The notes under the pieces were generated by a model. The model made no database searches. It was not told where the DNA came from and was given only the letters and a program-made list of their open reading frames with translations. 40,582 nucleotides of DNA from a virus, in the IMG/VR virus record IMGVR_UViG_3300030101_002855, positions 23,359 through 63,940 of that record; one strand, 5' to 3'. Below, one piece after another: positions 1 to 40,582 of the stretch (positions are counted from its first letter, which is position 1; each line of letters opens with the position of its first letter). The translations under genes and the position numbers were made by a program.

Positions 1-1
1 T

Positions 2-553
2 ACTACTGGTACAAACAATACACTTCTAGGAGCACAAGCAGATGTTAGTACTAGTGCAGCGACTGGTCAAATAGCAATAGGACAAGGTGTTGCTTGTACT
101 GGTGATAATACAGCGACATTGGGGATTGGTTCTAATACTGCATCTTTAGGGCTAGATGGTAGCGACACATCTTGGGCAGCGGCATCATCTGATGAAAGAT
201 TAAAAGAAAATATAGAAACATCATCCGCTGGTCTTGGATTTATTAATGACTTACGACCAGTGACATATAATTGGAAAAAAGCAAAAGATGTTGATGAAAG
301 TTTGCCACAATATGAAGATTCTAATAATCCAGTATTAGGCAAAGAATATGGTGAAACTTTACATGGATTTATTGCTCAAGAAGTAAAACAAGCAATAGAT
401 AGTCACGAAGAACTTGCTGATGGTTTTAAAATGTGGAAGTTGAAAGATGATGGAACTCAGACTGTCGCTGATGGAAACCTTGTTCCAATACTTGTAAAGG
501 CAGTACAAGAATTATCTGCAAAGGTAGAAGAATTAGAAGAAAAACTTAAATAA
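2..553 (+). CDS. Tail fibre/spike C-terminus with peptidase S74 self-cleaving chaperone domain (5' partial)
   Basis: The reading frame is open from the left edge, so this is the last 183 residues of a longer protein. The first ~60 visible residues are Gly/Ser/Thr/Asn-rich with short repeats of the GAQA / AIGQG / LGIGSN kind, like the trimeric beta-roll heads of YadA-like adhesins. An intramolecular chaperone domain (peptidase S74) follows, beginning at SDERLKENI. In that family the Ser and the Lys five residues later (here Ser63 and Lys68 of the visible part) form the catalytic dyad, and the chain is cut just before the Ser once the fibre has trimerised. GLGFINDLRPVTYNWKK and the GFIAQEV segment are also typical. 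The C-terminus is a short coiled coil (VQELSAKVEELEEKLK). The role is host recognition at the tail tip; the receptor cannot be inferred because the variable part lies outside the window. Confidence 0.9.
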   Translation, partial: TTGTNNTLLGAQADVSTSAATGQIAIGQGVACTGDNTATLGIGSNTASLGLDGSDTSWAAASSDERLKENIETSSAGLGFINDLRPVTYNWKKAKDVDESLPQYEDSNNPVLGKEYGETLHGFIAQEVKQAIDSHEELADGFKMWKLKDDGTQTVADGNLVPILVKAVQELSAKVEELEEKLK

Positions 554-568
554 CATAAGGAGTCAATA

Positions 569-838
569 ATGGCTAAAGAAAAAAAAGAAAAGCCAGTCTT
601 GAATCTCGATGGAGAAGAATACATTATCGAGGATATGACTGATTCACAAAAAGAACTTGCAGGTCAGGTTGGATTAGACCAAGACCATGTAAGGGATATA
701 CAAAACAAGCTGAATACAAATGCTTTCATGAGGCAACAATTAGTCGCATGTGAAAAGGCATTTGTAGATAAGTTTCAAAAAGGTTTAGCAGAGCTTAAAA
801 AAGCTTTAGAACCTGAAGTTGTTGAAGCTGAAGTATGA
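569..838 (+). CDS. Small hypothetical protein following the S74 fibre
   Basis: An 89-residue, charged, soluble protein. It has a strong AAGGAG site seven bases before the ATG. The N-terminus is Lys-rich (MAKEKKEKP), then LNLDGEEYIIEDM, then a mainly helical remainder and an acidic tail (EPEVVEAEV). Small proteins that open with an 'L-x-I/L-D-G-x-x-Y' strand often sit directly behind S74 fibres in marine phages; I recall this as a DUF-type family and cannot confirm membership. Its stop overlaps the next start (ATGA), so the two are translationally coupled. Position suggests a virion or fibre-assembly accessory role, which is inference. Confidence 0.75.
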   Translation: MAKEKKEKPVLNLDGEEYIIEDMTDSQKELAGQVGLDQDHVRDIQNKLNTNAFMRQQLVACEKAFVDKFQKGLAELKKALEPEVVEAEV

Positions 839-1008
839 AGATTAAAGGAATATCATTAAGTGGATTAAATAAGAGACAGGAAGGTGCTATGAAAAAACAT
901 TCAAAGCATCATACTGGAAAACATTTAAAAGCAATGGTATCTTTAATGAAAAAAGGTAAAACATTTACTGAGTCTCATAAAATAGCAATGAAAAGAGTTG
1001 GTAAGTAA
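835..1008 (+). CDS. Small basic hypothetical protein (57 aa)
   Basis: The ATG overlaps the preceding TGA, and the stop overlaps the next ATG (TAATG), so this short frame is bracketed by the coupling pattern of this operon. The protein is very Lys/His-rich. Its core, HHTGKHLKAMVSLMKKGKT followed by FTESHKIAMKRVGK, resembles a short motif (H-x3-HL/M-x3-VxxMxxGxSFxxAHKxAMK) that I have seen in small phage proteins near structural genes. No known function; DNA- or virion-binding is possible because of its charge. Confidence 0.65.
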   Translation: MKIKGISLSGLNKRQEGAMKKHSKHHTGKHLKAMVSLMKKGKTFTESHKIAMKRVGK

Positions 1009-1457
1009 TGATTATAAGAAGGTGTAGTCAAGGTCATCGAGTTAGGATTCATAGAAATACAACTCCGGGTGCACAGCGCACAAAAACTTATGCAGATGGT
1101 TCTACTGAGACTTTGACCTACCCTTCGGCTTATGATTATTTTGTAGATGTAGACGGTAGTATAGAGAAGAAAAGTAATAGCTTTAAAGTAGCTGAAGAAT
1201 TTTATGTTGCTGAATGTGCTAAAAAACATAGCGATGGACATGGTAGATTAATTGTAGGTGGTCATCATATAATTAATGGTGTTGCTACTACTCAATCAGA
1301 TTACCCTACAGATAGTAATACAAAAACAGAGATAAAAGATTTTTATGATAAAAGAGATATAAGTTACTCTAGTTCTGAAACAAAGTCAGAGTTACTATCA
1401 AGAATAGTTCCCATGATGGCAGGAGACAATGAAGTATCTAAACATTTAAAGGTTTAA
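1008..1457 (+). CDS. Hypothetical protein, 149 aa
   Basis: Start by TAATG overlap with the upstream gene, with no separate ribosome site. The N-terminus (MIIRRCSQGHRVRIHRN) is basic, then there is a Tyr-rich middle and a TTQSDYPTDSNTKTEIKDFYD segment. The C-terminal third (FYDKRDISYSSSETKSELLSRI) resembles the 'YDKRGIxYxxxxTKxELxxxI' fold of HeH/LEM/SAP-like DNA-binding or rho-N mini-domains, in which a short N-terminal helix, a Tyr and a following 'KxELLxxL' helix are conserved. That would fit a nucleic-acid or capsid-DNA contact, but it is inference from a short match. Confidence 0.7.
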   Translation: MIIRRCSQGHRVRIHRNTTPGAQRTKTYADGSTETLTYPSAYDYFVDVDGSIEKKSNSFKVAEEFYVAECAKKHSDGHGRLIVGGHHIINGVATTQSDYPTDSNTKTEIKDFYDKRDISYSSSETKSELLSRIVPMMAGDNEVSKHLKV

Positions 1458-1459
1458 TT

Positions 1460-1768
1460 ATGTCATTATATAAATACACAGAAAGGGAAGCTAGTAACTT
1501 ATTAATAGGTCAAAATGGATTTGATGTTGTTGGAGAACACGACACAACTGTGGTTGCTCCAGATACAGGTTCTTGGATTGCTATACAAGCCTTAGGTAAA
1601 GATTCTAGTGGCACTACAGAGTTTTTAAAGTTAAAAGTAACATCTAATATCGGGGATGGGATTAGTTCTTTTTTTAGCTTAATACCCGGTGAAATACTTT
1701 ATGGAAATTTTAGCGGTATAGTTAATCACACAGATTCTACAGCGGTATGCATAGCTTACAGAGGGTAA
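1460..1768 (+). CDS. Small probable virion protein, 102 aa
   Basis: An AAAGG site precedes the ATG. The sequence is beta-rich (FDVVGEHDTTVVAPDTGSW, then IAIQALG, FLKLKVTSNIGDG and FSLIPGEILYGNF), ending SGIVNHTDSTAVCIAYRG. The pattern 'W-x-A-I-Q-A-L ... PGE-x-L-Y-G-x-F' is typical of small jelly-roll or Ig-like decoration proteins that report 'intensity shift' values in many environmental phage genomes. I recognise the style but not a named family. Position among late genes supports a minor structural role. Confidence 0.65.
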   Translation: MSLYKYTEREASNLLIGQNGFDVVGEHDTTVVAPDTGSWIAIQALGKDSSGTTEFLKLKVTSNIGDGISSFFSLIPGEILYGNFSGIVNHTDSTAVCIAYRG

Positions 1769-1856
1769 GAAGAACTGAGAGAATTAAAAGATATAAAAAG
1801 TCTAATAATTTTATAAAATTTAAAAAATGGATTTTTATAAAAATAAAGGAATTAAA

Positions 1857-1961
1857 ATGGTTCAAGAAATAAAAGTATTAAAAAATGGAGATTTTATTGT
1901 TGTATATGAAGAAGTTAGCACCAGCTATGGTATCCCTGTTCATTATATTTGTAAACACTAA
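1857..1961 (+). CDS. Possible 34-aa leader peptide / out-of-frame start of the next gene
   Basis: A good AAAGGA site lies just before this ATG, which opens a 34-codon frame (MVQEIKVLKNGDFIVVYEEV...). It overlaps the first part of the following membrane-directed gene in another frame. The peptide reads like the beginning of an ordinary cytoplasmic phage protein, yet it stops early. It may be a real micro-gene, a leader that couples translation to the next frame, or the front half of a frameshifted gene. Confidence 0.35.
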   Translation: MVQEIKVLKNGDFIVVYEEVSTSYGIPVHYICKH

Positions 1962-2139
1962 CTGTAGTTCTGGGTGGTCTGTAGGTAATTTTGAATTAAC
2001 TTCAGCAGACACAACTAAAAATACAGTTTTTATTGAAATTATGGCACAAGATAGTACAAAACATTGGTATGCAAATATTTACAATGGGGAGAACTATTGC
2101 TTATTACATAACGAGTGGGAAGAAGTAAGGATTAAATGA
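1906..2139 (+). CDS. Putative exported small protein (signal-peptide or TM N-terminus)
   Basis: From this ATG the N-terminus reads MKKLAPAMVSLFIIFVNTNC: a basic start, a hydrophobic stretch and a Cys, like a signal peptide or a poor lipobox (residue -3 is Asn, not Leu). The frame is open 21 bases further upstream, but neither start has a good ribosome site; the only strong site serves the 34-codon frame at 1857. The remaining ~55 residues (SADTTKNTVFIEIMAQD, KHWYANIYNGENYC) are beta-like. It overlaps the next gene by ATGA. Beside small membrane coiled-coil proteins, an Rz1-like spanin part is conceivable, but nothing specific shows it. Confidence 0.45.
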   Translation: MKKLAPAMVSLFIIFVNTNCSSGWSVGNFELTSADTTKNTVFIEIMAQDSTKHWYANIYNGENYCLLHNEWEEVRIK

Positions 2140-2459
2140 GTGAAAAGCCAAGAACTGCTAGAAGCTATAGAGGTGCTATTGTTGATGACAATGCTATTAT
2201 ATCCCTTAATATCAAATTTCTTGCAAATGTTATTGTTGCAATTGGTGCATTAGTATATGGATACTGGAAGGTTGAGACACGAATTGCAACTCTTGAAAGC
2301 AAAATGCTTGAGGCTAATGAACAGATTGGGAGTTTACTTGATAAACACATCGTGGAAGAAAGGGTTGAGAGAGCAGAGTTGGCAGAAAAAGTAGCCTTTT
2401 ATGAAAAAGAATTTAATATAAACCCATTAAGCTGGGGTAAGAAAAGGAAGAAAAAATAA
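2136..2459 (+). CDS. Membrane/coiled-coil protein, probable lysis accessory
   Basis: 107 residues with an AAGGA site before the ATG and ATGA coupling to the gene upstream. One transmembrane segment lies at about residues 26-44 (IKFLANVIVAIGALVYGYW), then a long amphipathic helix/coiled coil to about residue 95, then a basic tail (NPLSWGKKRKKK). A single N-terminal anchor plus a periplasmic or cytoplasmic coiled coil is seen in i-spanins (Rz) and in small holin-like phage proteins. It is the first of three consecutive genes with this design, upstream of the endolysin. Lysis is the best guess; a tail-membrane role is the alternative. Confidence 0.65.
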   Translation: MSEKPRTARSYRGAIVDDNAIISLNIKFLANVIVAIGALVYGYWKVETRIATLESKMLEANEQIGSLLDKHIVEERVERAELAEKVAFYEKEFNINPLSWGKKRKKK

Positions 2460-2776
2460 TGGATTTTATGGCTGTATATGGGGAAGCTGGGATGATAGGC
2501 GTAGTCGGAGCTATGTTTGTTTATTTAGTAGTCTCACTTTCTAATAAGTCAGCACAACAACAGGAAACACTAGAGAATTTAAAAGTAGAAAACAAAGGTC
2601 AAAGTGAAACTTTAGAAAATATGGAAGGAATGATTATAAAACTTATAAGTAGGTGGAACGCTAGTGATGATAAATTAGATAGAAAATTTGACGCTATGAC
2701 AAAAGAAATAAACGACTTAGATAATCAAGTTTCAAGAATAGAAGGCTCTTTATCTAGAGTGAATGGAAAGCATTAG
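2459..2776 (+). CDS. Holin-like membrane/coiled-coil protein
   Basis: Start by TAATG overlap. The N-terminal hydrophobic segment at about residues 9-27 (EAGMIGVVGAMFVYLVVSL) is followed by a long heptad-rich helix (residues ~33-100, ending NDLDNQVSRIEGSLSRV). A short extracytoplasmic N-terminus, one membrane span and a charged coiled coil resemble BhlA/UviB-type holin-like proteins of phages. 105 residues fits that class, but the family's C-terminal features cannot be checked by eye. Confidence 0.65.
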   Translation: MDFMAVYGEAGMIGVVGAMFVYLVVSLSNKSAQQQETLENLKVENKGQSETLENMEGMIIKLISRWNASDDKLDRKFDAMTKEINDLDNQVSRIEGSLSRVNGKH

Positions 2777-2777
2777 T

Positions 2778-2990
2778 ATGGAGCGTGAAGATTTATATGC
2801 AATGATGGTTAAGTTTGATGAGCGTCAAAGAACTATATTTAATACATTAGTAAGAGTCGAAAAACATTTAGAAAAGCTAAATGGAAAAGTAGCAGACCAT
2901 GAAACTGCCCTTGCAAAAATGCAAGTAATGGGTACGGTAGCGGTTGTTAGTTTTCCAATAATTGTAAATATAATAATGAGGTTAATATAA
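2778..2990 (+). CDS. XhlA-like coiled-coil protein with C-terminal membrane anchor
   Basis: I chose the ATG at 2778 because GGAAAG lies six bases upstream; an in-frame ATG 15 bases earlier has no ribosome site. The protein is a coiled coil (VKFDERQRTIFNTLVRVEKH, then LEKLNGKVADHETAL) followed by a C-terminal transmembrane segment (MGTVAVVSFPIIVNIIMRLI). This order, helix first and anchor last, matches XhlA-type hemolysin/holin-associated phage proteins. Together with the two preceding genes it forms three small membrane proteins with different topologies. Confidence 0.65.
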   Translation: MEREDLYAMMVKFDERQRTIFNTLVRVEKHLEKLNGKVADHETALAKMQVMGTVAVVSFPIIVNIIMRLI

Positions 2991-3166
2991 TGTTAATGAA
3001 AATGGTAGCAGATGAGTTACTATCTGACAAAACTAAAGATGAGATTATTGATGAAATTAATAAAGCTGTTGATATTCCTATCATAAGTGAAAAAACAGAA
3101 AAGGCTATACTTGAAGCTCTTTGGAAAATAATCAAAGGTGTTCTTTTAAAAAGACTTGGATTATAG
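2990..3166 (+). CDS. Small hypothetical amphipathic protein, 58 aa
   Basis: Starts with TAATG overlap, and its TAG stop overlaps the following GTG start. The sequence is helical and amphipathic with many acidic and basic residues (DELLSDKTKDEIIDEINKAV, then PIISEKTEKAILEALWKIIK) and a cationic, hydrophobic end (KGVLLKRLGL). Both overlaps and the lack of stops support it as a gene. No family recognised. A membrane-active or lysis-associated peptide is possible from position. Confidence 0.6.
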   Translation: MLMKMVADELLSDKTKDEIIDEINKAVDIPIISEKTEKAILEALWKIIKGVLLKRLGL

Positions 3167-3474
3167 TGGCTGTCAAGAAAAAAAGCGGTAGTAAAAAAGA
3201 TTCTAGACTTTCTAGAGCTGGGGTTAGTGGCTTTAATAAACCAAAAAGAACACCAAGCCATCCTAAAAAATCTCACATAGTCGTAGCTAAAGAAGGTAGT
3301 AAAATAAAAACTATTAGATTTGGTCAGCAAGGCGTTAAGACGGCTGGAAAACCTAAAAAAGGTGAATCAGCTAGACAAAAAGCAAGGCGAAAATCTTTTA
3401 AAGCAAGGCACGGTAAGAACATAGCTAAGGGTAAAATGTCAGCGGCTTACTGGGCTAACAAGGTAAAATGGTAA
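3166..3474 (+). CDS. Conserved basic phage protein (KTIRFGQQGV family)
   Basis: The GTG start overlaps the previous TAG; a longer frame from an upstream TTG would add an unlikely N-terminus. From GTG the protein begins MAVKKKSGSKKDSRLSRAGV and is strongly basic. I recognise a widely occurring environmental-phage family by its order of motifs: GFNKPKRTPSHPKKSHIV, VKEGSK-like AKEGSKIKTIRFGQQG, GESARQKARRKSFKARHGKN and IAKGKMSAAYWANKVKW at the end. Related proteins also occur in large algal viruses, as I recall. Its biochemical role is unknown; it may bind nucleic acid. First of a run of four small Lys/Arg-rich genes. Confidence 0.8.
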   Translation: MAVKKKSGSKKDSRLSRAGVSGFNKPKRTPSHPKKSHIVVAKEGSKIKTIRFGQQGVKTAGKPKKGESARQKARRKSFKARHGKNIAKGKMSAAYWANKVKW

Positions 3475-3635
3475 TGAAGAAAAAAGTAAAGGCACCTGCC
3501 GGGTATCACTGGATGAAGTCAGGTAGGGGAGTTAAATTAATGAAGCATACTGGTAAGTTTAAGGCTCATAGAGGAGCCAGTCTTACCGTAGATTTTGCAG
3601 TTCAAATGAAACACGCAAAACCTAAAAAGAAGTAA
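3474..3635 (+). CDS. Small basic protein, 53 aa
   Basis: TAATG overlap with the gene upstream and again with the gene downstream. An AAGG lies ten bases before this ATG; the in-frame ATG two codons earlier would be too close to it. Sequence opens MKKKVKAPAGYHWMKSGRGV, continues with KHTGKFKAHRGASLTVDF and ends KHAKPKKK. 'PxGxHWMxSGxGxKLM' looks like the short 'HWM' motif of several phage basic peptides. No function known. Confidence 0.6.
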   Translation: MKKKVKAPAGYHWMKSGRGVKLMKHTGKFKAHRGASLTVDFAVQMKHAKPKKK

Positions 3636-3868
3636 TGGCTAGAAGAGTTAAAAAAGTACCAAAGACAAAAAAAGGAGTTCCTAAGAAGTATGTTAAGGGC
3701 TCTAAAAATAAAAAGAAAACAGAATCTGAGATACTTAAAACAAGAAGACTGTATAAGTCTGGTAGGTTGACACCAGCTATGATGGATAAAATATCAAAGC
3801 AAAGGAGTAAAAGTGGCAAGAAAAAAAGCAGTAAAAAGAAAAGCAAAGCCAAAAGTAGGCGGAGGTAA
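3635..3868 (+). CDS. Small Lys/Arg-rich conserved phage protein
   Basis: 77 residues. The first half, MARRVKKVPKTKKGVPKKYV followed by KGSKNKKKTESEILKTRRLY, and the middle KSGRLTPAMMDKISKQR form a pattern that I recall from small proteins of cyanophages and other marine phages; the Lys/Arg/Ser tail is a low-complexity basic arm. Its 3' end overlaps the next gene by 56 bases in a different frame, which is long for this operon. Function unknown; DNA or RNA contact is plausible from charge alone. Confidence 0.7.
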   Translation: MARRVKKVPKTKKGVPKKYVKGSKNKKKTESEILKTRRLYKSGRLTPAMMDKISKQRSKSGKKKSSKKKSKAKSRRR

Positions 3869-4124
3869 AGCCGCAGTTATTTCTAAGTATGCTAAGAGTT
3901 CTGGTATGTCTAAGTCAAAGCTTTCAAAAGTTTACTCCAGAGGTCTGGGTGCGTATTACTCTAGTGGTTCTAGACCCGGAGTTAGTGCTCATCAGTGGGC
4001 GGCAGGTCGTGTAAGAAGTTTTGCAACTGGTAAGGGTGGTGCTAGGAAAGCAGATTCAGATTTATTTAGGGGCGGTAAGAAAAAAACAGTTAAGAGAAAA
4101 ACAACAGCAAGGAAAAAAAAGTAA
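3813..4124 (+). CDS. DUF5824-like basic phage protein
   Basis: GTG start seven bases after an AAAGGAG site that lies inside the preceding gene. Basic N-terminal (ARKKAVKRKAKPK) and C-terminal (KKTVKRKTTARKKK) arms enclose a folded core: KLSKVYSRGLGAYYSSGSRP followed by GVSAHQWAAGRVRSFATGKG and ARKADSDLF. The 'GLGAYYSSGSRP...SAHQWAxxRVxSF...KAD.DL' signature is, as I recall, that of DUF5824, a family of unknown function in phages and large algal viruses. The match is from memory. It sits immediately upstream of the endolysin. Confidence 0.75.
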   Translation: MARKKAVKRKAKPKVGGGKAAVISKYAKSSGMSKSKLSKVYSRGLGAYYSSGSRPGVSAHQWAAGRVRSFATGKGGARKADSDLFRGGKKKTVKRKTTARKKK

Positions 4125-4128
4125 TATT

Positions 4129-4509
4129 ATGTACAAGTTTGGTAAAAGAAGTAAAGAAAGATTAAAAGGAGTTGACTCTAGGTTGGTCAATGTTTTAAAT
4201 GAACTTATAAAAATAATGGATGTTACTATAATAGAAGGATTGCGAAGCGAAAAAAGACAGAAAGAGCTGTTGGCTAAGGGAGCAACGAAAGTAAAGTACT
4301 CTAAGCATATGGAAGGCAAGGCTGTAGACCTAGCTCCCTATCCAATAGACTGGAATGACAGAGAAATGTTTCACTACATGGGTGGAATGTTAAGAGGTCT
4401 TGGAAAATCAATGGGTGTTAAAATTAGATGGGGAGGAGACTGGGATAGCGACGGAGATATAAATGATAATAAGTTTGATGACTTAGTTCATGTGGAGGTA
4501 CTAGACTAA
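4129..4509 (+). CDS. Endolysin, M15-family peptidoglycan peptidase (D-Ala-D-Ala/L-Ala-D-Glu type)
   Basis: 126 residues, single domain. The zinc-binding pattern of M15 peptidases is visible: SKHMEGKAVDLAP gives the first His and the Asp seven residues on, and the final His is in the DLVHVEV end. The upstream IIEGLRSEKRQKELLAKG segment matches the 'GxRSxxxQxxLxxxG' region of this family, and WGGDWDSDGDINDNKFDD precedes the last ligand, as in phage T5-type endolysins. I chose the ATG after the previous stop, giving a clean start without a basic out-of-frame extension. It cleaves the peptide part of peptidoglycan to release progeny, and needs a holin to cross the membrane; candidates lie just upstream. 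Confidence 0.9.
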   Translation: MYKFGKRSKERLKGVDSRLVNVLNELIKIMDVTIIEGLRSEKRQKELLAKGATKVKYSKHMEGKAVDLAPYPIDWNDREMFHYMGGMLRGLGKSMGVKIRWGGDWDSDGDINDNKFDDLVHVEVLD

Positions 4510-4979
4510 TGCCTAGACAGCAATATACAATAAGAAGTTTTGCTGGTGGAGTTAACACAGTAAGAGACCCTAGAGATATATCTGAAAATGAGGCTAGTAG
4601 AATTGATAACATGTCAATAGATGCTTTAGGAAAAATAAAAAGTGCTGGCACTTTAGCTGAACACAGGGCTAGCCCTTCATCTGGCGGAAGTAATTTGCCA
4701 AAGTATATATCAGTAGTAAATTCTAGTTTAGACAATAGGTCTGACAGTAATCCGGGAACATCAACCGGAAGAACTAATAAGGGTGGTGGCTTTAATTTAT
4801 TTTACTTTGAATCTGACCACAGTAGAAAAAATGAATTTAACGATAACTCGTCTCAAACATTTACAGTGGGTACATCTAGTGGGAATATATGGTTTGTAAA
4901 TCCTCAAAATAGTGATGTGTCAGGAACTGCAACTAAATCGAGTGGTCTTGAAACACAGGGAGCGTCTAGTAGTTTATAA
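4509..4979 (+). CDS. Virion protein, N-terminal part of a split beta-propeller-type structural protein
   Basis: GGAGG lies ahead of the TAATG start. The opening YTIRSFAGGVNTVRDPRDIS, then ENEASRIDNMSIDALGKIKS, is the classic N-terminus ('F-x-GG-x-N-x-x-x-D-P-x-x-I-x-x-x-E/Q-x-x-x-x-x-N-M-x-x-D-x-x-G-x-x-x-x-x-G') of large phage structural proteins of the tail-tube/stabilisation type. The rest is Ser/Gly/Asn-rich. The next gene begins on its stop and carries the remaining part normally found in the same chain. The two are probably subunits of one virion element. Confidence 0.75.
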   Translation: MPRQQYTIRSFAGGVNTVRDPRDISENEASRIDNMSIDALGKIKSAGTLAEHRASPSSGGSNLPKYISVVNSSLDNRSDSNPGTSTGRTNKGGGFNLFYFESDHSRKNEFNDNSSQTFTVGTSSGNIWFVNPQNSDVSGTATKSSGLETQGASSSL

Positions 4980-7798
4980 TGGCTTTAGCAATAATACCAT
5001 CAACCCAATATATTAAATATGAAGGCGATGCTGATTACTGGACTAATGTAGCTGGATTAACAATAGGTGACTCAATAAACGTTTCTGGAAGTCATTTTAA
5101 TGATGGAGTATACACGGTTATAGGGTTTACTCAAAAAGACTCTGACCATTACATGATGGTTGCCGGTAGGACTATAACAGATGAGGTATCTTTTGTAGTA
5201 GCTACATCAGCATCTTTTTCCAATGGAGACAACCATATAGACATAAATAGCAGTGCTGACGTAAGAGTTGGTCAAACCATTGCTTCTAGTGCTGGTGGTC
5301 TTGCCGCTGGAACTACAATTACCTCAGCTAATTCAAGCGGAACTTTTGGAATAGACGTTACTATTGTTGGTCTATCTGCAAATGTAACAGGAATAGGAGG
5401 GGGAGGAACTAATCCTAGTGCAAATTTAACATTTACATCTTCTTCTGCAGGTGCGGCTTCCAATATAATAATAAAGGGAAGAAAATCTACTGGAGATAGA
5501 TTATGTGCTCTAGGTGACTCAGAAAACAATGTTGTTGATATATGGTCTTTTAACTCTGTATCAGACCCCACCTCTACAGATGATGGGTGGATTGCATCTG
5601 AAATAAACCCAGTTTTAGTAAACCCAGCAAGTGAGCATGTAGAAACTTCAGAATTTGTATTTAATTTTTCTGATGAAGTTTTAAGAGTTACAGATTCTAA
5701 TATTGAAAACAATTCAATAACAAAATGGTATGGCTACATACAAAGAAGTCAATTTAATAATACAAAAGGTCTAGCGTTTAATGGATGGCATGAACATCCA
5801 GTATCTTTAATTCCCCCTACACAAAGCATAGCCAATATAACATCTGGGGGGACAGAGCATACTGTTGCAACAGATACTCACTACAGTGTATTAAATGACA
5901 TAGTTGAAGATGGAAATGGTAATGACGCACAGACAGCGGAAGCTTTAACTGCTACTGAAGATTTTATTTCTTTTGAATATGCAAGTACAGAATTACCAGC
6001 CGCAAATAGTGCATTTGAAGTTGGTCAGGTTTATTCTATTCTTAGCACATCAAATGAGCAACCAGAATGCTTTATGATAAGAAGACCGTCTGAAGGAAGC
6101 TCAGGAACTGTTCAGGAAGTCCGTGTATATAGGCAATATGGTGGTGCTAAAGTTGGAGACAATACCGTAGCTGATAATAGTGGAGCTATATATAAAAGAG
6201 GTCTAGGATGGAATATAGGAGTAAGTTCTCATGCTGATGAGGGTCAGTGGGATACAAAAGAATATGAGTTTTATCAAACGTTTATATATGATAATTTACA
6301 AGAAAGCCTTCCGTCTAAATTTAACAATACTATAAATGTTACCACCGATTTAAAATCACTAGAGTGCACTATATACTCAGATAGATTTTATACAGGTAGA
6401 ATATCTGGCGGTAGAATATATATAAGAGAAAAAGACAGTGAAGACGAGCTCACTCTTTTTGCAGATATAGATATTAATAGAGGTGCTAGAATGTCTTTAG
6501 AAGATGAGTATACTGCTTGGGTTTATAGAGCATCTAGCACTGCGGCTAATACGCAAAATGGAGGTTATTATTCTGCGGCTAGTAGTTCAGTAGGCTTAAA
6601 AGCTGTTCGCCCTAATTTGGACACATTTAGAACGTTAAACGGCTATTCGCATGAGTATAAGTTTAACTCTCTTGGTAAGGTAAAAGAAACATACCAAGCT
6701 TCTGCAATAGTAGGAAGAAGAAACTTTATAGCTAACGTTATATTAAAAGAACTAGATGGCTCTAAAAGAAAGTATGGCGATAGAATAATGTACTCAGAAA
6801 TAAATAAATTTGATACTATTCTACCATTTAATTTTATAGATGTTTCTAAGGGTGATTTTGGAGAGTATACAGCATTAGAATCCTTTGCAGACAGATTACT
6901 AGCTTATAAACATAACCTAGTTCATATAATAAATATATCCAATCCTTCTCCAAGTGGTTGGTTCTTAGAAGATACTGTGCAAAAAGTAGGAGTAAGCTTT
7001 CAACATAGTGTTGCGAGAACAGAGTTTGGAGTTGCTTGGGCAAATGAAGCTGGTTGTTTTTTATATGATGGAAACTCTGTTAAGAATTTAATAACAAATA
7101 AGATATCAGTTAATGACTCTACAAATGCTAATGTTTTAAACTGGCAAAGTTTTTCTTCAGGTACAGCCCACGTTAAAGATTCAATGGTTGGTTATGATGC
7201 TATTAGCAATCAGTTGGTTATAATGAGGTCTCCAAAAGACACAACAAATAATAGCAATTATTGCTTTATATATGATTTTGATTCTAATGGTTGGGTTTTT
7301 AATACTAATATGTTTTCAGACCACAATTATTACACAAATTTTGTAACCGATTGGAATAATAACTTAATAGTGGGTAGAGAACTCAGTGCAACAACAACTG
7401 AAATTGTTAAGTATTTAGCCTATCAGATAGCTCAATCAAATCAAGTTTTAGTAACTAGAGATATAGACTTTGGTCAAGTTGGTTTAAGAAAGAAAATATA
7501 CAAAATAATATTAACATATAAATCTAGTGCAACTCAGGCAAATCCTTTGGAGTATGCTATAAATGGAACTCAAAGCTTTACAGATGTAACCACTGGAGAC
7601 GGTACAATCACCACAGGAGCTGGAGATAATGACACCCTTCCAACTGCTAGTGATTGGGATGTAGCTGTTTTTAAACCAGCTAGCCCTATAGAATGTCAAA
7701 GTTTACAATTAAGACTTAACCTTCCTAGTTCAGGTACATTTGAAATAAATGATATAACTATAGATTATAGAACAATAAGACAAGGTAGCGTATCTTAA
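4979..7798 (+). CDS. Large structural protein, probable beta-propeller tail/stabilisation protein
   Basis: 939 residues, no signal peptide or membrane span. The first ~170 residues are Ser/Gly/Thr beta-rich. From about residue 590 comes a region I recognise from podovirus-type head-tail or tail-tube proteins: YGDRIMYSEINKFDTILPFN, then DVSKGDFGEYTALESFADRL, LAYKHNLVHIINIS, GVSFQHSVARTEFGVAWANE and CFLYDGNSVKNL. Repeated 'W/F-xx-D/N-G' blades suggest a propeller. The C-terminus has LQLRLNLPSSGTFEINDITI then DYRTIRQGS. Likely a multi-copy part of the tail or stopper that contacts the upstream 156-residue protein. Exact position in the virion cannot be told. Confidence 0.75.
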   Translation: MALAIIPSTQYIKYEGDADYWTNVAGLTIGDSINVSGSHFNDGVYTVIGFTQKDSDHYMMVAGRTITDEVSFVVATSASFSNGDNHIDINSSADVRVGQTIASSAGGLAAGTTITSANSSGTFGIDVTIVGLSANVTGIGGGGTNPSANLTFTSSSAGAASNIIIKGRKSTGDRLCALGDSENNVVDIWSFNSVSDPTSTDDGWIASEINPVLVNPASEHVETSEFVFNFSDEVLRVTDSNIENNSITKWYGYIQRSQFNNTKGLAFNGWHEHPVSLIPPTQSIANITSGGTEHTVATDTHYSVLNDIVEDGNGNDAQTAEALTATEDFISFEYASTELPAANSAFEVGQVYSILSTSNEQPECFMIRRPSEGSSGTVQEVRVYRQYGGAKVGDNTVADNSGAIYKRGLGWNIGVSSHADEGQWDTKEYEFYQTFIYDNLQESLPSKFNNTINVTTDLKSLECTIYSDRFYTGRISGGRIYIREKDSEDELTLFADIDINRGARMSLEDEYTAWVYRASSTAANTQNGGYYSAASSSVGLKAVRPNLDTFRTLNGYSHEYKFNSLGKVKETYQASAIVGRRNFIANVILKELDGSKRKYGDRIMYSEINKFDTILPFNFIDVSKGDFGEYTALESFADRLLAYKHNLVHIINISNPSPSGWFLEDTVQKVGVSFQHSVARTEFGVAWANEAGCFLYDGNSVKNLITNKISVNDSTNANVLNWQSFSSGTAHVKDSMVGYDAISNQLVIMRSPKDTTNNSNYCFIYDFDSNGWVFNTNMFSDHNYYTNFVTDWNNNLIVGRELSATTTEIVKYLAYQIAQSNQVLVTRDIDFGQVGLRKKIYKIILTYKSSATQANPLEYAINGTQSFTDVTTGDGTITTGAGDNDTLPTASDWDVAVFKPASPIECQSLQLRLNLPSSGTFEINDITIDYRTIRQGSVS

Positions 7799-8367
7799 TG
7801 AAAAGAGAAACAAGAATAGCCTTAAATTCTAAACAACCAAATATATATTCAACAACTGATATGTCAATAAGTGGTATGTCAGATGGGCAGATATCAATTA
7901 CAAAAGGTTCTAATAGACAACCAGCCTTATCTATTAAGAAAGATGGTAGATTGTATAAAACAAATATGTCGTCTGATGGTAACGAATATGTGGATAAAAA
8001 TTTAATTGTAAACGGAGATTTAATATCTTCAGTTATAGCTAGCCCTCTTACTTTACCTATTGGGGCTGATTTAACTTTAGATTCGAGTGGTACTATAACC
8101 CCAACTCATTCTTTTCACAAGGTTGACACGTTAAGCTCCGCATCTTCTGATAATTTAGATATAATAAAAGGCGGAAAAACAGGACAGATTCTTTTATTGC
8201 AAGCCGTTAGTGGTTCAAGAACTATTGTTATAAGAGATGATGAGGGTGGAATATTTACAGTTGGGGGAAGTAGTTTCTCATTAGATGATGAAAATGATGT
8301 TGCTGTTTTCCTTTGTACATCTTATGATAACTGGTTAATGATTTTAGGTTCTAATATACCAAGCTAA
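7798..8367 (+). CDS. Virion-associated protein, 189 aa
   Basis: TAATG overlap with the propeller gene. Beta-rich and Ser/Asp/Gly-rich. An N-terminal part (SISGMSDGQISITKGSNRQP, ALSIKKDGRLYKTN) looks like a fibre shaft or adaptor. The C-terminal domain, HSFHKVDTLSSASSDNLDI then KGGKTGQILLLQAVSGSRTI and VAVFLCTSYDNWLMILGS, resembles the common 'T.G....L......TI.....GG.........L......L.YD...W...' domain of phage fibres and head decorations; the capsid-side gene at the right edge of the window has a similar domain. Tail-fibre adaptor or decoration is likely. Confidence 0.6.
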   Translation: MKRETRIALNSKQPNIYSTTDMSISGMSDGQISITKGSNRQPALSIKKDGRLYKTNMSSDGNEYVDKNLIVNGDLISSVIASPLTLPIGADLTLDSSGTITPTHSFHKVDTLSSASSDNLDIIKGGKTGQILLLQAVSGSRTIVIRDDEGGIFTVGGSSFSLDDENDVAVFLCTSYDNWLMILGSNIPS

Positions 8368-8372
8368 TTTAA

Positions 8373-9311
8373 ATGGGTAAAAAAATGAAATACAAAACTA
8401 TGAAACAATACCAAGAGGGTGGGTTTTTTGGACGCTCAAGACCGCTGTCAACAAAAAGAATGTTACACAAAATAGGTCAAAAAAGAGATGTTAAAATAGC
8501 TCAAGATGAACTTGATGAGCAAAAAGCAAATATACTCAGTAAAAGTGGCTTGCTTGGACTTGCAGATAAAGTAATAAGAGGTGTTTCTAGTTCAGTTTTA
8601 CCTCCTGTTGTTGGAGATTTTGTTGGTAGTCTTGCGTCTGACGCATTAAAAAGAAATGTTCCTAAAGTTGCAACAGGTGATTCCCCAACTGGTTATTTGC
8701 AATCAGATTTTGAAACTCTTTCTGACTATGAAAAGTCTCAAGGAACTAATGCTCTTAATAGGGCTTTAGGTGCAGGTGCTAGTGGTCTTTTTAGATTTGC
8801 AAAAGATGAACTTGGGGGGTTAAAAGGAATAAAAGATAGAGTTAAACTGTTAAATCTTGGCAACAATCCTATGTCTCAAGCAACGAAGGATAGATTTAGA
8901 ATTGGTGCTGACCTAGCTTTAGGCGTTCCAACAGGAGAGTCTGGTACATCTATGGCATTAGACGCAATATCGCAAGCTAAAAATGCCTCTATACCAATGA
9001 ATTTAGCTGGACAATCACTACCTTTTTCGTTGCAAAATTTTCTTTCAAAGCAACTTATAGGTTTAGAAGATTTACCTATTAATATCCCTACGGAATCAAA
9101 TCAATCAACAGGAATCACTCAAGGTAATTCTTCTTGGGATGCAGGCTTTGGTAATTTCATGGCTTCATTGGGTGAAGAGTATCAAGAAGGTGGGGGTATG
9201 ATGTCGGATTACTATGGTGGTGGTATGGCTAAGAAAAAGAAAAAGAAAAAGTATGGATATATGGGCGGTGGATTATTAGATATGATGCCCTACGCAAGGA
9301 GGATAGTATAA
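8373..9311 (+). CDS. Probable internal virion/ejection protein, 312 aa
   Basis: No strong ribosome site; the start follows the previous stop by a few bases. Mostly helical and Ala/Gly/Ser-rich, with QEGGFFGRSRPLSTKRML near the N-terminus and a second YQEGGGMMSDYYGGGMA, a run of eight lysines and a Gly-rich hydrophobic end (GYMGGGLLDMMPYARRI). One hydrophobic part (GLADKVIRGVSSSVLPPVVG) could touch membranes. Short Q-(D/E)-G-G motifs recur here and in the next gene. Position between tail and large ejection proteins suggests an internal virion protein. Confidence 0.6.
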   Translation: MGKKMKYKTMKQYQEGGFFGRSRPLSTKRMLHKIGQKRDVKIAQDELDEQKANILSKSGLLGLADKVIRGVSSSVLPPVVGDFVGSLASDALKRNVPKVATGDSPTGYLQSDFETLSDYEKSQGTNALNRALGAGASGLFRFAKDELGGLKGIKDRVKLLNLGNNPMSQATKDRFRIGADLALGVPTGESGTSMALDAISQAKNASIPMNLAGQSLPFSLQNFLSKQLIGLEDLPINIPTESNQSTGITQGNSSWDAGFGNFMASLGEEYQEGGGMMSDYYGGGMAKKKKKKKYGYMGGGLLDMMPYARRIV

Positions 9312-10672
9312 TGGCTCAGTTAGATAACGTACCTATAATGGCTCAAAGTGGCGAGTATGTAGTTAGAAAAGAAGCTGTGGATAAATTAGGTAAAAATTTT
9401 ATGGATATGATAAACAACGCAGATAGACTAGGATATGGTGGTGGTCTTATTCCTGAGGGAGAACATGGTCATTCTGCGATAGATGAGTTACTTGCCATTA
9501 ATACATTAAACAATCAAGATAGCATAGAGGAAACTAGAGAATCTGCAATGATGCAAGATGGTGGAAGTGTTTTTGGCATGAATATGACTCCCGAAGGTGC
9601 TATGCAGGCTATTTATGAAATGCCTAGCGATGATGGAAATAGGTACTATTTAGGAGAGGCTTTAAGACCTCAGCAAAGTTTAAGCAGGCAAATGGCTAGA
9701 AATAGAGCGAAAGAGAAAGCTATGAAAATGCCTCAAGACTCTATTTCATTTGAAATGGCACAACAAATTTTAAACCCAGAAGCTCAAAGCGAGTCAAAAA
9801 AGAAAGGACTTATGGGTTTGCTTGGATTTCAAGATGGTGGTGAAGTAGAATATTCAATAGGCGTTGTTGACCCACTATGGAATGCTTTAGAGAAGCTAGA
9901 TTCAATAGATGAACTAGTTCAATCTCAAGCTCCCAATAGCCCTTACGACTTTTCAAAATATCAAAGAAGTTTATTAGATGTCTTAGATGAAGCTGGTGAA
10001 TATACAACAGAAGATGCGTTAAAGATGTTAGATGAGATTGCAAAAGGAAGAGCTCAAGGTGGGAAGATGCATAGAACTAGATTTATAACTGGCGGTGATG
10101 TTTCGCAATCAGAAACAGGAGACCAAAGAGGCGGAATGTATTCTAGCAATTATCAGCCAAATGCTTTTTTTAATAGCTTATACCAGCAGTACGGATTTTC
10201 ACCAACAGACGATGAGATAAAAAGAAAATTTGAAGAATCTTTCGCATTAGACCTAGGAGATGCTTACTCTGAAATAGAAGAGGGTTATGCTAGTCTTAGA
10301 ACTAAAATGCCTAAATCTTCTTCAGACAGCACATTTGCACTTTCCGGTGCTCGAGAAAGAGATATAGAAGATGCTAGACAAACGTTGGAAGACATTGCAG
10401 GTATTAGTTCTGAAAGAATAATAACTAGCTCCGTAGATGAGCAAACGGAAGCTGGAATTGCGGCACTAGCAAGCGAAGAAGAGGCAGGTGCTGTGATGGG
10501 TGAGTATGAATTCCAAACCCCTTATTCCGGTAATCAAAATCAAAGCTCTGGTTATATGGTTGTTGGGCAACTACCAGACACTAATCAAGGAAAGGTTGAA
10601 TTTAATGGGCAAGTGTATTCTTGGAGCGATGACGAAGGTCGTTACTTGCCCGGTGATTTTAACTTTGGCTAA
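9311..10672 (+). CDS. Virion protein with tape-measure-like 'MAQSGEYVVRKEAVDKLG' motif
   Basis: AAGGAGG precedes the TAATG start. The N-terminus DNVPIMAQSGEYVVRKEAVD followed by KLGKNFMDMIN is a motif ('D-x-V-P-x-x-x-x-x-GE-Y/F-V-x-x-x-x-V-x-x-x-G') shared by many tape-measure and internal virion proteins. The remainder is helical and acidic with scattered MQDGG, FQDGG and AQGGK motifs that repeat those of the preceding gene, and a Tyr/Gly/Gln-rich C-terminus. 453 residues is short for a tape measure of a long tail, which fits a short-tailed phage with ejected internal proteins. Function inferred, not shown. Confidence 0.6.
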   Translation: MAQLDNVPIMAQSGEYVVRKEAVDKLGKNFMDMINNADRLGYGGGLIPEGEHGHSAIDELLAINTLNNQDSIEETRESAMMQDGGSVFGMNMTPEGAMQAIYEMPSDDGNRYYLGEALRPQQSLSRQMARNRAKEKAMKMPQDSISFEMAQQILNPEAQSESKKKGLMGLLGFQDGGEVEYSIGVVDPLWNALEKLDSIDELVQSQAPNSPYDFSKYQRSLLDVLDEAGEYTTEDALKMLDEIAKGRAQGGKMHRTRFITGGDVSQSETGDQRGGMYSSNYQPNAFFNSLYQQYGFSPTDDEIKRKFEESFALDLGDAYSEIEEGYASLRTKMPKSSSDSTFALSGARERDIEDARQTLEDIAGISSERIITSSVDEQTEAGIAALASEEEAGAVMGEYEFQTPYSGNQNQSSGYMVVGQLPDTNQGKVEFNGQVYSWSDDEGRYLPGDFNFG

Positions 10673-10687
10673 ATTTAAGAGGATATT

Positions 10688-12124
10688 ATGTCAAACGGAT
10701 TATATAGAAAACAAATAGTTTTAGAAAAACCAGATAGCGGTTTAGATATATTTTTAAAAGAAGTATCTAAATACTTTAGTCCAGAGTATCAAGCAATGCA
10801 AAGAGAACAAGGGCGTGCTGATGCTATGTTAGAATTAGAGCAAAGAAAGCAAGCAGAAGCCGAAGAAATTCAAGATGAAAATATAAAAATAAATCAGAGT
10901 AGAGAAAAACGTGAAAAACAATTATTTAATAGGCAGTTAAAAGAAGAAGGTGAACAAAATTTTTTAGATGATTTTGGTCTTATTTATAACGAAGAAAACA
11001 GAGGCACTAAGCAGGGCATAGATAATGCAAGAGCTTGGGTAGCTAGCAGTCCGAAACTAAGTGCAAATATGTACAATGTTATAGAAACAAAATTAAAGCA
11101 AGATGAGGATATGCTTAGTAAGAAAAATCAAGACACTGACAACCTAGGAAGCTTACTATCTTCTATGAATCCAGACTTTCAGTATGATAGCTCAGATTCT
11201 ATGAGGCAACTGGTTAGAAATAGTGGGGATTTTATGCTTCAAAATTCCATATCTCAAAAGTACTTAGGTGCTATGAGTCCTGAAATGCAAGTAATGTATA
11301 AGCAAGATATGTCAGGCTTATCTGAATTAGTTAAGCAAGCATTCTTAAACCCAGATGTATCAGCCCAGAATGAATTTATAAAATCTGTAATAGCTCCAGC
11401 CTATACTTCTATGGTTGAAAACTATGGAGCTCAGGGTCAAGATATATCTTCCCCTAGTATAGAAGGTCTTTTAAGTAGAGCTGGTGTTCCTATAGATAGT
11501 GATGATGATATAAATTTAGCAAAAGAACTAGGTGGAATGGATAAGCCAGCAGGTATAGGGGATGATGATGACAAGCAACCAGACCAAGATAGAGAGTATT
11601 CTAAAATTTTTGATATGCTTGCACCATTTGGAGGAGGCTCAACGCTTGCTGAGGTTGTTCCGGGTATTGTAAACCCTTTTATGTCTGCAATTACGGGTGC
11701 TCCAGAAGAAGCAGTTGGCTTTCAAAGAACAATAGGTGGTACTAGAATTGATAGTCCTAGAGGTCAAGCCAAGGTATTAAAGAGAAGCTTAGACAGAGCT
11801 ATTAATTTAAGCAAGGGTGTTCCTAAAACTGTGATGGCTGGCTCTCAACCTCAAAATAAAAAAGAATCTAAACTTGCAGAGCAAATAGAAATGATAAGAG
11901 AAGCAGTAGGTAACGCATATAACCCTGCTACTAAAAAAATTGAAGACCCTGAGATTAGAAAAATTTTTAATAAATTAGCAGGTAAAAACAAGGATGAGTA
12001 CTATTCTCTTTTAGATAGTATATTCTCAGCAAAAGATGATTTCAGTTTAGATAGGCTTATTAGAACAGAAAGAAGACCCGGAAAAAAGAAAATGAGAAAC
12101 CCTTTCTTACCAACAGAAGGATAG
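10688..12124 (+). CDS. Probable internal virion protein, 478 aa
   Basis: AGAGGATATT before the ATG. Strongly helical: residues ~30-90 form a charged coiled coil (QREQGRADAMLELEQRKQAE, AEEIQDENIKINQSREKREK). The middle is Asp/Ser-rich and has an acidic low-complexity patch (GDDDDKQPDQD). It contains a Gly/Pro hydrophobic part (MLAPFGGGSTLAEVVPGIVN) and ends in a basic segment (RRPGKKKMRNPFLP). No recognised family. Its place between two large structural genes, with tight spacing on both sides, suggests an internal or ejection protein. Confidence 0.55.
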   Translation: MSNGLYRKQIVLEKPDSGLDIFLKEVSKYFSPEYQAMQREQGRADAMLELEQRKQAEAEEIQDENIKINQSREKREKQLFNRQLKEEGEQNFLDDFGLIYNEENRGTKQGIDNARAWVASSPKLSANMYNVIETKLKQDEDMLSKKNQDTDNLGSLLSSMNPDFQYDSSDSMRQLVRNSGDFMLQNSISQKYLGAMSPEMQVMYKQDMSGLSELVKQAFLNPDVSAQNEFIKSVIAPAYTSMVENYGAQGQDISSPSIEGLLSRAGVPIDSDDDINLAKELGGMDKPAGIGDDDDKQPDQDREYSKIFDMLAPFGGGSTLAEVVPGIVNPFMSAITGAPEEAVGFQRTIGGTRIDSPRGQAKVLKRSLDRAINLSKGVPKTVMAGSQPQNKKESKLAEQIEMIREAVGNAYNPATKKIEDPEIRKIFNKLAGKNKDEYYSLLDSIFSAKDDFSLDRLIRTERRPGKKKMRNPFLPTEG

Positions 12125-12125
12125 T

Positions 12126-15100
12126 ATGACTAGGCAAAAATTACTTTCTGCTTTTAGAAATCAAAATCCTAATCTTTCTAGTTACGATGATGATAAGCTA
12201 TTTACATCTATAATAAAAAAATATCCAGAGTATAGAGACCAACTAGATAATCCTTATGAGTTTGATTCATCTCAGTTGTTAAGCGGACTTCCAAACTTTG
12301 TTAAAGATGCCTATAATCAATCAATAACAGGAATGGCTGAAGAGATGTCAACTGGTCAAAAAAGATTTGACCTTTCTGGGTATGAGCCGGGAGTATTAGA
12401 AGATATAGGAGCTGGTTTACTTAGCTTTGCTATGCCAGTAGATTTAGTAACTACTTTGGCTGGTGGAGGTATAGGAGGTGCGGCTTTAAAATCTACAGCT
12501 ACTAAATTTATAACCAAGAAACTAGCAAAGAATGGAGTAAAAGGTAATGTTGCTAGGGCTATTGCTCAAAAAACAGCCGTTAATGTTGGTAGGCAAACTG
12601 CAGGGTTAGCCACATATGAGGGTTTTAAAAGTGCATTTACTCAGAAATTAGAGAACGGAGATATTAAACCAGAAGAAGTTGTTAAAGATACTATGTCTGG
12701 TGCGTTATTAGGTGGCTCAATGGCTGGAACTGGAGCTTATTTAACTACTAAGGGTTGGAGTACTATGTCAAGAGTCTTGGCTGAAACTGGCGTTCTTGGA
12801 ACTACAATACCGTTATCAGAGGGAGAAGTACCTGAACCTCAAGACTATGTTAATGCCGCAGGTATGATGCTAGGTATAAAGGCTGTAGGTGGGGCAATAG
12901 GTTTCCCTAGTAAATTAAAAAACTTTGTCTTAGAGGGTAGGAAAACTGGGTATAAAAAAGAATTAGTAAAAGAAGATTTAGCTAAAGATTTTGGAGTCGC
13001 TGTTGGTAAGTTAGATGATGTGGCAAGAAGGCAAACAGAAACATATTTAGACTCTAAAGGAAATAAATGGAATATAATAAGCCCAGAAGGTAGAAAGAAA
13101 ATTAAGCTTGTTAATTATAATACAGGAGAGAGTAAGGTAGTTAAAGATTCAGATTTTTCTTTACAATATAGATTAGCAGACGAGGCTCAAATTCCCCTTG
13201 AAAAGATAATGCCTTTTAGAGTAAAGAATTTAAAAAATCTAGAAGCATCGCAAAGCATGGATAATAGTAAAAAACAATTACTTAGGAACAGTGCTTTAAG
13301 TAAAAAGAAAAGCAGTACGCTATCTGAGTTAGACCCTAAGAAAGACAAGCTTGGCTTAGAAGATATGACACCAGTTGAGTTGGATAGGTATAGAAATATA
13401 CTTTTAAAAAGACAGTCAATAGGAGATGCGATAAATAAACTAAAGACTGAAGGGTGGGTTACTCAAGAATCTAAGTATTCTATGTTTAAAGAAGATTTTT
13501 TTCCTAAACCTATTAAGGGAATAATGGAAGGGTTGACTAGAGCAAAGTATAGAGGTTCTCAGAAAGCACCTGTTAGAAAATATTTTAATGATATTGGTCA
13601 ATACCAAGTTGATAGGGATGCTTTAAATGGAGAATATTTAGGAAGACTAATGCAAACAGGCTTATTCAACCCTACTAAAAAACAGCTTTCTAGATTTAAA
13701 AAACCCGGAATGAGTAATAAAGATGTTGAAGGTGCATACTATAAAAACTTACACGACCTAGTTAAGGAAGGTAAATTGCCAGAAGTAAATGCAGTTACAT
13801 CTTTAATAGCTCAAAGGTTTACAGCTTCTGGTGGACAAATACCCGGATTCCAGCAGAATTATGTGCCGGGAATGATGAAGAAAGATTTAGCAGATATAAT
13901 CTTTGATGATATGGTCAAGGCTGTAGATAAAAAAAGCGAAATAGCTAGGGCTATTAAATCTGATTTTAACTACACTGATAATGATTTTATATTAAACATG
14001 GTTTCTGACCCAGACAAATGGATAAAGAAAAATCCTAAAGTTGCTGAGTATCTAAACACCTTAATACAGAACTCCATGTCTAAGTTTAAGAAAGAAACTA
14101 GGTCGTTGATAAGTGCCAATGTTGAAAGCGGTTCAGGTTTACAATACCTAAGAGCATATCAAAAAGTTGGAAGAGGGTTATCAGAAGAATTGTTTAATAC
14201 ATTTGGAAACTTAGAAAAGCCAAAGAAGTTTAAGATACCAGAAGAACTTTTAGAAAATAATTTAAAAACACTATTAAGTAGGTATGCAACTAAAGCCGCA
14301 GATAGAACTGCTTTTGTTAAAAACTTTGGAGTTAAGGGTGAAAAGTTTAGAGCATTAGTTAATAAAGCAGAGCCAGAAGATGACCGAATAATGAGAACCT
14401 TACATCACCATGTTAAAGGAGATATAGAATACCATAGCTCTTATAACTATAGTCCAAGAACTAAAGAAGTATGGCAAAAAGTTATGGAGTGGGAAACGGC
14501 ATCAAAGATAGGATTAGGTTATGCTCCCTTGCTAAATGTAACACAGCCTATGATATCATCAGCTTTAGAGGCTGGCTATCTTCCATTTTTTAAAGGCTTA
14601 ATCTCATTAAGTAATAAAAAAACAAGAGAACTTATAGAAAGGTCTGGTGTAACTAACTACTCAATGTTTGCAGAAATGATGGGTCATAGTAAAGGCACTC
14701 GTCTGTCTAGTAAGGTTGCAGAAACTTTAGGTAAGTATAGTGGGTTTACAGGTATAAATAAACTTAATCAAATTACAGCCGCATCTACAGCAAAAGTACT
14801 AGTAGATGATATGTTTAAAATAGTAAAAGGTAGGGGAATTAGGGGTAAGATTAAAGCTAGTAGAGGTTGGGCTTCTAATAAATTAGAAAAACTTGGAATA
14901 GACCCTAATAAATCTAGGCTAACTGATAAGGATTATATTACTGCTATGTCTAAGTTTGCTAGAAAAACTCAGCTACAAAAAGATATACTAGAAGACCCAT
15001 TATTATTTAATGACCCAAGAGCAAGGATGTTTACACAGTTTAAAAGATTTGGTTTAAGACAAACTAACTATTTAAAAGATTTATTTATAAGTGATTTAAG

Positions 15101-15755
15101 CAGAGGTAATTTTATGCCTATTCTAAGGCTAGGTATGGCAGGGTTTGCAGGTGGTACTATTACATTAAAATCTAAAGCTTGGTTAAAAGAACAGATTTCT
15201 GGGGAAAGAGTATTTAATCCAGATGAGAAGATACCAGAAGATTTAATGGATGTGGTAGAAAATTTATCTGCTGTAGGTGCTTTTGGTTTTATGGGGGATG
15301 TAATATCTGCAAGTATGGAAGAAGGTAGAACTTACTCAAACGCAATAAAATTCTTAGCGTATCCACCCTTTATGTCTGATTTAAACAACCTAATGTTTAA
15401 GTTTATACCTGCACTAGAAAGAGACTTTTCAACATATCAAGCTGATGCATTTGCTAGGATGCCAACTAGATTACTTAGGTTAACAGGTTCTTCTTTTCTT
15501 CGTGAAGGCTCAAAACAAATAGAAACCAAGGGATATAAGCTCGATAGAATAAAAGGAACTAAAGCCTTAAGAGTCAAGAAAGTTTTAAATATGCTAGAAA
15601 AAGCAAAAGAGCCAAAAGATTATGATAAAGCATATGAAGAAGTTAGTGCTTGGAATAAATCATTTCCTCAGTTTCCTATACTAATGTCAGATATAAGTAT
15701 GAAAAAGATAATGCAAAGAAAAATGCGTAGATACAAGAAAAGGGTTCTAGGGTAA
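12126..15755 (+). CDS. Large internal virion (ejection) protein, 1209 aa
   Basis: The largest gene here, with AGAAGGA before the ATG one base after the upstream stop. The N-terminal domain (LSSYDDDKLFTSIIKKYPEY) is the 'YsDdeLfxxIxxKYPxY' segment found at the start of many phage polyvalent/ejection proteins. Residues ~95-260 are Gly/Ala-rich with several hydrophobic stretches (LLSFAMPVDLVTTLAGGGIG), able to insert in membranes. The middle is helical and basic. The later part (TASKIGLGYAPLLNVTQPMI; FTQFKRFGLRQTNYLKDLF) resembles C-terminal regions of polyvalent-type proteins, from memory. It lacks a visible lytic transglycosylase motif. It is expected to be ejected with the genome to bridge the envelope; that is inference. 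Confidence 0.65.
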   Translation: MTRQKLLSAFRNQNPNLSSYDDDKLFTSIIKKYPEYRDQLDNPYEFDSSQLLSGLPNFVKDAYNQSITGMAEEMSTGQKRFDLSGYEPGVLEDIGAGLLSFAMPVDLVTTLAGGGIGGAALKSTATKFITKKLAKNGVKGNVARAIAQKTAVNVGRQTAGLATYEGFKSAFTQKLENGDIKPEEVVKDTMSGALLGGSMAGTGAYLTTKGWSTMSRVLAETGVLGTTIPLSEGEVPEPQDYVNAAGMMLGIKAVGGAIGFPSKLKNFVLEGRKTGYKKELVKEDLAKDFGVAVGKLDDVARRQTETYLDSKGNKWNIISPEGRKKIKLVNYNTGESKVVKDSDFSLQYRLADEAQIPLEKIMPFRVKNLKNLEASQSMDNSKKQLLRNSALSKKKSSTLSELDPKKDKLGLEDMTPVELDRYRNILLKRQSIGDAINKLKTEGWVTQESKYSMFKEDFFPKPIKGIMEGLTRAKYRGSQKAPVRKYFNDIGQYQVDRDALNGEYLGRLMQTGLFNPTKKQLSRFKKPGMSNKDVEGAYYKNLHDLVKEGKLPEVNAVTSLIAQRFTASGGQIPGFQQNYVPGMMKKDLADIIFDDMVKAVDKKSEIARAIKSDFNYTDNDFILNMVSDPDKWIKKNPKVAEYLNTLIQNSMSKFKKETRSLISANVESGSGLQYLRAYQKVGRGLSEELFNTFGNLEKPKKFKIPEELLENNLKTLLSRYATKAADRTAFVKNFGVKGEKFRALVNKAEPEDDRIMRTLHHHVKGDIEYHSSYNYSPRTKEVWQKVMEWETASKIGLGYAPLLNVTQPMISSALEAGYLPFFKGLISLSNKKTRELIERSGVTNYSMFAEMMGHSKGTRLSSKVAETLGKYSGFTGINKLNQITAASTAKVLVDDMFKIVKGRGIRGKIKASRGWASNKLEKLGIDPNKSRLTDKDYITAMSKFARKTQLQKDILEDPLLFNDPRARMFTQFKRFGLRQTNYLKDLFISDLSRGNFMPILRLGMAGFAGGTITLKSKAWLKEQISGERVFNPDEKIPEDLMDVVENLSAVGAFGFMGDVISASMEEGRTYSNAIKFLAYPPFMSDLNNLMFKFIPALERDFSTYQADAFARMPTRLLRLTGSSFLREGSKQIETKGYKLDRIKGTKALRVKKVLNMLEKAKEPKDYDKAYEEVSAWNKSFPQFPILMSDISMKKIMQRKMRRYKKRVLG

Positions 15756-16690
15756 TGCCTAAAAGTATCAATGAATACTTCCAACCTTCTTCTACTAATG
15801 TTCACAACAATATAGATGACTTAATATTACAAGCCGAACTAGATAAACTAGCACAAACTGGTAGTATGCGTGCAGATACTAGACCTCAGTACATAGGTGG
15901 AGTACACCCTTTTGTAGAGAACATAGCTCTGTCTCCATTACTTCAATTAAAAAGTCTTGGTAGTGTAGGTAAAAAGATTTTAGAAAAAACTGGTCTACGC
16001 AATCCAATATCTCATTATACTAGAGCACCTGCGTTGGGCGGTATAATGAAATCGGGTTCAATCAGAGGTCGTGAAGCATTTCCCGGAAAGCCATTTAAGA
16101 GAGACACACCACCCGCAGTCTCGAAATTAATTAAAGAACTCGAAGAAAAAACGCTATCAAGTGCTGATGAGTTGCAATTTTATAAGGATGAATTAATACC
16201 GGGTTCACCATCGGTTTCGGTGACAAGAGACCCTATGTTCCTATCTAGACCTCACAAAAGTATAGGTACAGATATTAAGTTAGTTATGGATAGAGATGAA
16301 TTAATTAAAAAGGGGTTAAAGATTCAACCTTTTGTTCACAGTGGATTTGAAAAAGTTTCTGACTTGAGTAAAGCCGGTCTCGGAAAAGCTATGAATAGAA
16401 TATTTGAGTTTGAAGAAAGAGTTAGGGGTAATATTCCAGTAGAAAATATTAAGCTTATAGATATATTAAAATTTCCTAAGTGGAAAATGGAAGAAGATAT
16501 ACCAAATGTATTAAGAAGAAAGTCTAATATTCTAAGTAAAGTTATTTCAAGTGGAATACCTATGGTTATGAGTGATAAAGCTAAGAGTCAAATTTTTAAT
16601 ATGCTAAAAAACAAAGAGCTTTTAACAAGTAGAGAAATTAGAAAAATAACTAACACTCCAACATATAAGTTCGACCCATTTAAGCGTTAA
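15755..16690 (+). CDS. Possible ADP-ribosyltransferase-fold protein, last gene of the virion operon
   Basis: TAATG overlap with the 1209-residue ejection protein. After a ~80-residue linker comes a compact domain with three ordered motifs: SHYTRAPALGGIMKSGSIRG (His87-Tyr88-Thr89), PSVSVTRDPMFL (Ser/Thr strand, 152-163) and FEFEERVRGNIPVENIKLID (Glu-rich strand, 217-236). His ... Ser-x-Ser/Thr ... Glu is the general layout of ADP-ribosyltransferase (R-S-E/H-Y-E) folds, and 'E-x-E-E-R-V-x-G-x-I' after 'LVMDRDEL' recurs in proteins linked to phage ejection genes, as I recall. It might be ejected and modify a host target. The stop shares TTAA with the opposing helicase gene. A purely structural role is the alternative. 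Confidence 0.5.
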   Translation: MPKSINEYFQPSSTNVHNNIDDLILQAELDKLAQTGSMRADTRPQYIGGVHPFVENIALSPLLQLKSLGSVGKKILEKTGLRNPISHYTRAPALGGIMKSGSIRGREAFPGKPFKRDTPPAVSKLIKELEEKTLSSADELQFYKDELIPGSPSVSVTRDPMFLSRPHKSIGTDIKLVMDRDELIKKGLKIQPFVHSGFEKVSDLSKAGLGKAMNRIFEFEERVRGNIPVENIKLIDILKFPKWKMEEDIPNVLRRKSNILSKVISSGIPMVMSDKAKSQIFNMLKNKELLTSREIRKITNTPTYKFDPFKR

Positions 16691-18018
16691 AAAGGCTTAG
16701 GTGTACCACTTACATTCTCTCCTCTACCTCGTGCTAACTCTACTGCCTCAGATTCTGTATTAGTAACTAAACAACTATTACCATGATAGCCAACCTCACA
16801 AGAGTTGGTACTGCCATATCTATTCTTAGCAACTATAAGTTCCAAGAAACAATCACTGTTGCCATCATCTCCATACCTAGATACCCAAGGATAATGTGAA
16901 AATACAACTATCTCTGCATCCTGTTCTAAATTACCAGACTCAGCTAGGTCAGATAGCCTAGGTATTCTATCATTTCTATGCTCCATATTCCTATTCATTT
17001 GTGATACTAATATAACAGACATATTCTCAGCTTTAGCTAACCACTTATAGCTACGACTAACATCACCTATCTTTAATCTCAAGTCTCTCCTGTCATGAGT
17101 AGGGTGTTCTATTAATCCTATGTGGTCATCAATAACTACATCTGGATTTATAGCTTTTATCTCACGGAATGTTCCTTCTATATCTCTAACATCATCAAAC
17201 ATAAAAAGCTTATCGCTGTATGTCTCTGATATAGTGGCAGATATATCACTTAATTCTACTTGGTCTATGCCTATGTTATTTCTTAAGTTCCTATACTGCA
17301 AGGACTTAGACTCCATAGCTATAAACTTCTTCATCATTTCAGTGTTAGGCATTTCTCTATTAAACATGGCTACCTTTAGTCCTCTATGAACTAAGTTCCT
17401 AGCTATGTTTGCGGCTACAGTAGTCTTAGCATTGCCGGGTCTCCCTGCTATAATAGTTACCTCACCTCTAGTCATGCCAGTTATAACTGTATCAAGTGTT
17501 TTTATACCAGTTTGTATCTGAGTAGTAGAGTTTAGTATCGAATCTTTAGTCTCGTCTAGTAAAGAATCTATATCGAATGTTTTATTTGGTTGTAGCTTTA
17601 TTATATTCCCAATAGTTGTATGTGCTTCTTCTAATAGGTTGTCTGTCTGAACTGACCTATCCTTTATACCTTTAGATATATCACTTATCTGTACATACAA
17701 TATCCTTCTTAGGTAGTAGGCATGTAGTTTCTTAGCATAAACAACTGCATTAGAAGGAGAAGTAACTGAGTCAAGAAACCCTGTTATCTCATACTTTGCA
17801 CTATACCCATCTGCATTGTTGCCAACCTCCTCACATATTGTTATAAGGTCTACATCTTCTCCATTCTTATTTAGTTTGTCTATTGCATTCCAAACTTTCT
17901 TATTGAAAGATGAATAGAAGAAGTCTTCTTCTGGTATGTACTGCTTAACTGAATCTATATAATCACTATTAGTTATTAAGCAACCCAATAAAGCCTGTTC
18001 TAATTCAATGCTCTTCAT
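16687..18018 (-). CDS. dnaB: Replicative DNA helicase, DnaB-like
   Basis: 443 residues, the usual DnaB length. The N-terminal domain (IELEQALLGCLITNSDYIDS; residues ~75-105 EITGFLDSVTSPSNAVVYAK) and RecA-type C-terminal domain are both present. Motifs: Walker A GRPGNAKT at 192-199, NREM at 220-223 with the catalytic-type Glu222, Walker B VVIDDHIGLI at 294-303, SQMNRNMEHR at 339-348 and LSDLAESGNLEQDAE at 355-369. Walker A has Ala in place of the near-invariant Gly before Lys198. It unwinds DNA at the replication fork. Its start overlaps the end of the upstream gene by 14 bases. No primase or loader is recognised nearby. Its stop lies on the TTAA it shares with the opposing gene. Confidence 0.93.
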   Translation of the reverse strand: MKSIELEQALLGCLITNSDYIDSVKQYIPEEDFFYSSFNKKVWNAIDKLNKNGEDVDLITICEEVGNNADGYSAKYEITGFLDSVTSPSNAVVYAKKLHAYYLRRILYVQISDISKGIKDRSVQTDNLLEEAHTTIGNIIKLQPNKTFDIDSLLDETKDSILNSTTQIQTGIKTLDTVITGMTRGEVTIIAGRPGNAKTTVAANIARNLVHRGLKVAMFNREMPNTEMMKKFIAMESKSLQYRNLRNNIGIDQVELSDISATISETYSDKLFMFDDVRDIEGTFREIKAINPDVVIDDHIGLIEHPTHDRRDLRLKIGDVSRSYKWLAKAENMSVILVSQMNRNMEHRNDRIPRLSDLAESGNLEQDAEIVVFSHYPWVSRYGDDGNSDCFLELIVAKNRYGSTNSCEVGYHGNSCLVTNTESEAVELARGRGENVSGTPKPF

Positions 18019-18385
18019 TTATCTCCCTTAATTTAGGTGGTATTCTATCTAAAGACTTTCTCTCATATTCTTCTCTGAGCTTAAATCTCTTACTCTCGTT
18101 TTTAATTATTCCAGTAAGATACTTTAAGTTAAATCCTTGTTCAACGCCACCTTTCTTTTTGAATCTATAAATAGATTCCATTACTATGTTATCATTTATT
18201 CTCTCTATCTCTGATAAGAAACCTGCAACATCTACATCATGTATAGTCCAGTGCTTAGATAAGGATACAATCACCTCATCTATTAACTTTAATACCCTTG
18301 GAGACCTAGCTAATCTCAAAGACTTAAGTCTAATAGACACATCTTTCTTAAGTATCTTGCCAGAACATAGTGGGCATTTAGCCAC
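18005..18385 (-). CDS. Hypothetical protein with N-terminal CxxC, upstream of DnaB helicase
   Basis: 126 residues from a GTG that overlaps the upstream stop and has GGAG ten bases ahead; a longer frame from an ATG 24 bases upstream lacks such a site. It begins MAKCPLCSGKI: a CxxC knuckle without an obvious second pair, so either a half zinc site or a dimer site. The rest is helical and basic (KKGGVEQGFNLKYLTGIIKN; KRFKLREEYERKSLDRIPPK). Being translationally coupled to the helicase, it may be a loader or helicase accessory, but no loader motif such as an AAA+ P-loop is present. Confidence 0.65.
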   Translation of the reverse strand: MAKCPLCSGKILKKDVSIRLKSLRLARSPRVLKLIDEVIVSLSKHWTIHDVDVAGFLSEIERINDNIVMESIYRFKKKGGVEQGFNLKYLTGIIKNESKRFKLREEYERKSLDRIPPKLREINEEH

Positions 18386-18623
18386 AGAGACCGCACTCCT
18401 CAATGTCAAGTGGTATTATGTCGAACATGTCTTGCCTAAGTATAGTGTTTCCTATGTTATTACCTGAAGAATCTAAAGTTCTAGTCTGATATGCAGACCT
18501 ACACTTTCCACATCTATAAACCTTAGAGCCTACAGAAGGTGGTAGCTTATCTCTATTTATACCAACTGTAGGAACACAACCATAGTCTATCCAATCATCT
18601 CCTAGAAAGTATTTAATATCCAA
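18378..18623 (-). CDS. Zinc-ribbon protein, 81 aa (TTG start)
   Basis: I place the start at a TTG eight bases after GAGAAGG. This sits 14 bases after the upstream nuclease stop and avoids a 148-base overlap that a far-upstream ATG would need. The resulting protein begins MDIKYFLGDDWIDYGCVPTV. It holds two CxxC knuckles, CGKC at 38-41 and CGLC at 77-80, separated by a Thr/Asn-rich loop: a zinc ribbon. The final GTGGCTAA joins it to the next gene. Likely DNA-binding or transcription-related; a role beside the helicase is inferred only from position. Confidence 0.6.
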   Translation of the reverse strand: MDIKYFLGDDWIDYGCVPTVGINRDKLPPSVGSKVYRCGKCRSAYQTRTLDSSGNNIGNTILRQDMFDIIPLDIEECGLCG

Positions 18624-18637
18624 GAATCTTACCTTCT

Positions 18638-18973
18638 CTAGGGTCTTGTAGTGGACTCCAGATTCTTTAATTTTTTCATAATAGTCAACAAATCCGTCAT
18701 CAATATTATACCGTATGCTTGACCTCTTGATTCCTTTACGCACTGAAGGTGTAATCCCTCTATTTGTTCCGATGGCTTCAACCATTCTGCTATCCTTTTC
18801 CGTACCTTACATTGTACGGTGTATTCTTCTATTGTTAAATCAACCTCTGCGTCTAGACCTAAAGACCTTCCATCTGAACCCCATGCTCTCGTAGAATCTA
18901 GACCGTATTCTTTTGCTAGGTTTACTATTTCTCGTTCAAACCTATTTCCTTTTGCTTTGCTTTTTGATGGCAC
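18638..18973 (-). CDS. PD-(D/E)XK nuclease, Holliday-junction-resolvase-like
   Basis: GTG start eight bases after AAAAGGA. 111 residues. It opens KSKAKGNRFEREIVNLAKEY as in Hjc/Hje-type resolvases and small phage endonucleases (basic N-terminus, then a Glu in the first helix, Glu13). Then TRAWGSDGRSLGLDAEVDLT with Asp45, and YTVQCKVRK with Gln54 and Lys56, completing E...D...(E/Q)xK. A hydrophobic strand YGIILMTDLLTIM ends the domain. It may resolve branched DNA before packaging, or act as a general endonuclease. Gln in place of Glu in the QxK position is common in some families. Confidence 0.75.
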   Translation of the reverse strand: MPSKSKAKGNRFEREIVNLAKEYGLDSTRAWGSDGRSLGLDAEVDLTIEEYTVQCKVRKRIAEWLKPSEQIEGLHLQCVKESRGQAYGIILMTDLLTIMKKLKNLESTTRP

Positions 18974-18978
18974 TTTTT

Positions 18979-19236
18979 CTAGTCCTTTTTCTTTTCTTTT
19001 TGAACGGGCTCTCTAGAAACTTCTGAATCCCCTTCTCTATTTTCTTGAATAAATCCATTTATTTTTTCCTCCATGAATTTAGTATATGTTTCTGTTTCAC
19101 CCTTCATATCTAAGTAGTTATAAAGGAAGTCACCTAAAACATCTATTGCTTTCTTATTAGCTAGAACCAATCTAGATAATGTGTTAATATCTTTGGATAT
19201 AGTTCTCTTTGTTATTTTATTATTATTTTTTTTCAT
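18979..19236 (-). CDS. Hypothetical charged protein, 85 aa
   Basis: Helical and charged: MKKNNNKITKRTISKDINTL, then RLVLANKKAIDVLGDFLYNY and an acidic/basic tail (EPVQKEKKKD). It ends five bases before the nuclease start. No clear ribosome site. The 197 bases upstream of it, up to the next gene, hold no frame with a ribosome site; I see only AT-rich sequence there. No family recognised. Confidence 0.6.
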   Translation of the reverse strand: MKKNNNKITKRTISKDINTLSRLVLANKKAIDVLGDFLYNYLDMKGETETYTKFMEEKINGFIQENREGDSEVSREPVQKEKKKD

Positions 19237-19433
19237 ATTTAATTGTATAAGTGGAGAGTAAAATTTCTATTGAATGTAGGTAGCCAACCGTTTTAACTCA
19301 ATTAATTTTTTGTTATCAATATTAATCTGAAAAACAACTGCAATCTATAAACCCACTTGCTTATGTGTTCTGCTTATGGGATTAAGTTTGTTAATTATTA
19401 TTGTAACTATTACTCCCCACTTATAATCTTTAT

Positions 19434-19568
19434 TTAACCGTCTATCTTTTTTTCTATTCTATGTAGTCTCCATATATGACTAATCTGAAGACATAACATC
19501 ATTAGCATAGTAAATTCCCAATAGGGAAAGTATTCTGCACTAAACAATGCTTCCCAATAGTATCTCAT
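19434..19568 (-). CDS. Small hypothetical protein, 44 aa, Trp/Tyr-rich
   Basis: A strong AAGGAG lies just ahead of the ATG, and the gene begins three bases after the previous stop. The sequence MRYYWEALFSAEYFPYWEFT then MLMMLCLQISHIWRLHRIEK is aromatic and moderately hydrophobic in the middle, so it could lie along or in a membrane. No family recognised. The spacing and ribosome site are what support it. Confidence 0.5.
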   Translation of the reverse strand: MRYYWEALFSAEYFPYWEFTMLMMLCLQISHIWRLHRIEKKIDG

Positions 19569-19571
19569 TTC

Positions 19572-19733
19572 TTACTCCTTTTCTTTTTCTTTCCAAGATT
19601 CAACAATGTCTTTGTTTAGAATTGATGGAGTATACTCTTCATCATCAAAAATACTGTTAGCAATCTCTATTAAAATATCTTTTGGATTTTCTTGCCCAAT
19701 CCAATACTCAAGCATTTCTTTATTTACTCTCAT
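19572..19733 (-). CDS. Small acidic hypothetical protein, 53 aa
   Basis: AAGGAG lies six bases before the ATG. The sequence MRVNKEMLEYWIGQENPKDI, then LIEIANSIFDDEEYTPSILN and KDIVESWKEKEKE is acidic and helical. Short early phage proteins with the 'ELIDLIANxxYxPxxLxxDIxxxW' ending are common and this one fits that style; I do not know the function. It heads the pair with the 44-residue gene downstream. Confidence 0.6.
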   Translation of the reverse strand: MRVNKEMLEYWIGQENPKDILIEIANSIFDDEEYTPSILNKDIVESWKEKEKE

Positions 19734-19845
19734 ACTACTCTCCTTATATTAATTCTTTGGGCGTTTTAGAGACAACGAAACAACAAAACAAAACTCAAGG
19801 TACGCCCTAACCATAGGAAACAAATTCTAATATATATATTAAGTA

Positions 19846-19868
19846 TGGGGTTAGAATAACTAACCCCA
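19846..19868 (-). terminator. Perfect 9-bp hairpin after the helix-turn-helix gene
   Basis: TGGGGTTAG and CTAACCCCA pair exactly around a 5-base AT loop, 17 bases beyond the stop of the leftward helix-turn-helix gene. The downstream (leftward) side is AT-rich but has no clean U-run, so termination would be partial, or the hairpin may protect mRNA ends. An operator is the other reading of the same symmetry. Confidence 0.45.
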
Positions 19869-19884
19869 CACTTACGATTACTTA

Positions 19885-20085
19885 CTACTTACTTAAAGAA
19901 TATGTAGCATACCCTTTAGTATTGTCAGTTAATATCTTCATACCGAAATTATTTCTCAGTTCAAAGACTACTGCCGCAAGTCTATAGATACCGAATCTAT
20001 TAACTGCGGTTTTGGCTGTAAGTTTCTTTCCTGTAAATAGGTAGTCTCTTACTTTCTCTAGTTGTGTTTTTCTTTTTCTTGCCAT
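19885..20085 (-). CDS. Small winged helix-turn-helix DNA-binding protein
   Basis: AAGGAG precedes the ATG. 66 residues: a basic N-terminus (MARKRKTQLEKVRDYLF), then KLTAKTAVNRFGIYRLAAVV FELRN split over residues 21-45, and a wing-like GYATYSL end. 'LT-x-x-x-A-x-x-x-F-G-x-x-R-L-x-x-x-x-x-x-L-R' followed by a short beta hairpin is the pattern of small phage winged HTH proteins (HTH_39-like, by memory). A regulator of the early operon is likely; the TGAGA palindromes at 30386-30581 are one candidate target, but nothing links them directly. Confidence 0.75.
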   Translation of the reverse strand: MARKRKTQLEKVRDYLFTGKKLTAKTAVNRFGIYRLAAVVFELRNNFGMKILTDNTKGYATYSLSK

Positions 20086-20273
20086 TTTAACTCCTTATTG
20101 TATGTTATTCTTAATGACTTTATTAGATTATTTTCTTCAGATAAAGATAGTTCATATACTGTTTTACCTTTCTTAACATTAGATGCAGTAGATAGCATTA
20201 ATTCTATGCCTCTCTCCCATCCAAAAGTATCCGTGAACTTCTCTTGTATCTCATTCCACTTTTTTATTTCCAC
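20058..20273 (-). CDS. Hypothetical protein, 71 aa
   Basis: Overlaps the HTH gene by 28 bases and the gene before it by 23 bases, a packed arrangement. Sequence MEIKKWNEIQEKFTDTFGWE, RGIELMLSTASNVKKGKTVY and ELSLSEENNLIKSLRITYNK is helical, charged and soluble. No family recognised. Confidence 0.55.
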   Translation of the reverse strand: MEIKKWNEIQEKFTDTFGWERGIELMLSTASNVKKGKTVYELSLSEENNLIKSLRITYNKELKWQEKEKHN

Positions 20274-20499
20274 TAGGTTCTCCCCCGTATTCCGTATTCA
20301 ATCTACTAGGGTAAAGCTCTTCTTCGTCTGTCGTCATTCCTTCTTCTGTGTTACGCTCTGCTATCTCGTCATATTCTTTTTGCAATTTACCCTTCAGTAT
20401 CTCAGCTTCCTTATGGTAGGAAGATAGTTCTTTACCATAACTTATTAAAGTACTAAGAGACCTAATGATTATGTTATACTCACTATTCGTTATTTTCAT
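20251..20499 (-). CDS. Hypothetical protein, 82 aa
   Basis: Starts one base after the stop of the SSB-like gene. The first half is helical with a coiled-coil look (ISYGKELSSYHKEAEILKGK, LQKEYDEIAERN); the second half is acidic and flexible (TTDEEELYPSRLNTEYGGEP). The tail may be disordered. No family recognised; it may partner the SSB-like protein. Confidence 0.55.
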   Translation of the reverse strand: MKITNSEYNIIIRSLSTLISYGKELSSYHKEAEILKGKLQKEYDEIAERNTEEGMTTDEEELYPSRLNTEYGGEPSGNKKVE

Positions 20500-21069
20500 C
20501 TAGAATGGCATGTCAGATAAGTCACGCTTACCATTGCTCCATGAGTAGACAGAAGTTACTTTAGGAGAAGTTACTTCCTCTCCGTCTCTATTAGTCCATT
20601 TCTCATGCTTGATTTTAACTATAGCAGGTGAACCCTCACAGTTAGATGGTGAAAATACAGGTAAAGCATATACTGTTCTTCCATCTATCTCTTTTTCTTC
20701 TGGCTTTATACCTAGAGATTCACATACATCTTTGAACTCTCTATTACCACCAGAATTAGGTTGTAGCTTGTCGTCACTAGGATTCTTAAACCTAAAGAAA
20801 CCCTTAGAGCGTACCACCTTACCTACAAACATAGAACCACTGTGCTCTCCAAACATTTTGTCTGAGTTATCAGTAGCTAGTTTGAAGTTTAGATTGTATA
20901 TATCTGCTAGGTGTTTACCCCGTATAACAACATCTTCCTTCATTGTGAAGTCTTTCACATGTGCATAATAATCTCCTTCTGGAATTATTACACTAGGTTT
21001 ATCTTCAGATGGGTCGTAGTAAGACTCTCCACCCATTACATCTTCAAGTGTTGAATTAATATCACTCAT
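20500..21069 (-). CDS. Single-stranded DNA-binding protein-like (acidic DMPF C-terminus)
   Basis: 189 residues with an OB-fold-like beta-rich core: VIIPEGDYYAHVKDFTMKED, KHLADIYNLNFKLATD, VVRSKGFFRFKNPS, a region PAIVKIKHEKWTNRDGEEVT and VTSVYSWSNGKRDLSDMPF. 'PEGxYxAxVxxx' at the N-terminus and an acidic hydrophobic tip (DLSDMPF, compare DDDIPF of bacterial SSB) are both typical of phage SSB-like proteins. It overlaps the annealing-protein gene by eight bases. It coats single-stranded DNA during replication and recombination and its tip should recruit partner enzymes; the assignment rests on pattern, not on a named family. Confidence 0.7.
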   Translation of the reverse strand: MSDINSTLEDVMGGESYYDPSEDKPSVIIPEGDYYAHVKDFTMKEDVVIRGKHLADIYNLNFKLATDNSDKMFGEHSGSMFVGKVVRSKGFFRFKNPSDDKLQPNSGGNREFKDVCESLGIKPEEKEIDGRTVYALPVFSPSNCEGSPAIVKIKHEKWTNRDGEEVTSPKVTSVYSWSNGKRDLSDMPF

Positions 21070-21688
21070 TTTCTTTTTCCTTTATTTGTTCTATTCTTGC
21101 TATTACTTTATGTATATCGCTCTTGTCAATATCTCCATTTTCTATTAAAAGCAATATCTTTTCTGTCCATTCCTCGCTTAAGCCTTCTGTTTGTTCATAT
21201 AGAAATTCTATATCTTCTTGACTTAATGAGTTATCTTCTACTCTGTTTCTGTATACATCATCAGCTATGTTTAAGTACATATTAAAAGCCTTCTTTATAC
21301 AATCTGTATTAGCTGACTTTATATCATTACCTACATCTACGAACTCCTCACTTCCTCTCTTCTTCTGTATTCTATGAGCCGCTGTCATATCTCCCTTTCT
21401 CCATATACCACCTTCAAACCATCTCAATCTACCATGTACCATAAACGCCTCACTACCTAGAGTCTCTGTCTTTATTATAGTCCAAGACCATCCGGGATAG
21501 TACTTATCTGCCATCTTCTTCATATACCCAACCTCTACATAGTCAAGTCCAAACTTTTTCTTGACCTGAGATTTAGGAGTATCTTCCATAGATACTTTCT
21601 CATGAAGATTTCGTATAGTATCAAACACATCACTAGTGACTAATGAACTATCACTAGTTGTTTCTACTGATGTAATCTCATCACTCAT
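21062..21688 (-). CDS. Single-strand annealing protein, Rad52/Sak/ERF-like
   Basis: 208 residues. The central domain reads VEVGYMKKMADKYYPGWSWT (51-70), then EAFMVHGRLRWFEGGIWRKG (80-99) and DIKSANTDCIKKAFNMYLNI (122-141). 'PGWSW...V.GRL....GI.R..GD...A......A.TD..K.A...' is the layout of Rad52-type annealing proteins of phages. The C-terminus is acidic and helical (LSQEDIEFLYEQTEGLSEEW). With the Cas4/RecB-like nuclease and SSB-like protein in the same operon, this makes a complete red/rec-type recombination set. Family choice between Rad52/Sak and ERF is uncertain. Confidence 0.7.
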   Translation of the reverse strand: MSDEITSVETTSDSSLVTSDVFDTIRNLHEKVSMEDTPKSQVKKKFGLDYVEVGYMKKMADKYYPGWSWTIIKTETLGSEAFMVHGRLRWFEGGIWRKGDMTAAHRIQKKRGSEEFVDVGNDIKSANTDCIKKAFNMYLNIADDVYRNRVEDNSLSQEDIEFLYEQTEGLSEEWTEKILLLIENGDIDKSDIHKVIARIEQIKEKENE

Positions 21689-21706
21689 TTACACCTCTCT
21701 TTCTAT

Positions 21707-21931
21707 TTAAGCCTCAGCCTTGTCGTCATTAATTAATAGTGAGCCTAATGCATCACTAGTATTAGCCATCTCTTCAGCTTTAGCTATGTTCTTCTTAAAT
21801 TTAGGTAGTTCTTTTTCTTGGTTAGCAACTACAAACATTAGATTCATCAACGCTAGTTCTAGCTGACTTAACCTAAAGTGAAGCTCTTCTACCTTACCAT
21901 TTAGTTTCTTATAATTTTCCCATGTTTCCAC
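21707..21931 (-). CDS. Coiled-coil hypothetical protein, 74 aa
   Basis: Highly helical: METWENYKKLNGKVEELHFR, LSQLELALMNLMFVVANQEK, then an acidic, Ala-rich end (LINDDKAEA). Heptads over the first 45 residues suggest a coiled coil, perhaps a small oligomeric partner of a neighbouring recombination protein. It overlaps the next-upstream gene by 23 bases. No family recognised. Confidence 0.55.
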   Translation of the reverse strand: METWENYKKLNGKVEELHFRLSQLELALMNLMFVVANQEKELPKFKKNIAKAEEMANTSDALGSLLINDDKAEA

Positions 21932-22130
21932 GCCTGTACCTCACTTTTACTACATCAGTTTCCCTACCACTTAGTCTATTGATATTGCCAGAGCGTAGAC
22001 TAGCCTCTTTGTAATCGTCAAATACTCTATGTGGGTAGTTCTTATTTATTACATCTGTAAAAGCACCACCTCGTATTAACCACCAAGTAGTACCATTCTT
22101 TTCTTCTTTGATTGTCCATCTATCCTTCAT
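21909..22130 (-). CDS. Hypothetical protein, 73 aa
   Basis: Overlaps the Cas4-like gene by 11 bases. Sequence MKDRWTIKEEKNGTTWWLIR, GGAFTDVINKNYPHRVFDDY, then a basic end (DVVKVRYRRGNMGKL). The mixture of Trp/Lys strands and an Arg-rich tail suggests a small nucleic-acid-binding beta protein. No family recognised. Confidence 0.5.
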   Translation of the reverse strand: MKDRWTIKEEKNGTTWWLIRGGAFTDVINKNYPHRVFDDYKEASLRSGNINRLSGRETDVVKVRYRRGNMGKL

Positions 22131-23013
22131 CTATCTCCTCTCTTTGTTTATTATAAGGGCAGATATCTCTAACATCACAGTAAGATTTGCACTTAGTACC
22201 ACCCCACTTTTCTTCATCTGTGCATTCCTCTGGCAGTTCACCATTCTCTAACGCCCTAAGTAAATCATCTCTCTTACTTCTAAACTTATCTCTTAAATGT
22301 TCATCATTTATAAATGGAACATCTATCATGTATATATTTCTATCTAATCCCCTCTCTCTAGCAATTTGCAAACCACCATCACGAACTGTAGCCTGTACAT
22401 ACATCTTTTCTACAGGGTATCCATAGCTCTCTAGTAAGAATCTATAAAAGTTTACCTGCCATGACCAATCTTCTAGGTCGGCAGTATCTTTATCTATGTA
22501 GAATTCTTTTACTCTTCTTGGCGTACCTTTCTTTCCCCATCTCCCACTTCTCTTGTATACTTCTGTTGGGTGCTTTGAGTGTTTGAATTGCATACCTAAA
22601 CACTTGGCTATTTTATAAGAACCAGAAAACTTGTAGTCTACAAGTGTCTTTGTCTCTTTATCGTATAAGTCTATTGTTCCTGTTACACCTAGACATTCTA
22701 GTGTAACCTCTGATACTAGTCTTTCTTTTATGAAGGCTGATTCTTCTAGTTTTAAGTGATGTAGAGTACCTGCCAAAGAGAAAGCATTGTCCTCTGGATA
22801 GATATAGTAGTCATCTACTCTCTTTAAGTATGCTTCACATGTACCACTAATTAACTCTGTTGTTGAAGGTTTTCTATCGGGGTCTCTATCTGATGATAAA
22901 AGTAGAAGAGTGGGTAACGAAACACCCATTCTTTCTACATCAACCATCCCTCTACTCACATTTTCTAGAGATACAACCTCACCATCTGGATATTTAAATC
23001 CTTTTAACGGCAT
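22120..23013 (-). CDS. Cas4/RecB-like PD-(D/E)XK exonuclease with probable Fe-S cluster
   Basis: 297 residues. RecB-type nuclease motifs appear in order: GTLHHLKLEE (His85/86, Glu90), GVTGTIDLYDKETKTLVDYK (Asp115; Asp126-x-Lys128) and QVNFYRFLLE (Gln186-x3-Tyr190). Five cysteines (59, 264, 275, 279, 285), the last four near CKSYCDVRDICPY, match the iron-sulphur pattern of Cas4/AddB-type nucleases: one N-terminal Cys and a C-terminal group. The likely role is 5' or 3' resection of DNA ends feeding the annealing protein two genes downstream. No CRISPR array is seen. A promoter-like box lies in the short gap just upstream. Confidence 0.85.
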   Translation of the reverse strand: MPLKGFKYPDGEVVSLENVSRGMVDVERMGVSLPTLLLLSSDRDPDRKPSTTELISGTCEAYLKRVDDYYIYPEDNAFSLAGTLHHLKLEESAFIKERLVSEVTLECLGVTGTIDLYDKETKTLVDYKFSGSYKIAKCLGMQFKHSKHPTEVYKRSGRWGKKGTPRRVKEFYIDKDTADLEDWSWQVNFYRFLLESYGYPVEKMYVQATVRDGGLQIARERGLDRNIYMIDVPFINDEHLRDKFRSKRDDLLRALENGELPEECTDEEKWGGTKCKSYCDVRDICPYNKQREEIDEG

Positions 23014-23038
23014 GATTTCACCTCATTTTCTCTATTTG

Positions 23039-23068
23039 AATTTATTAACTTAATCATAATTGATGCAA
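23039..23068 (-). promoter_or_regulatory. Promoter-like box upstream of the Cas4-like gene
   Basis: On the minus strand, CACTTGCATC contains a -35-like TTGCAT, followed 18 bases later by TAAATT as a -10. The -35 region matches the divergent-switch promoters (ACTTGCAT/ACTTGCGA), and the -10 TAAATT is identical to that of the leftward early promoter. It lies in one of the few intergenic gaps in this operon and would fire toward the recombination genes. Confidence 0.4.
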
Positions 23069-23085
23069 GTGTTATTTTAAATTTA

Positions 23086-23292
23086 TTAATTAAATTCATC
23101 AATTTCATCAATCTCATCATCTATAAAACTATAGTCTATAAATCTCTCTATGTATATACCTCTATATTCTAGCTCTGAAAGTTCATTTTCTACATACTCT
23201 AGAAAATCTTCTTCTCCTTTGTAGATATGTTCATTATCTTCTGGAGCGTATACTGCTAGTTCTACTACTACTGTTTTAAATGTTCCTGCCAT
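23086..23292 (-). CDS. Small acidic hypothetical protein, 68 aa
   Basis: A very strong AAAGGAGG site lies ahead of the ATG and the upstream amidoligase ends one base before. The sequence MAGTFKTVVVELAVYAPEDN, EDFLEYVENELSELEYRGIY and IERFIDYSFIDDEIDEIDEF is strongly acidic with a beta-alpha-beta look. DNA-mimic or partner functions are possible, as with other acidic phage proteins, but nothing specific is visible. It closes the modification cassette. Confidence 0.6.
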   Translation of the reverse strand: MAGTFKTVVVELAVYAPEDNEHIYKGEEDFLEYVENELSELEYRGIYIERFIDYSFIDDEIDEIDEFN

Positions 23293-23293
23293 T

Positions 23294-24457
23294 TTATCTA
23301 CCTCCTTTAAACTTTGCTATTCTTTTATTAATATAGGAACTTAAGTCCTCCCCAAATGTGGGTACAATATGTTCAAGATAAGATGATGATATGTACTCTT
23401 CAAACTTATCATCTTTATACTTAGATATCTCTATTCCTTTGTTTATTATAATATTTAATATAGATATCCAATTTACTATTTTCCATTGATTTATAGTACC
23501 TGAATGTAGTCTAAACTCTAAGCTACCATGATAGTATCTAGAGTGAATGTTTAAAGCACAATACCTAGCATCATTGTATTTTTCTGTACTAGGAATAGAG
23601 TTCATCATTACATTATAGTACAAGTCTATTAAAGAATCCTCTGTCTCTACATTTCTCAATGAGCTATTATCTAATTCAAAATCCCTACACCAATTAGAAT
23701 CCTGTCTAGAATTAGGCATCATATCTTTAAGCATTCCTTGAAAGAATTTATATACTATACCTACATGAGCGACTTCTCTTGGAGTCATATCTAAAGAGTT
23801 AAAGTGTACATGTAGTCCACAACTTCTATTAATTATTGCATTGTATTTATCTTTCCAATCCATTAAATATACTATACTATCTAATAGCTTTATAGAATTT
23901 GCAGGGTATGATACCATTTCTACTCCAGAGAACCCTTCAAAATCTGATGTATTTATTGAGCCATCACTACATGTAGTCCAATACTCTGGTGTATCTATAC
24001 CATCTTCATCTGGGATTAGGCATTCTACTTCTATACCAACCATTCTATTAACAGGGAAGTCACTACTATAGTCTTTCTCTTCTGTTAATCTAGAAGAAAT
24101 AGGTAGTTTTAAGTTTTCTAATCTACTTATTAATATCTGTTCTCCTCCATAACAGTTTTGACAATAATAATAATCATTGCTATATGAAGCATCATCTCTA
24201 TGCTCAACTTCATTACAAGATTCACAATAGATATATGTCTCATTGAAACAATATTCACAATAGTAGGCATCCCATGCACTATGAGATTCATCGTACAATA
24301 CATGTTCTCCACAAGCATCACAACTACAATAATGTTCATAATAGCAATCCTCACACCACAGCCCATCTACATCTACTTCTATAGATACAACATTATCATG
24401 ATTATGTTCCTCTTGGCACTCTACACAAATAAAAGTATTTTTCTTATCTTGACTCAT
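23294..24457 (-). CDS. Amidoligase (COOH-NH2 ligase, Amidoligase_2 type) with N-terminal zinc knuckles
   Basis: 387 residues; AGGAG lies before the ATG. Residues 11-102 carry six CxxC pairs (CVEC, CEDC, CDAC, CEYC, CESC, CQNC), that is, consecutive zinc ribbons or knuckles. Then come amidoligase motifs: VGIEVECL (141-146), TCSDGSINTSDFEGFSGVEM (162-181), RSCGLHVHFNSLDMT (211-225) and a C-terminal YCALNIHSRYYHGSLEFRLH with SGTIN. The Glu/Glu/Asp, HxH and ...HGSLEFRxHSGT elements are those of the glutamine-synthetase-like amide-bond-forming fold, which uses ATP and Mg to join a carboxylate to an amine. It is a paralogue of the 608-residue gene. With the amidotransferase between them this is one functional cassette. 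Substrate unknown. Confidence 0.8.
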   Translation of the reverse strand: MSQDKKNTFICVECQEEHNHDNVVSIEVDVDGLWCEDCYYEHYCSCDACGEHVLYDESHSAWDAYYCEYCFNETYIYCESCNEVEHRDDASYSNDYYYCQNCYGGEQILISRLENLKLPISSRLTEEKDYSSDFPVNRMVGIEVECLIPDEDGIDTPEYWTTCSDGSINTSDFEGFSGVEMVSYPANSIKLLDSIVYLMDWKDKYNAIINRSCGLHVHFNSLDMTPREVAHVGIVYKFFQGMLKDMMPNSRQDSNWCRDFELDNSSLRNVETEDSLIDLYYNVMMNSIPSTEKYNDARYCALNIHSRYYHGSLEFRLHSGTINQWKIVNWISILNIIINKGIEISKYKDDKFEEYISSSYLEHIVPTFGEDLSSYINKRIAKFKGGR

Positions 24458-24458
24458 A

Positions 24459-24767
24459 CTAGACTCCTATGTTTGTAGTGATAACTCCCACTATAAATGC
24501 GTTTATTACCTTTAACCAATTAAGTTTCTTAAGTGTATCGTATATCTTAGACTCTACATCTTTTGATTCTATATCTATATCAATATTCTCATTACTTAAT
24601 GTCTCCATTTGTTCTATTAAGAACTCTAAGTATTCCTTGTAGGAGCTATTAACTAGAAAAGGATTTTTTCTAGCTTTTTCATACAGCTTCTCAATTACAT
24701 ACTTCTTTGATTTAAGTTTTACAGGGTCTGGAAAACCTACTAGTATAACTTTCTTATTTTTTATCAC
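24459..24767 (-). CDS. Small protein with C-terminal hydrophobic anchor, in the amidoligase cassette
   Basis: The GTG start overlaps the amidotransferase stop by 14 bases and has AAGGAG nine bases ahead; the frame can be extended upstream but only inside the neighbour. 102 residues: MIKNKKVILVGFPDPVKLKS, a helical charged middle (FLIEQMETLSNENIDIDIES) and a hydrophobic end WLKVINAFIVGVITTNIGV that could anchor in a membrane. Because it is coupled to the amidotransferase and lies directly before an amidoligase, it may position the cassette at the membrane or be the modified substrate peptide. Both are inference. No family recognised. Confidence 0.6.
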   Translation of the reverse strand: MIKNKKVILVGFPDPVKLKSKKYVIEKLYEKARKNPFLVNSSYKEYLEFLIEQMETLSNENIDIDIESKDVESKIYDTLKKLNWLKVINAFIVGVITTNIGV

Positions 24768-25707
24768 AAGTATTAACTCCTTCTGTATATTCACAATTAA
24801 AGCACACATTTCTATTATATCCATCCATCCATACTTCAGCCTGTGGTACATACTCATAACAATAGTCGCACTTTAAAGTTCTACCAGCATTGCTATTTAG
24901 ATACTTAGTAGCTGGAGAAGTGTAATACTTAGTGCCTCCCCAATTATAGTACGAAGTATATAAGTAGTCATCTTGGCTAATAGTCTCAAACCCTACAGTA
25001 TCATGATTAGTTCTACCATCAAAGCTATCAGTATCATATGTAAATATATAATCTTCTGGTACATTACTTATTGGTAGTCTCAAACCTGCTCTAATCATAG
25101 CCTCTTCCATAATGCTTCTAGTAGAAGCCCAGAATAGAACTCTAGCCTTCTTCCAATACGACACTACCATAGGTCTACCACTTTCTCTAGCTAGGTGTAC
25201 TTTCTTATTACTATCTTTTACCCAAGTAATAGCAAAGTCTCCATTTATATCTTCAAAGGCTTTACTCATCTCATTTCTATTAAGTGATTGAAATAGAACT
25301 TGGGAGTCTACATCTGGAGATGGCTTACCCATAGAACTAGCTACATAATTGTAGTTATGTATTATACCATTATGTACACCTGTAACATCACCTATGTTAA
25401 AAGGGTGAGCGTTCTCTAGTTTTACATCTCCTGTTGTTGCTAGTCTAACATGCCCCATAGCGATAGTAGTTTTTCTATCTACTTTATCAAGTATGATAGA
25501 CCAATCTTTACTATCCACTAACTCAGATGAATCCATAAGAGTCTTATATGTATATCTAGCTTTGGGATTTATTATAGAAAATCCCGTACTATCAGTACCT
25601 CTTATAGAAGATTCGTCTGTAAGCTCAGTTAGTAATCTCTTAAGAATTTCTAGCTGATTGTCATTCTGCTTTTCGCTAGTCTTAGCGAAACCGAATATTC
25701 CACACAT
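24754..25707 (-). CDS. Class II glutamine amidotransferase with C-terminal zinc ribbon
   Basis: GGAG lies before the ATG. It starts MCGIFGFAKT, so Cys2 becomes the N-terminal nucleophile after Met removal. The Ntn/GATase II motifs are all present: SIRGTDSTGFSI (34-45), AMGHVRLATTGD (83-94), ENAHPFNIGDVTGVHNGIIH (98-117, with Asn113) and DVDSQVLFQSL (132-142). Those residues bind and hydrolyse glutamine to give ammonia. 317 residues is compact: the end carries CDYC (280-283) and CFNC (302-305), a zinc ribbon, and no sugar isomerase or synthase domain, so it is not asparagine synthetase or GlmS. It probably passes ammonia to the flanking amidoligases. GTG overlap couples it to the small anchored protein. 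Confidence 0.9.
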   Translation of the reverse strand: MCGIFGFAKTSEKQNDNQLEILKRLLTELTDESSIRGTDSTGFSIINPKARYTYKTLMDSSELVDSKDWSIILDKVDRKTTIAMGHVRLATTGDVKLENAHPFNIGDVTGVHNGIIHNYNYVASSMGKPSPDVDSQVLFQSLNRNEMSKAFEDINGDFAITWVKDSNKKVHLARESGRPMVVSYWKKARVLFWASTRSIMEEAMIRAGLRLPISNVPEDYIFTYDTDSFDGRTNHDTVGFETISQDDYLYTSYYNWGGTKYYTSPATKYLNSNAGRTLKCDYCYEYVPQAEVWMDGYNRNVCFNCEYTEGVNTCDKK

Positions 25708-25731
25708 TGTTCTCTCCTTTATTTTCTGTTA

Positions 25732-27558
25732 TTAACAATATTTATCTATTCGTTTTTCTATATACTCAACACCATTTATACCTGTTACATATCTAAGTAT
25801 ATCAATAGATTGAGTCTTGTTAGAAATTATCTTATTGTAAAGACTATTGTCTCTACTTAATTCTTTAGATTTAGACATTATTTTATTAAGAAATAGTATC
25901 CAATCTTTTATAGGTTTAGATTTTACGCTACCTTCATGATATCTAAATTCTATTGAACCATGATAGAGCCTAGCGTGTATATTAGTACCTATATATCTAG
26001 CCGCATTATACTTACTATCATCTATGTAAGTATTTTCCATACCATAATAGCTATTTAATAGAACAGGTAAATTGTCTATATTGGCTATGTCTTTAGTACT
26101 CATAGTTATAGGTTTAGCATACTGAGTACTTCTTCTATCTTCTGGTATGCTCTCATATATTAAGTCTTGTATTCTAGACATTATTAGTAGAACTGATTTT
26201 ATCTCTTTAAATCCAAAGTCTATAGCGTTCATATGTATATGTACTCCACAACTCTCATCTACCTCATTCCATTCATTAGTATTAGCAGATTCTAATGACA
26301 TTAGAGCGTTATCTACTTGTTCTCCTATTATTGGTCTAGCAGTTCTAAATTCTACACCATTTTGATTTAGAGAACCATCTTCTACAACTTCAAAGTGTTT
26401 AGGTATTTCAGCACTATCTACATAATTATCTACACTATCGTATTCTGTTATAACCTCGCTTTCTATACCAACAAATCTATTAAACTCACTCTTACCTGCG
26501 AACTTATCTGGTAAACTTCTAAACCTGTATGGAGTACCTAGTACACCTGTAAGTCTCATATCTGTACAACTATAACATAGACTAGAATGATTTACTCTTG
26601 TAAATTTACTATCTTTATTTCTCATCCATCTATCTCTATATCTTCTCTTTTCGCTTGAAGTAGATAACCCTCTAATCTTCTCTAGGTCTATGTATTCTAT
26701 CTCTTTACATCTATCACAAGACCTAAAGAATGAATTAATACATGGTTCACAACTTTTATAGATATCATTAGATAAGTATAAATCTGTTATAGAACCCATA
26801 GCTCTAGCTTCTACTAATTCCATTACAGGAAAACTATCTAGACATATATCGCATGGTATTTTTGTATTACTATAACACCAATTGCAATAGTATTCTACTG
26901 TATCTTCAAACTTCTTACGCCTGTAAACTCCACCTATATTATTACAAGAGTAACAACTTTCATAGATTACAGGGTTCTGCTCCTCTAATGTACACTTGTG
27001 TATAGCCCCTCTAATGTATTTATTTAGATAGAATCTATTATTATTTTTTATTCTACAGTCAAACTTATCTACAAATGTTCCTTCTTTTAACTTTTCATAT
27101 AGTGGTAGAATGTGTCGAGTTGATTCTGTTAATTCGTGGAATCCTCTATGACAATTGTTGTCTCTAACCATATGTTTTTCTACTGATTCTTTTCTGTAAT
27201 AGTTTATTAAGAATCCTCCATATGCTACACTATGTGTATATTCTACTGTATGCAACTCTCTACTACAATATAATAGGTCAGTTGGTCTACATACTAAGTA
27301 CTTAGAATATGACCTATCTAGCTCATTAATTAATCTTACTAGGACTACTAGTCTATTATCCTTATTGGCTGAATTGTCTTTTAATACATCTACTATTCTA
27401 ACCATTCTACTATCTACATCTCTAAACAACTCACTATCTATAGCCTTACTTTGTCTATTGCTATGTAATGTTCTAATATTAATTCCTCTAAAGGATTTAT
27501 AATTAGTGAATCTTGCATATCTAGTATTAATTAATAGAGCTTCATTTGAATAGAACAT
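25732..27558 (-). CDS. Large amidoligase (COOH-NH2 ligase) with central zinc ribbons
   Basis: 608 residues; AAAGGAG lies eight bases before the ATG. Residues 1-200 form a helical, basic domain without a recognised family. CxxC pairs at 202, 225, 236, 270, 281 and 328 give several zinc ribbons. The ligase part follows: FVGIESEVITE (362-372), VVEDGSLNQNGVEFRTARP (391-409), ESCGVHIHMNAIDF (435-448) and RYIGTNIHARLYHGSIEFRY with HEGS (521-544). These match the motifs of the 387-residue gene nearly one for one, so the two arose by duplication, but this one has an extra N-terminal domain. An ATP-dependent amide-forming enzyme is expected. The target may be bound by the ribbons: protein, nucleic acid or a small acid. 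Confidence 0.78.
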   Translation of the reverse strand: MFYSNEALLINTRYARFTNYKSFRGINIRTLHSNRQSKAIDSELFRDVDSRMVRIVDVLKDNSANKDNRLVVLVRLINELDRSYSKYLVCRPTDLLYCSRELHTVEYTHSVAYGGFLINYYRKESVEKHMVRDNNCHRGFHELTESTRHILPLYEKLKEGTFVDKFDCRIKNNNRFYLNKYIRGAIHKCTLEEQNPVIYESCYSCNNIGGVYRRKKFEDTVEYYCNWCYSNTKIPCDICLDSFPVMELVEARAMGSITDLYLSNDIYKSCEPCINSFFRSCDRCKEIEYIDLEKIRGLSTSSEKRRYRDRWMRNKDSKFTRVNHSSLCYSCTDMRLTGVLGTPYRFRSLPDKFAGKSEFNRFVGIESEVITEYDSVDNYVDSAEIPKHFEVVEDGSLNQNGVEFRTARPIIGEQVDNALMSLESANTNEWNEVDESCGVHIHMNAIDFGFKEIKSVLLIMSRIQDLIYESIPEDRRSTQYAKPITMSTKDIANIDNLPVLLNSYYGMENTYIDDSKYNAARYIGTNIHARLYHGSIEFRYHEGSVKSKPIKDWILFLNKIMSKSKELSRDNSLYNKIISNKTQSIDILRYVTGINGVEYIEKRIDKYC

Positions 27559-27688
27559 CTCTTATCTCCTTTATTGCTTGTACTATATAATCTTTATATA
27601 GATAAACAATGCTACTAGAGAAAATGGTCAATAGACTAATATGACCTTCTCCACAAGAGCCAAGTAGATGATGAATTATCTCTTTCAT
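27542..27688 (-). CDS. Small membrane protein, 48 aa
   Basis: I chose the ATG with AGGAGATAGT just ahead; a longer frame upstream would run into the preceding gene. Sequence MKEIIHHLLGSCGEGHISLL then TIFSSSIVYLYKDYIVQAIK. A hydrophobic span at about residues 17-31 and a helical basic end suggest one membrane pass. It overlaps the large amidoligase start by 17 bases, so it is part of that cassette. No family recognised. Confidence 0.5.
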   Translation of the reverse strand: MKEIIHHLLGSCGEGHISLLTIFSSSIVYLYKDYIVQAIKEIRDVLFK

Positions 27689-27722
27689 ACTATCTCCTAT
27701 CCTGCTGTTATTGTTTACTTTA

Positions 27723-28163
27723 CTAGACAACCCAGTAATACTCCATGTTAGTAGACTCACTCCATTGTTTACCAAAGAGTTCTCTACTCTTGTTAGAGTA
27801 ATACTTGAAGTCCTTTCTAAGTAGGTTACTTCTATGTGAAGCGTGTACTCTATTATCGCCCAACCAAGAGGGCATCTTTATAGAATCTGGTAAACCTATA
27901 AGTTCCATAGTATTATTGTAACCTCTAAGTATCCACTCTTCTATCATTTTGTTTTTGTAGAGTAGTAATGCTTCTTCGTATCCTTCCCACATTAGAACGG
28001 CTGGATGTCTACGCCAACCCTTGTATTTTTTGCCTTGTAGAGTTGGATTATCTACTAATACATTGTAGATTTGCAAGGCTTCTACTCTCTGCTTACCTAG
28101 TCTTCGATAGTCTAGTATTTGTGCAGATAGAATAAAATCTTTATCTGGTAAAAATGTTTGCAT
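27723..28163 (-). CDS. Pyrimidine-dimer DNA glycosylase/endonuclease V family protein
   Basis: 146 residues, the usual length. The N-terminus MQTFLPDKDFILSAQILDYR then RLGKQRVEALQI, the middle YKGWRRHPAVLMWEGYEEAL and the segment PSWLGDNRVHASHRSNLLRK DFKYY are characteristic of the Pyr_excise family: bacterial and phage relatives of T4 endonuclease V. T4 DenV removes UV dimers by a glycosylase/lyase reaction through its N-terminal amine; this group keeps the same fold, but its own activity is less certain. It helps repair DNA in sunlit water or acts as a general DNA lyase. AAGGATAATAG precedes the ATG. Confidence 0.85.
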   Translation of the reverse strand: MQTFLPDKDFILSAQILDYRRLGKQRVEALQIYNVLVDNPTLQGKKYKGWRRHPAVLMWEGYEEALLLYKNKMIEEWILRGYNNTMELIGLPDSIKMPSWLGDNRVHASHRSNLLRKDFKYYSNKSRELFGKQWSESTNMEYYWVV

Positions 28164-28182
28164 CTATTATCCTTATCTATTA

Positions 28183-28647
28183 TTAAAAATTTCCTTCTGC
28201 TACTTGTAGACAGGTTAAACCTTCTTCTCTCCACATATCTACTACTTGTTTTCTATCATCTACTACAAATAGTATATGTTCTTTTAGATAGAACTTGTTT
28301 AACCAACCTCTTTTTAACTCACTATCTTTTAAGTATATATTCTCTTCGTCTCTCATCATTAGATGGTGATAATCTACTTCATTGTCGTATAGCCATTTTT
28401 CTGTAGCTTCTCTAGTTCTATCAGAGCGACCAGATAGAATATGTATTACATAGCCAGATTTATATAGAGAACGATTTAGCTCTATTACATCTGGATTAGG
28501 TTTATCATATTCTATAAACTCTGGATTGTAGAACTTTTTCCAATCTAGCTTACCACCTTCAATAGAACAATGTTTTATTCTATCTTGGATATTTGCTAGA
28601 GTTCCATCTAAGTCGAATATAACTATATCTTTCTTAGTTCCAAACAT
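28183..28647 (-). CDS. HAD phosphatase, polynucleotide-kinase 3'-phosphatase-like
   Basis: 154 residues. HAD motif I IVIFDLDGTLA (8-18; Asp12 nucleophile, Asp14), then ILSGRSDRTREATEKWL (70-86, motif II Ser72), Lys-rich DSELKRGWLNK (108-118, motif III) and LFVVDDRKQVVDMWREEGL (126-144, motif IV). The spacing, LDW/KKFYNPEF part and 'WREEGLTCLQVAEGNF' end match the stand-alone C-terminal phosphatase domain of T4 polynucleotide kinase, which removes 3' phosphates from nucleic acid ends; no kinase P-loop is present. With the neighbouring glycosylase/lyase, which leaves blocked ends, it would make an end-repair pair. RNA repair is the other option. Confidence 0.8.
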   Translation of the reverse strand: MFGTKKDIVIFDLDGTLANIQDRIKHCSIEGGKLDWKKFYNPEFIEYDKPNPDVIELNRSLYKSGYVIHILSGRSDRTREATEKWLYDNEVDYHHLMMRDEENIYLKDSELKRGWLNKFYLKEHILFVVDDRKQVVDMWREEGLTCLQVAEGNF

Positions 28648-28660
28648 CTATTATGTCTCC

Positions 28661-28792
28661 TTATAGATATGTTTTTAATACTACGATTATTATATAGAAG
28701 TATGCTACTAGAAATAGGTGGTGTTCAAATCCCTCTACTACTTCTAGTGCATACTCTACTATATCTATTACTATGCTCTCTAGCTTAGACAT
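28661..28792 (-). CDS. Small membrane protein, 43 aa
   Basis: It overlaps the end of the gene upstream by eight bases and ends 14 bases before the HAD gene. Sequence MSKLESIVIDIVEYALEVVE, then GFEHHLFLVAYFYIIIVVLK TYL: an amphipathic first half and a clear membrane span. There is no strong ribosome site (TAGTAG precedes the ATG), so it may be translated by coupling. Confidence 0.45.
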   Translation of the reverse strand: MSKLESIVIDIVEYALEVVEGFEHHLFLVAYFYIIIVVLKTYL

Positions 28793-28925
28793 CTACTAGC
28801 TTACTCTCTACTTTATCTGCATAGATTTTAGCATCTACTAGATTTCTAGCTCTAAACTTAGTACCATCTACTAACTTATAGGTACTATAATTAGAGAACT
28901 GTTTTTTTCTCTTGCCTTTAGGCAT
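28785..28925 (-). CDS. Small basic protein, 46 aa
   Basis: An ideal AAGGAGG site stands six bases before the ATG. The sequence opens MPKGKRKKQFSNYSTYKLVD and continues GTKFRARNLVDAKIYADKVE. A basic arm followed by a short beta-alpha unit ('YKLVDGTKFRARNLVDAKxYAD') is a pattern I have seen in small phage proteins; function unknown. Confidence 0.6.
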   Translation of the reverse strand: MPKGKRKKQFSNYSTYKLVDGTKFRARNLVDAKIYADKVESKLVDV

Positions 28926-28948
28926 CTACTACCTCCTTATCTATTAGA

Positions 28949-28991
28949 GCCTAGAGAGAGAATCGAACTCTCTATATATACCATACTAGGC
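28949..28991 (-). other. tRNA-like hairpin: acceptor and T arm without anticodon arm
   Basis: On the minus strand GCCTAG and CTAGGC close an outer stem. Inside, AGAGAG-TTCGATT-CTCTCT forms a perfect T arm whose loop has the tRNA consensus TTCGA. Only about 12 bases lie between acceptor and T arm, so no D or anticodon arm fits; a D-arm-like AGAG-N8-CTCT lies just outside, at about 28997-29012. This reads like a tRNA gene with an internal deletion, a tRNA-like decoy, or the 3' part of a tRNA kept as an attachment site. No CCA is encoded. The rest of 28926-29110 shows nothing else. Confidence 0.4.
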
Positions 28992-29110
28992 TATTTAGAG
29001 TCTCCAACCTCTGATTTCTATTATGAAATACTAAGAGAGGAAACTCTGTAGAAACCATAGTCTCTACTTATTATATTTACTATTTGTGATATGTTCTATT
29101 ACCCTTTCAT

Positions 29111-29287
29111 CTATATTACCTCTCTCTCTATTGGTATCTTTCTTGTTTTTTCTAGTACATCTTCAAATTTACTAGATAAAATTTTTGCATCTATATCATT
29201 ATCTCTATCCCACTTTCTACTAAATTTTACTATACAAATTCTTAATGATTTTTTAATTAAAGATAAATCTTTTCTATTAAGTTTCAT
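29111..29287 (-). CDS. Small basic hypothetical protein, 58 aa
   Basis: Sequence MKLNRKDLSLIKKSLRICIV, KFSRKWDRDNDIDAKILSSK and FEDVLEKTRKIPIEREVI is helical and basic. It begins 18 bases after the upstream stop, with a weak AGAGA ahead. A similar-sized frame on the opposite strand is Leu/Phe/Ser-rich and looks like its shadow. No family recognised. Confidence 0.5.
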   Translation of the reverse strand: MKLNRKDLSLIKKSLRICIVKFSRKWDRDNDIDAKILSSKFEDVLEKTRKIPIEREVI

Positions 29288-29305
29288 TCTCTATTAAAAT
29301 CCTTT

Positions 29306-29776
29306 CTACCAAGTCTTTTCTTCTCTTAATATCGGTCTTAGAACTCTTGGTGTTATATTAGACCTAGTCTTTCTACTATGGTACTTGTTATCTACCACCA
29401 TTCTTCTACGAGTATTAGCCATTCTCTTAGCTTGTCTCTCTAACATTTCTTGTTCTTCTTGTTGTTCTAGTACATTTGCAAGAGTTAGTTTCTTGTAGCT
29501 AGTGCGACTATCTAGGTCGTTTACATTTACTATTATTCTTTTACTATAAGCATTCTTTCTAATAATCTCTATTACTTGCCAAATACCTAGTAAACTACTA
29601 CTAACATCATTAATATTAGTATTGGTATTTTCTACTGTATTGATTATCTGTAAAGAATAGCATCTACTACCTATAGCCTTAGAAATATTAATATCTATTA
29701 CACCTGTACTACTAAATCTATGTACATCTATCGGCGTAGGCGATTCAATATCTACTATAAGATTGTTTCTATTCAT
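29306..29776 (-). CDS. Hypothetical protein, 156 aa
   Basis: The N-terminal two-thirds is a beta-alpha fold rich in Ile/Asn/Ser (MNRNNLIVDIESPTPIDVHR, KAIGSRCYSLQIINTVENTN). A helical, strongly basic end follows (LANVLEQQEEQEMLERQAKR, MANTRRRMVVDNKYHSRKTR). The Gln/Glu-rich helix and Arg-rich tail suggest nucleic-acid contact. TAGGTATAAA precedes the ATG. No family recognised. Confidence 0.55.
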   Translation of the reverse strand: MNRNNLIVDIESPTPIDVHRFSSTGVIDINISKAIGSRCYSLQIINTVENTNTNINDVSSSLLGIWQVIEIIRKNAYSKRIIVNVNDLDSRTSYKKLTLANVLEQQEEQEMLERQAKRMANTRRRMVVDNKYHSRKTRSNITPRVLRPILREEKTW

Positions 29777-29836
29777 TTTATACCTACTATTTAGTTTCTA
29801 CTATTTAAACATCTACAAAATTCGCATCTACTATAT

Positions 29837-29851
29837 GTATCTACTAGATAC
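29837..29851. repeat. Near-perfect palindrome GTATCTA-C-TAGATAC
   Basis: Seven-base arms around a single C, in the gap between two leftward genes and inside a TCTAC-rich stretch. Could be an operator for a dimeric regulator. It contains the CTAG core that is common throughout the window, so chance is possible. Confidence 0.35.
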
Positions 29852-29876
29852 GAAGTTAATAGATAAGTTTATACTA

Positions 29877-29904
29877 ACGAGGCGAATATTTCTACTCGCC
29901 CCGT
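29877..29904 (-). terminator. 9-bp hairpin, probable terminator
   Basis: On the minus strand ACGGGGCGA pairs with TCGCCTCGT (one G-T wobble) around a 10-base loop, 17 bases after the stop of the 93-residue gene. It is GC-rich in an AT-rich setting. The distal side has only scattered U, so termination may be incomplete. It separates the 93-residue gene from those downstream. Confidence 0.45.
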
Positions 29905-29920
29905 TTCTATTATTACCGTT

Positions 29921-30202
29921 CTACTTAGCCACATTCACAGACATTTTCGAAACTCTAGGGAATCCGTTTATCTCCATACACTCATTTACCTCTTTTTTCC
30001 TCATAGTTTCGAATCTTTCTAACATATCGCATATTTCGTTAAATTCAGGGAAGTTAGAACGAAGTACATCTATCTTGCCTCTTGTTGCACTTGATACAGT
30101 ACCCGCCTTGATTCCATCCGCCACTATTTCTTCTACCTTTACTGTATCTAATCCAGAAGCGATTAAAGTTGCTCTAAGTTGCTTTTGTACTAATTTTGCC
30201 AT
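29921..30202 (-). CDS. Hypothetical helical protein, 93 aa
   Basis: AAAGGAAACTAAA stands ahead of this ATG; a longer frame from a GTG at 30325 would add an Asn-rich, unlikely extension without a ribosome site. Sequence MAKLVQKQLRATLIASGLDT, VKVEEIVADGIKAGTVSSAT, RGKIDVLRSNFPEFNEICDM and a Met/Lys-rich end. Helical throughout, with a possible small DNA-binding or oligomer fold. It is the first gene beside the palindrome-rich control region and may be regulated by it, or be its regulator. A TATAAT lies 17 bases ahead of the ATG but no fitting -35. Confidence 0.6.
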   Translation of the reverse strand: MAKLVQKQLRATLIASGLDTVKVEEIVADGIKAGTVSSATRGKIDVLRSNFPEFNEICDMLERFETMRKKEVNECMEINGFPRVSKMSVNVAK

Positions 30203-30385
30203 TTTAGTTTCCTTTCTATTATAACGCTTTTTACACTCATTCGACCTATTAACACCATTAGTAGAATGTGAATTTCTACTATTATGAGCGTTTTGAGCGT
30301 TTTGTTTATTTTGTTGTATTTTCACGCCATAGAATACAAATAAAATAGGTGAAAAAAAACCTTGATTATTAACTATTTTTGTTTA

Positions 30386-30581
30386 TGAGAATGAATCTCA
30401 ATAAACGATTTTACTTGCTTTTGTCGTTATTTATTCGTATAGGGATTTATTGAGACTTAATCTCAATAAGGATAGTGTTATTGATAATGAGACCTAATCT
30501 CATTTAGGTATCTGGGAGTCTTGTTGCTAATGAGACGCAGTATCAATAAGGATATTTAAATGCTAATGAGACTCAATCTCA
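30386..30581. promoter_or_regulatory. Array of five TGAGA-N5-TCTCA palindromes (operators or iterons)
   Basis: Copies start at 30386, 30451, 30488, 30531 and 30567. Four are exact TGAGA-5-TCTCA; the fourth has TATCA as its right arm. Copies 2 and 4 are followed by AATAAGGATA, and copies 3-5 are preceded by (G)A/CTAA, so the unit is longer than the palindrome. Spacing is 65, 37, 43 and 36 bases. A TTGCTT-17-TATAGG promoter-like pair lies between copies 1 and 2 on the plus strand (30415-30443). The whole 30203-30676 gap has no convincing gene. Candidate roles are repressor operators for the early operon or origin iterons. Confidence 0.7.
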
Positions 30582-30590
30582 ATTCCACTT

Positions 30591-30634
30591 TTCGAACGGG
30601 AATTCGAAATTTCAAACGGGAATAGACGGGGGGG
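30591..30634 (+). repeat. 20-bp tandem repeat TTC(G/A)AACGGGAAT with G-run
   Basis: TTCGAACGGGAAT at 30591 recurs as TTCAAACGGGAAT 20 bases later, and GACGGGGGGG follows. The first copy is itself flanked by TTCGAA on both sides. Directly adjoins the TGAGA array, giving a GC-richer island in an AT-rich gap. Possibly part of an origin or a second regulator site. Confidence 0.45.
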
Positions 30635-30676
30635 CATAAGCGCAAGAAAGGCTGACACACATTATTTGGCTATTTT

Positions 30677-30910
30677 TTAAGAATAGGTGTTTATATTGCC
30701 TGTAAAATCCTGTATATCTATTATTTCTAGCTTATCTGCACTTTTTAGTCTAGAAAGTATTTCTGCTATTTCGCCTATAGTTTTACTAGATGGCTCTAAT
30801 ATGTCTATTATTTTTAAATTTCGTGCTATTTCTATAGCTTTGTTAATATTATCGTGGCTATTCTCTCCATCGTAAGCATTAGCTAAGGCTTTGTCAAGTC
30901 TTGTTTTCAC
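30677..30910 (-). CDS. Hypothetical protein, 77 aa
   Basis: The GTG start overlaps the stop of the zinc protein upstream (GTGA). Sequence MKTRLDKALANAYDGENSHD, NINKAIEIARNLKIIDILEP and SSKTIGEIAEILSRLKSADK, ending IDIQDFTGNINTYS. Helical, mixed charge, with a Leu/Ile-rich core like a small HTH or oligomer. No family recognised. It ends just before the tandem-repeat island. Confidence 0.55.
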   Translation of the reverse strand: MKTRLDKALANAYDGENSHDNINKAIEIARNLKIIDILEPSSKTIGEIAEILSRLKSADKLEIIDIQDFTGNINTYS

Positions 30911-31077
30911 TTCTTTCCCTCTTTTTCTTTGTTATATGTGTGGTAGATATTGTATACAGTGTCGCATTCATCGTTAGAGCAAGACAAATTAGTTACTATT
31001 AACTCTGTTCCGTCTTCTCGGTCATCATCTAAGTCTCCACCCCATACTAAATCTTCATTACAATGCCAACATTCCAT
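30907..31077 (-). CDS. Small zinc-knuckle protein, 56 aa
   Basis: AAAGG stands eight bases before the ATG. The protein reads MECWHCNEDLVWGGDLDDDR, EDGTELIVTNLSCSNDECDT and VYNIYHTYNKEKEGKK. CWHC and CSNDEC pairs form a zinc ribbon; the pattern 'MECWxCxxxLxWGGDxD....G....VTNLSCxxC' is a familiar small phage zinc protein. Function unknown. Coupled to the next gene by GTGA. The ~170 bases beyond its start up to the next gene hold no frame I would call. Confidence 0.7.
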   Translation of the reverse strand: MECWHCNEDLVWGGDLDDDREDGTELIVTNLSCSNDECDTVYNIYHTYNKEKEGKK

Positions 31078-31247
31078 TTTCTCAACCTTTTTGTTAATTA
31101 AATTTACTAGTGATTAAGGTATTGAAACAAGTATTTTTAAAATATATTGTAAATTATATTTGAGGTAAGGGTGTTTAGTAGGCTAGAATAGTTTTATTTG
31201 GCGATATTTTGCTGTTTAACGGCTTCAAAGTAGAAATAACGAGTATA

Positions 31248-31370
31248 CTATCGAATGTTTAGCTTTTCAGCTAATTTTGAGGGAATTTGAGGCTTATTAG
31301 TTCTTACCCTATAATATAGAAAGTCTAATATCTCATGTTCTGCTTCATTTCCACGAACTCCTGCCACCAT
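31248..31370 (-). CDS. Small hypothetical protein, 40 aa
   Basis: AGAAGG six bases before this ATG. Sequence MVAGVRGNEAEHEILDFLYY then RVRTNKPQIPSKLAEKLNIR. The frame is open further upstream to 31559, but that extension runs across the neighbouring 54-residue gene in another frame and I regard it as spurious. Soluble, charged, helical. No family recognised. Confidence 0.5.
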   Translation of the reverse strand: MVAGVRGNEAEHEILDFLYYRVRTNKPQIPSKLAEKLNIR

Positions 31371-31398
31371 AGTGACCTTCTCTACCTCATATCCTTGA

Positions 31399-31563
31399 CT
31401 AGTTGTATTTTCTACTTGTTCCCACTTTGCGTCTTGGAACATCTTGTTTATATCTAGGTCTTCCTGTTGTAGTATTATCAAGGTTACTACCAAAAATCTT
31501 TTCATAGTTGTCTTGATACCTTCTAATATCTGATGTTCTATCTTTATCTCCCTTACCATTCAT
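31399..31563 (-). CDS. Small conserved phage protein (GKGDKxR...NYEKIFG), 54 aa
   Basis: The sequence starts MNGKGDKDRTSDIRRYQDNY EKIFG, a motif I recognise from many phages: 'GKGDxxR......Y..NYxxIFG'. The remainder is basic (TTTGRPRYKQDVPRRKVGTS). The function is unknown. It is the first gene of the leftward operon after the divergent promoter region. The ribosome site is weak (GAAAGAAAAG). It lies in a frame different from the larger one at the same place. Confidence 0.75.
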   Translation of the reverse strand: MNGKGDKDRTSDIRRYQDNYEKIFGSNLDNTTTGRPRYKQDVPRRKVGTSRKYN

Positions 31564-31580
31564 ATCTTTTCTTTCTTTTT

Positions 31581-31628
31581 ATATTACGTTAGTAATATAT
31601 TTCTTTCTTTTACTAAGTATACTAAGTA
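31581..31628. promoter_or_regulatory. Divergent-switch operators: ATATTAC inverted repeat and TACTAAGTA tandem repeat
   Basis: ATATTAC-GTTA-GTAATAT (31581-31598) is a perfect seven-base inverted repeat. It is followed by two directly adjoining TACTAAGTA copies (31611-31628). Both lie between the leftward -10 (31651-31656) and the first leftward ATG, where a bound protein could stop early transcription. Confidence 0.45.
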
Positions 31629-31650
31629 ACTTTTGGCTTAAAGCCCATTC

Positions 31651-31679
31651 AATTTACTAATAAAAAACAAATAATGCAA
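31651..31679 (-). promoter_or_regulatory. Leftward early promoter
   Basis: On the minus strand AAAGTACTTGCATTA includes a -35-like TTGCAT; after 17 bases follows TAAATT as a -10. The 15-base -35 region is repeated exactly on the plus strand upstream of the portal gene. It lies about 90 bases ahead of the first leftward ATG. Confidence 0.5.
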
Positions 31680-31713
31680 GTACTTTATAAAAAAAGATAA
31701 AATAAAATAATAC

Positions 31714-31741
31714 TTGCGACATATATGTTTATGTTTATAAA
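31714..31741 (+). promoter_or_regulatory. Rightward promoter for the packaging/head operon
   Basis: TTGCGA, 16 bases, then TATAAA, ending 14 bases before the ATG of the first rightward gene. The context AATACTTGCGACAT resembles the ACTTGCAT -35 of the other promoters. No competing site is seen in the same gap. Confidence 0.5.
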
Positions 31742-31755
31742 TTAGTTACGAGAAT

Positions 31756-31989
31756 ATGACCAAGATATTAAACATTGCTAGACAACATTGTGCTAATTGG
31801 AATGCAGGTAAATGCGTAGGATGTGTTTTCAATCGTAAGCATAATAAACTTTTTGTATCACTTGATTCTAAATTAAGTGGTAAACCCTGTGTGGTTGAGA
31901 AAGGATGCGATTATTTTGAATATGTGGTTATTCCGGGAATAGCTGATGAGAAAGTAAAGAAGTCAGCTATGCTAACAAGAAAAACATAG
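31756..31989 (+). CDS. Cys-rich small phage protein, 77 aa
   Basis: First gene of the rightward operon. It reads MTKILNIARQHCANWNAGKC, VGCVFNRKHNKLFVSLDSKL, GKPCVVEKGCDYFEYVVIPG, with five cysteines (12, 20, 23, 45, 51). The 'NIARQHCANWxxGKCxGCxF...CxxxxGCDYFExxVxPGI' pattern recurs in phage genomes as I recall, and may bind zinc. Ends with a basic tail (MLTRKT). Function unknown. Confidence 0.7.
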   Translation: MTKILNIARQHCANWNAGKCVGCVFNRKHNKLFVSLDSKLSGKPCVVEKGCDYFEYVVIPGIADEKVKKSAMLTRKT

Positions 31990-31997
31990 GAGAAGAA

Positions 31998-32282
31998 ATG
32001 AAAATAGGTGGACATAATTATAAAATTAACTTTGTTGATGAGATGAAAGTTGAGGGTGGCAGTATAATGGGCGTTCATAATTGTAGAGATTGTACCATTA
32101 GCATAGATAAAGAATTAACACAATCCAGAAAGAAAGAAACATTAATACATGAAATACTTCATGCTGTTTTAACAAATGCAGGATTCCAAGAACAAGACGA
32201 ACATTATATAGATACCATTGCAAATGGTTTGTTTCAGTTAGGAGTTGGAGACTTTCTTTGGAAGAAGGAAGGATTGCAGTAA
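31998..32282 (+). CDS. Small HExxH metallopeptidase-like protein
   Basis: AGGAGAAGAA precedes the ATG. 94 residues: an N-terminal beta part (MKIGGHNYKINFVDEMKVEG, DCTISIDKELTQSRKKET) and the zinc motif LIHEILHAVLTNAG (HEILH), then DEHYIDTIANGLFQL with a Glu/Asp that could supply the third ligand. This is the compact SprT/IrrE-like (minigluzincin) layout of phage proteins that sit in early or packaging operons. It may cleave a regulator or a host protein; the substrate cannot be inferred. A 30-residue gene overlaps its stop (TAATG). Confidence 0.75.
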   Translation: MKIGGHNYKINFVDEMKVEGGSIMGVHNCRDCTISIDKELTQSRKKETLIHEILHAVLTNAGFQEQDEHYIDTIANGLFQLGVGDFLWKKEGLQ

Positions 32283-32374
32283 TGATAACATCAATATTAA
32301 AAAAGATTTACTTCTTTATAGAATCCTTGGTTGTAATTTGTCTAGTAATGGTGCTTAAGGGGGTAGTTAAGTGA
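32282..32374 (+). CDS. 30-residue transmembrane micro-protein
   Basis: MITSILKKIYFFIESLVVIC then LVMVLKGVVK: almost all of it is one membrane span between two Lys-rich ends. The start overlaps the upstream stop (TAATG) and the stop overlaps the next start (GTGA), the same coupling as other genes here, which supports it as real despite its size. Function unknown. Confidence 0.5.
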   Translation: MITSILKKIYFFIESLVVICLVMVLKGVVK

Positions 32375-33132
32375 AAAGAGCAATAATTACCCCTGACAAG
32401 CACTTTCCTTATGAGGACAAGAAAGCCATTAAGGTTTTATGTAAAGCTATTGAACTTGTAAAGCCACAGATATATGTAGATTTAGGCGATACAGGTGAGT
32501 GGGAGTCAGTATCCCACTGGCAATGGAAAAAGAAAAAGAGACCACCTCTTGAATATCAGCTACCATTTGTACATAAAGAGATAGAAGCTGTTAATAAAGG
32601 GATGGATGTAATAGATGCTTCTTTGGATAAAGCTAAAACCAAGGAGCGTCATTTCTGTGAGGGTAATCATGAAGACTGGCTTAATAGGTTTGTTGAAGAA
32701 AATCCATACTTGGCTGAAACAATGCTCGTCAAAAATGCATTGCGTCTTAAAGAGCGTGGATACAAGTATCATAGAATCGGTAAAATGCTCAAGATTGGTA
32801 AAATTAATTTCTATCACGGTCATCATTTTGCAGGAGTTAACCACACTCGTAATCATCTCCTTAGGCTCGGTGGTAATGTTATGTATGGTCATCATCATGA
32901 TATTCAGCAAAGCTCTATTACACACATTGACGGGGTTAAGTCAGCGTGGTCAATAGGCTGTTTGAAAGATATGAGAGCTGAGGCTAATGAATGGTTAGGA
33001 AATAGACAGCATAATTGGCAACATGCTTTTGCTATTGTAGACTTTCATAAGAATGGAAACTTTAATGTTACAGTGCATCAGATAGTTAATGGTGTTAGTA
33101 CGGTAGATGGAAAGGTTTTAGATTACAAGTGA
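32371..33132 (+). CDS. Metallophosphoesterase
   Basis: GTG start by GTGA overlap. 253 residues with the calcineurin-type metal motifs in order: ITPDKHFPY (Asp9, His11), YVDLGDTGEWESVSHW (Asp40), FCEGNHEDWLNRF (Asn98/His99 region), YHGHHFAG and NVMYGHHHDIQQSS (GHHH). The central VxLGDxGEW and GNHED pattern fits phage phosphoesterases placed beside terminase genes. It hydrolyses a phosphomono- or diester; substrate unknown (nucleotides or nucleic-acid ends are possible). No signal peptide. Confidence 0.85.
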   Translation: MKRAIITPDKHFPYEDKKAIKVLCKAIELVKPQIYVDLGDTGEWESVSHWQWKKKKRPPLEYQLPFVHKEIEAVNKGMDVIDASLDKAKTKERHFCEGNHEDWLNRFVEENPYLAETMLVKNALRLKERGYKYHRIGKMLKIGKINFYHGHHFAGVNHTRNHLLRLGGNVMYGHHHDIQQSSITHIDGVKSAWSIGCLKDMRAEANEWLGNRQHNWQHAFAIVDFHKNGNFNVTVHQIVNGVSTVDGKVLDYK

Positions 33133-33893
33133 AAACTAGAACTATAAGTAAAAAAGAACATATACTCTTTGATAACGAAGAAGAGTTTAATAAGTATATG
33201 CCCAATACTCCTATAATAACTGATTGGAGAAAAGGTAATGAAGGTGATTGGGTATTGTGCGATGATGGTCAAATATGTCAAGTTCTTAAAAGAGGAGAGA
33301 TGAAAAATGGAGTCGGGAATATTTATAATAGCTATATCAGAACGGTTATTGGTTCATTTGTTTGTAGAAGAGGAAGTGCTAGCATGGAGGGCGACATGCG
33401 AAAGAATATATACTCGTTTGGGGCTCATGATAAAACACCTTATCAGACAGTAAAGCAAAGGAAAAAGCCTACAAGGAAAGAATTTTTATTTGCTAAGTAT
33501 GTAGCTAAGGGAGATGAGGTTCTAGATGCATTCATGAAAGCATACCCTGCAAGAAGTAAACAATATGCAAAGCGTGAATCTAATTTATTAATGAGCACAA
33601 AAAGGATACAAGGTTTGATTAGAGAAGAAATAGAAAAGGTTATGAATGAGGCTGAGATAACGCCTCTTTATATACTTGAAAAAATGAAAGATATAATTGA
33701 GTCTACCACATCTAGAGATAGTGATAAGGTTTCTTTGTTAAAAGAATTAGTTGCTATTGCTGGTATGAGAGACACAGAAAAGAAGTCAGAGTCTGTAACT
33801 TTATTTCAGGGTTTTTCTCCTGAGCAACTCGAGGCTATAGGTGGTAATAACACAAAAAAACTAGCAAGTGCTAAAAGGGAAATAGAAAGCTGA
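33129..33893 (+). CDS. terS: Terminase small subunit
   Basis: GTGA overlap with the phosphoesterase. The C-terminal part is terminase-like: KKPTRKEFLFAKYVAKGDEV, LDAFMKAYPARSKQYAKRES, NLLMSTKRIQGLIREEIEKV and ITPLYILEKMKDIIESTTS, i.e. the 'F-x-x-x-Y-x-x-x-G-x-x-x-x-A-x-x-x-A-Y-P' helix-turn-helix and following coiled coil that recognises packaging sites. The first ~110 residues are an extra beta domain (KGNEGDWVLCDDGQICQVLK), unusual for TerS. The large subunit lies two genes downstream, as expected. The tail ends KKLASAKREIES. Confidence 0.8.
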   Translation: MKTRTISKKEHILFDNEEEFNKYMPNTPIITDWRKGNEGDWVLCDDGQICQVLKRGEMKNGVGNIYNSYIRTVIGSFVCRRGSASMEGDMRKNIYSFGAHDKTPYQTVKQRKKPTRKEFLFAKYVAKGDEVLDAFMKAYPARSKQYAKRESNLLMSTKRIQGLIREEIEKVMNEAEITPLYILEKMKDIIESTTSRDSDKVSLLKELVAIAGMRDTEKKSESVTLFQGFSPEQLEAIGGNNTKKLASAKREIES

Positions 33894-34105
33894 TGAATTT
33901 ATACGAAATAGTTGTTGAAGTTCTAGAGCATGCTGATGGTGAAAATGTTGGTATTGATGATGAAATATCAAGAGAAAGCATAGCTACTGAAGTATATGAA
34001 CTATTCTATGAAAATCAAGTAAATTCTCCATATGCCGATAATGGTTATATAAAAAACCTAGAAGAATATTGGCATTTTAGAGAAGATTTTGATGAGAACG
34101 AATAA
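33893..34105 (+). CDS. Small acidic hypothetical protein, 70 aa
   Basis: The ATG overlaps the TerS stop (TGATG). Strongly acidic: MNLYEIVVEVLEHADGENVG, IDDEISRESIATEVYELFYE and NLEEYWHFREDFDENE. Helical. Overlaps the next gene by 14 bases. No family recognised; it may be a DNA-mimic or packaging partner, without evidence. Confidence 0.55.
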   Translation: MNLYEIVVEVLEHADGENVGIDDEISRESIATEVYELFYENQVNSPYADNGYIKNLEEYWHFREDFDENE

Positions 34106-34463
34106 GCTGGCAGTATACGGAACTCTTAGGGATGGTAAGCGAGATACTTGGAAAGTTGATGGCTACTCATTAGTGTTCCCGGGTCACAGAAGATTTCCTG
34201 CCGCATTGCCAGATATGGAGCAAACTGACTTGATTGTGGAAGTAATGGATATTGACGATTATGATTTGAAAAGTTATGATAGGTATGAAGGTATATCTTC
34301 TGGTCTTTATGAAAGAAGAATAGTAAACGCATACAATAATGATGAAGAAGTAGAGGCTTGGATGTATACTATAGGCTCTGCGTTAATGCAGGGTAGTGGT
34401 GTATTTGAAATGGTTCCCAAAAAGGATTGGATGTCGAAAGAATGTCTAAAGCTCCGAACATAA
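34092..34463 (+). CDS. Gamma-glutamylcyclotransferase (AIG2/GGCT-like) protein
   Basis: I chose the ATG inside the end of the upstream gene. 123 residues. KLAVYGTLRDGKRDTWKVDG opens with the diagnostic YGTLR (9-13). SYDRYEGISSGLYERRIVNA carries the DRYEG element with catalytic-type Glu66 and the later YERR. The family releases pyroglutamate from gamma-glutamyl amines or peptides. It lies between the terminase genes, away from the amidoligases, but its chemistry is the reverse of an amide-forming step. An alternative is a BtrG-like deprotecting enzyme. It overlaps the terminase start by 22 bases. Confidence 0.85.
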   Translation: MRTNKLAVYGTLRDGKRDTWKVDGYSLVFPGHRRFPAALPDMEQTDLIVEVMDIDDYDLKSYDRYEGISSGLYERRIVNAYNNDEEVEAWMYTIGSALMQGSGVFEMVPKKDWMSKECLKLRT

Positions 34464-36019
34464 ATAAAAACAATGTATCTGAAAAAGAACGTGTCCTAGA
34501 GTTAGCTAGGAGAGATATAATAGCATTTGGTCAGCTATTTCTTCCAGAAGACTTTATGAAGTCTACTCCTGCCGCATATCACTATGAACTAAATGACCTT
34601 CTTTTAGATAACACTAAAAAAAGAAATTGTATCATACTTCCTCGTGGTCATAGTAAATCAACACTTGCAAAGACAGCACTATTATATCACTTATACTTTA
34701 ATCCAGAGGGTAAAAAAGAATTTATAGCTTGGGTAGCAGAAGAGCAATCTCAGGCTATTGACCATATAAAATATATACAAAACCATATAGAAGTAAACCC
34801 TGCTTTAAATTATTATTTTGGTGATATTCGTGGAACAAAATGGACAGAGAAAGAGTTTACAACTAGTAAGGGAGATAGGGTAATAGCTAAAGGCACATCA
34901 CAAAGGCTTCGTGGTAGGTCTCAACTAGGGTTAAGATATACAAAAATAATACTAGATGACTTTGAATCTGAATTAAATACAAAGACTCCAGATAGAAGAA
35001 GAGAGATAAAAGAATGGGTTATGTCTACTGTAGAGCCTGCACTTGAAAACTCTGCTGAAAACGAGGGTTCTATATGGTTAATAGGTACTATTGTTCATTA
35101 TGATTCTTTTCTACAAAGTATATACGATGGTTATTTAGAAGCAATTAGAGATAAAAGAAAATATGCTTGGGATGTTATATATCATAAGGCTATAGACTCA
35201 GATGGTAATGTTTTATGGGGGAGTTATTTTAGTAAGGAAAAGCTAGGCGATATAAGAAAAAGATTTGAGGATGTGGGGTTAACCCATAAGTTTGCACAAG
35301 AATACCTTAACGAAGCTAGAGACTTAGAGAATGCTAAGTTTAAAACAGAAAGACTAGAATATTATGACCATGAGTTTGAAAGCAGAGATGGGTTTGCCTA
35401 TATTGTAAACTCTAAGGATGCTATACCTGTAAATATATATATTGGAGTTGACTTAGCTTATGAATCTAATGAATCCAGTGACTTTCAAGTGATAATGATA
35501 ATAGGAATAGATAGCAATAGAAATATATATGTTATTGACTACATGAGAGAGCATATGCCCTTATATGATATGCCAGAGCAAATACTCGAATATGCAAGGG
35601 AGTATTCTCCTGTTAAGCGTGTAAATGTAGAACATGTTGGTGCTCAGGGAATAATAAAAGACGCTGTTAATAGGATGTCTGGAAGCGAAAGAAAGGTTGC
35701 TCCGGGTATAGCACTAGGGGTAAGACCTCCTTCTGGTATTAAAAAAGAAGATAGGCTTGAGTCTTTACTAGCTCCACTAGTTAATCGTGGTAAAATGTTT
35801 ATAAAAAGAAGACATACTCACTTGGTAGATGAGATGTTTCAATTTCCAAAAGGAAGAAATGATGATGTCCTTGATGGTCTATGGTATGCTGTTAATAAGG
35901 CAAGACCACCTGTTAGTAAAAGGTTTGATGCTATAGAGTTTATAGAAAATAAAGCTATAAGACCTGTTAGAGAAAAAACCAAAAGAGTTATATCTTGGGT
36001 AACAGGGCAAAAAATATAA
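34442..36019 (+). CDS. terL: Terminase large subunit
   Basis: 525 residues from the ATG; a TTG five codons earlier is less likely because the ribosome site is then too close. ATPase: Walker A LPRGHSKST (66-74), FIAWVAEEQSQAIDHIKYIQ, Walker B KIILDDFESE (168-177) and WLIGTIVHYDSFLQ as the coupling motif. Nuclease: IGVDLAYESNESSDFQVIMI (first Asp at ~337), VEHVGAQGIIKDAV and KGRNDDVLDGLWYA (Asp474/475). It cuts concatemers and pumps DNA into the prohead through the portal. The gene ends in an AT-rich gap that holds a promoter-like pair for the portal. Confidence 0.95.
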   Translation: MSKAPNINKNNVSEKERVLELARRDIIAFGQLFLPEDFMKSTPAAYHYELNDLLLDNTKKRNCIILPRGHSKSTLAKTALLYHLYFNPEGKKEFIAWVAEEQSQAIDHIKYIQNHIEVNPALNYYFGDIRGTKWTEKEFTTSKGDRVIAKGTSQRLRGRSQLGLRYTKIILDDFESELNTKTPDRRREIKEWVMSTVEPALENSAENEGSIWLIGTIVHYDSFLQSIYDGYLEAIRDKRKYAWDVIYHKAIDSDGNVLWGSYFSKEKLGDIRKRFEDVGLTHKFAQEYLNEARDLENAKFKTERLEYYDHEFESRDGFAYIVNSKDAIPVNIYIGVDLAYESNESSDFQVIMIIGIDSNRNIYVIDYMREHMPLYDMPEQILEYAREYSPVKRVNVEHVGAQGIIKDAVNRMSGSERKVAPGIALGVRPPSGIKKEDRLESLLAPLVNRGKMFIKRRHTHLVDEMFQFPKGRNDDVLDGLWYAVNKARPPVSKRFDAIEFIENKAIRPVREKTKRVISWVTGQKI

Positions 36020-36027
36020 AAAAGTAC

Positions 36028-36057
36028 TTGCATTAATAGTATTTTATTTATTATATT
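36028..36057 (+). promoter_or_regulatory. Promoter upstream of the portal gene
   Basis: TTGCAT then 18 bases then TATATT, in the gap after the large terminase. The upstream AAAGTACTTGCATTA is the same 15-mer as in the leftward early promoter at 31672-31686. It would drive portal, scaffold and capsid genes. Confidence 0.5.
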
Positions 36058-36082
36058 TTAAAATAAAAAGGAAGGTGTACAC

Positions 36083-38050
36083 ATTTCTAGTATAAGAGAG
36101 TTAGAAAGTAGCGAAGTAAAGCACTCTGAAGTTAATAGACAGCTATGGAGAATGTGGAAAGATGCTAGGTCAGAATGGGATGTAGAAGCAAGAGACTCTA
36201 TTGATTTCTTTCTAGGTAACCATTATTCTCAAGAAGAATCTGATGCTTTAAGAGCTGTTGGTCAAGGAGATTTTGTTATAGACCGTGTATATGCGGCTAT
36301 TGAAAAACTAAAATCTTTATTAACTTCAAGGTCTCCAAAATATAGTGCTGTAGGAAGAGAAGACTCAGACAGTAGAATAACAAATGTTTGGAGAACTGTT
36401 CTTGAGTATATATGGGATATATCTGATGGGGATACTCAGTTTAAACAAGCAGTACATGATTACGCAACTGCTGGCATGGGTTATCTATACGCATATATAG
36501 ACCCAGAAGCTGATTATGGAAGAGGTGAGGTTAAATACACATATTTAGACCCTTTTCGTGTTTACATAGACCCTGCATCAAGACATAGGTATGGAGATGA
36601 TGCTTCCGGAATAATTCTTTCCACTATACTTACTGAAGACCAGTTAATAAATATGTATCCTCAAATTGAACCTTTTATAGGGGAAATTGAAAGTTATTAC
36701 GATGAGGAAGACTATCCTAGCTCTGGTAGAAAAAACTCTTCACAGTCTTTCACTCCAGATTCTACATATGAATCTGAATATAATAGAGTAAATAAATATA
36801 GAATACTAGAAAGATTTTCAAAGGTAAAGGTTCCTTTTTATAGAATTTTCAATAAGCAAGATGGTTCAGAAGTTATACTTGATGTTGAAAAATATGAAAA
36901 TTTTGTAGCGTCTGAAGAAGCTAAATTATTAATACAAGCAGAAATGATAGAAATAGTTGAAGTTACTCAGACAAGAATTAAAGTCTCAGCAACAGCAGGA
37001 GACCTTCTGCTGTATGAGCAAATATTAAATACAGACATATATCCGGTAATACCAGTTCCTAACATATGGACAGGAACTCCTTATCCAAAGTCTGATATAT
37101 CAAAAGTAAAAGATTCACAAAGACTTTTAAATAAACTTTTTTCTCTCACTCTCTCTCACGCACAAGCCTCAGCTGGATTAAAATTAATGGTTCCTGAGGG
37201 GAGTGTGGATGATTTGGGGCAGTTAGAACAGGATTGGGCAAGACCTAATGCTGTAATACCTTATAATCCCGAATTTGGTGCACCTCACTTTCCTGCCCCA
37301 CAATCATTATCTGGAGAGTTTTATAATTTAATGAGTAGACTAGAGCACTATATAGATTTAAGTTTCGGTATCCCAGAACTTATGCAGGGTTTCAAAGAAG
37401 GAGCCCCTGAAACTGTTCGAGGAACTGCGATGCTTGCCGAGATGGGCGAAACTCGTGGTAAATCAAAATTAAGAGATATCGAAGGAAGTTTGACAAGGTT
37501 AGGTAAAAATTTATATAACCTAGCTAAGGGTCATTATACTTACGCAAAGACATTTAGAATTGTACAGCCGAATAATGATATTACAGAATTTACGGTAAAT
37601 ATGTATGATGATAGAAGTCAGGAAGTTAATGCTATACAAAACGACATCACGGTTGGGCATTATGACGTGAGGATTATATCCGGTTCCACTTTACCTTCAA
37701 ATAGGGTAGCTGAATACAATATGTACCTTGAAGCGTATAAGATGAATCTGGTAGATGATGTCGAGGTTTTAAAGAAAACTGAAATCTTCGACAAACAAGG
37801 TGTCTTACAGAGAAAGGGTCAGATGGTTAAGATGCAATCATATATTCAACAATTAGAATCTCAGGTTAAAAAACTTAGTGGAGACCTTCAGACAGCAGAG
37901 CGTGAAACTATAAGCTCTAGGAAGAAGGCTGAGACTGAGAAGTTTAAATCTAGGCTTAATGAAATTCAAAATGATACCAAGTTTAAAACTAAGGTTCAAG
38001 TTGATAATCTAAAAAGAATTGTTGATTCAGAAACCCAAGCTGTAAGCTAA
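36083..38050 (+). CDS. Portal protein (probable ATT start)
   Basis: The first in-frame ATG is at 36152, but GGAAGG stands seven bases before an in-frame ATT, and the extra 23 residues (SSIRELESSEVKHSEVNRQL) read as a normal portal N-terminus leading into WRMWKDARSEWDVEARDSID. I therefore place the start at ATT and flag it. The body is portal-like: FFLGNHYSQEESDALRAVGQ, AIEKLKSLLTSRSPKYSAVG, YLYAYIDPEADYGRGEVKYT and NKLFSLTLSHAQASAGLKLM, with a C-terminal coiled coil (MQSYIQQLESQVKKLSGDLQ). It forms the dodecameric DNA gate. ~655 residues is in the range of podovirus and SU10-type portals. Lies between terminase and scaffold. Confidence 0.9.
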   Translation: MSSIRELESSEVKHSEVNRQLWRMWKDARSEWDVEARDSIDFFLGNHYSQEESDALRAVGQGDFVIDRVYAAIEKLKSLLTSRSPKYSAVGREDSDSRITNVWRTVLEYIWDISDGDTQFKQAVHDYATAGMGYLYAYIDPEADYGRGEVKYTYLDPFRVYIDPASRHRYGDDASGIILSTILTEDQLINMYPQIEPFIGEIESYYDEEDYPSSGRKNSSQSFTPDSTYESEYNRVNKYRILERFSKVKVPFYRIFNKQDGSEVILDVEKYENFVASEEAKLLIQAEMIEIVEVTQTRIKVSATAGDLLLYEQILNTDIYPVIPVPNIWTGTPYPKSDISKVKDSQRLLNKLFSLTLSHAQASAGLKLMVPEGSVDDLGQLEQDWARPNAVIPYNPEFGAPHFPAPQSLSGEFYNLMSRLEHYIDLSFGIPELMQGFKEGAPETVRGTAMLAEMGETRGKSKLRDIEGSLTRLGKNLYNLAKGHYTYAKTFRIVQPNNDITEFTVNMYDDRSQEVNAIQNDITVGHYDVRIISGSTLPSNRVAEYNMYLEAYKMNLVDDVEVLKKTEIFDKQGVLQRKGQMVKMQSYIQQLESQVKKLSGDLQTAERETISSRKKAETEKFKSRLNEIQNDTKFKTKVQVDNLKRIVDSETQAVS

Positions 38051-38142
38051 TGAAAACAGAAGTAGTGGGAAGTTTACCCGGTTCTGCTTTTACAGACATC
38101 TTTTAAAAGGTGATGCTAAACTAAAAGAAATCGGAGAATATA

Positions 38143-38898
38143 ATGGAAGACACTATGCACGATAATACCACAATAGAAGGAGTTGAAGGCGAAGTTTTAG
38201 AACAAGTTGTTCAGCCTGAGCAGGTTGGAGTTAATACCGAAGAACCTGTGTCAGAGGAAGTTGTTGATGAGTCTAAAAAATTTCAATCAATGTATGATAA
38301 GAAATCTGCTGATTACGACAAGCTTAATAATGAAGTTAATGAACTACGCAAGTATGAACAACTGGGAAAGGTTTTAAAAGAAAGACCAGATGTTGTTGAT
38401 GCTATGAAAAACACTTTAAGTGGTAATCCAGCTAGTAAAGAAGAAGCCCCTAAGGTTACAGAAGATTCTTTTGACCCTTGGGAAGCTTATTACAAGCCGG
38501 GTTCACCTTCGTATGAAATGAGGGTTGAACAAGAAAAAGCTGTTGCTCAACAAGCTGTTAAAGAACAGATGGCTGGGTTTCAGCAACAGATGGCGATTAA
38601 CAACTTGAAACAAGATTTAGCAACTAAGCACGGTATATCAGACCCGAATATGGCAGAGGATTTTATACAATTTGCAACCACACCTAGGGAAGACCTTCCT
38701 TTGGATATGTTGGTTGATGTTTATAGAAGGTATAAAGGCGGAGAAGATAAGGTATCACCGAATTTAGAGGCTGTTCAGAAGACCAAGAATATTCCAACTA
38801 CGGCTGGAGTAGTTCAAGGTTCTGCACCTGAACAACCTAGTGAGCTAGATGATGTGTGGAAAGGAGTTATGAACTCATCTAGAAATACTAAAATATAA
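38143..38898 (+). CDS. Capsid scaffolding protein
   Basis: GGAG lies before the ATG. 251 residues, acidic and Glu/Val/Gln-rich at the N-terminus (EGVEGEVLEQVVQPEQVGVN, EEPVSEEVVDESKKF), a helical middle with coiled-coil parts (YDKLNNEVNELRKYEQLGKV; VEQEKAVAQQAVKEQMAGFQ) and a Lys-containing C-terminus that could touch the capsid protein. No enzyme motif. Between portal and capsid genes, this composition is diagnostic of a scaffold. The 92-base gap upstream holds only an 18-codon frame (MKTEVVGSLP...) that I do not call. Confidence 0.85.
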   Translation: MEDTMHDNTTIEGVEGEVLEQVVQPEQVGVNTEEPVSEEVVDESKKFQSMYDKKSADYDKLNNEVNELRKYEQLGKVLKERPDVVDAMKNTLSGNPASKEEAPKVTEDSFDPWEAYYKPGSPSYEMRVEQEKAVAQQAVKEQMAGFQQQMAINNLKQDLATKHGISDPNMAEDFIQFATTPREDLPLDMLVDVYRRYKGGEDKVSPNLEAVQKTKNIPTTAGVVQGSAPEQPSELDDVWKGVMNSSRNTKI

Positions 38899-38912
38899 AC
38901 AAGGAGTCCTAA

Positions 38913-40235
38913 ATGGCAACTTACAATCAAGGAATTGTGAATGTTGGTACCCCGGGTGAGCCTGCTTCAGGCTATCATACTCGTAGGTTATTTAACTTCT
39001 CAGACCGTGTAGCGGACTTGGCTCCAGAAGAATCACCTTTTTTCGTGTATCTTTCAAAAGTAGCTAAAGTTCCCACAGATGACCCACAATTTCGATTTTT
39101 AGAAGACAGAACCAAGATTTCTATGACTGACCGAAGTTTTTTACTTAACGGTTCTCATAGTGTACCTGCGGCTGGTTCTAGTTTAACATACACTGTGGAT
39201 ACGTCTGCTGGAGCTTCAGTAGACTTTCTTATTAAAGGAATGGTATTTGCAGTTGAATACGCAGAAAATAATGCACCTGAGACAATTATTGTTCGGGTGG
39301 AGTCTTCACCAGTAGACAATGGAGATACAAGCTCATTTGTTGGTAAGACAATTTCTTCAGTTGATGGAGCTGAAGCACCTGCTGACAATGCAAAATGTAC
39401 TGTAATTGGTACATCTTTTGTTGAAGGCTCAGGTTCTCCAGACGTTTTTTCAGAAGAACTAACAAGCGATTCTGGTTTAACTCAGATTTTTAAAACAGCT
39501 TGTGAAATGTCAAATACTGCCAGAGCAACTCGTTATCGTGGATACGCAGATGAGTTCCAAAGAATTTGGAATCTTAAACTTCGTGAGCATAAAGTAGATA
39601 TTGAGCGTGCAATGTTGTTTGGTCAGCAAGCAACAGTTGGCGGTATACAGTATACTGAGGGTATTGCAGGACACATCATTAAAAATGGTACTGCCGTTCA
39701 CGATGATAGTGCTCTTTCCTACTCTTCAGGTGCTCCTTATTACAGGTCTTCTGCAACTTCTGAGTTAACATACGATAGAATACTATCTGATTTTGAAGTC
39801 GTGTATGACCCAGCAAGGGGTGGTTCAGATGCTAAATTAGCACTCGCTAGTTTACCTGTAATTACATTCTTTAACAAGCTAGGCTCAACATCTTTTGTTG
39901 ACCAGTCTATTGCTAATGAATTGCGTTACAACATGGAAAAATCTGTTGGTTCTTTTGGGCACACAGTTTTACAGGTTGAAACTATTCACGGTACAATGAA
40001 CCTAGTAAAAGAACCTCTATTTAGGGGCTTTGCTTCTGGTTTCTTATGTATGGTTGATATGGATAACGTAGCTTACAGACCATTGGTAGGCAATGGAGTT
40101 AATCGTGATACTCAAATCTCTACTAATGTTCAGTCTGCTGACGAAGACCTTCGTAAGGATATGATTTTAACTGAGGCTGGATTGGAAGTTTCTCTTCCTG
40201 AAAGTCACTATCTAATCAACTTAGAAGGAGTTTAA
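38913..40235 (+). CDS. Major capsid protein (HK97 fold, SU10/DUF5309 type)
   Basis: AAGGAG lies before the ATG. 440 residues. The opening MATYNQGIVNVGTPGEPASG then GYHTRRLFNFSDRVADLAPE ESPFFVYLSKV is the signature of the SU10-type (DUF5309) major capsid proteins, in which 'F-x-x-R-V-x-x-x-x-P-x-x-x-P-F-x-x-x-L' leads into the HK97 core. Later parts LKLREHKVDIERAMLFGQQA, IIKNGTAVHDD and LPESHYLINLEG fit. An internal Ig-like insertion (residues ~78-180) is possible. It forms the icosahedral shell. Confidence 0.9.
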   Translation: MATYNQGIVNVGTPGEPASGYHTRRLFNFSDRVADLAPEESPFFVYLSKVAKVPTDDPQFRFLEDRTKISMTDRSFLLNGSHSVPAAGSSLTYTVDTSAGASVDFLIKGMVFAVEYAENNAPETIIVRVESSPVDNGDTSSFVGKTISSVDGAEAPADNAKCTVIGTSFVEGSGSPDVFSEELTSDSGLTQIFKTACEMSNTARATRYRGYADEFQRIWNLKLREHKVDIERAMLFGQQATVGGIQYTEGIAGHIIKNGTAVHDDSALSYSSGAPYYRSSATSELTYDRILSDFEVVYDPARGGSDAKLALASLPVITFFNKLGSTSFVDQSIANELRYNMEKSVGSFGHTVLQVETIHGTMNLVKEPLFRGFASGFLCMVDMDNVAYRPLVGNGVNRDTQISTNVQSADEDLRKDMILTEAGLEVSLPESHYLINLEGV

Positions 40236-40237
40236 TA

Positions 40238-40582
40238 ATGGCTAGAGCAAGTTATTTAGAGCAAAATAGTGGTAGCAGTAAGCTAAAGCTGAAGGTCGAA
40301 AATGTAACTGCCGCTAGAACATTAACAGCTAATGATTCTGGTAAAATTTTTACATTAGACCAAGATGCTTCATTTGATATTACTCTTCCAGCGGCGGCTG
40401 ATGCTGGAGCTGGATGGCACGCAAAATTCATCCTTACCGATGCTGGCAGTGGAACAGTTAAAGTTATCCCAGATTCATCTGAAGATACTTTAATTGGCAT
40501 GATTGCTTCTGCAGATGGTGCGGCGGCTGAATCAGCAGAGTCTGGAGTTGATGAACTCATATGGGTTGCTTCAACTGCGGCT
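40238..40582 (+). CDS. Head decoration/fibre-like protein (3' partial)
   Basis: AAGGAG lies before the ATG, three bases after the capsid stop, and the frame runs off the right edge after 115 codons. MARASYLEQNSGSSKLKLKV, then ENVTAARTLTANDSGKIFTL, ITLPAAADAGAGWHAKFILT and DAGSGTVKVIPDSSEDTLIG form the common phage beta domain 'a..LTa.dsGk...ld......iTLP.a..aG......i....G..v.i.p', used by decoration proteins and fibre shafts. A minor head protein or decoration is likely. Confidence 0.75.
   Translation, partial: MARASYLEQNSGSSKLKLKVENVTAARTLTANDSGKIFTLDQDASFDITLPAAADAGAGWHAKFILTDAGSGTVKVIPDSSEDTLIGMIASADGAAAESAESGVDELIWVASTAA

Follow-up and report, generated by a model that had tools for sequence, protein, structure and literature searches.

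In GatCAB, PurLQS and MurT-GatD, a glutaminase or amidase is paired with an ATP-dependent ligase, and in GatCAB and PurLQS a small third subunit is present as well; that amidotransferases are served by small subunits bridging the enzymes, GatC and PurS among them, is well established. Pupylation (Pup, PafA and Dop) combines two paralogous enzymes resembling glutamine synthetase (GS) with one small protein. Amidoligases are already a known enzyme class in phages, where they are often reported; our literature search found no characterised phage amidoligase and no report that shows a substrate, and published suggestions range from the cell wall (PMC10580990) to nitrogen metabolism (PMC10945688). 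The cassette of the LUZ24/PA11/phiEco32 type comprises a COOH-NH2_lig protein (PF14395), a hypothetical protein of about 180-210 aa, Amidoligase_2, GATase_6, an R2K-like ATP-grasp and a gamma-glutamyl cyclotransferase (GGCT). The OM43 phages MEP401 and MEP402, together with related viral genomes (Zobellviridae), likewise carry an amidoligase (PF12224) and a glutamine amidotransferase (GATase; PF13522), and the accessible portion of their description (PMC10580990) makes no mention of twin ligases or a small partner. In genome size (near 43 kb) and G+C content (near 34%), too, they resemble the viruses described here.

Here we describe a related but distinct arrangement in a viral window of 40,582 nucleotides (IMG/VR record IMGVR_UViG_3300030101_002855), where two Amidoligase_2 genes, a class II GATase and a small protein form a unit at 23294-27558 on the minus strand. 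We name the ligases AL1 (AL_L, 608 aa) and AL2 (AL_S, 387 aa) and the small partner, of 102 aa, p102. The features are as follows.

23294..24457, minus strand: AL2, with an N-terminal zinc array and an Amidoligase_2 domain (PF12224, 1e-22)
24152..24427, minus strand: AL2 zinc array, six CxxC pairs spanning C11 to C102, with a weak likeness to LIM domains (alignment and LIM profile match)
24459..24767, minus strand: p102, GTG start, a new family, present in all cassettes not cut short by the contig end
24464..24468, minus strand: ribosome-binding site of AL2, AGGAG, inside the last p102 codons (near-clade pattern)
24754..25707, minus strand: class II GATase, 317 aa, N-terminal Cys2 and C-terminal zinc ribbon (GATase_6, 6.5e-17)
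24793..24870, minus strand: zinc ribbon of the GATase, C280, C283, C302 and C305, invariant in a 10-sequence alignment
25732..27558, minus strand: AL1 (PF12224, 3.8e-19)
25735..26478, minus strand: AL1 catalytic domain (COOH-NH2 ligase), beginning near residue 361, columns kept
26566..26955, minus strand: AL1 zinc array, six CxxC pairs spanning C202 to C331, cysteines nearly invariant
27542..27688, minus strand: p48, a one-helix membrane microprotein beside AL1, motif H-x2-G-x-C-G-[ED]-x-H
34089..34463, plus strand: gamma-glutamyl cyclotransferase (GGACT/AIG2-like), 124 aa (PF06094, 3.7e-12)

About 50 viral loci carry the unit, and dN/dS lies below 0.45 in every pair tested, which indicates purifying selection; the arrangement is therefore not a chance one. 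The order AL1-GATase-p102-AL2 recurs in all 51 GATase-anchored loci whose contig reaches AL2, and the same order was recovered separately from loci anchored on p102. We found no description of this arrangement, with its constant small partner, in the literature. The carriers appear to be one lineage of uncultured bacterial viruses, so the common order is partly due to descent. Both ligases of the duplicated pair persist almost throughout this lineage; one relative, L070, retains GATase-p102-AL2 and has no detectable AL1, and AL1 may accordingly be an add-on.

Set against the LUZ24/PA11/phiEco32 cassette, the unit shares an Amidoligase_2 gene and a GATase_6 gene that are adjacent or near, a GGCT in the genome, two GS-like ligases in all, and C-terminal CxxC pairs on the GATases. 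It differs in that both of its ligases are Amidoligase_2 paralogues with zinc arrays, the second being PF12224 rather than PF14395; a Pfam scan of the neighbouring proteins gave no match to PF14395 and revealed no ATP-grasp. A search of nine records for R2K_2 gave no match, and its positive control likewise gave no signal. The small partner differs too, p102 being unrelated to the hypothetical protein of that cassette (hhalign probability 0.4 or less against three proteins of that kind, and 1.9 or less against any protein tried). A comparison of the AL1 N-terminal domain with the same hypothetical protein, as a possible fused copy, was also negative. A family A DNA polymerase, present in MEP401 and MEP402, was not found in nine of the records analysed here. 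The ligase families of GatCAB, PurLQS and MurT-GatD are different from the Amidoligase_2 family of the unit.

The original prediction of two zinc-rich, paralogous amidoligases is borne out. Both open reading frames have the predicted extent and strand, each encodes six CxxC pairs, and the Pfam profile for Amidoligase_2 (PF12224) scores 81.7 and 70 bits for the two proteins against a cut-off of 22. The proposed motifs GIExE, DGS, GVE, CGxHxH and N-H-R...EFR-H-G occur in both ligases, with little or no variation among relatives. Loss of the active-site Glu or His was not seen in relatives: 15 columns of catalytic type (ExE, DxS, HxH, R, E) are 96-100% conserved in both AL1 and AL2, with E366, E368, D394, S396, E403, C437, H440, H442, R475, R521, Y522, N526 and E537 (AL1 numbering) kept at 100%. 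In phylogenies AL1 and AL2 form one clade against single amidoligases (support 96/87; AL2 alone 87/94), from which we read them as true paralogues of one duplication that predates the lineage. AL1 consists of an N-terminal domain that has no known relative, the zinc array and a C-terminal Amidoligase_2 domain; its near-invariant cysteines are C202, C205, C225, C228, C236, C239, C273, C281, C284, C328 and C331, and six CxxC pairs are present in 33 of 52 AL1 proteins. The AL2 array shows a weak profile likeness to LIM domains (best E 0.0085), which are often protein-binding. The best structural match of the AL1 model (pLDDT 65) is E. coli YbdK, a carboxylate-amine ligase of the GCS2 type (1r8g; Foldseek E 2.7e-5, probability 1.00), at 13% identity; YbdK is a stand-alone enzyme and is not known to have a zinc array or to be joined by a GATase or p102. 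AL1 and AL2 are predicted to form amides in an ATP-dependent reaction.

A class II amidotransferase with its own ribbon had been placed between the ligases, and it is there: GATase_6 scores 62.2 bits against a cut-off of 27, the N-terminus reads MCGIFGF with M1, C2 and G3 invariant in the alignment of relatives, and a profile comparison with structures matches GlmS (5.5e-6). Many relatives end their GATase with an acidic -PF tail resembling that of SSB, hinting at possible recruitment to replication proteins; the GATase of the window itself has no such tail. The expected link to GGCT also holds, the same genome encoding one, as do 14 of the 16 cassette-bearing records tested (both exceptions are short records), and the cyclotransferase, encoded away from the operon, probably works in the same pathway. 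The gene at 34089-34463 had gone unnoticed in the original prediction.

Among the new elements of the unit p102 is the most informative, a point that the original prediction did not make: it is as conserved as the GATase (mean column identity in the near clade: p102 69%, GATase 70%, AL2 61%, AL1 52%) and matches no known family. The predicted small protein with a hydrophobic C-terminus is indeed present, but its likely start is the GTG at 24767, which has a good ribosome-binding site, giving 102 aa rather than 132. No significant relative was found in Pfam, PHROGs, PADLOC, NCBIfam or PDB, and homology to GatC or PurS finds no support in the Pfam, NCBIfam and PDB searches; the best E value against PADLOC profiles of known anti-phage defence systems was 0.3, and a fold search with the predicted model (pLDDT 68) returned no match. 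None was found in an isolated-phage collection or in 84,980 prokaryote species, where 0 of 370 pattern stretches were confirmed. The family has so far been seen only in viruses.

The four-gene unit very probably adds nitrogen to carboxyl groups of a target. The GATase would release ammonia from glutamine, and an Amidoligase_2 enzyme would use ATP to activate the target carboxylate and join the ammonia, or another amine, to it. We infer that p102 would be an obligate small subunit coupling GATase to ligase within a complex, like GatC in GatCAB and PurS in PurLQS, and that the zinc arrays would hold the target or a partner, perhaps the originally suggested nucleic acid or ribosome. The two ligases from the old duplication might serve two carboxylates, two steps or a hetero-oligomer; the original suggestion of two acceptors or two steps follows reasonably from the very long retention of both copies, but AL1, not detectable in L070, may be an add-on. 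The cyclotransferase would probably remove or edit gamma-glutamyl amide products, and the target would most likely be a protein or peptide that is dealt with at an early stage of infection. We would give this glutamine-dependent amidation complex, with p102 as small subunit, two ligases and an editing cyclotransferase, an even chance of being correct. It is supported by the Pfam families, the YbdK match of the AL1 model and the invariant catalytic columns of both ligases, by the fixed gene order, the conservation of p102 and the AL2 ribosome-binding site inside it, and by L070, the distribution of GGCT and the dN/dS values. The weak p102 model and the lack of detectable similarity between p102 and solved structures weaken it, as do the apparent single lineage of the loci and the possibility that operon placement is mere habit.

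A doubtful but real alternative is that p102 is the substrate or carrier rather than a subunit, the ligases acting on its carboxylates or C-terminus to yield an amidated peptide or protein tag. Pupylation also pairs two sister enzymes of the glutamine-synthetase type with a small protein, the C-terminal end of p102 is largely kept, and its last eight residues are modelled at low confidence and possibly flexible. In the near clade, however, this conservation is no proof, being confounded by the AL2 ribosome-binding site: most members read ATA-GGA-GTN-stop-N-ATG at the junction, so that the IGV codons serve both ends. The distant clade argues the other way, keeping NYGI[AST] while synonymous codons vary and the AL2 ribosome-binding site lies after the stop. 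The end motif is broken in some members (L117, L108), the conserved core (KK, G11, KSK, NPF, W84) spans the entire protein, and the hydrophobic end, IGV or YGI[AST], lacks the Gly-Gly-Glu/Gln (GG[EQ]) of Pup. Unlike pupylation, the unit includes a GATase, and Pup_ligase was found in 0 of 9 records (control positive in Corynebacterium). It is quite unlikely that the unit represents a new kind of protein modification, in which either p102 is a modifier or carrier, or the SSB-like tail draws the complex to replication proteins. In the former case the sister ligases would attach, amidate or cap p102; in the latter, acidic carboxylates of replication proteins would be amidated, possibly at the SSB tip.

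A minority possibility is that the complex amidates carboxylates of peptidoglycan precursors or of the stem peptide, and in this way shuts out superinfecting phages or adjusts lysis. A 2023 paper on OM43 phages relays the suggestion that, in phiEco32, amidoligase and GATase alter the cell wall and protect against superinfection (Iyer et al. 2009 via PMC10580990). D-Glu and mDAP would offer two available carboxylates, and the p102 C-terminus and p48 would place such a complex at the membrane. The hydrophobic stretch that ends p102 (best 17-residue mean hydropathy 1.3-2.1) is short, however, and p48, whose single hydrophobic stretch could span a membrane, occurs without amidoligases too; the surrounding operon is one of DNA metabolism and of early type, zinc arrays are present, and the known lipid II amidating ligase, MurT, belongs to a different family, the Mur ligases (PMC3267633). 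An unlikely reading is that the product is an amide metabolite, gamma-glutamyl or other, which the ligases form by YbdK-type chemistry and the cyclotransferase trims. The YbdK match and the GGCT linkage favour it, and the phage-ZRK32 paper proposes a role in nitrogen metabolism for amidoligase, GATase and GGCT (PMC10945688), but the extensive zinc arrays of the two ligases, together with the GATase ribbon, suggest a macromolecular partner, and no further small-molecule biosynthesis genes were recognised in the scanned parts of the window. DNA, originally named with the envelope as a first target to test, fares worst. The operon setting and the -PF tails of relatives are consistent with amidation of a carboxylated base, but an amidoligase needs a carboxylate and ordinary DNA bases carry none. 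No enzyme that would put a carboxylate on a base was recognised: nine records yielded neither thymidylate synthase nor QueC, and a search of nine records for HMUDK, run without a positive control, gave no match. DNA hypermodification is therefore highly improbable.

The unit, a compact and stable group of four genes in which the small partner is constant, offers a handle by which co-expression, pull-down and weighing are feasible, and should p102 prove a subunit or a substrate, the question of the phage amidoligase target becomes directly testable. The unit adjoins exonuclease, candidate annealing and SSB-like genes, which may be mere core-operon habit; a scan of the region for promoters and terminators found sites no more numerous than in shuffles. 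The predicted membrane microprotein overlaps the start of AL1 by 17 bases, as proposed, but is more likely 48 than 77 aa. In 44 of 52 loci its motif sits immediately upstream of AL1, and it occurs also in phages with no amidoligase nearby; as 39 of the best 80 motif loci have no amidoligase, GATase or p102 in the flanks covered, we do not count p48 as a fifth member. An apparent case of four amidoligases per genome is an artefact: the record most plausibly consists of two related phages with a 10-N gap at the join.

Two Amidoligase_2 paralogues, AL1 and AL2, share a cassette in the window with a glutamine amidotransferase (GATase) and a small protein, p102, transcribed from the minus strand in the order AL1, GATase, p102, AL2. 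The cassette and the microprotein p48, upstream of AL1, comprise:

27542-27688, minus strand: p48, membrane microprotein, most likely 48 aa, motif H-x2-G-x-C-G-[ED]-x-H
25732-27558, minus strand: AL1, 608 aa, Pfam Amidoligase_2 (3.8e-19)
24754-25707, minus strand: class II GATase, 317 aa, Pfam GATase_6 (6.5e-17)
start GTG 24767, minus strand: p102, most likely 102 aa, start preceded by AAGGAG
23294-24457, minus strand: AL2, 387 aa, Pfam Amidoligase_2 (1e-22)

The original prediction of two amidoligases and of a class II amidotransferase between them is borne out by these matches, with which PHROGs assignments agree, and each ligase does carry six CxxC pairs. The predicted small protein is likewise present, but the start at GTG 24767 makes 102 aa more likely than the 132 first proposed. 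Ribosome-binding sites are recognisable for all cassette genes, that of AL2 sitting within the final p102 codons. The predicted membrane microprotein exists but is not specific to the cassette: it is one member of a broad family in phages (L231-L270; IMG/VR has 140 confirmed relatives and 568 pattern stretches), and many members have no amidoligase nearby.

Among isolated phages, a DNA search found no match; at the protein level the matches were limited to distant amidoligases and GATases sharing roughly 20-33% identity. Scanning IMG/VR with the cassette proteins and then with alignments yielded both close and distant relatives. The loci with GATases sharing 41% or more identity with that of the window (L071-L122) hold 52 AL1, 52 GATase and 51 AL2 proteins, and among those listed, together with L102 and L103, which were checked, the order AL1, GATase, p102, AL2 recurs wherever contigs extend (that of L073 stops before p102). 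A search anchored on p102 recovered the same gene order as that anchored on the GATase, with the single exception of L070, a 20 kb fragment in which GATase, p102 and AL2 are present and AL1 is undetectable. Where GATases fall below about 37% identity (L124 onward), no p102 and no more than one amidoligase are present in the flanks examined. In nearly all representatives an exonuclease, a candidate annealing protein and an SSB-like protein lie 3' of the cassette.

In a tree of 73 domains, AL1 and AL2 group together against single amidoligases (support 96/87), as expected of paralogues; AL2 forms one clade (87/94), and the base of AL1 is not cleanly resolved. The simplest history suggested by these sequences is one duplication preceding the spread of the lineage. 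Loss of the active site in relatives or a different fold would have spoken against the assignment; instead, 15 columns common to other amidoligases are 96-100% kept in AL1 and in AL2, and the AL1 model (mean pLDDT 65, and 65-92 over most of the catalytic part, where a single loop is weak) matches E. coli YbdK (E 2.7e-5, probability 1.00) and its Salmonella homologue (E 2.7e-4, probability 1.00). A direct search of PDB sequences with AL2 gave no match; its profile weakly matches LIM domains over the zinc array (best E 0.0085).

p102 is as conserved as the GATase in the near clade (mean column identity 69% and 70%), above both ligases, and has ten invariant positions across 27 diverse members, including K5-K6, G11, K21, N35-P36-F37 and W84. 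It has no significant match in Pfam, PHROGs, NCBIfam, PADLOC or PDB, and searches of isolated phages and of the prokaryote genome collection turned up no relative. A helical structure is predicted for it, the termini with low confidence, and a fold search with this model returned no match. Conservation of the C-terminal IGV in the near clade cannot be credited to the protein alone, because the IGV codons carry the AL2 ribosome-binding site. In the distant clade, where that site follows the p102 stop, NYGI[AST] nevertheless persists, spelled in differing synonymous codons.

Family membership, predicted fold and kept residues together support well glutamine-dependent amide formation on a carboxylate as the class of chemistry. 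From the fixed gene order, the translational linkage, the matching degrees of conservation and the case of L070, we infer that GATase, p102 and ligase may form one complex. That this would be an amidation complex with p102 as its small subunit we consider roughly an even bet, the balance being shared among p102 itself as the substrate and an envelope, metabolite or DNA role. The last three are readings of the target and could each hold alongside a complex, so these odds are not strictly exclusive. DNA and the envelope had been put first for testing at the outset; since an amidoligase needs a carboxylate, plain DNA is a poorer candidate than proteins, peptides, cell-wall precursors or metabolites.

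A gamma-glutamyl cyclotransferase (GGCT) is encoded at 34089-34463. Of 16 records that carry the cassette, 14 have such a gene, and the other two measure 29 and 34 kb. The amidoligase-GATase-GGCT association is the same as in LUZ24-like and phiEco32-like phages. Pairing of amidoligase and GATase in phages is already described in PMC3890496, PMC10580990 and PMC10945688. New within the literature searched are the old Amidoligase_2 duplicates with their zinc arrays, the p102 family that constantly accompanies them, and the lack of PF14395, the usual partner, beside the ligase.

The window, itself N-free, belongs to a virus record of 63,940 bases. Positions 1-20000 of that record are a diverged second version of the window's second half (~66-92% identical DNA over matching pieces), and a ten-N run at record positions 23349-23358 ends just upstream of the window start; the most plausible reading is therefore that two related phages, roughly 44-45 kb each, were scaffolded together in this record. 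The record's four amidoligase matches would accordingly represent two genomes with two each.

Acidic -PF tails resembling the E. coli SSB tip are common to the GATases of many relatives (in L075-L107) and the SSB-like neighbour (20500-21069, minus strand). The tip, DDDIPF, binds many replication proteins, as described in PMC5872125. Of 41 distinct GATase tails, 12 have a terminal -PF, compared with 1 of 399 background ORFs, and in 20 the last residue is F and the final twelve include at least three acidic ones; these tails are related by descent, and the window GATase has none, ending NTCDKK. All 17 available C-termini of the neighbour end in -PF, and support for its SSB identity is weak (PHROGs best 0.011, two members). 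The likeness should be taken as a lead rather than as a result.

Searches for thymidylate synthase and QueC in nine cassette-bearing records found neither. Family A DNA polymerase, the only polymerase family searched, was likewise not detected in them, although the window encodes a helicase resembling DnaB, a resolvase resembling RusA and the SSB-like protein. Just upstream of the cassette, and variable in relatives, lie a pyrimidine dimer DNA glycosylase (PF03013, 3.7e-22; 27723-28163, minus strand) and a PNKP-type phosphatase domain (1e-29; 28183-28647, minus strand). The best conserved of the neighbours compared in close relatives is a metallophosphoesterase-like protein (PHROG 221; 32371-33132, plus strand), 87-99% identical among them.
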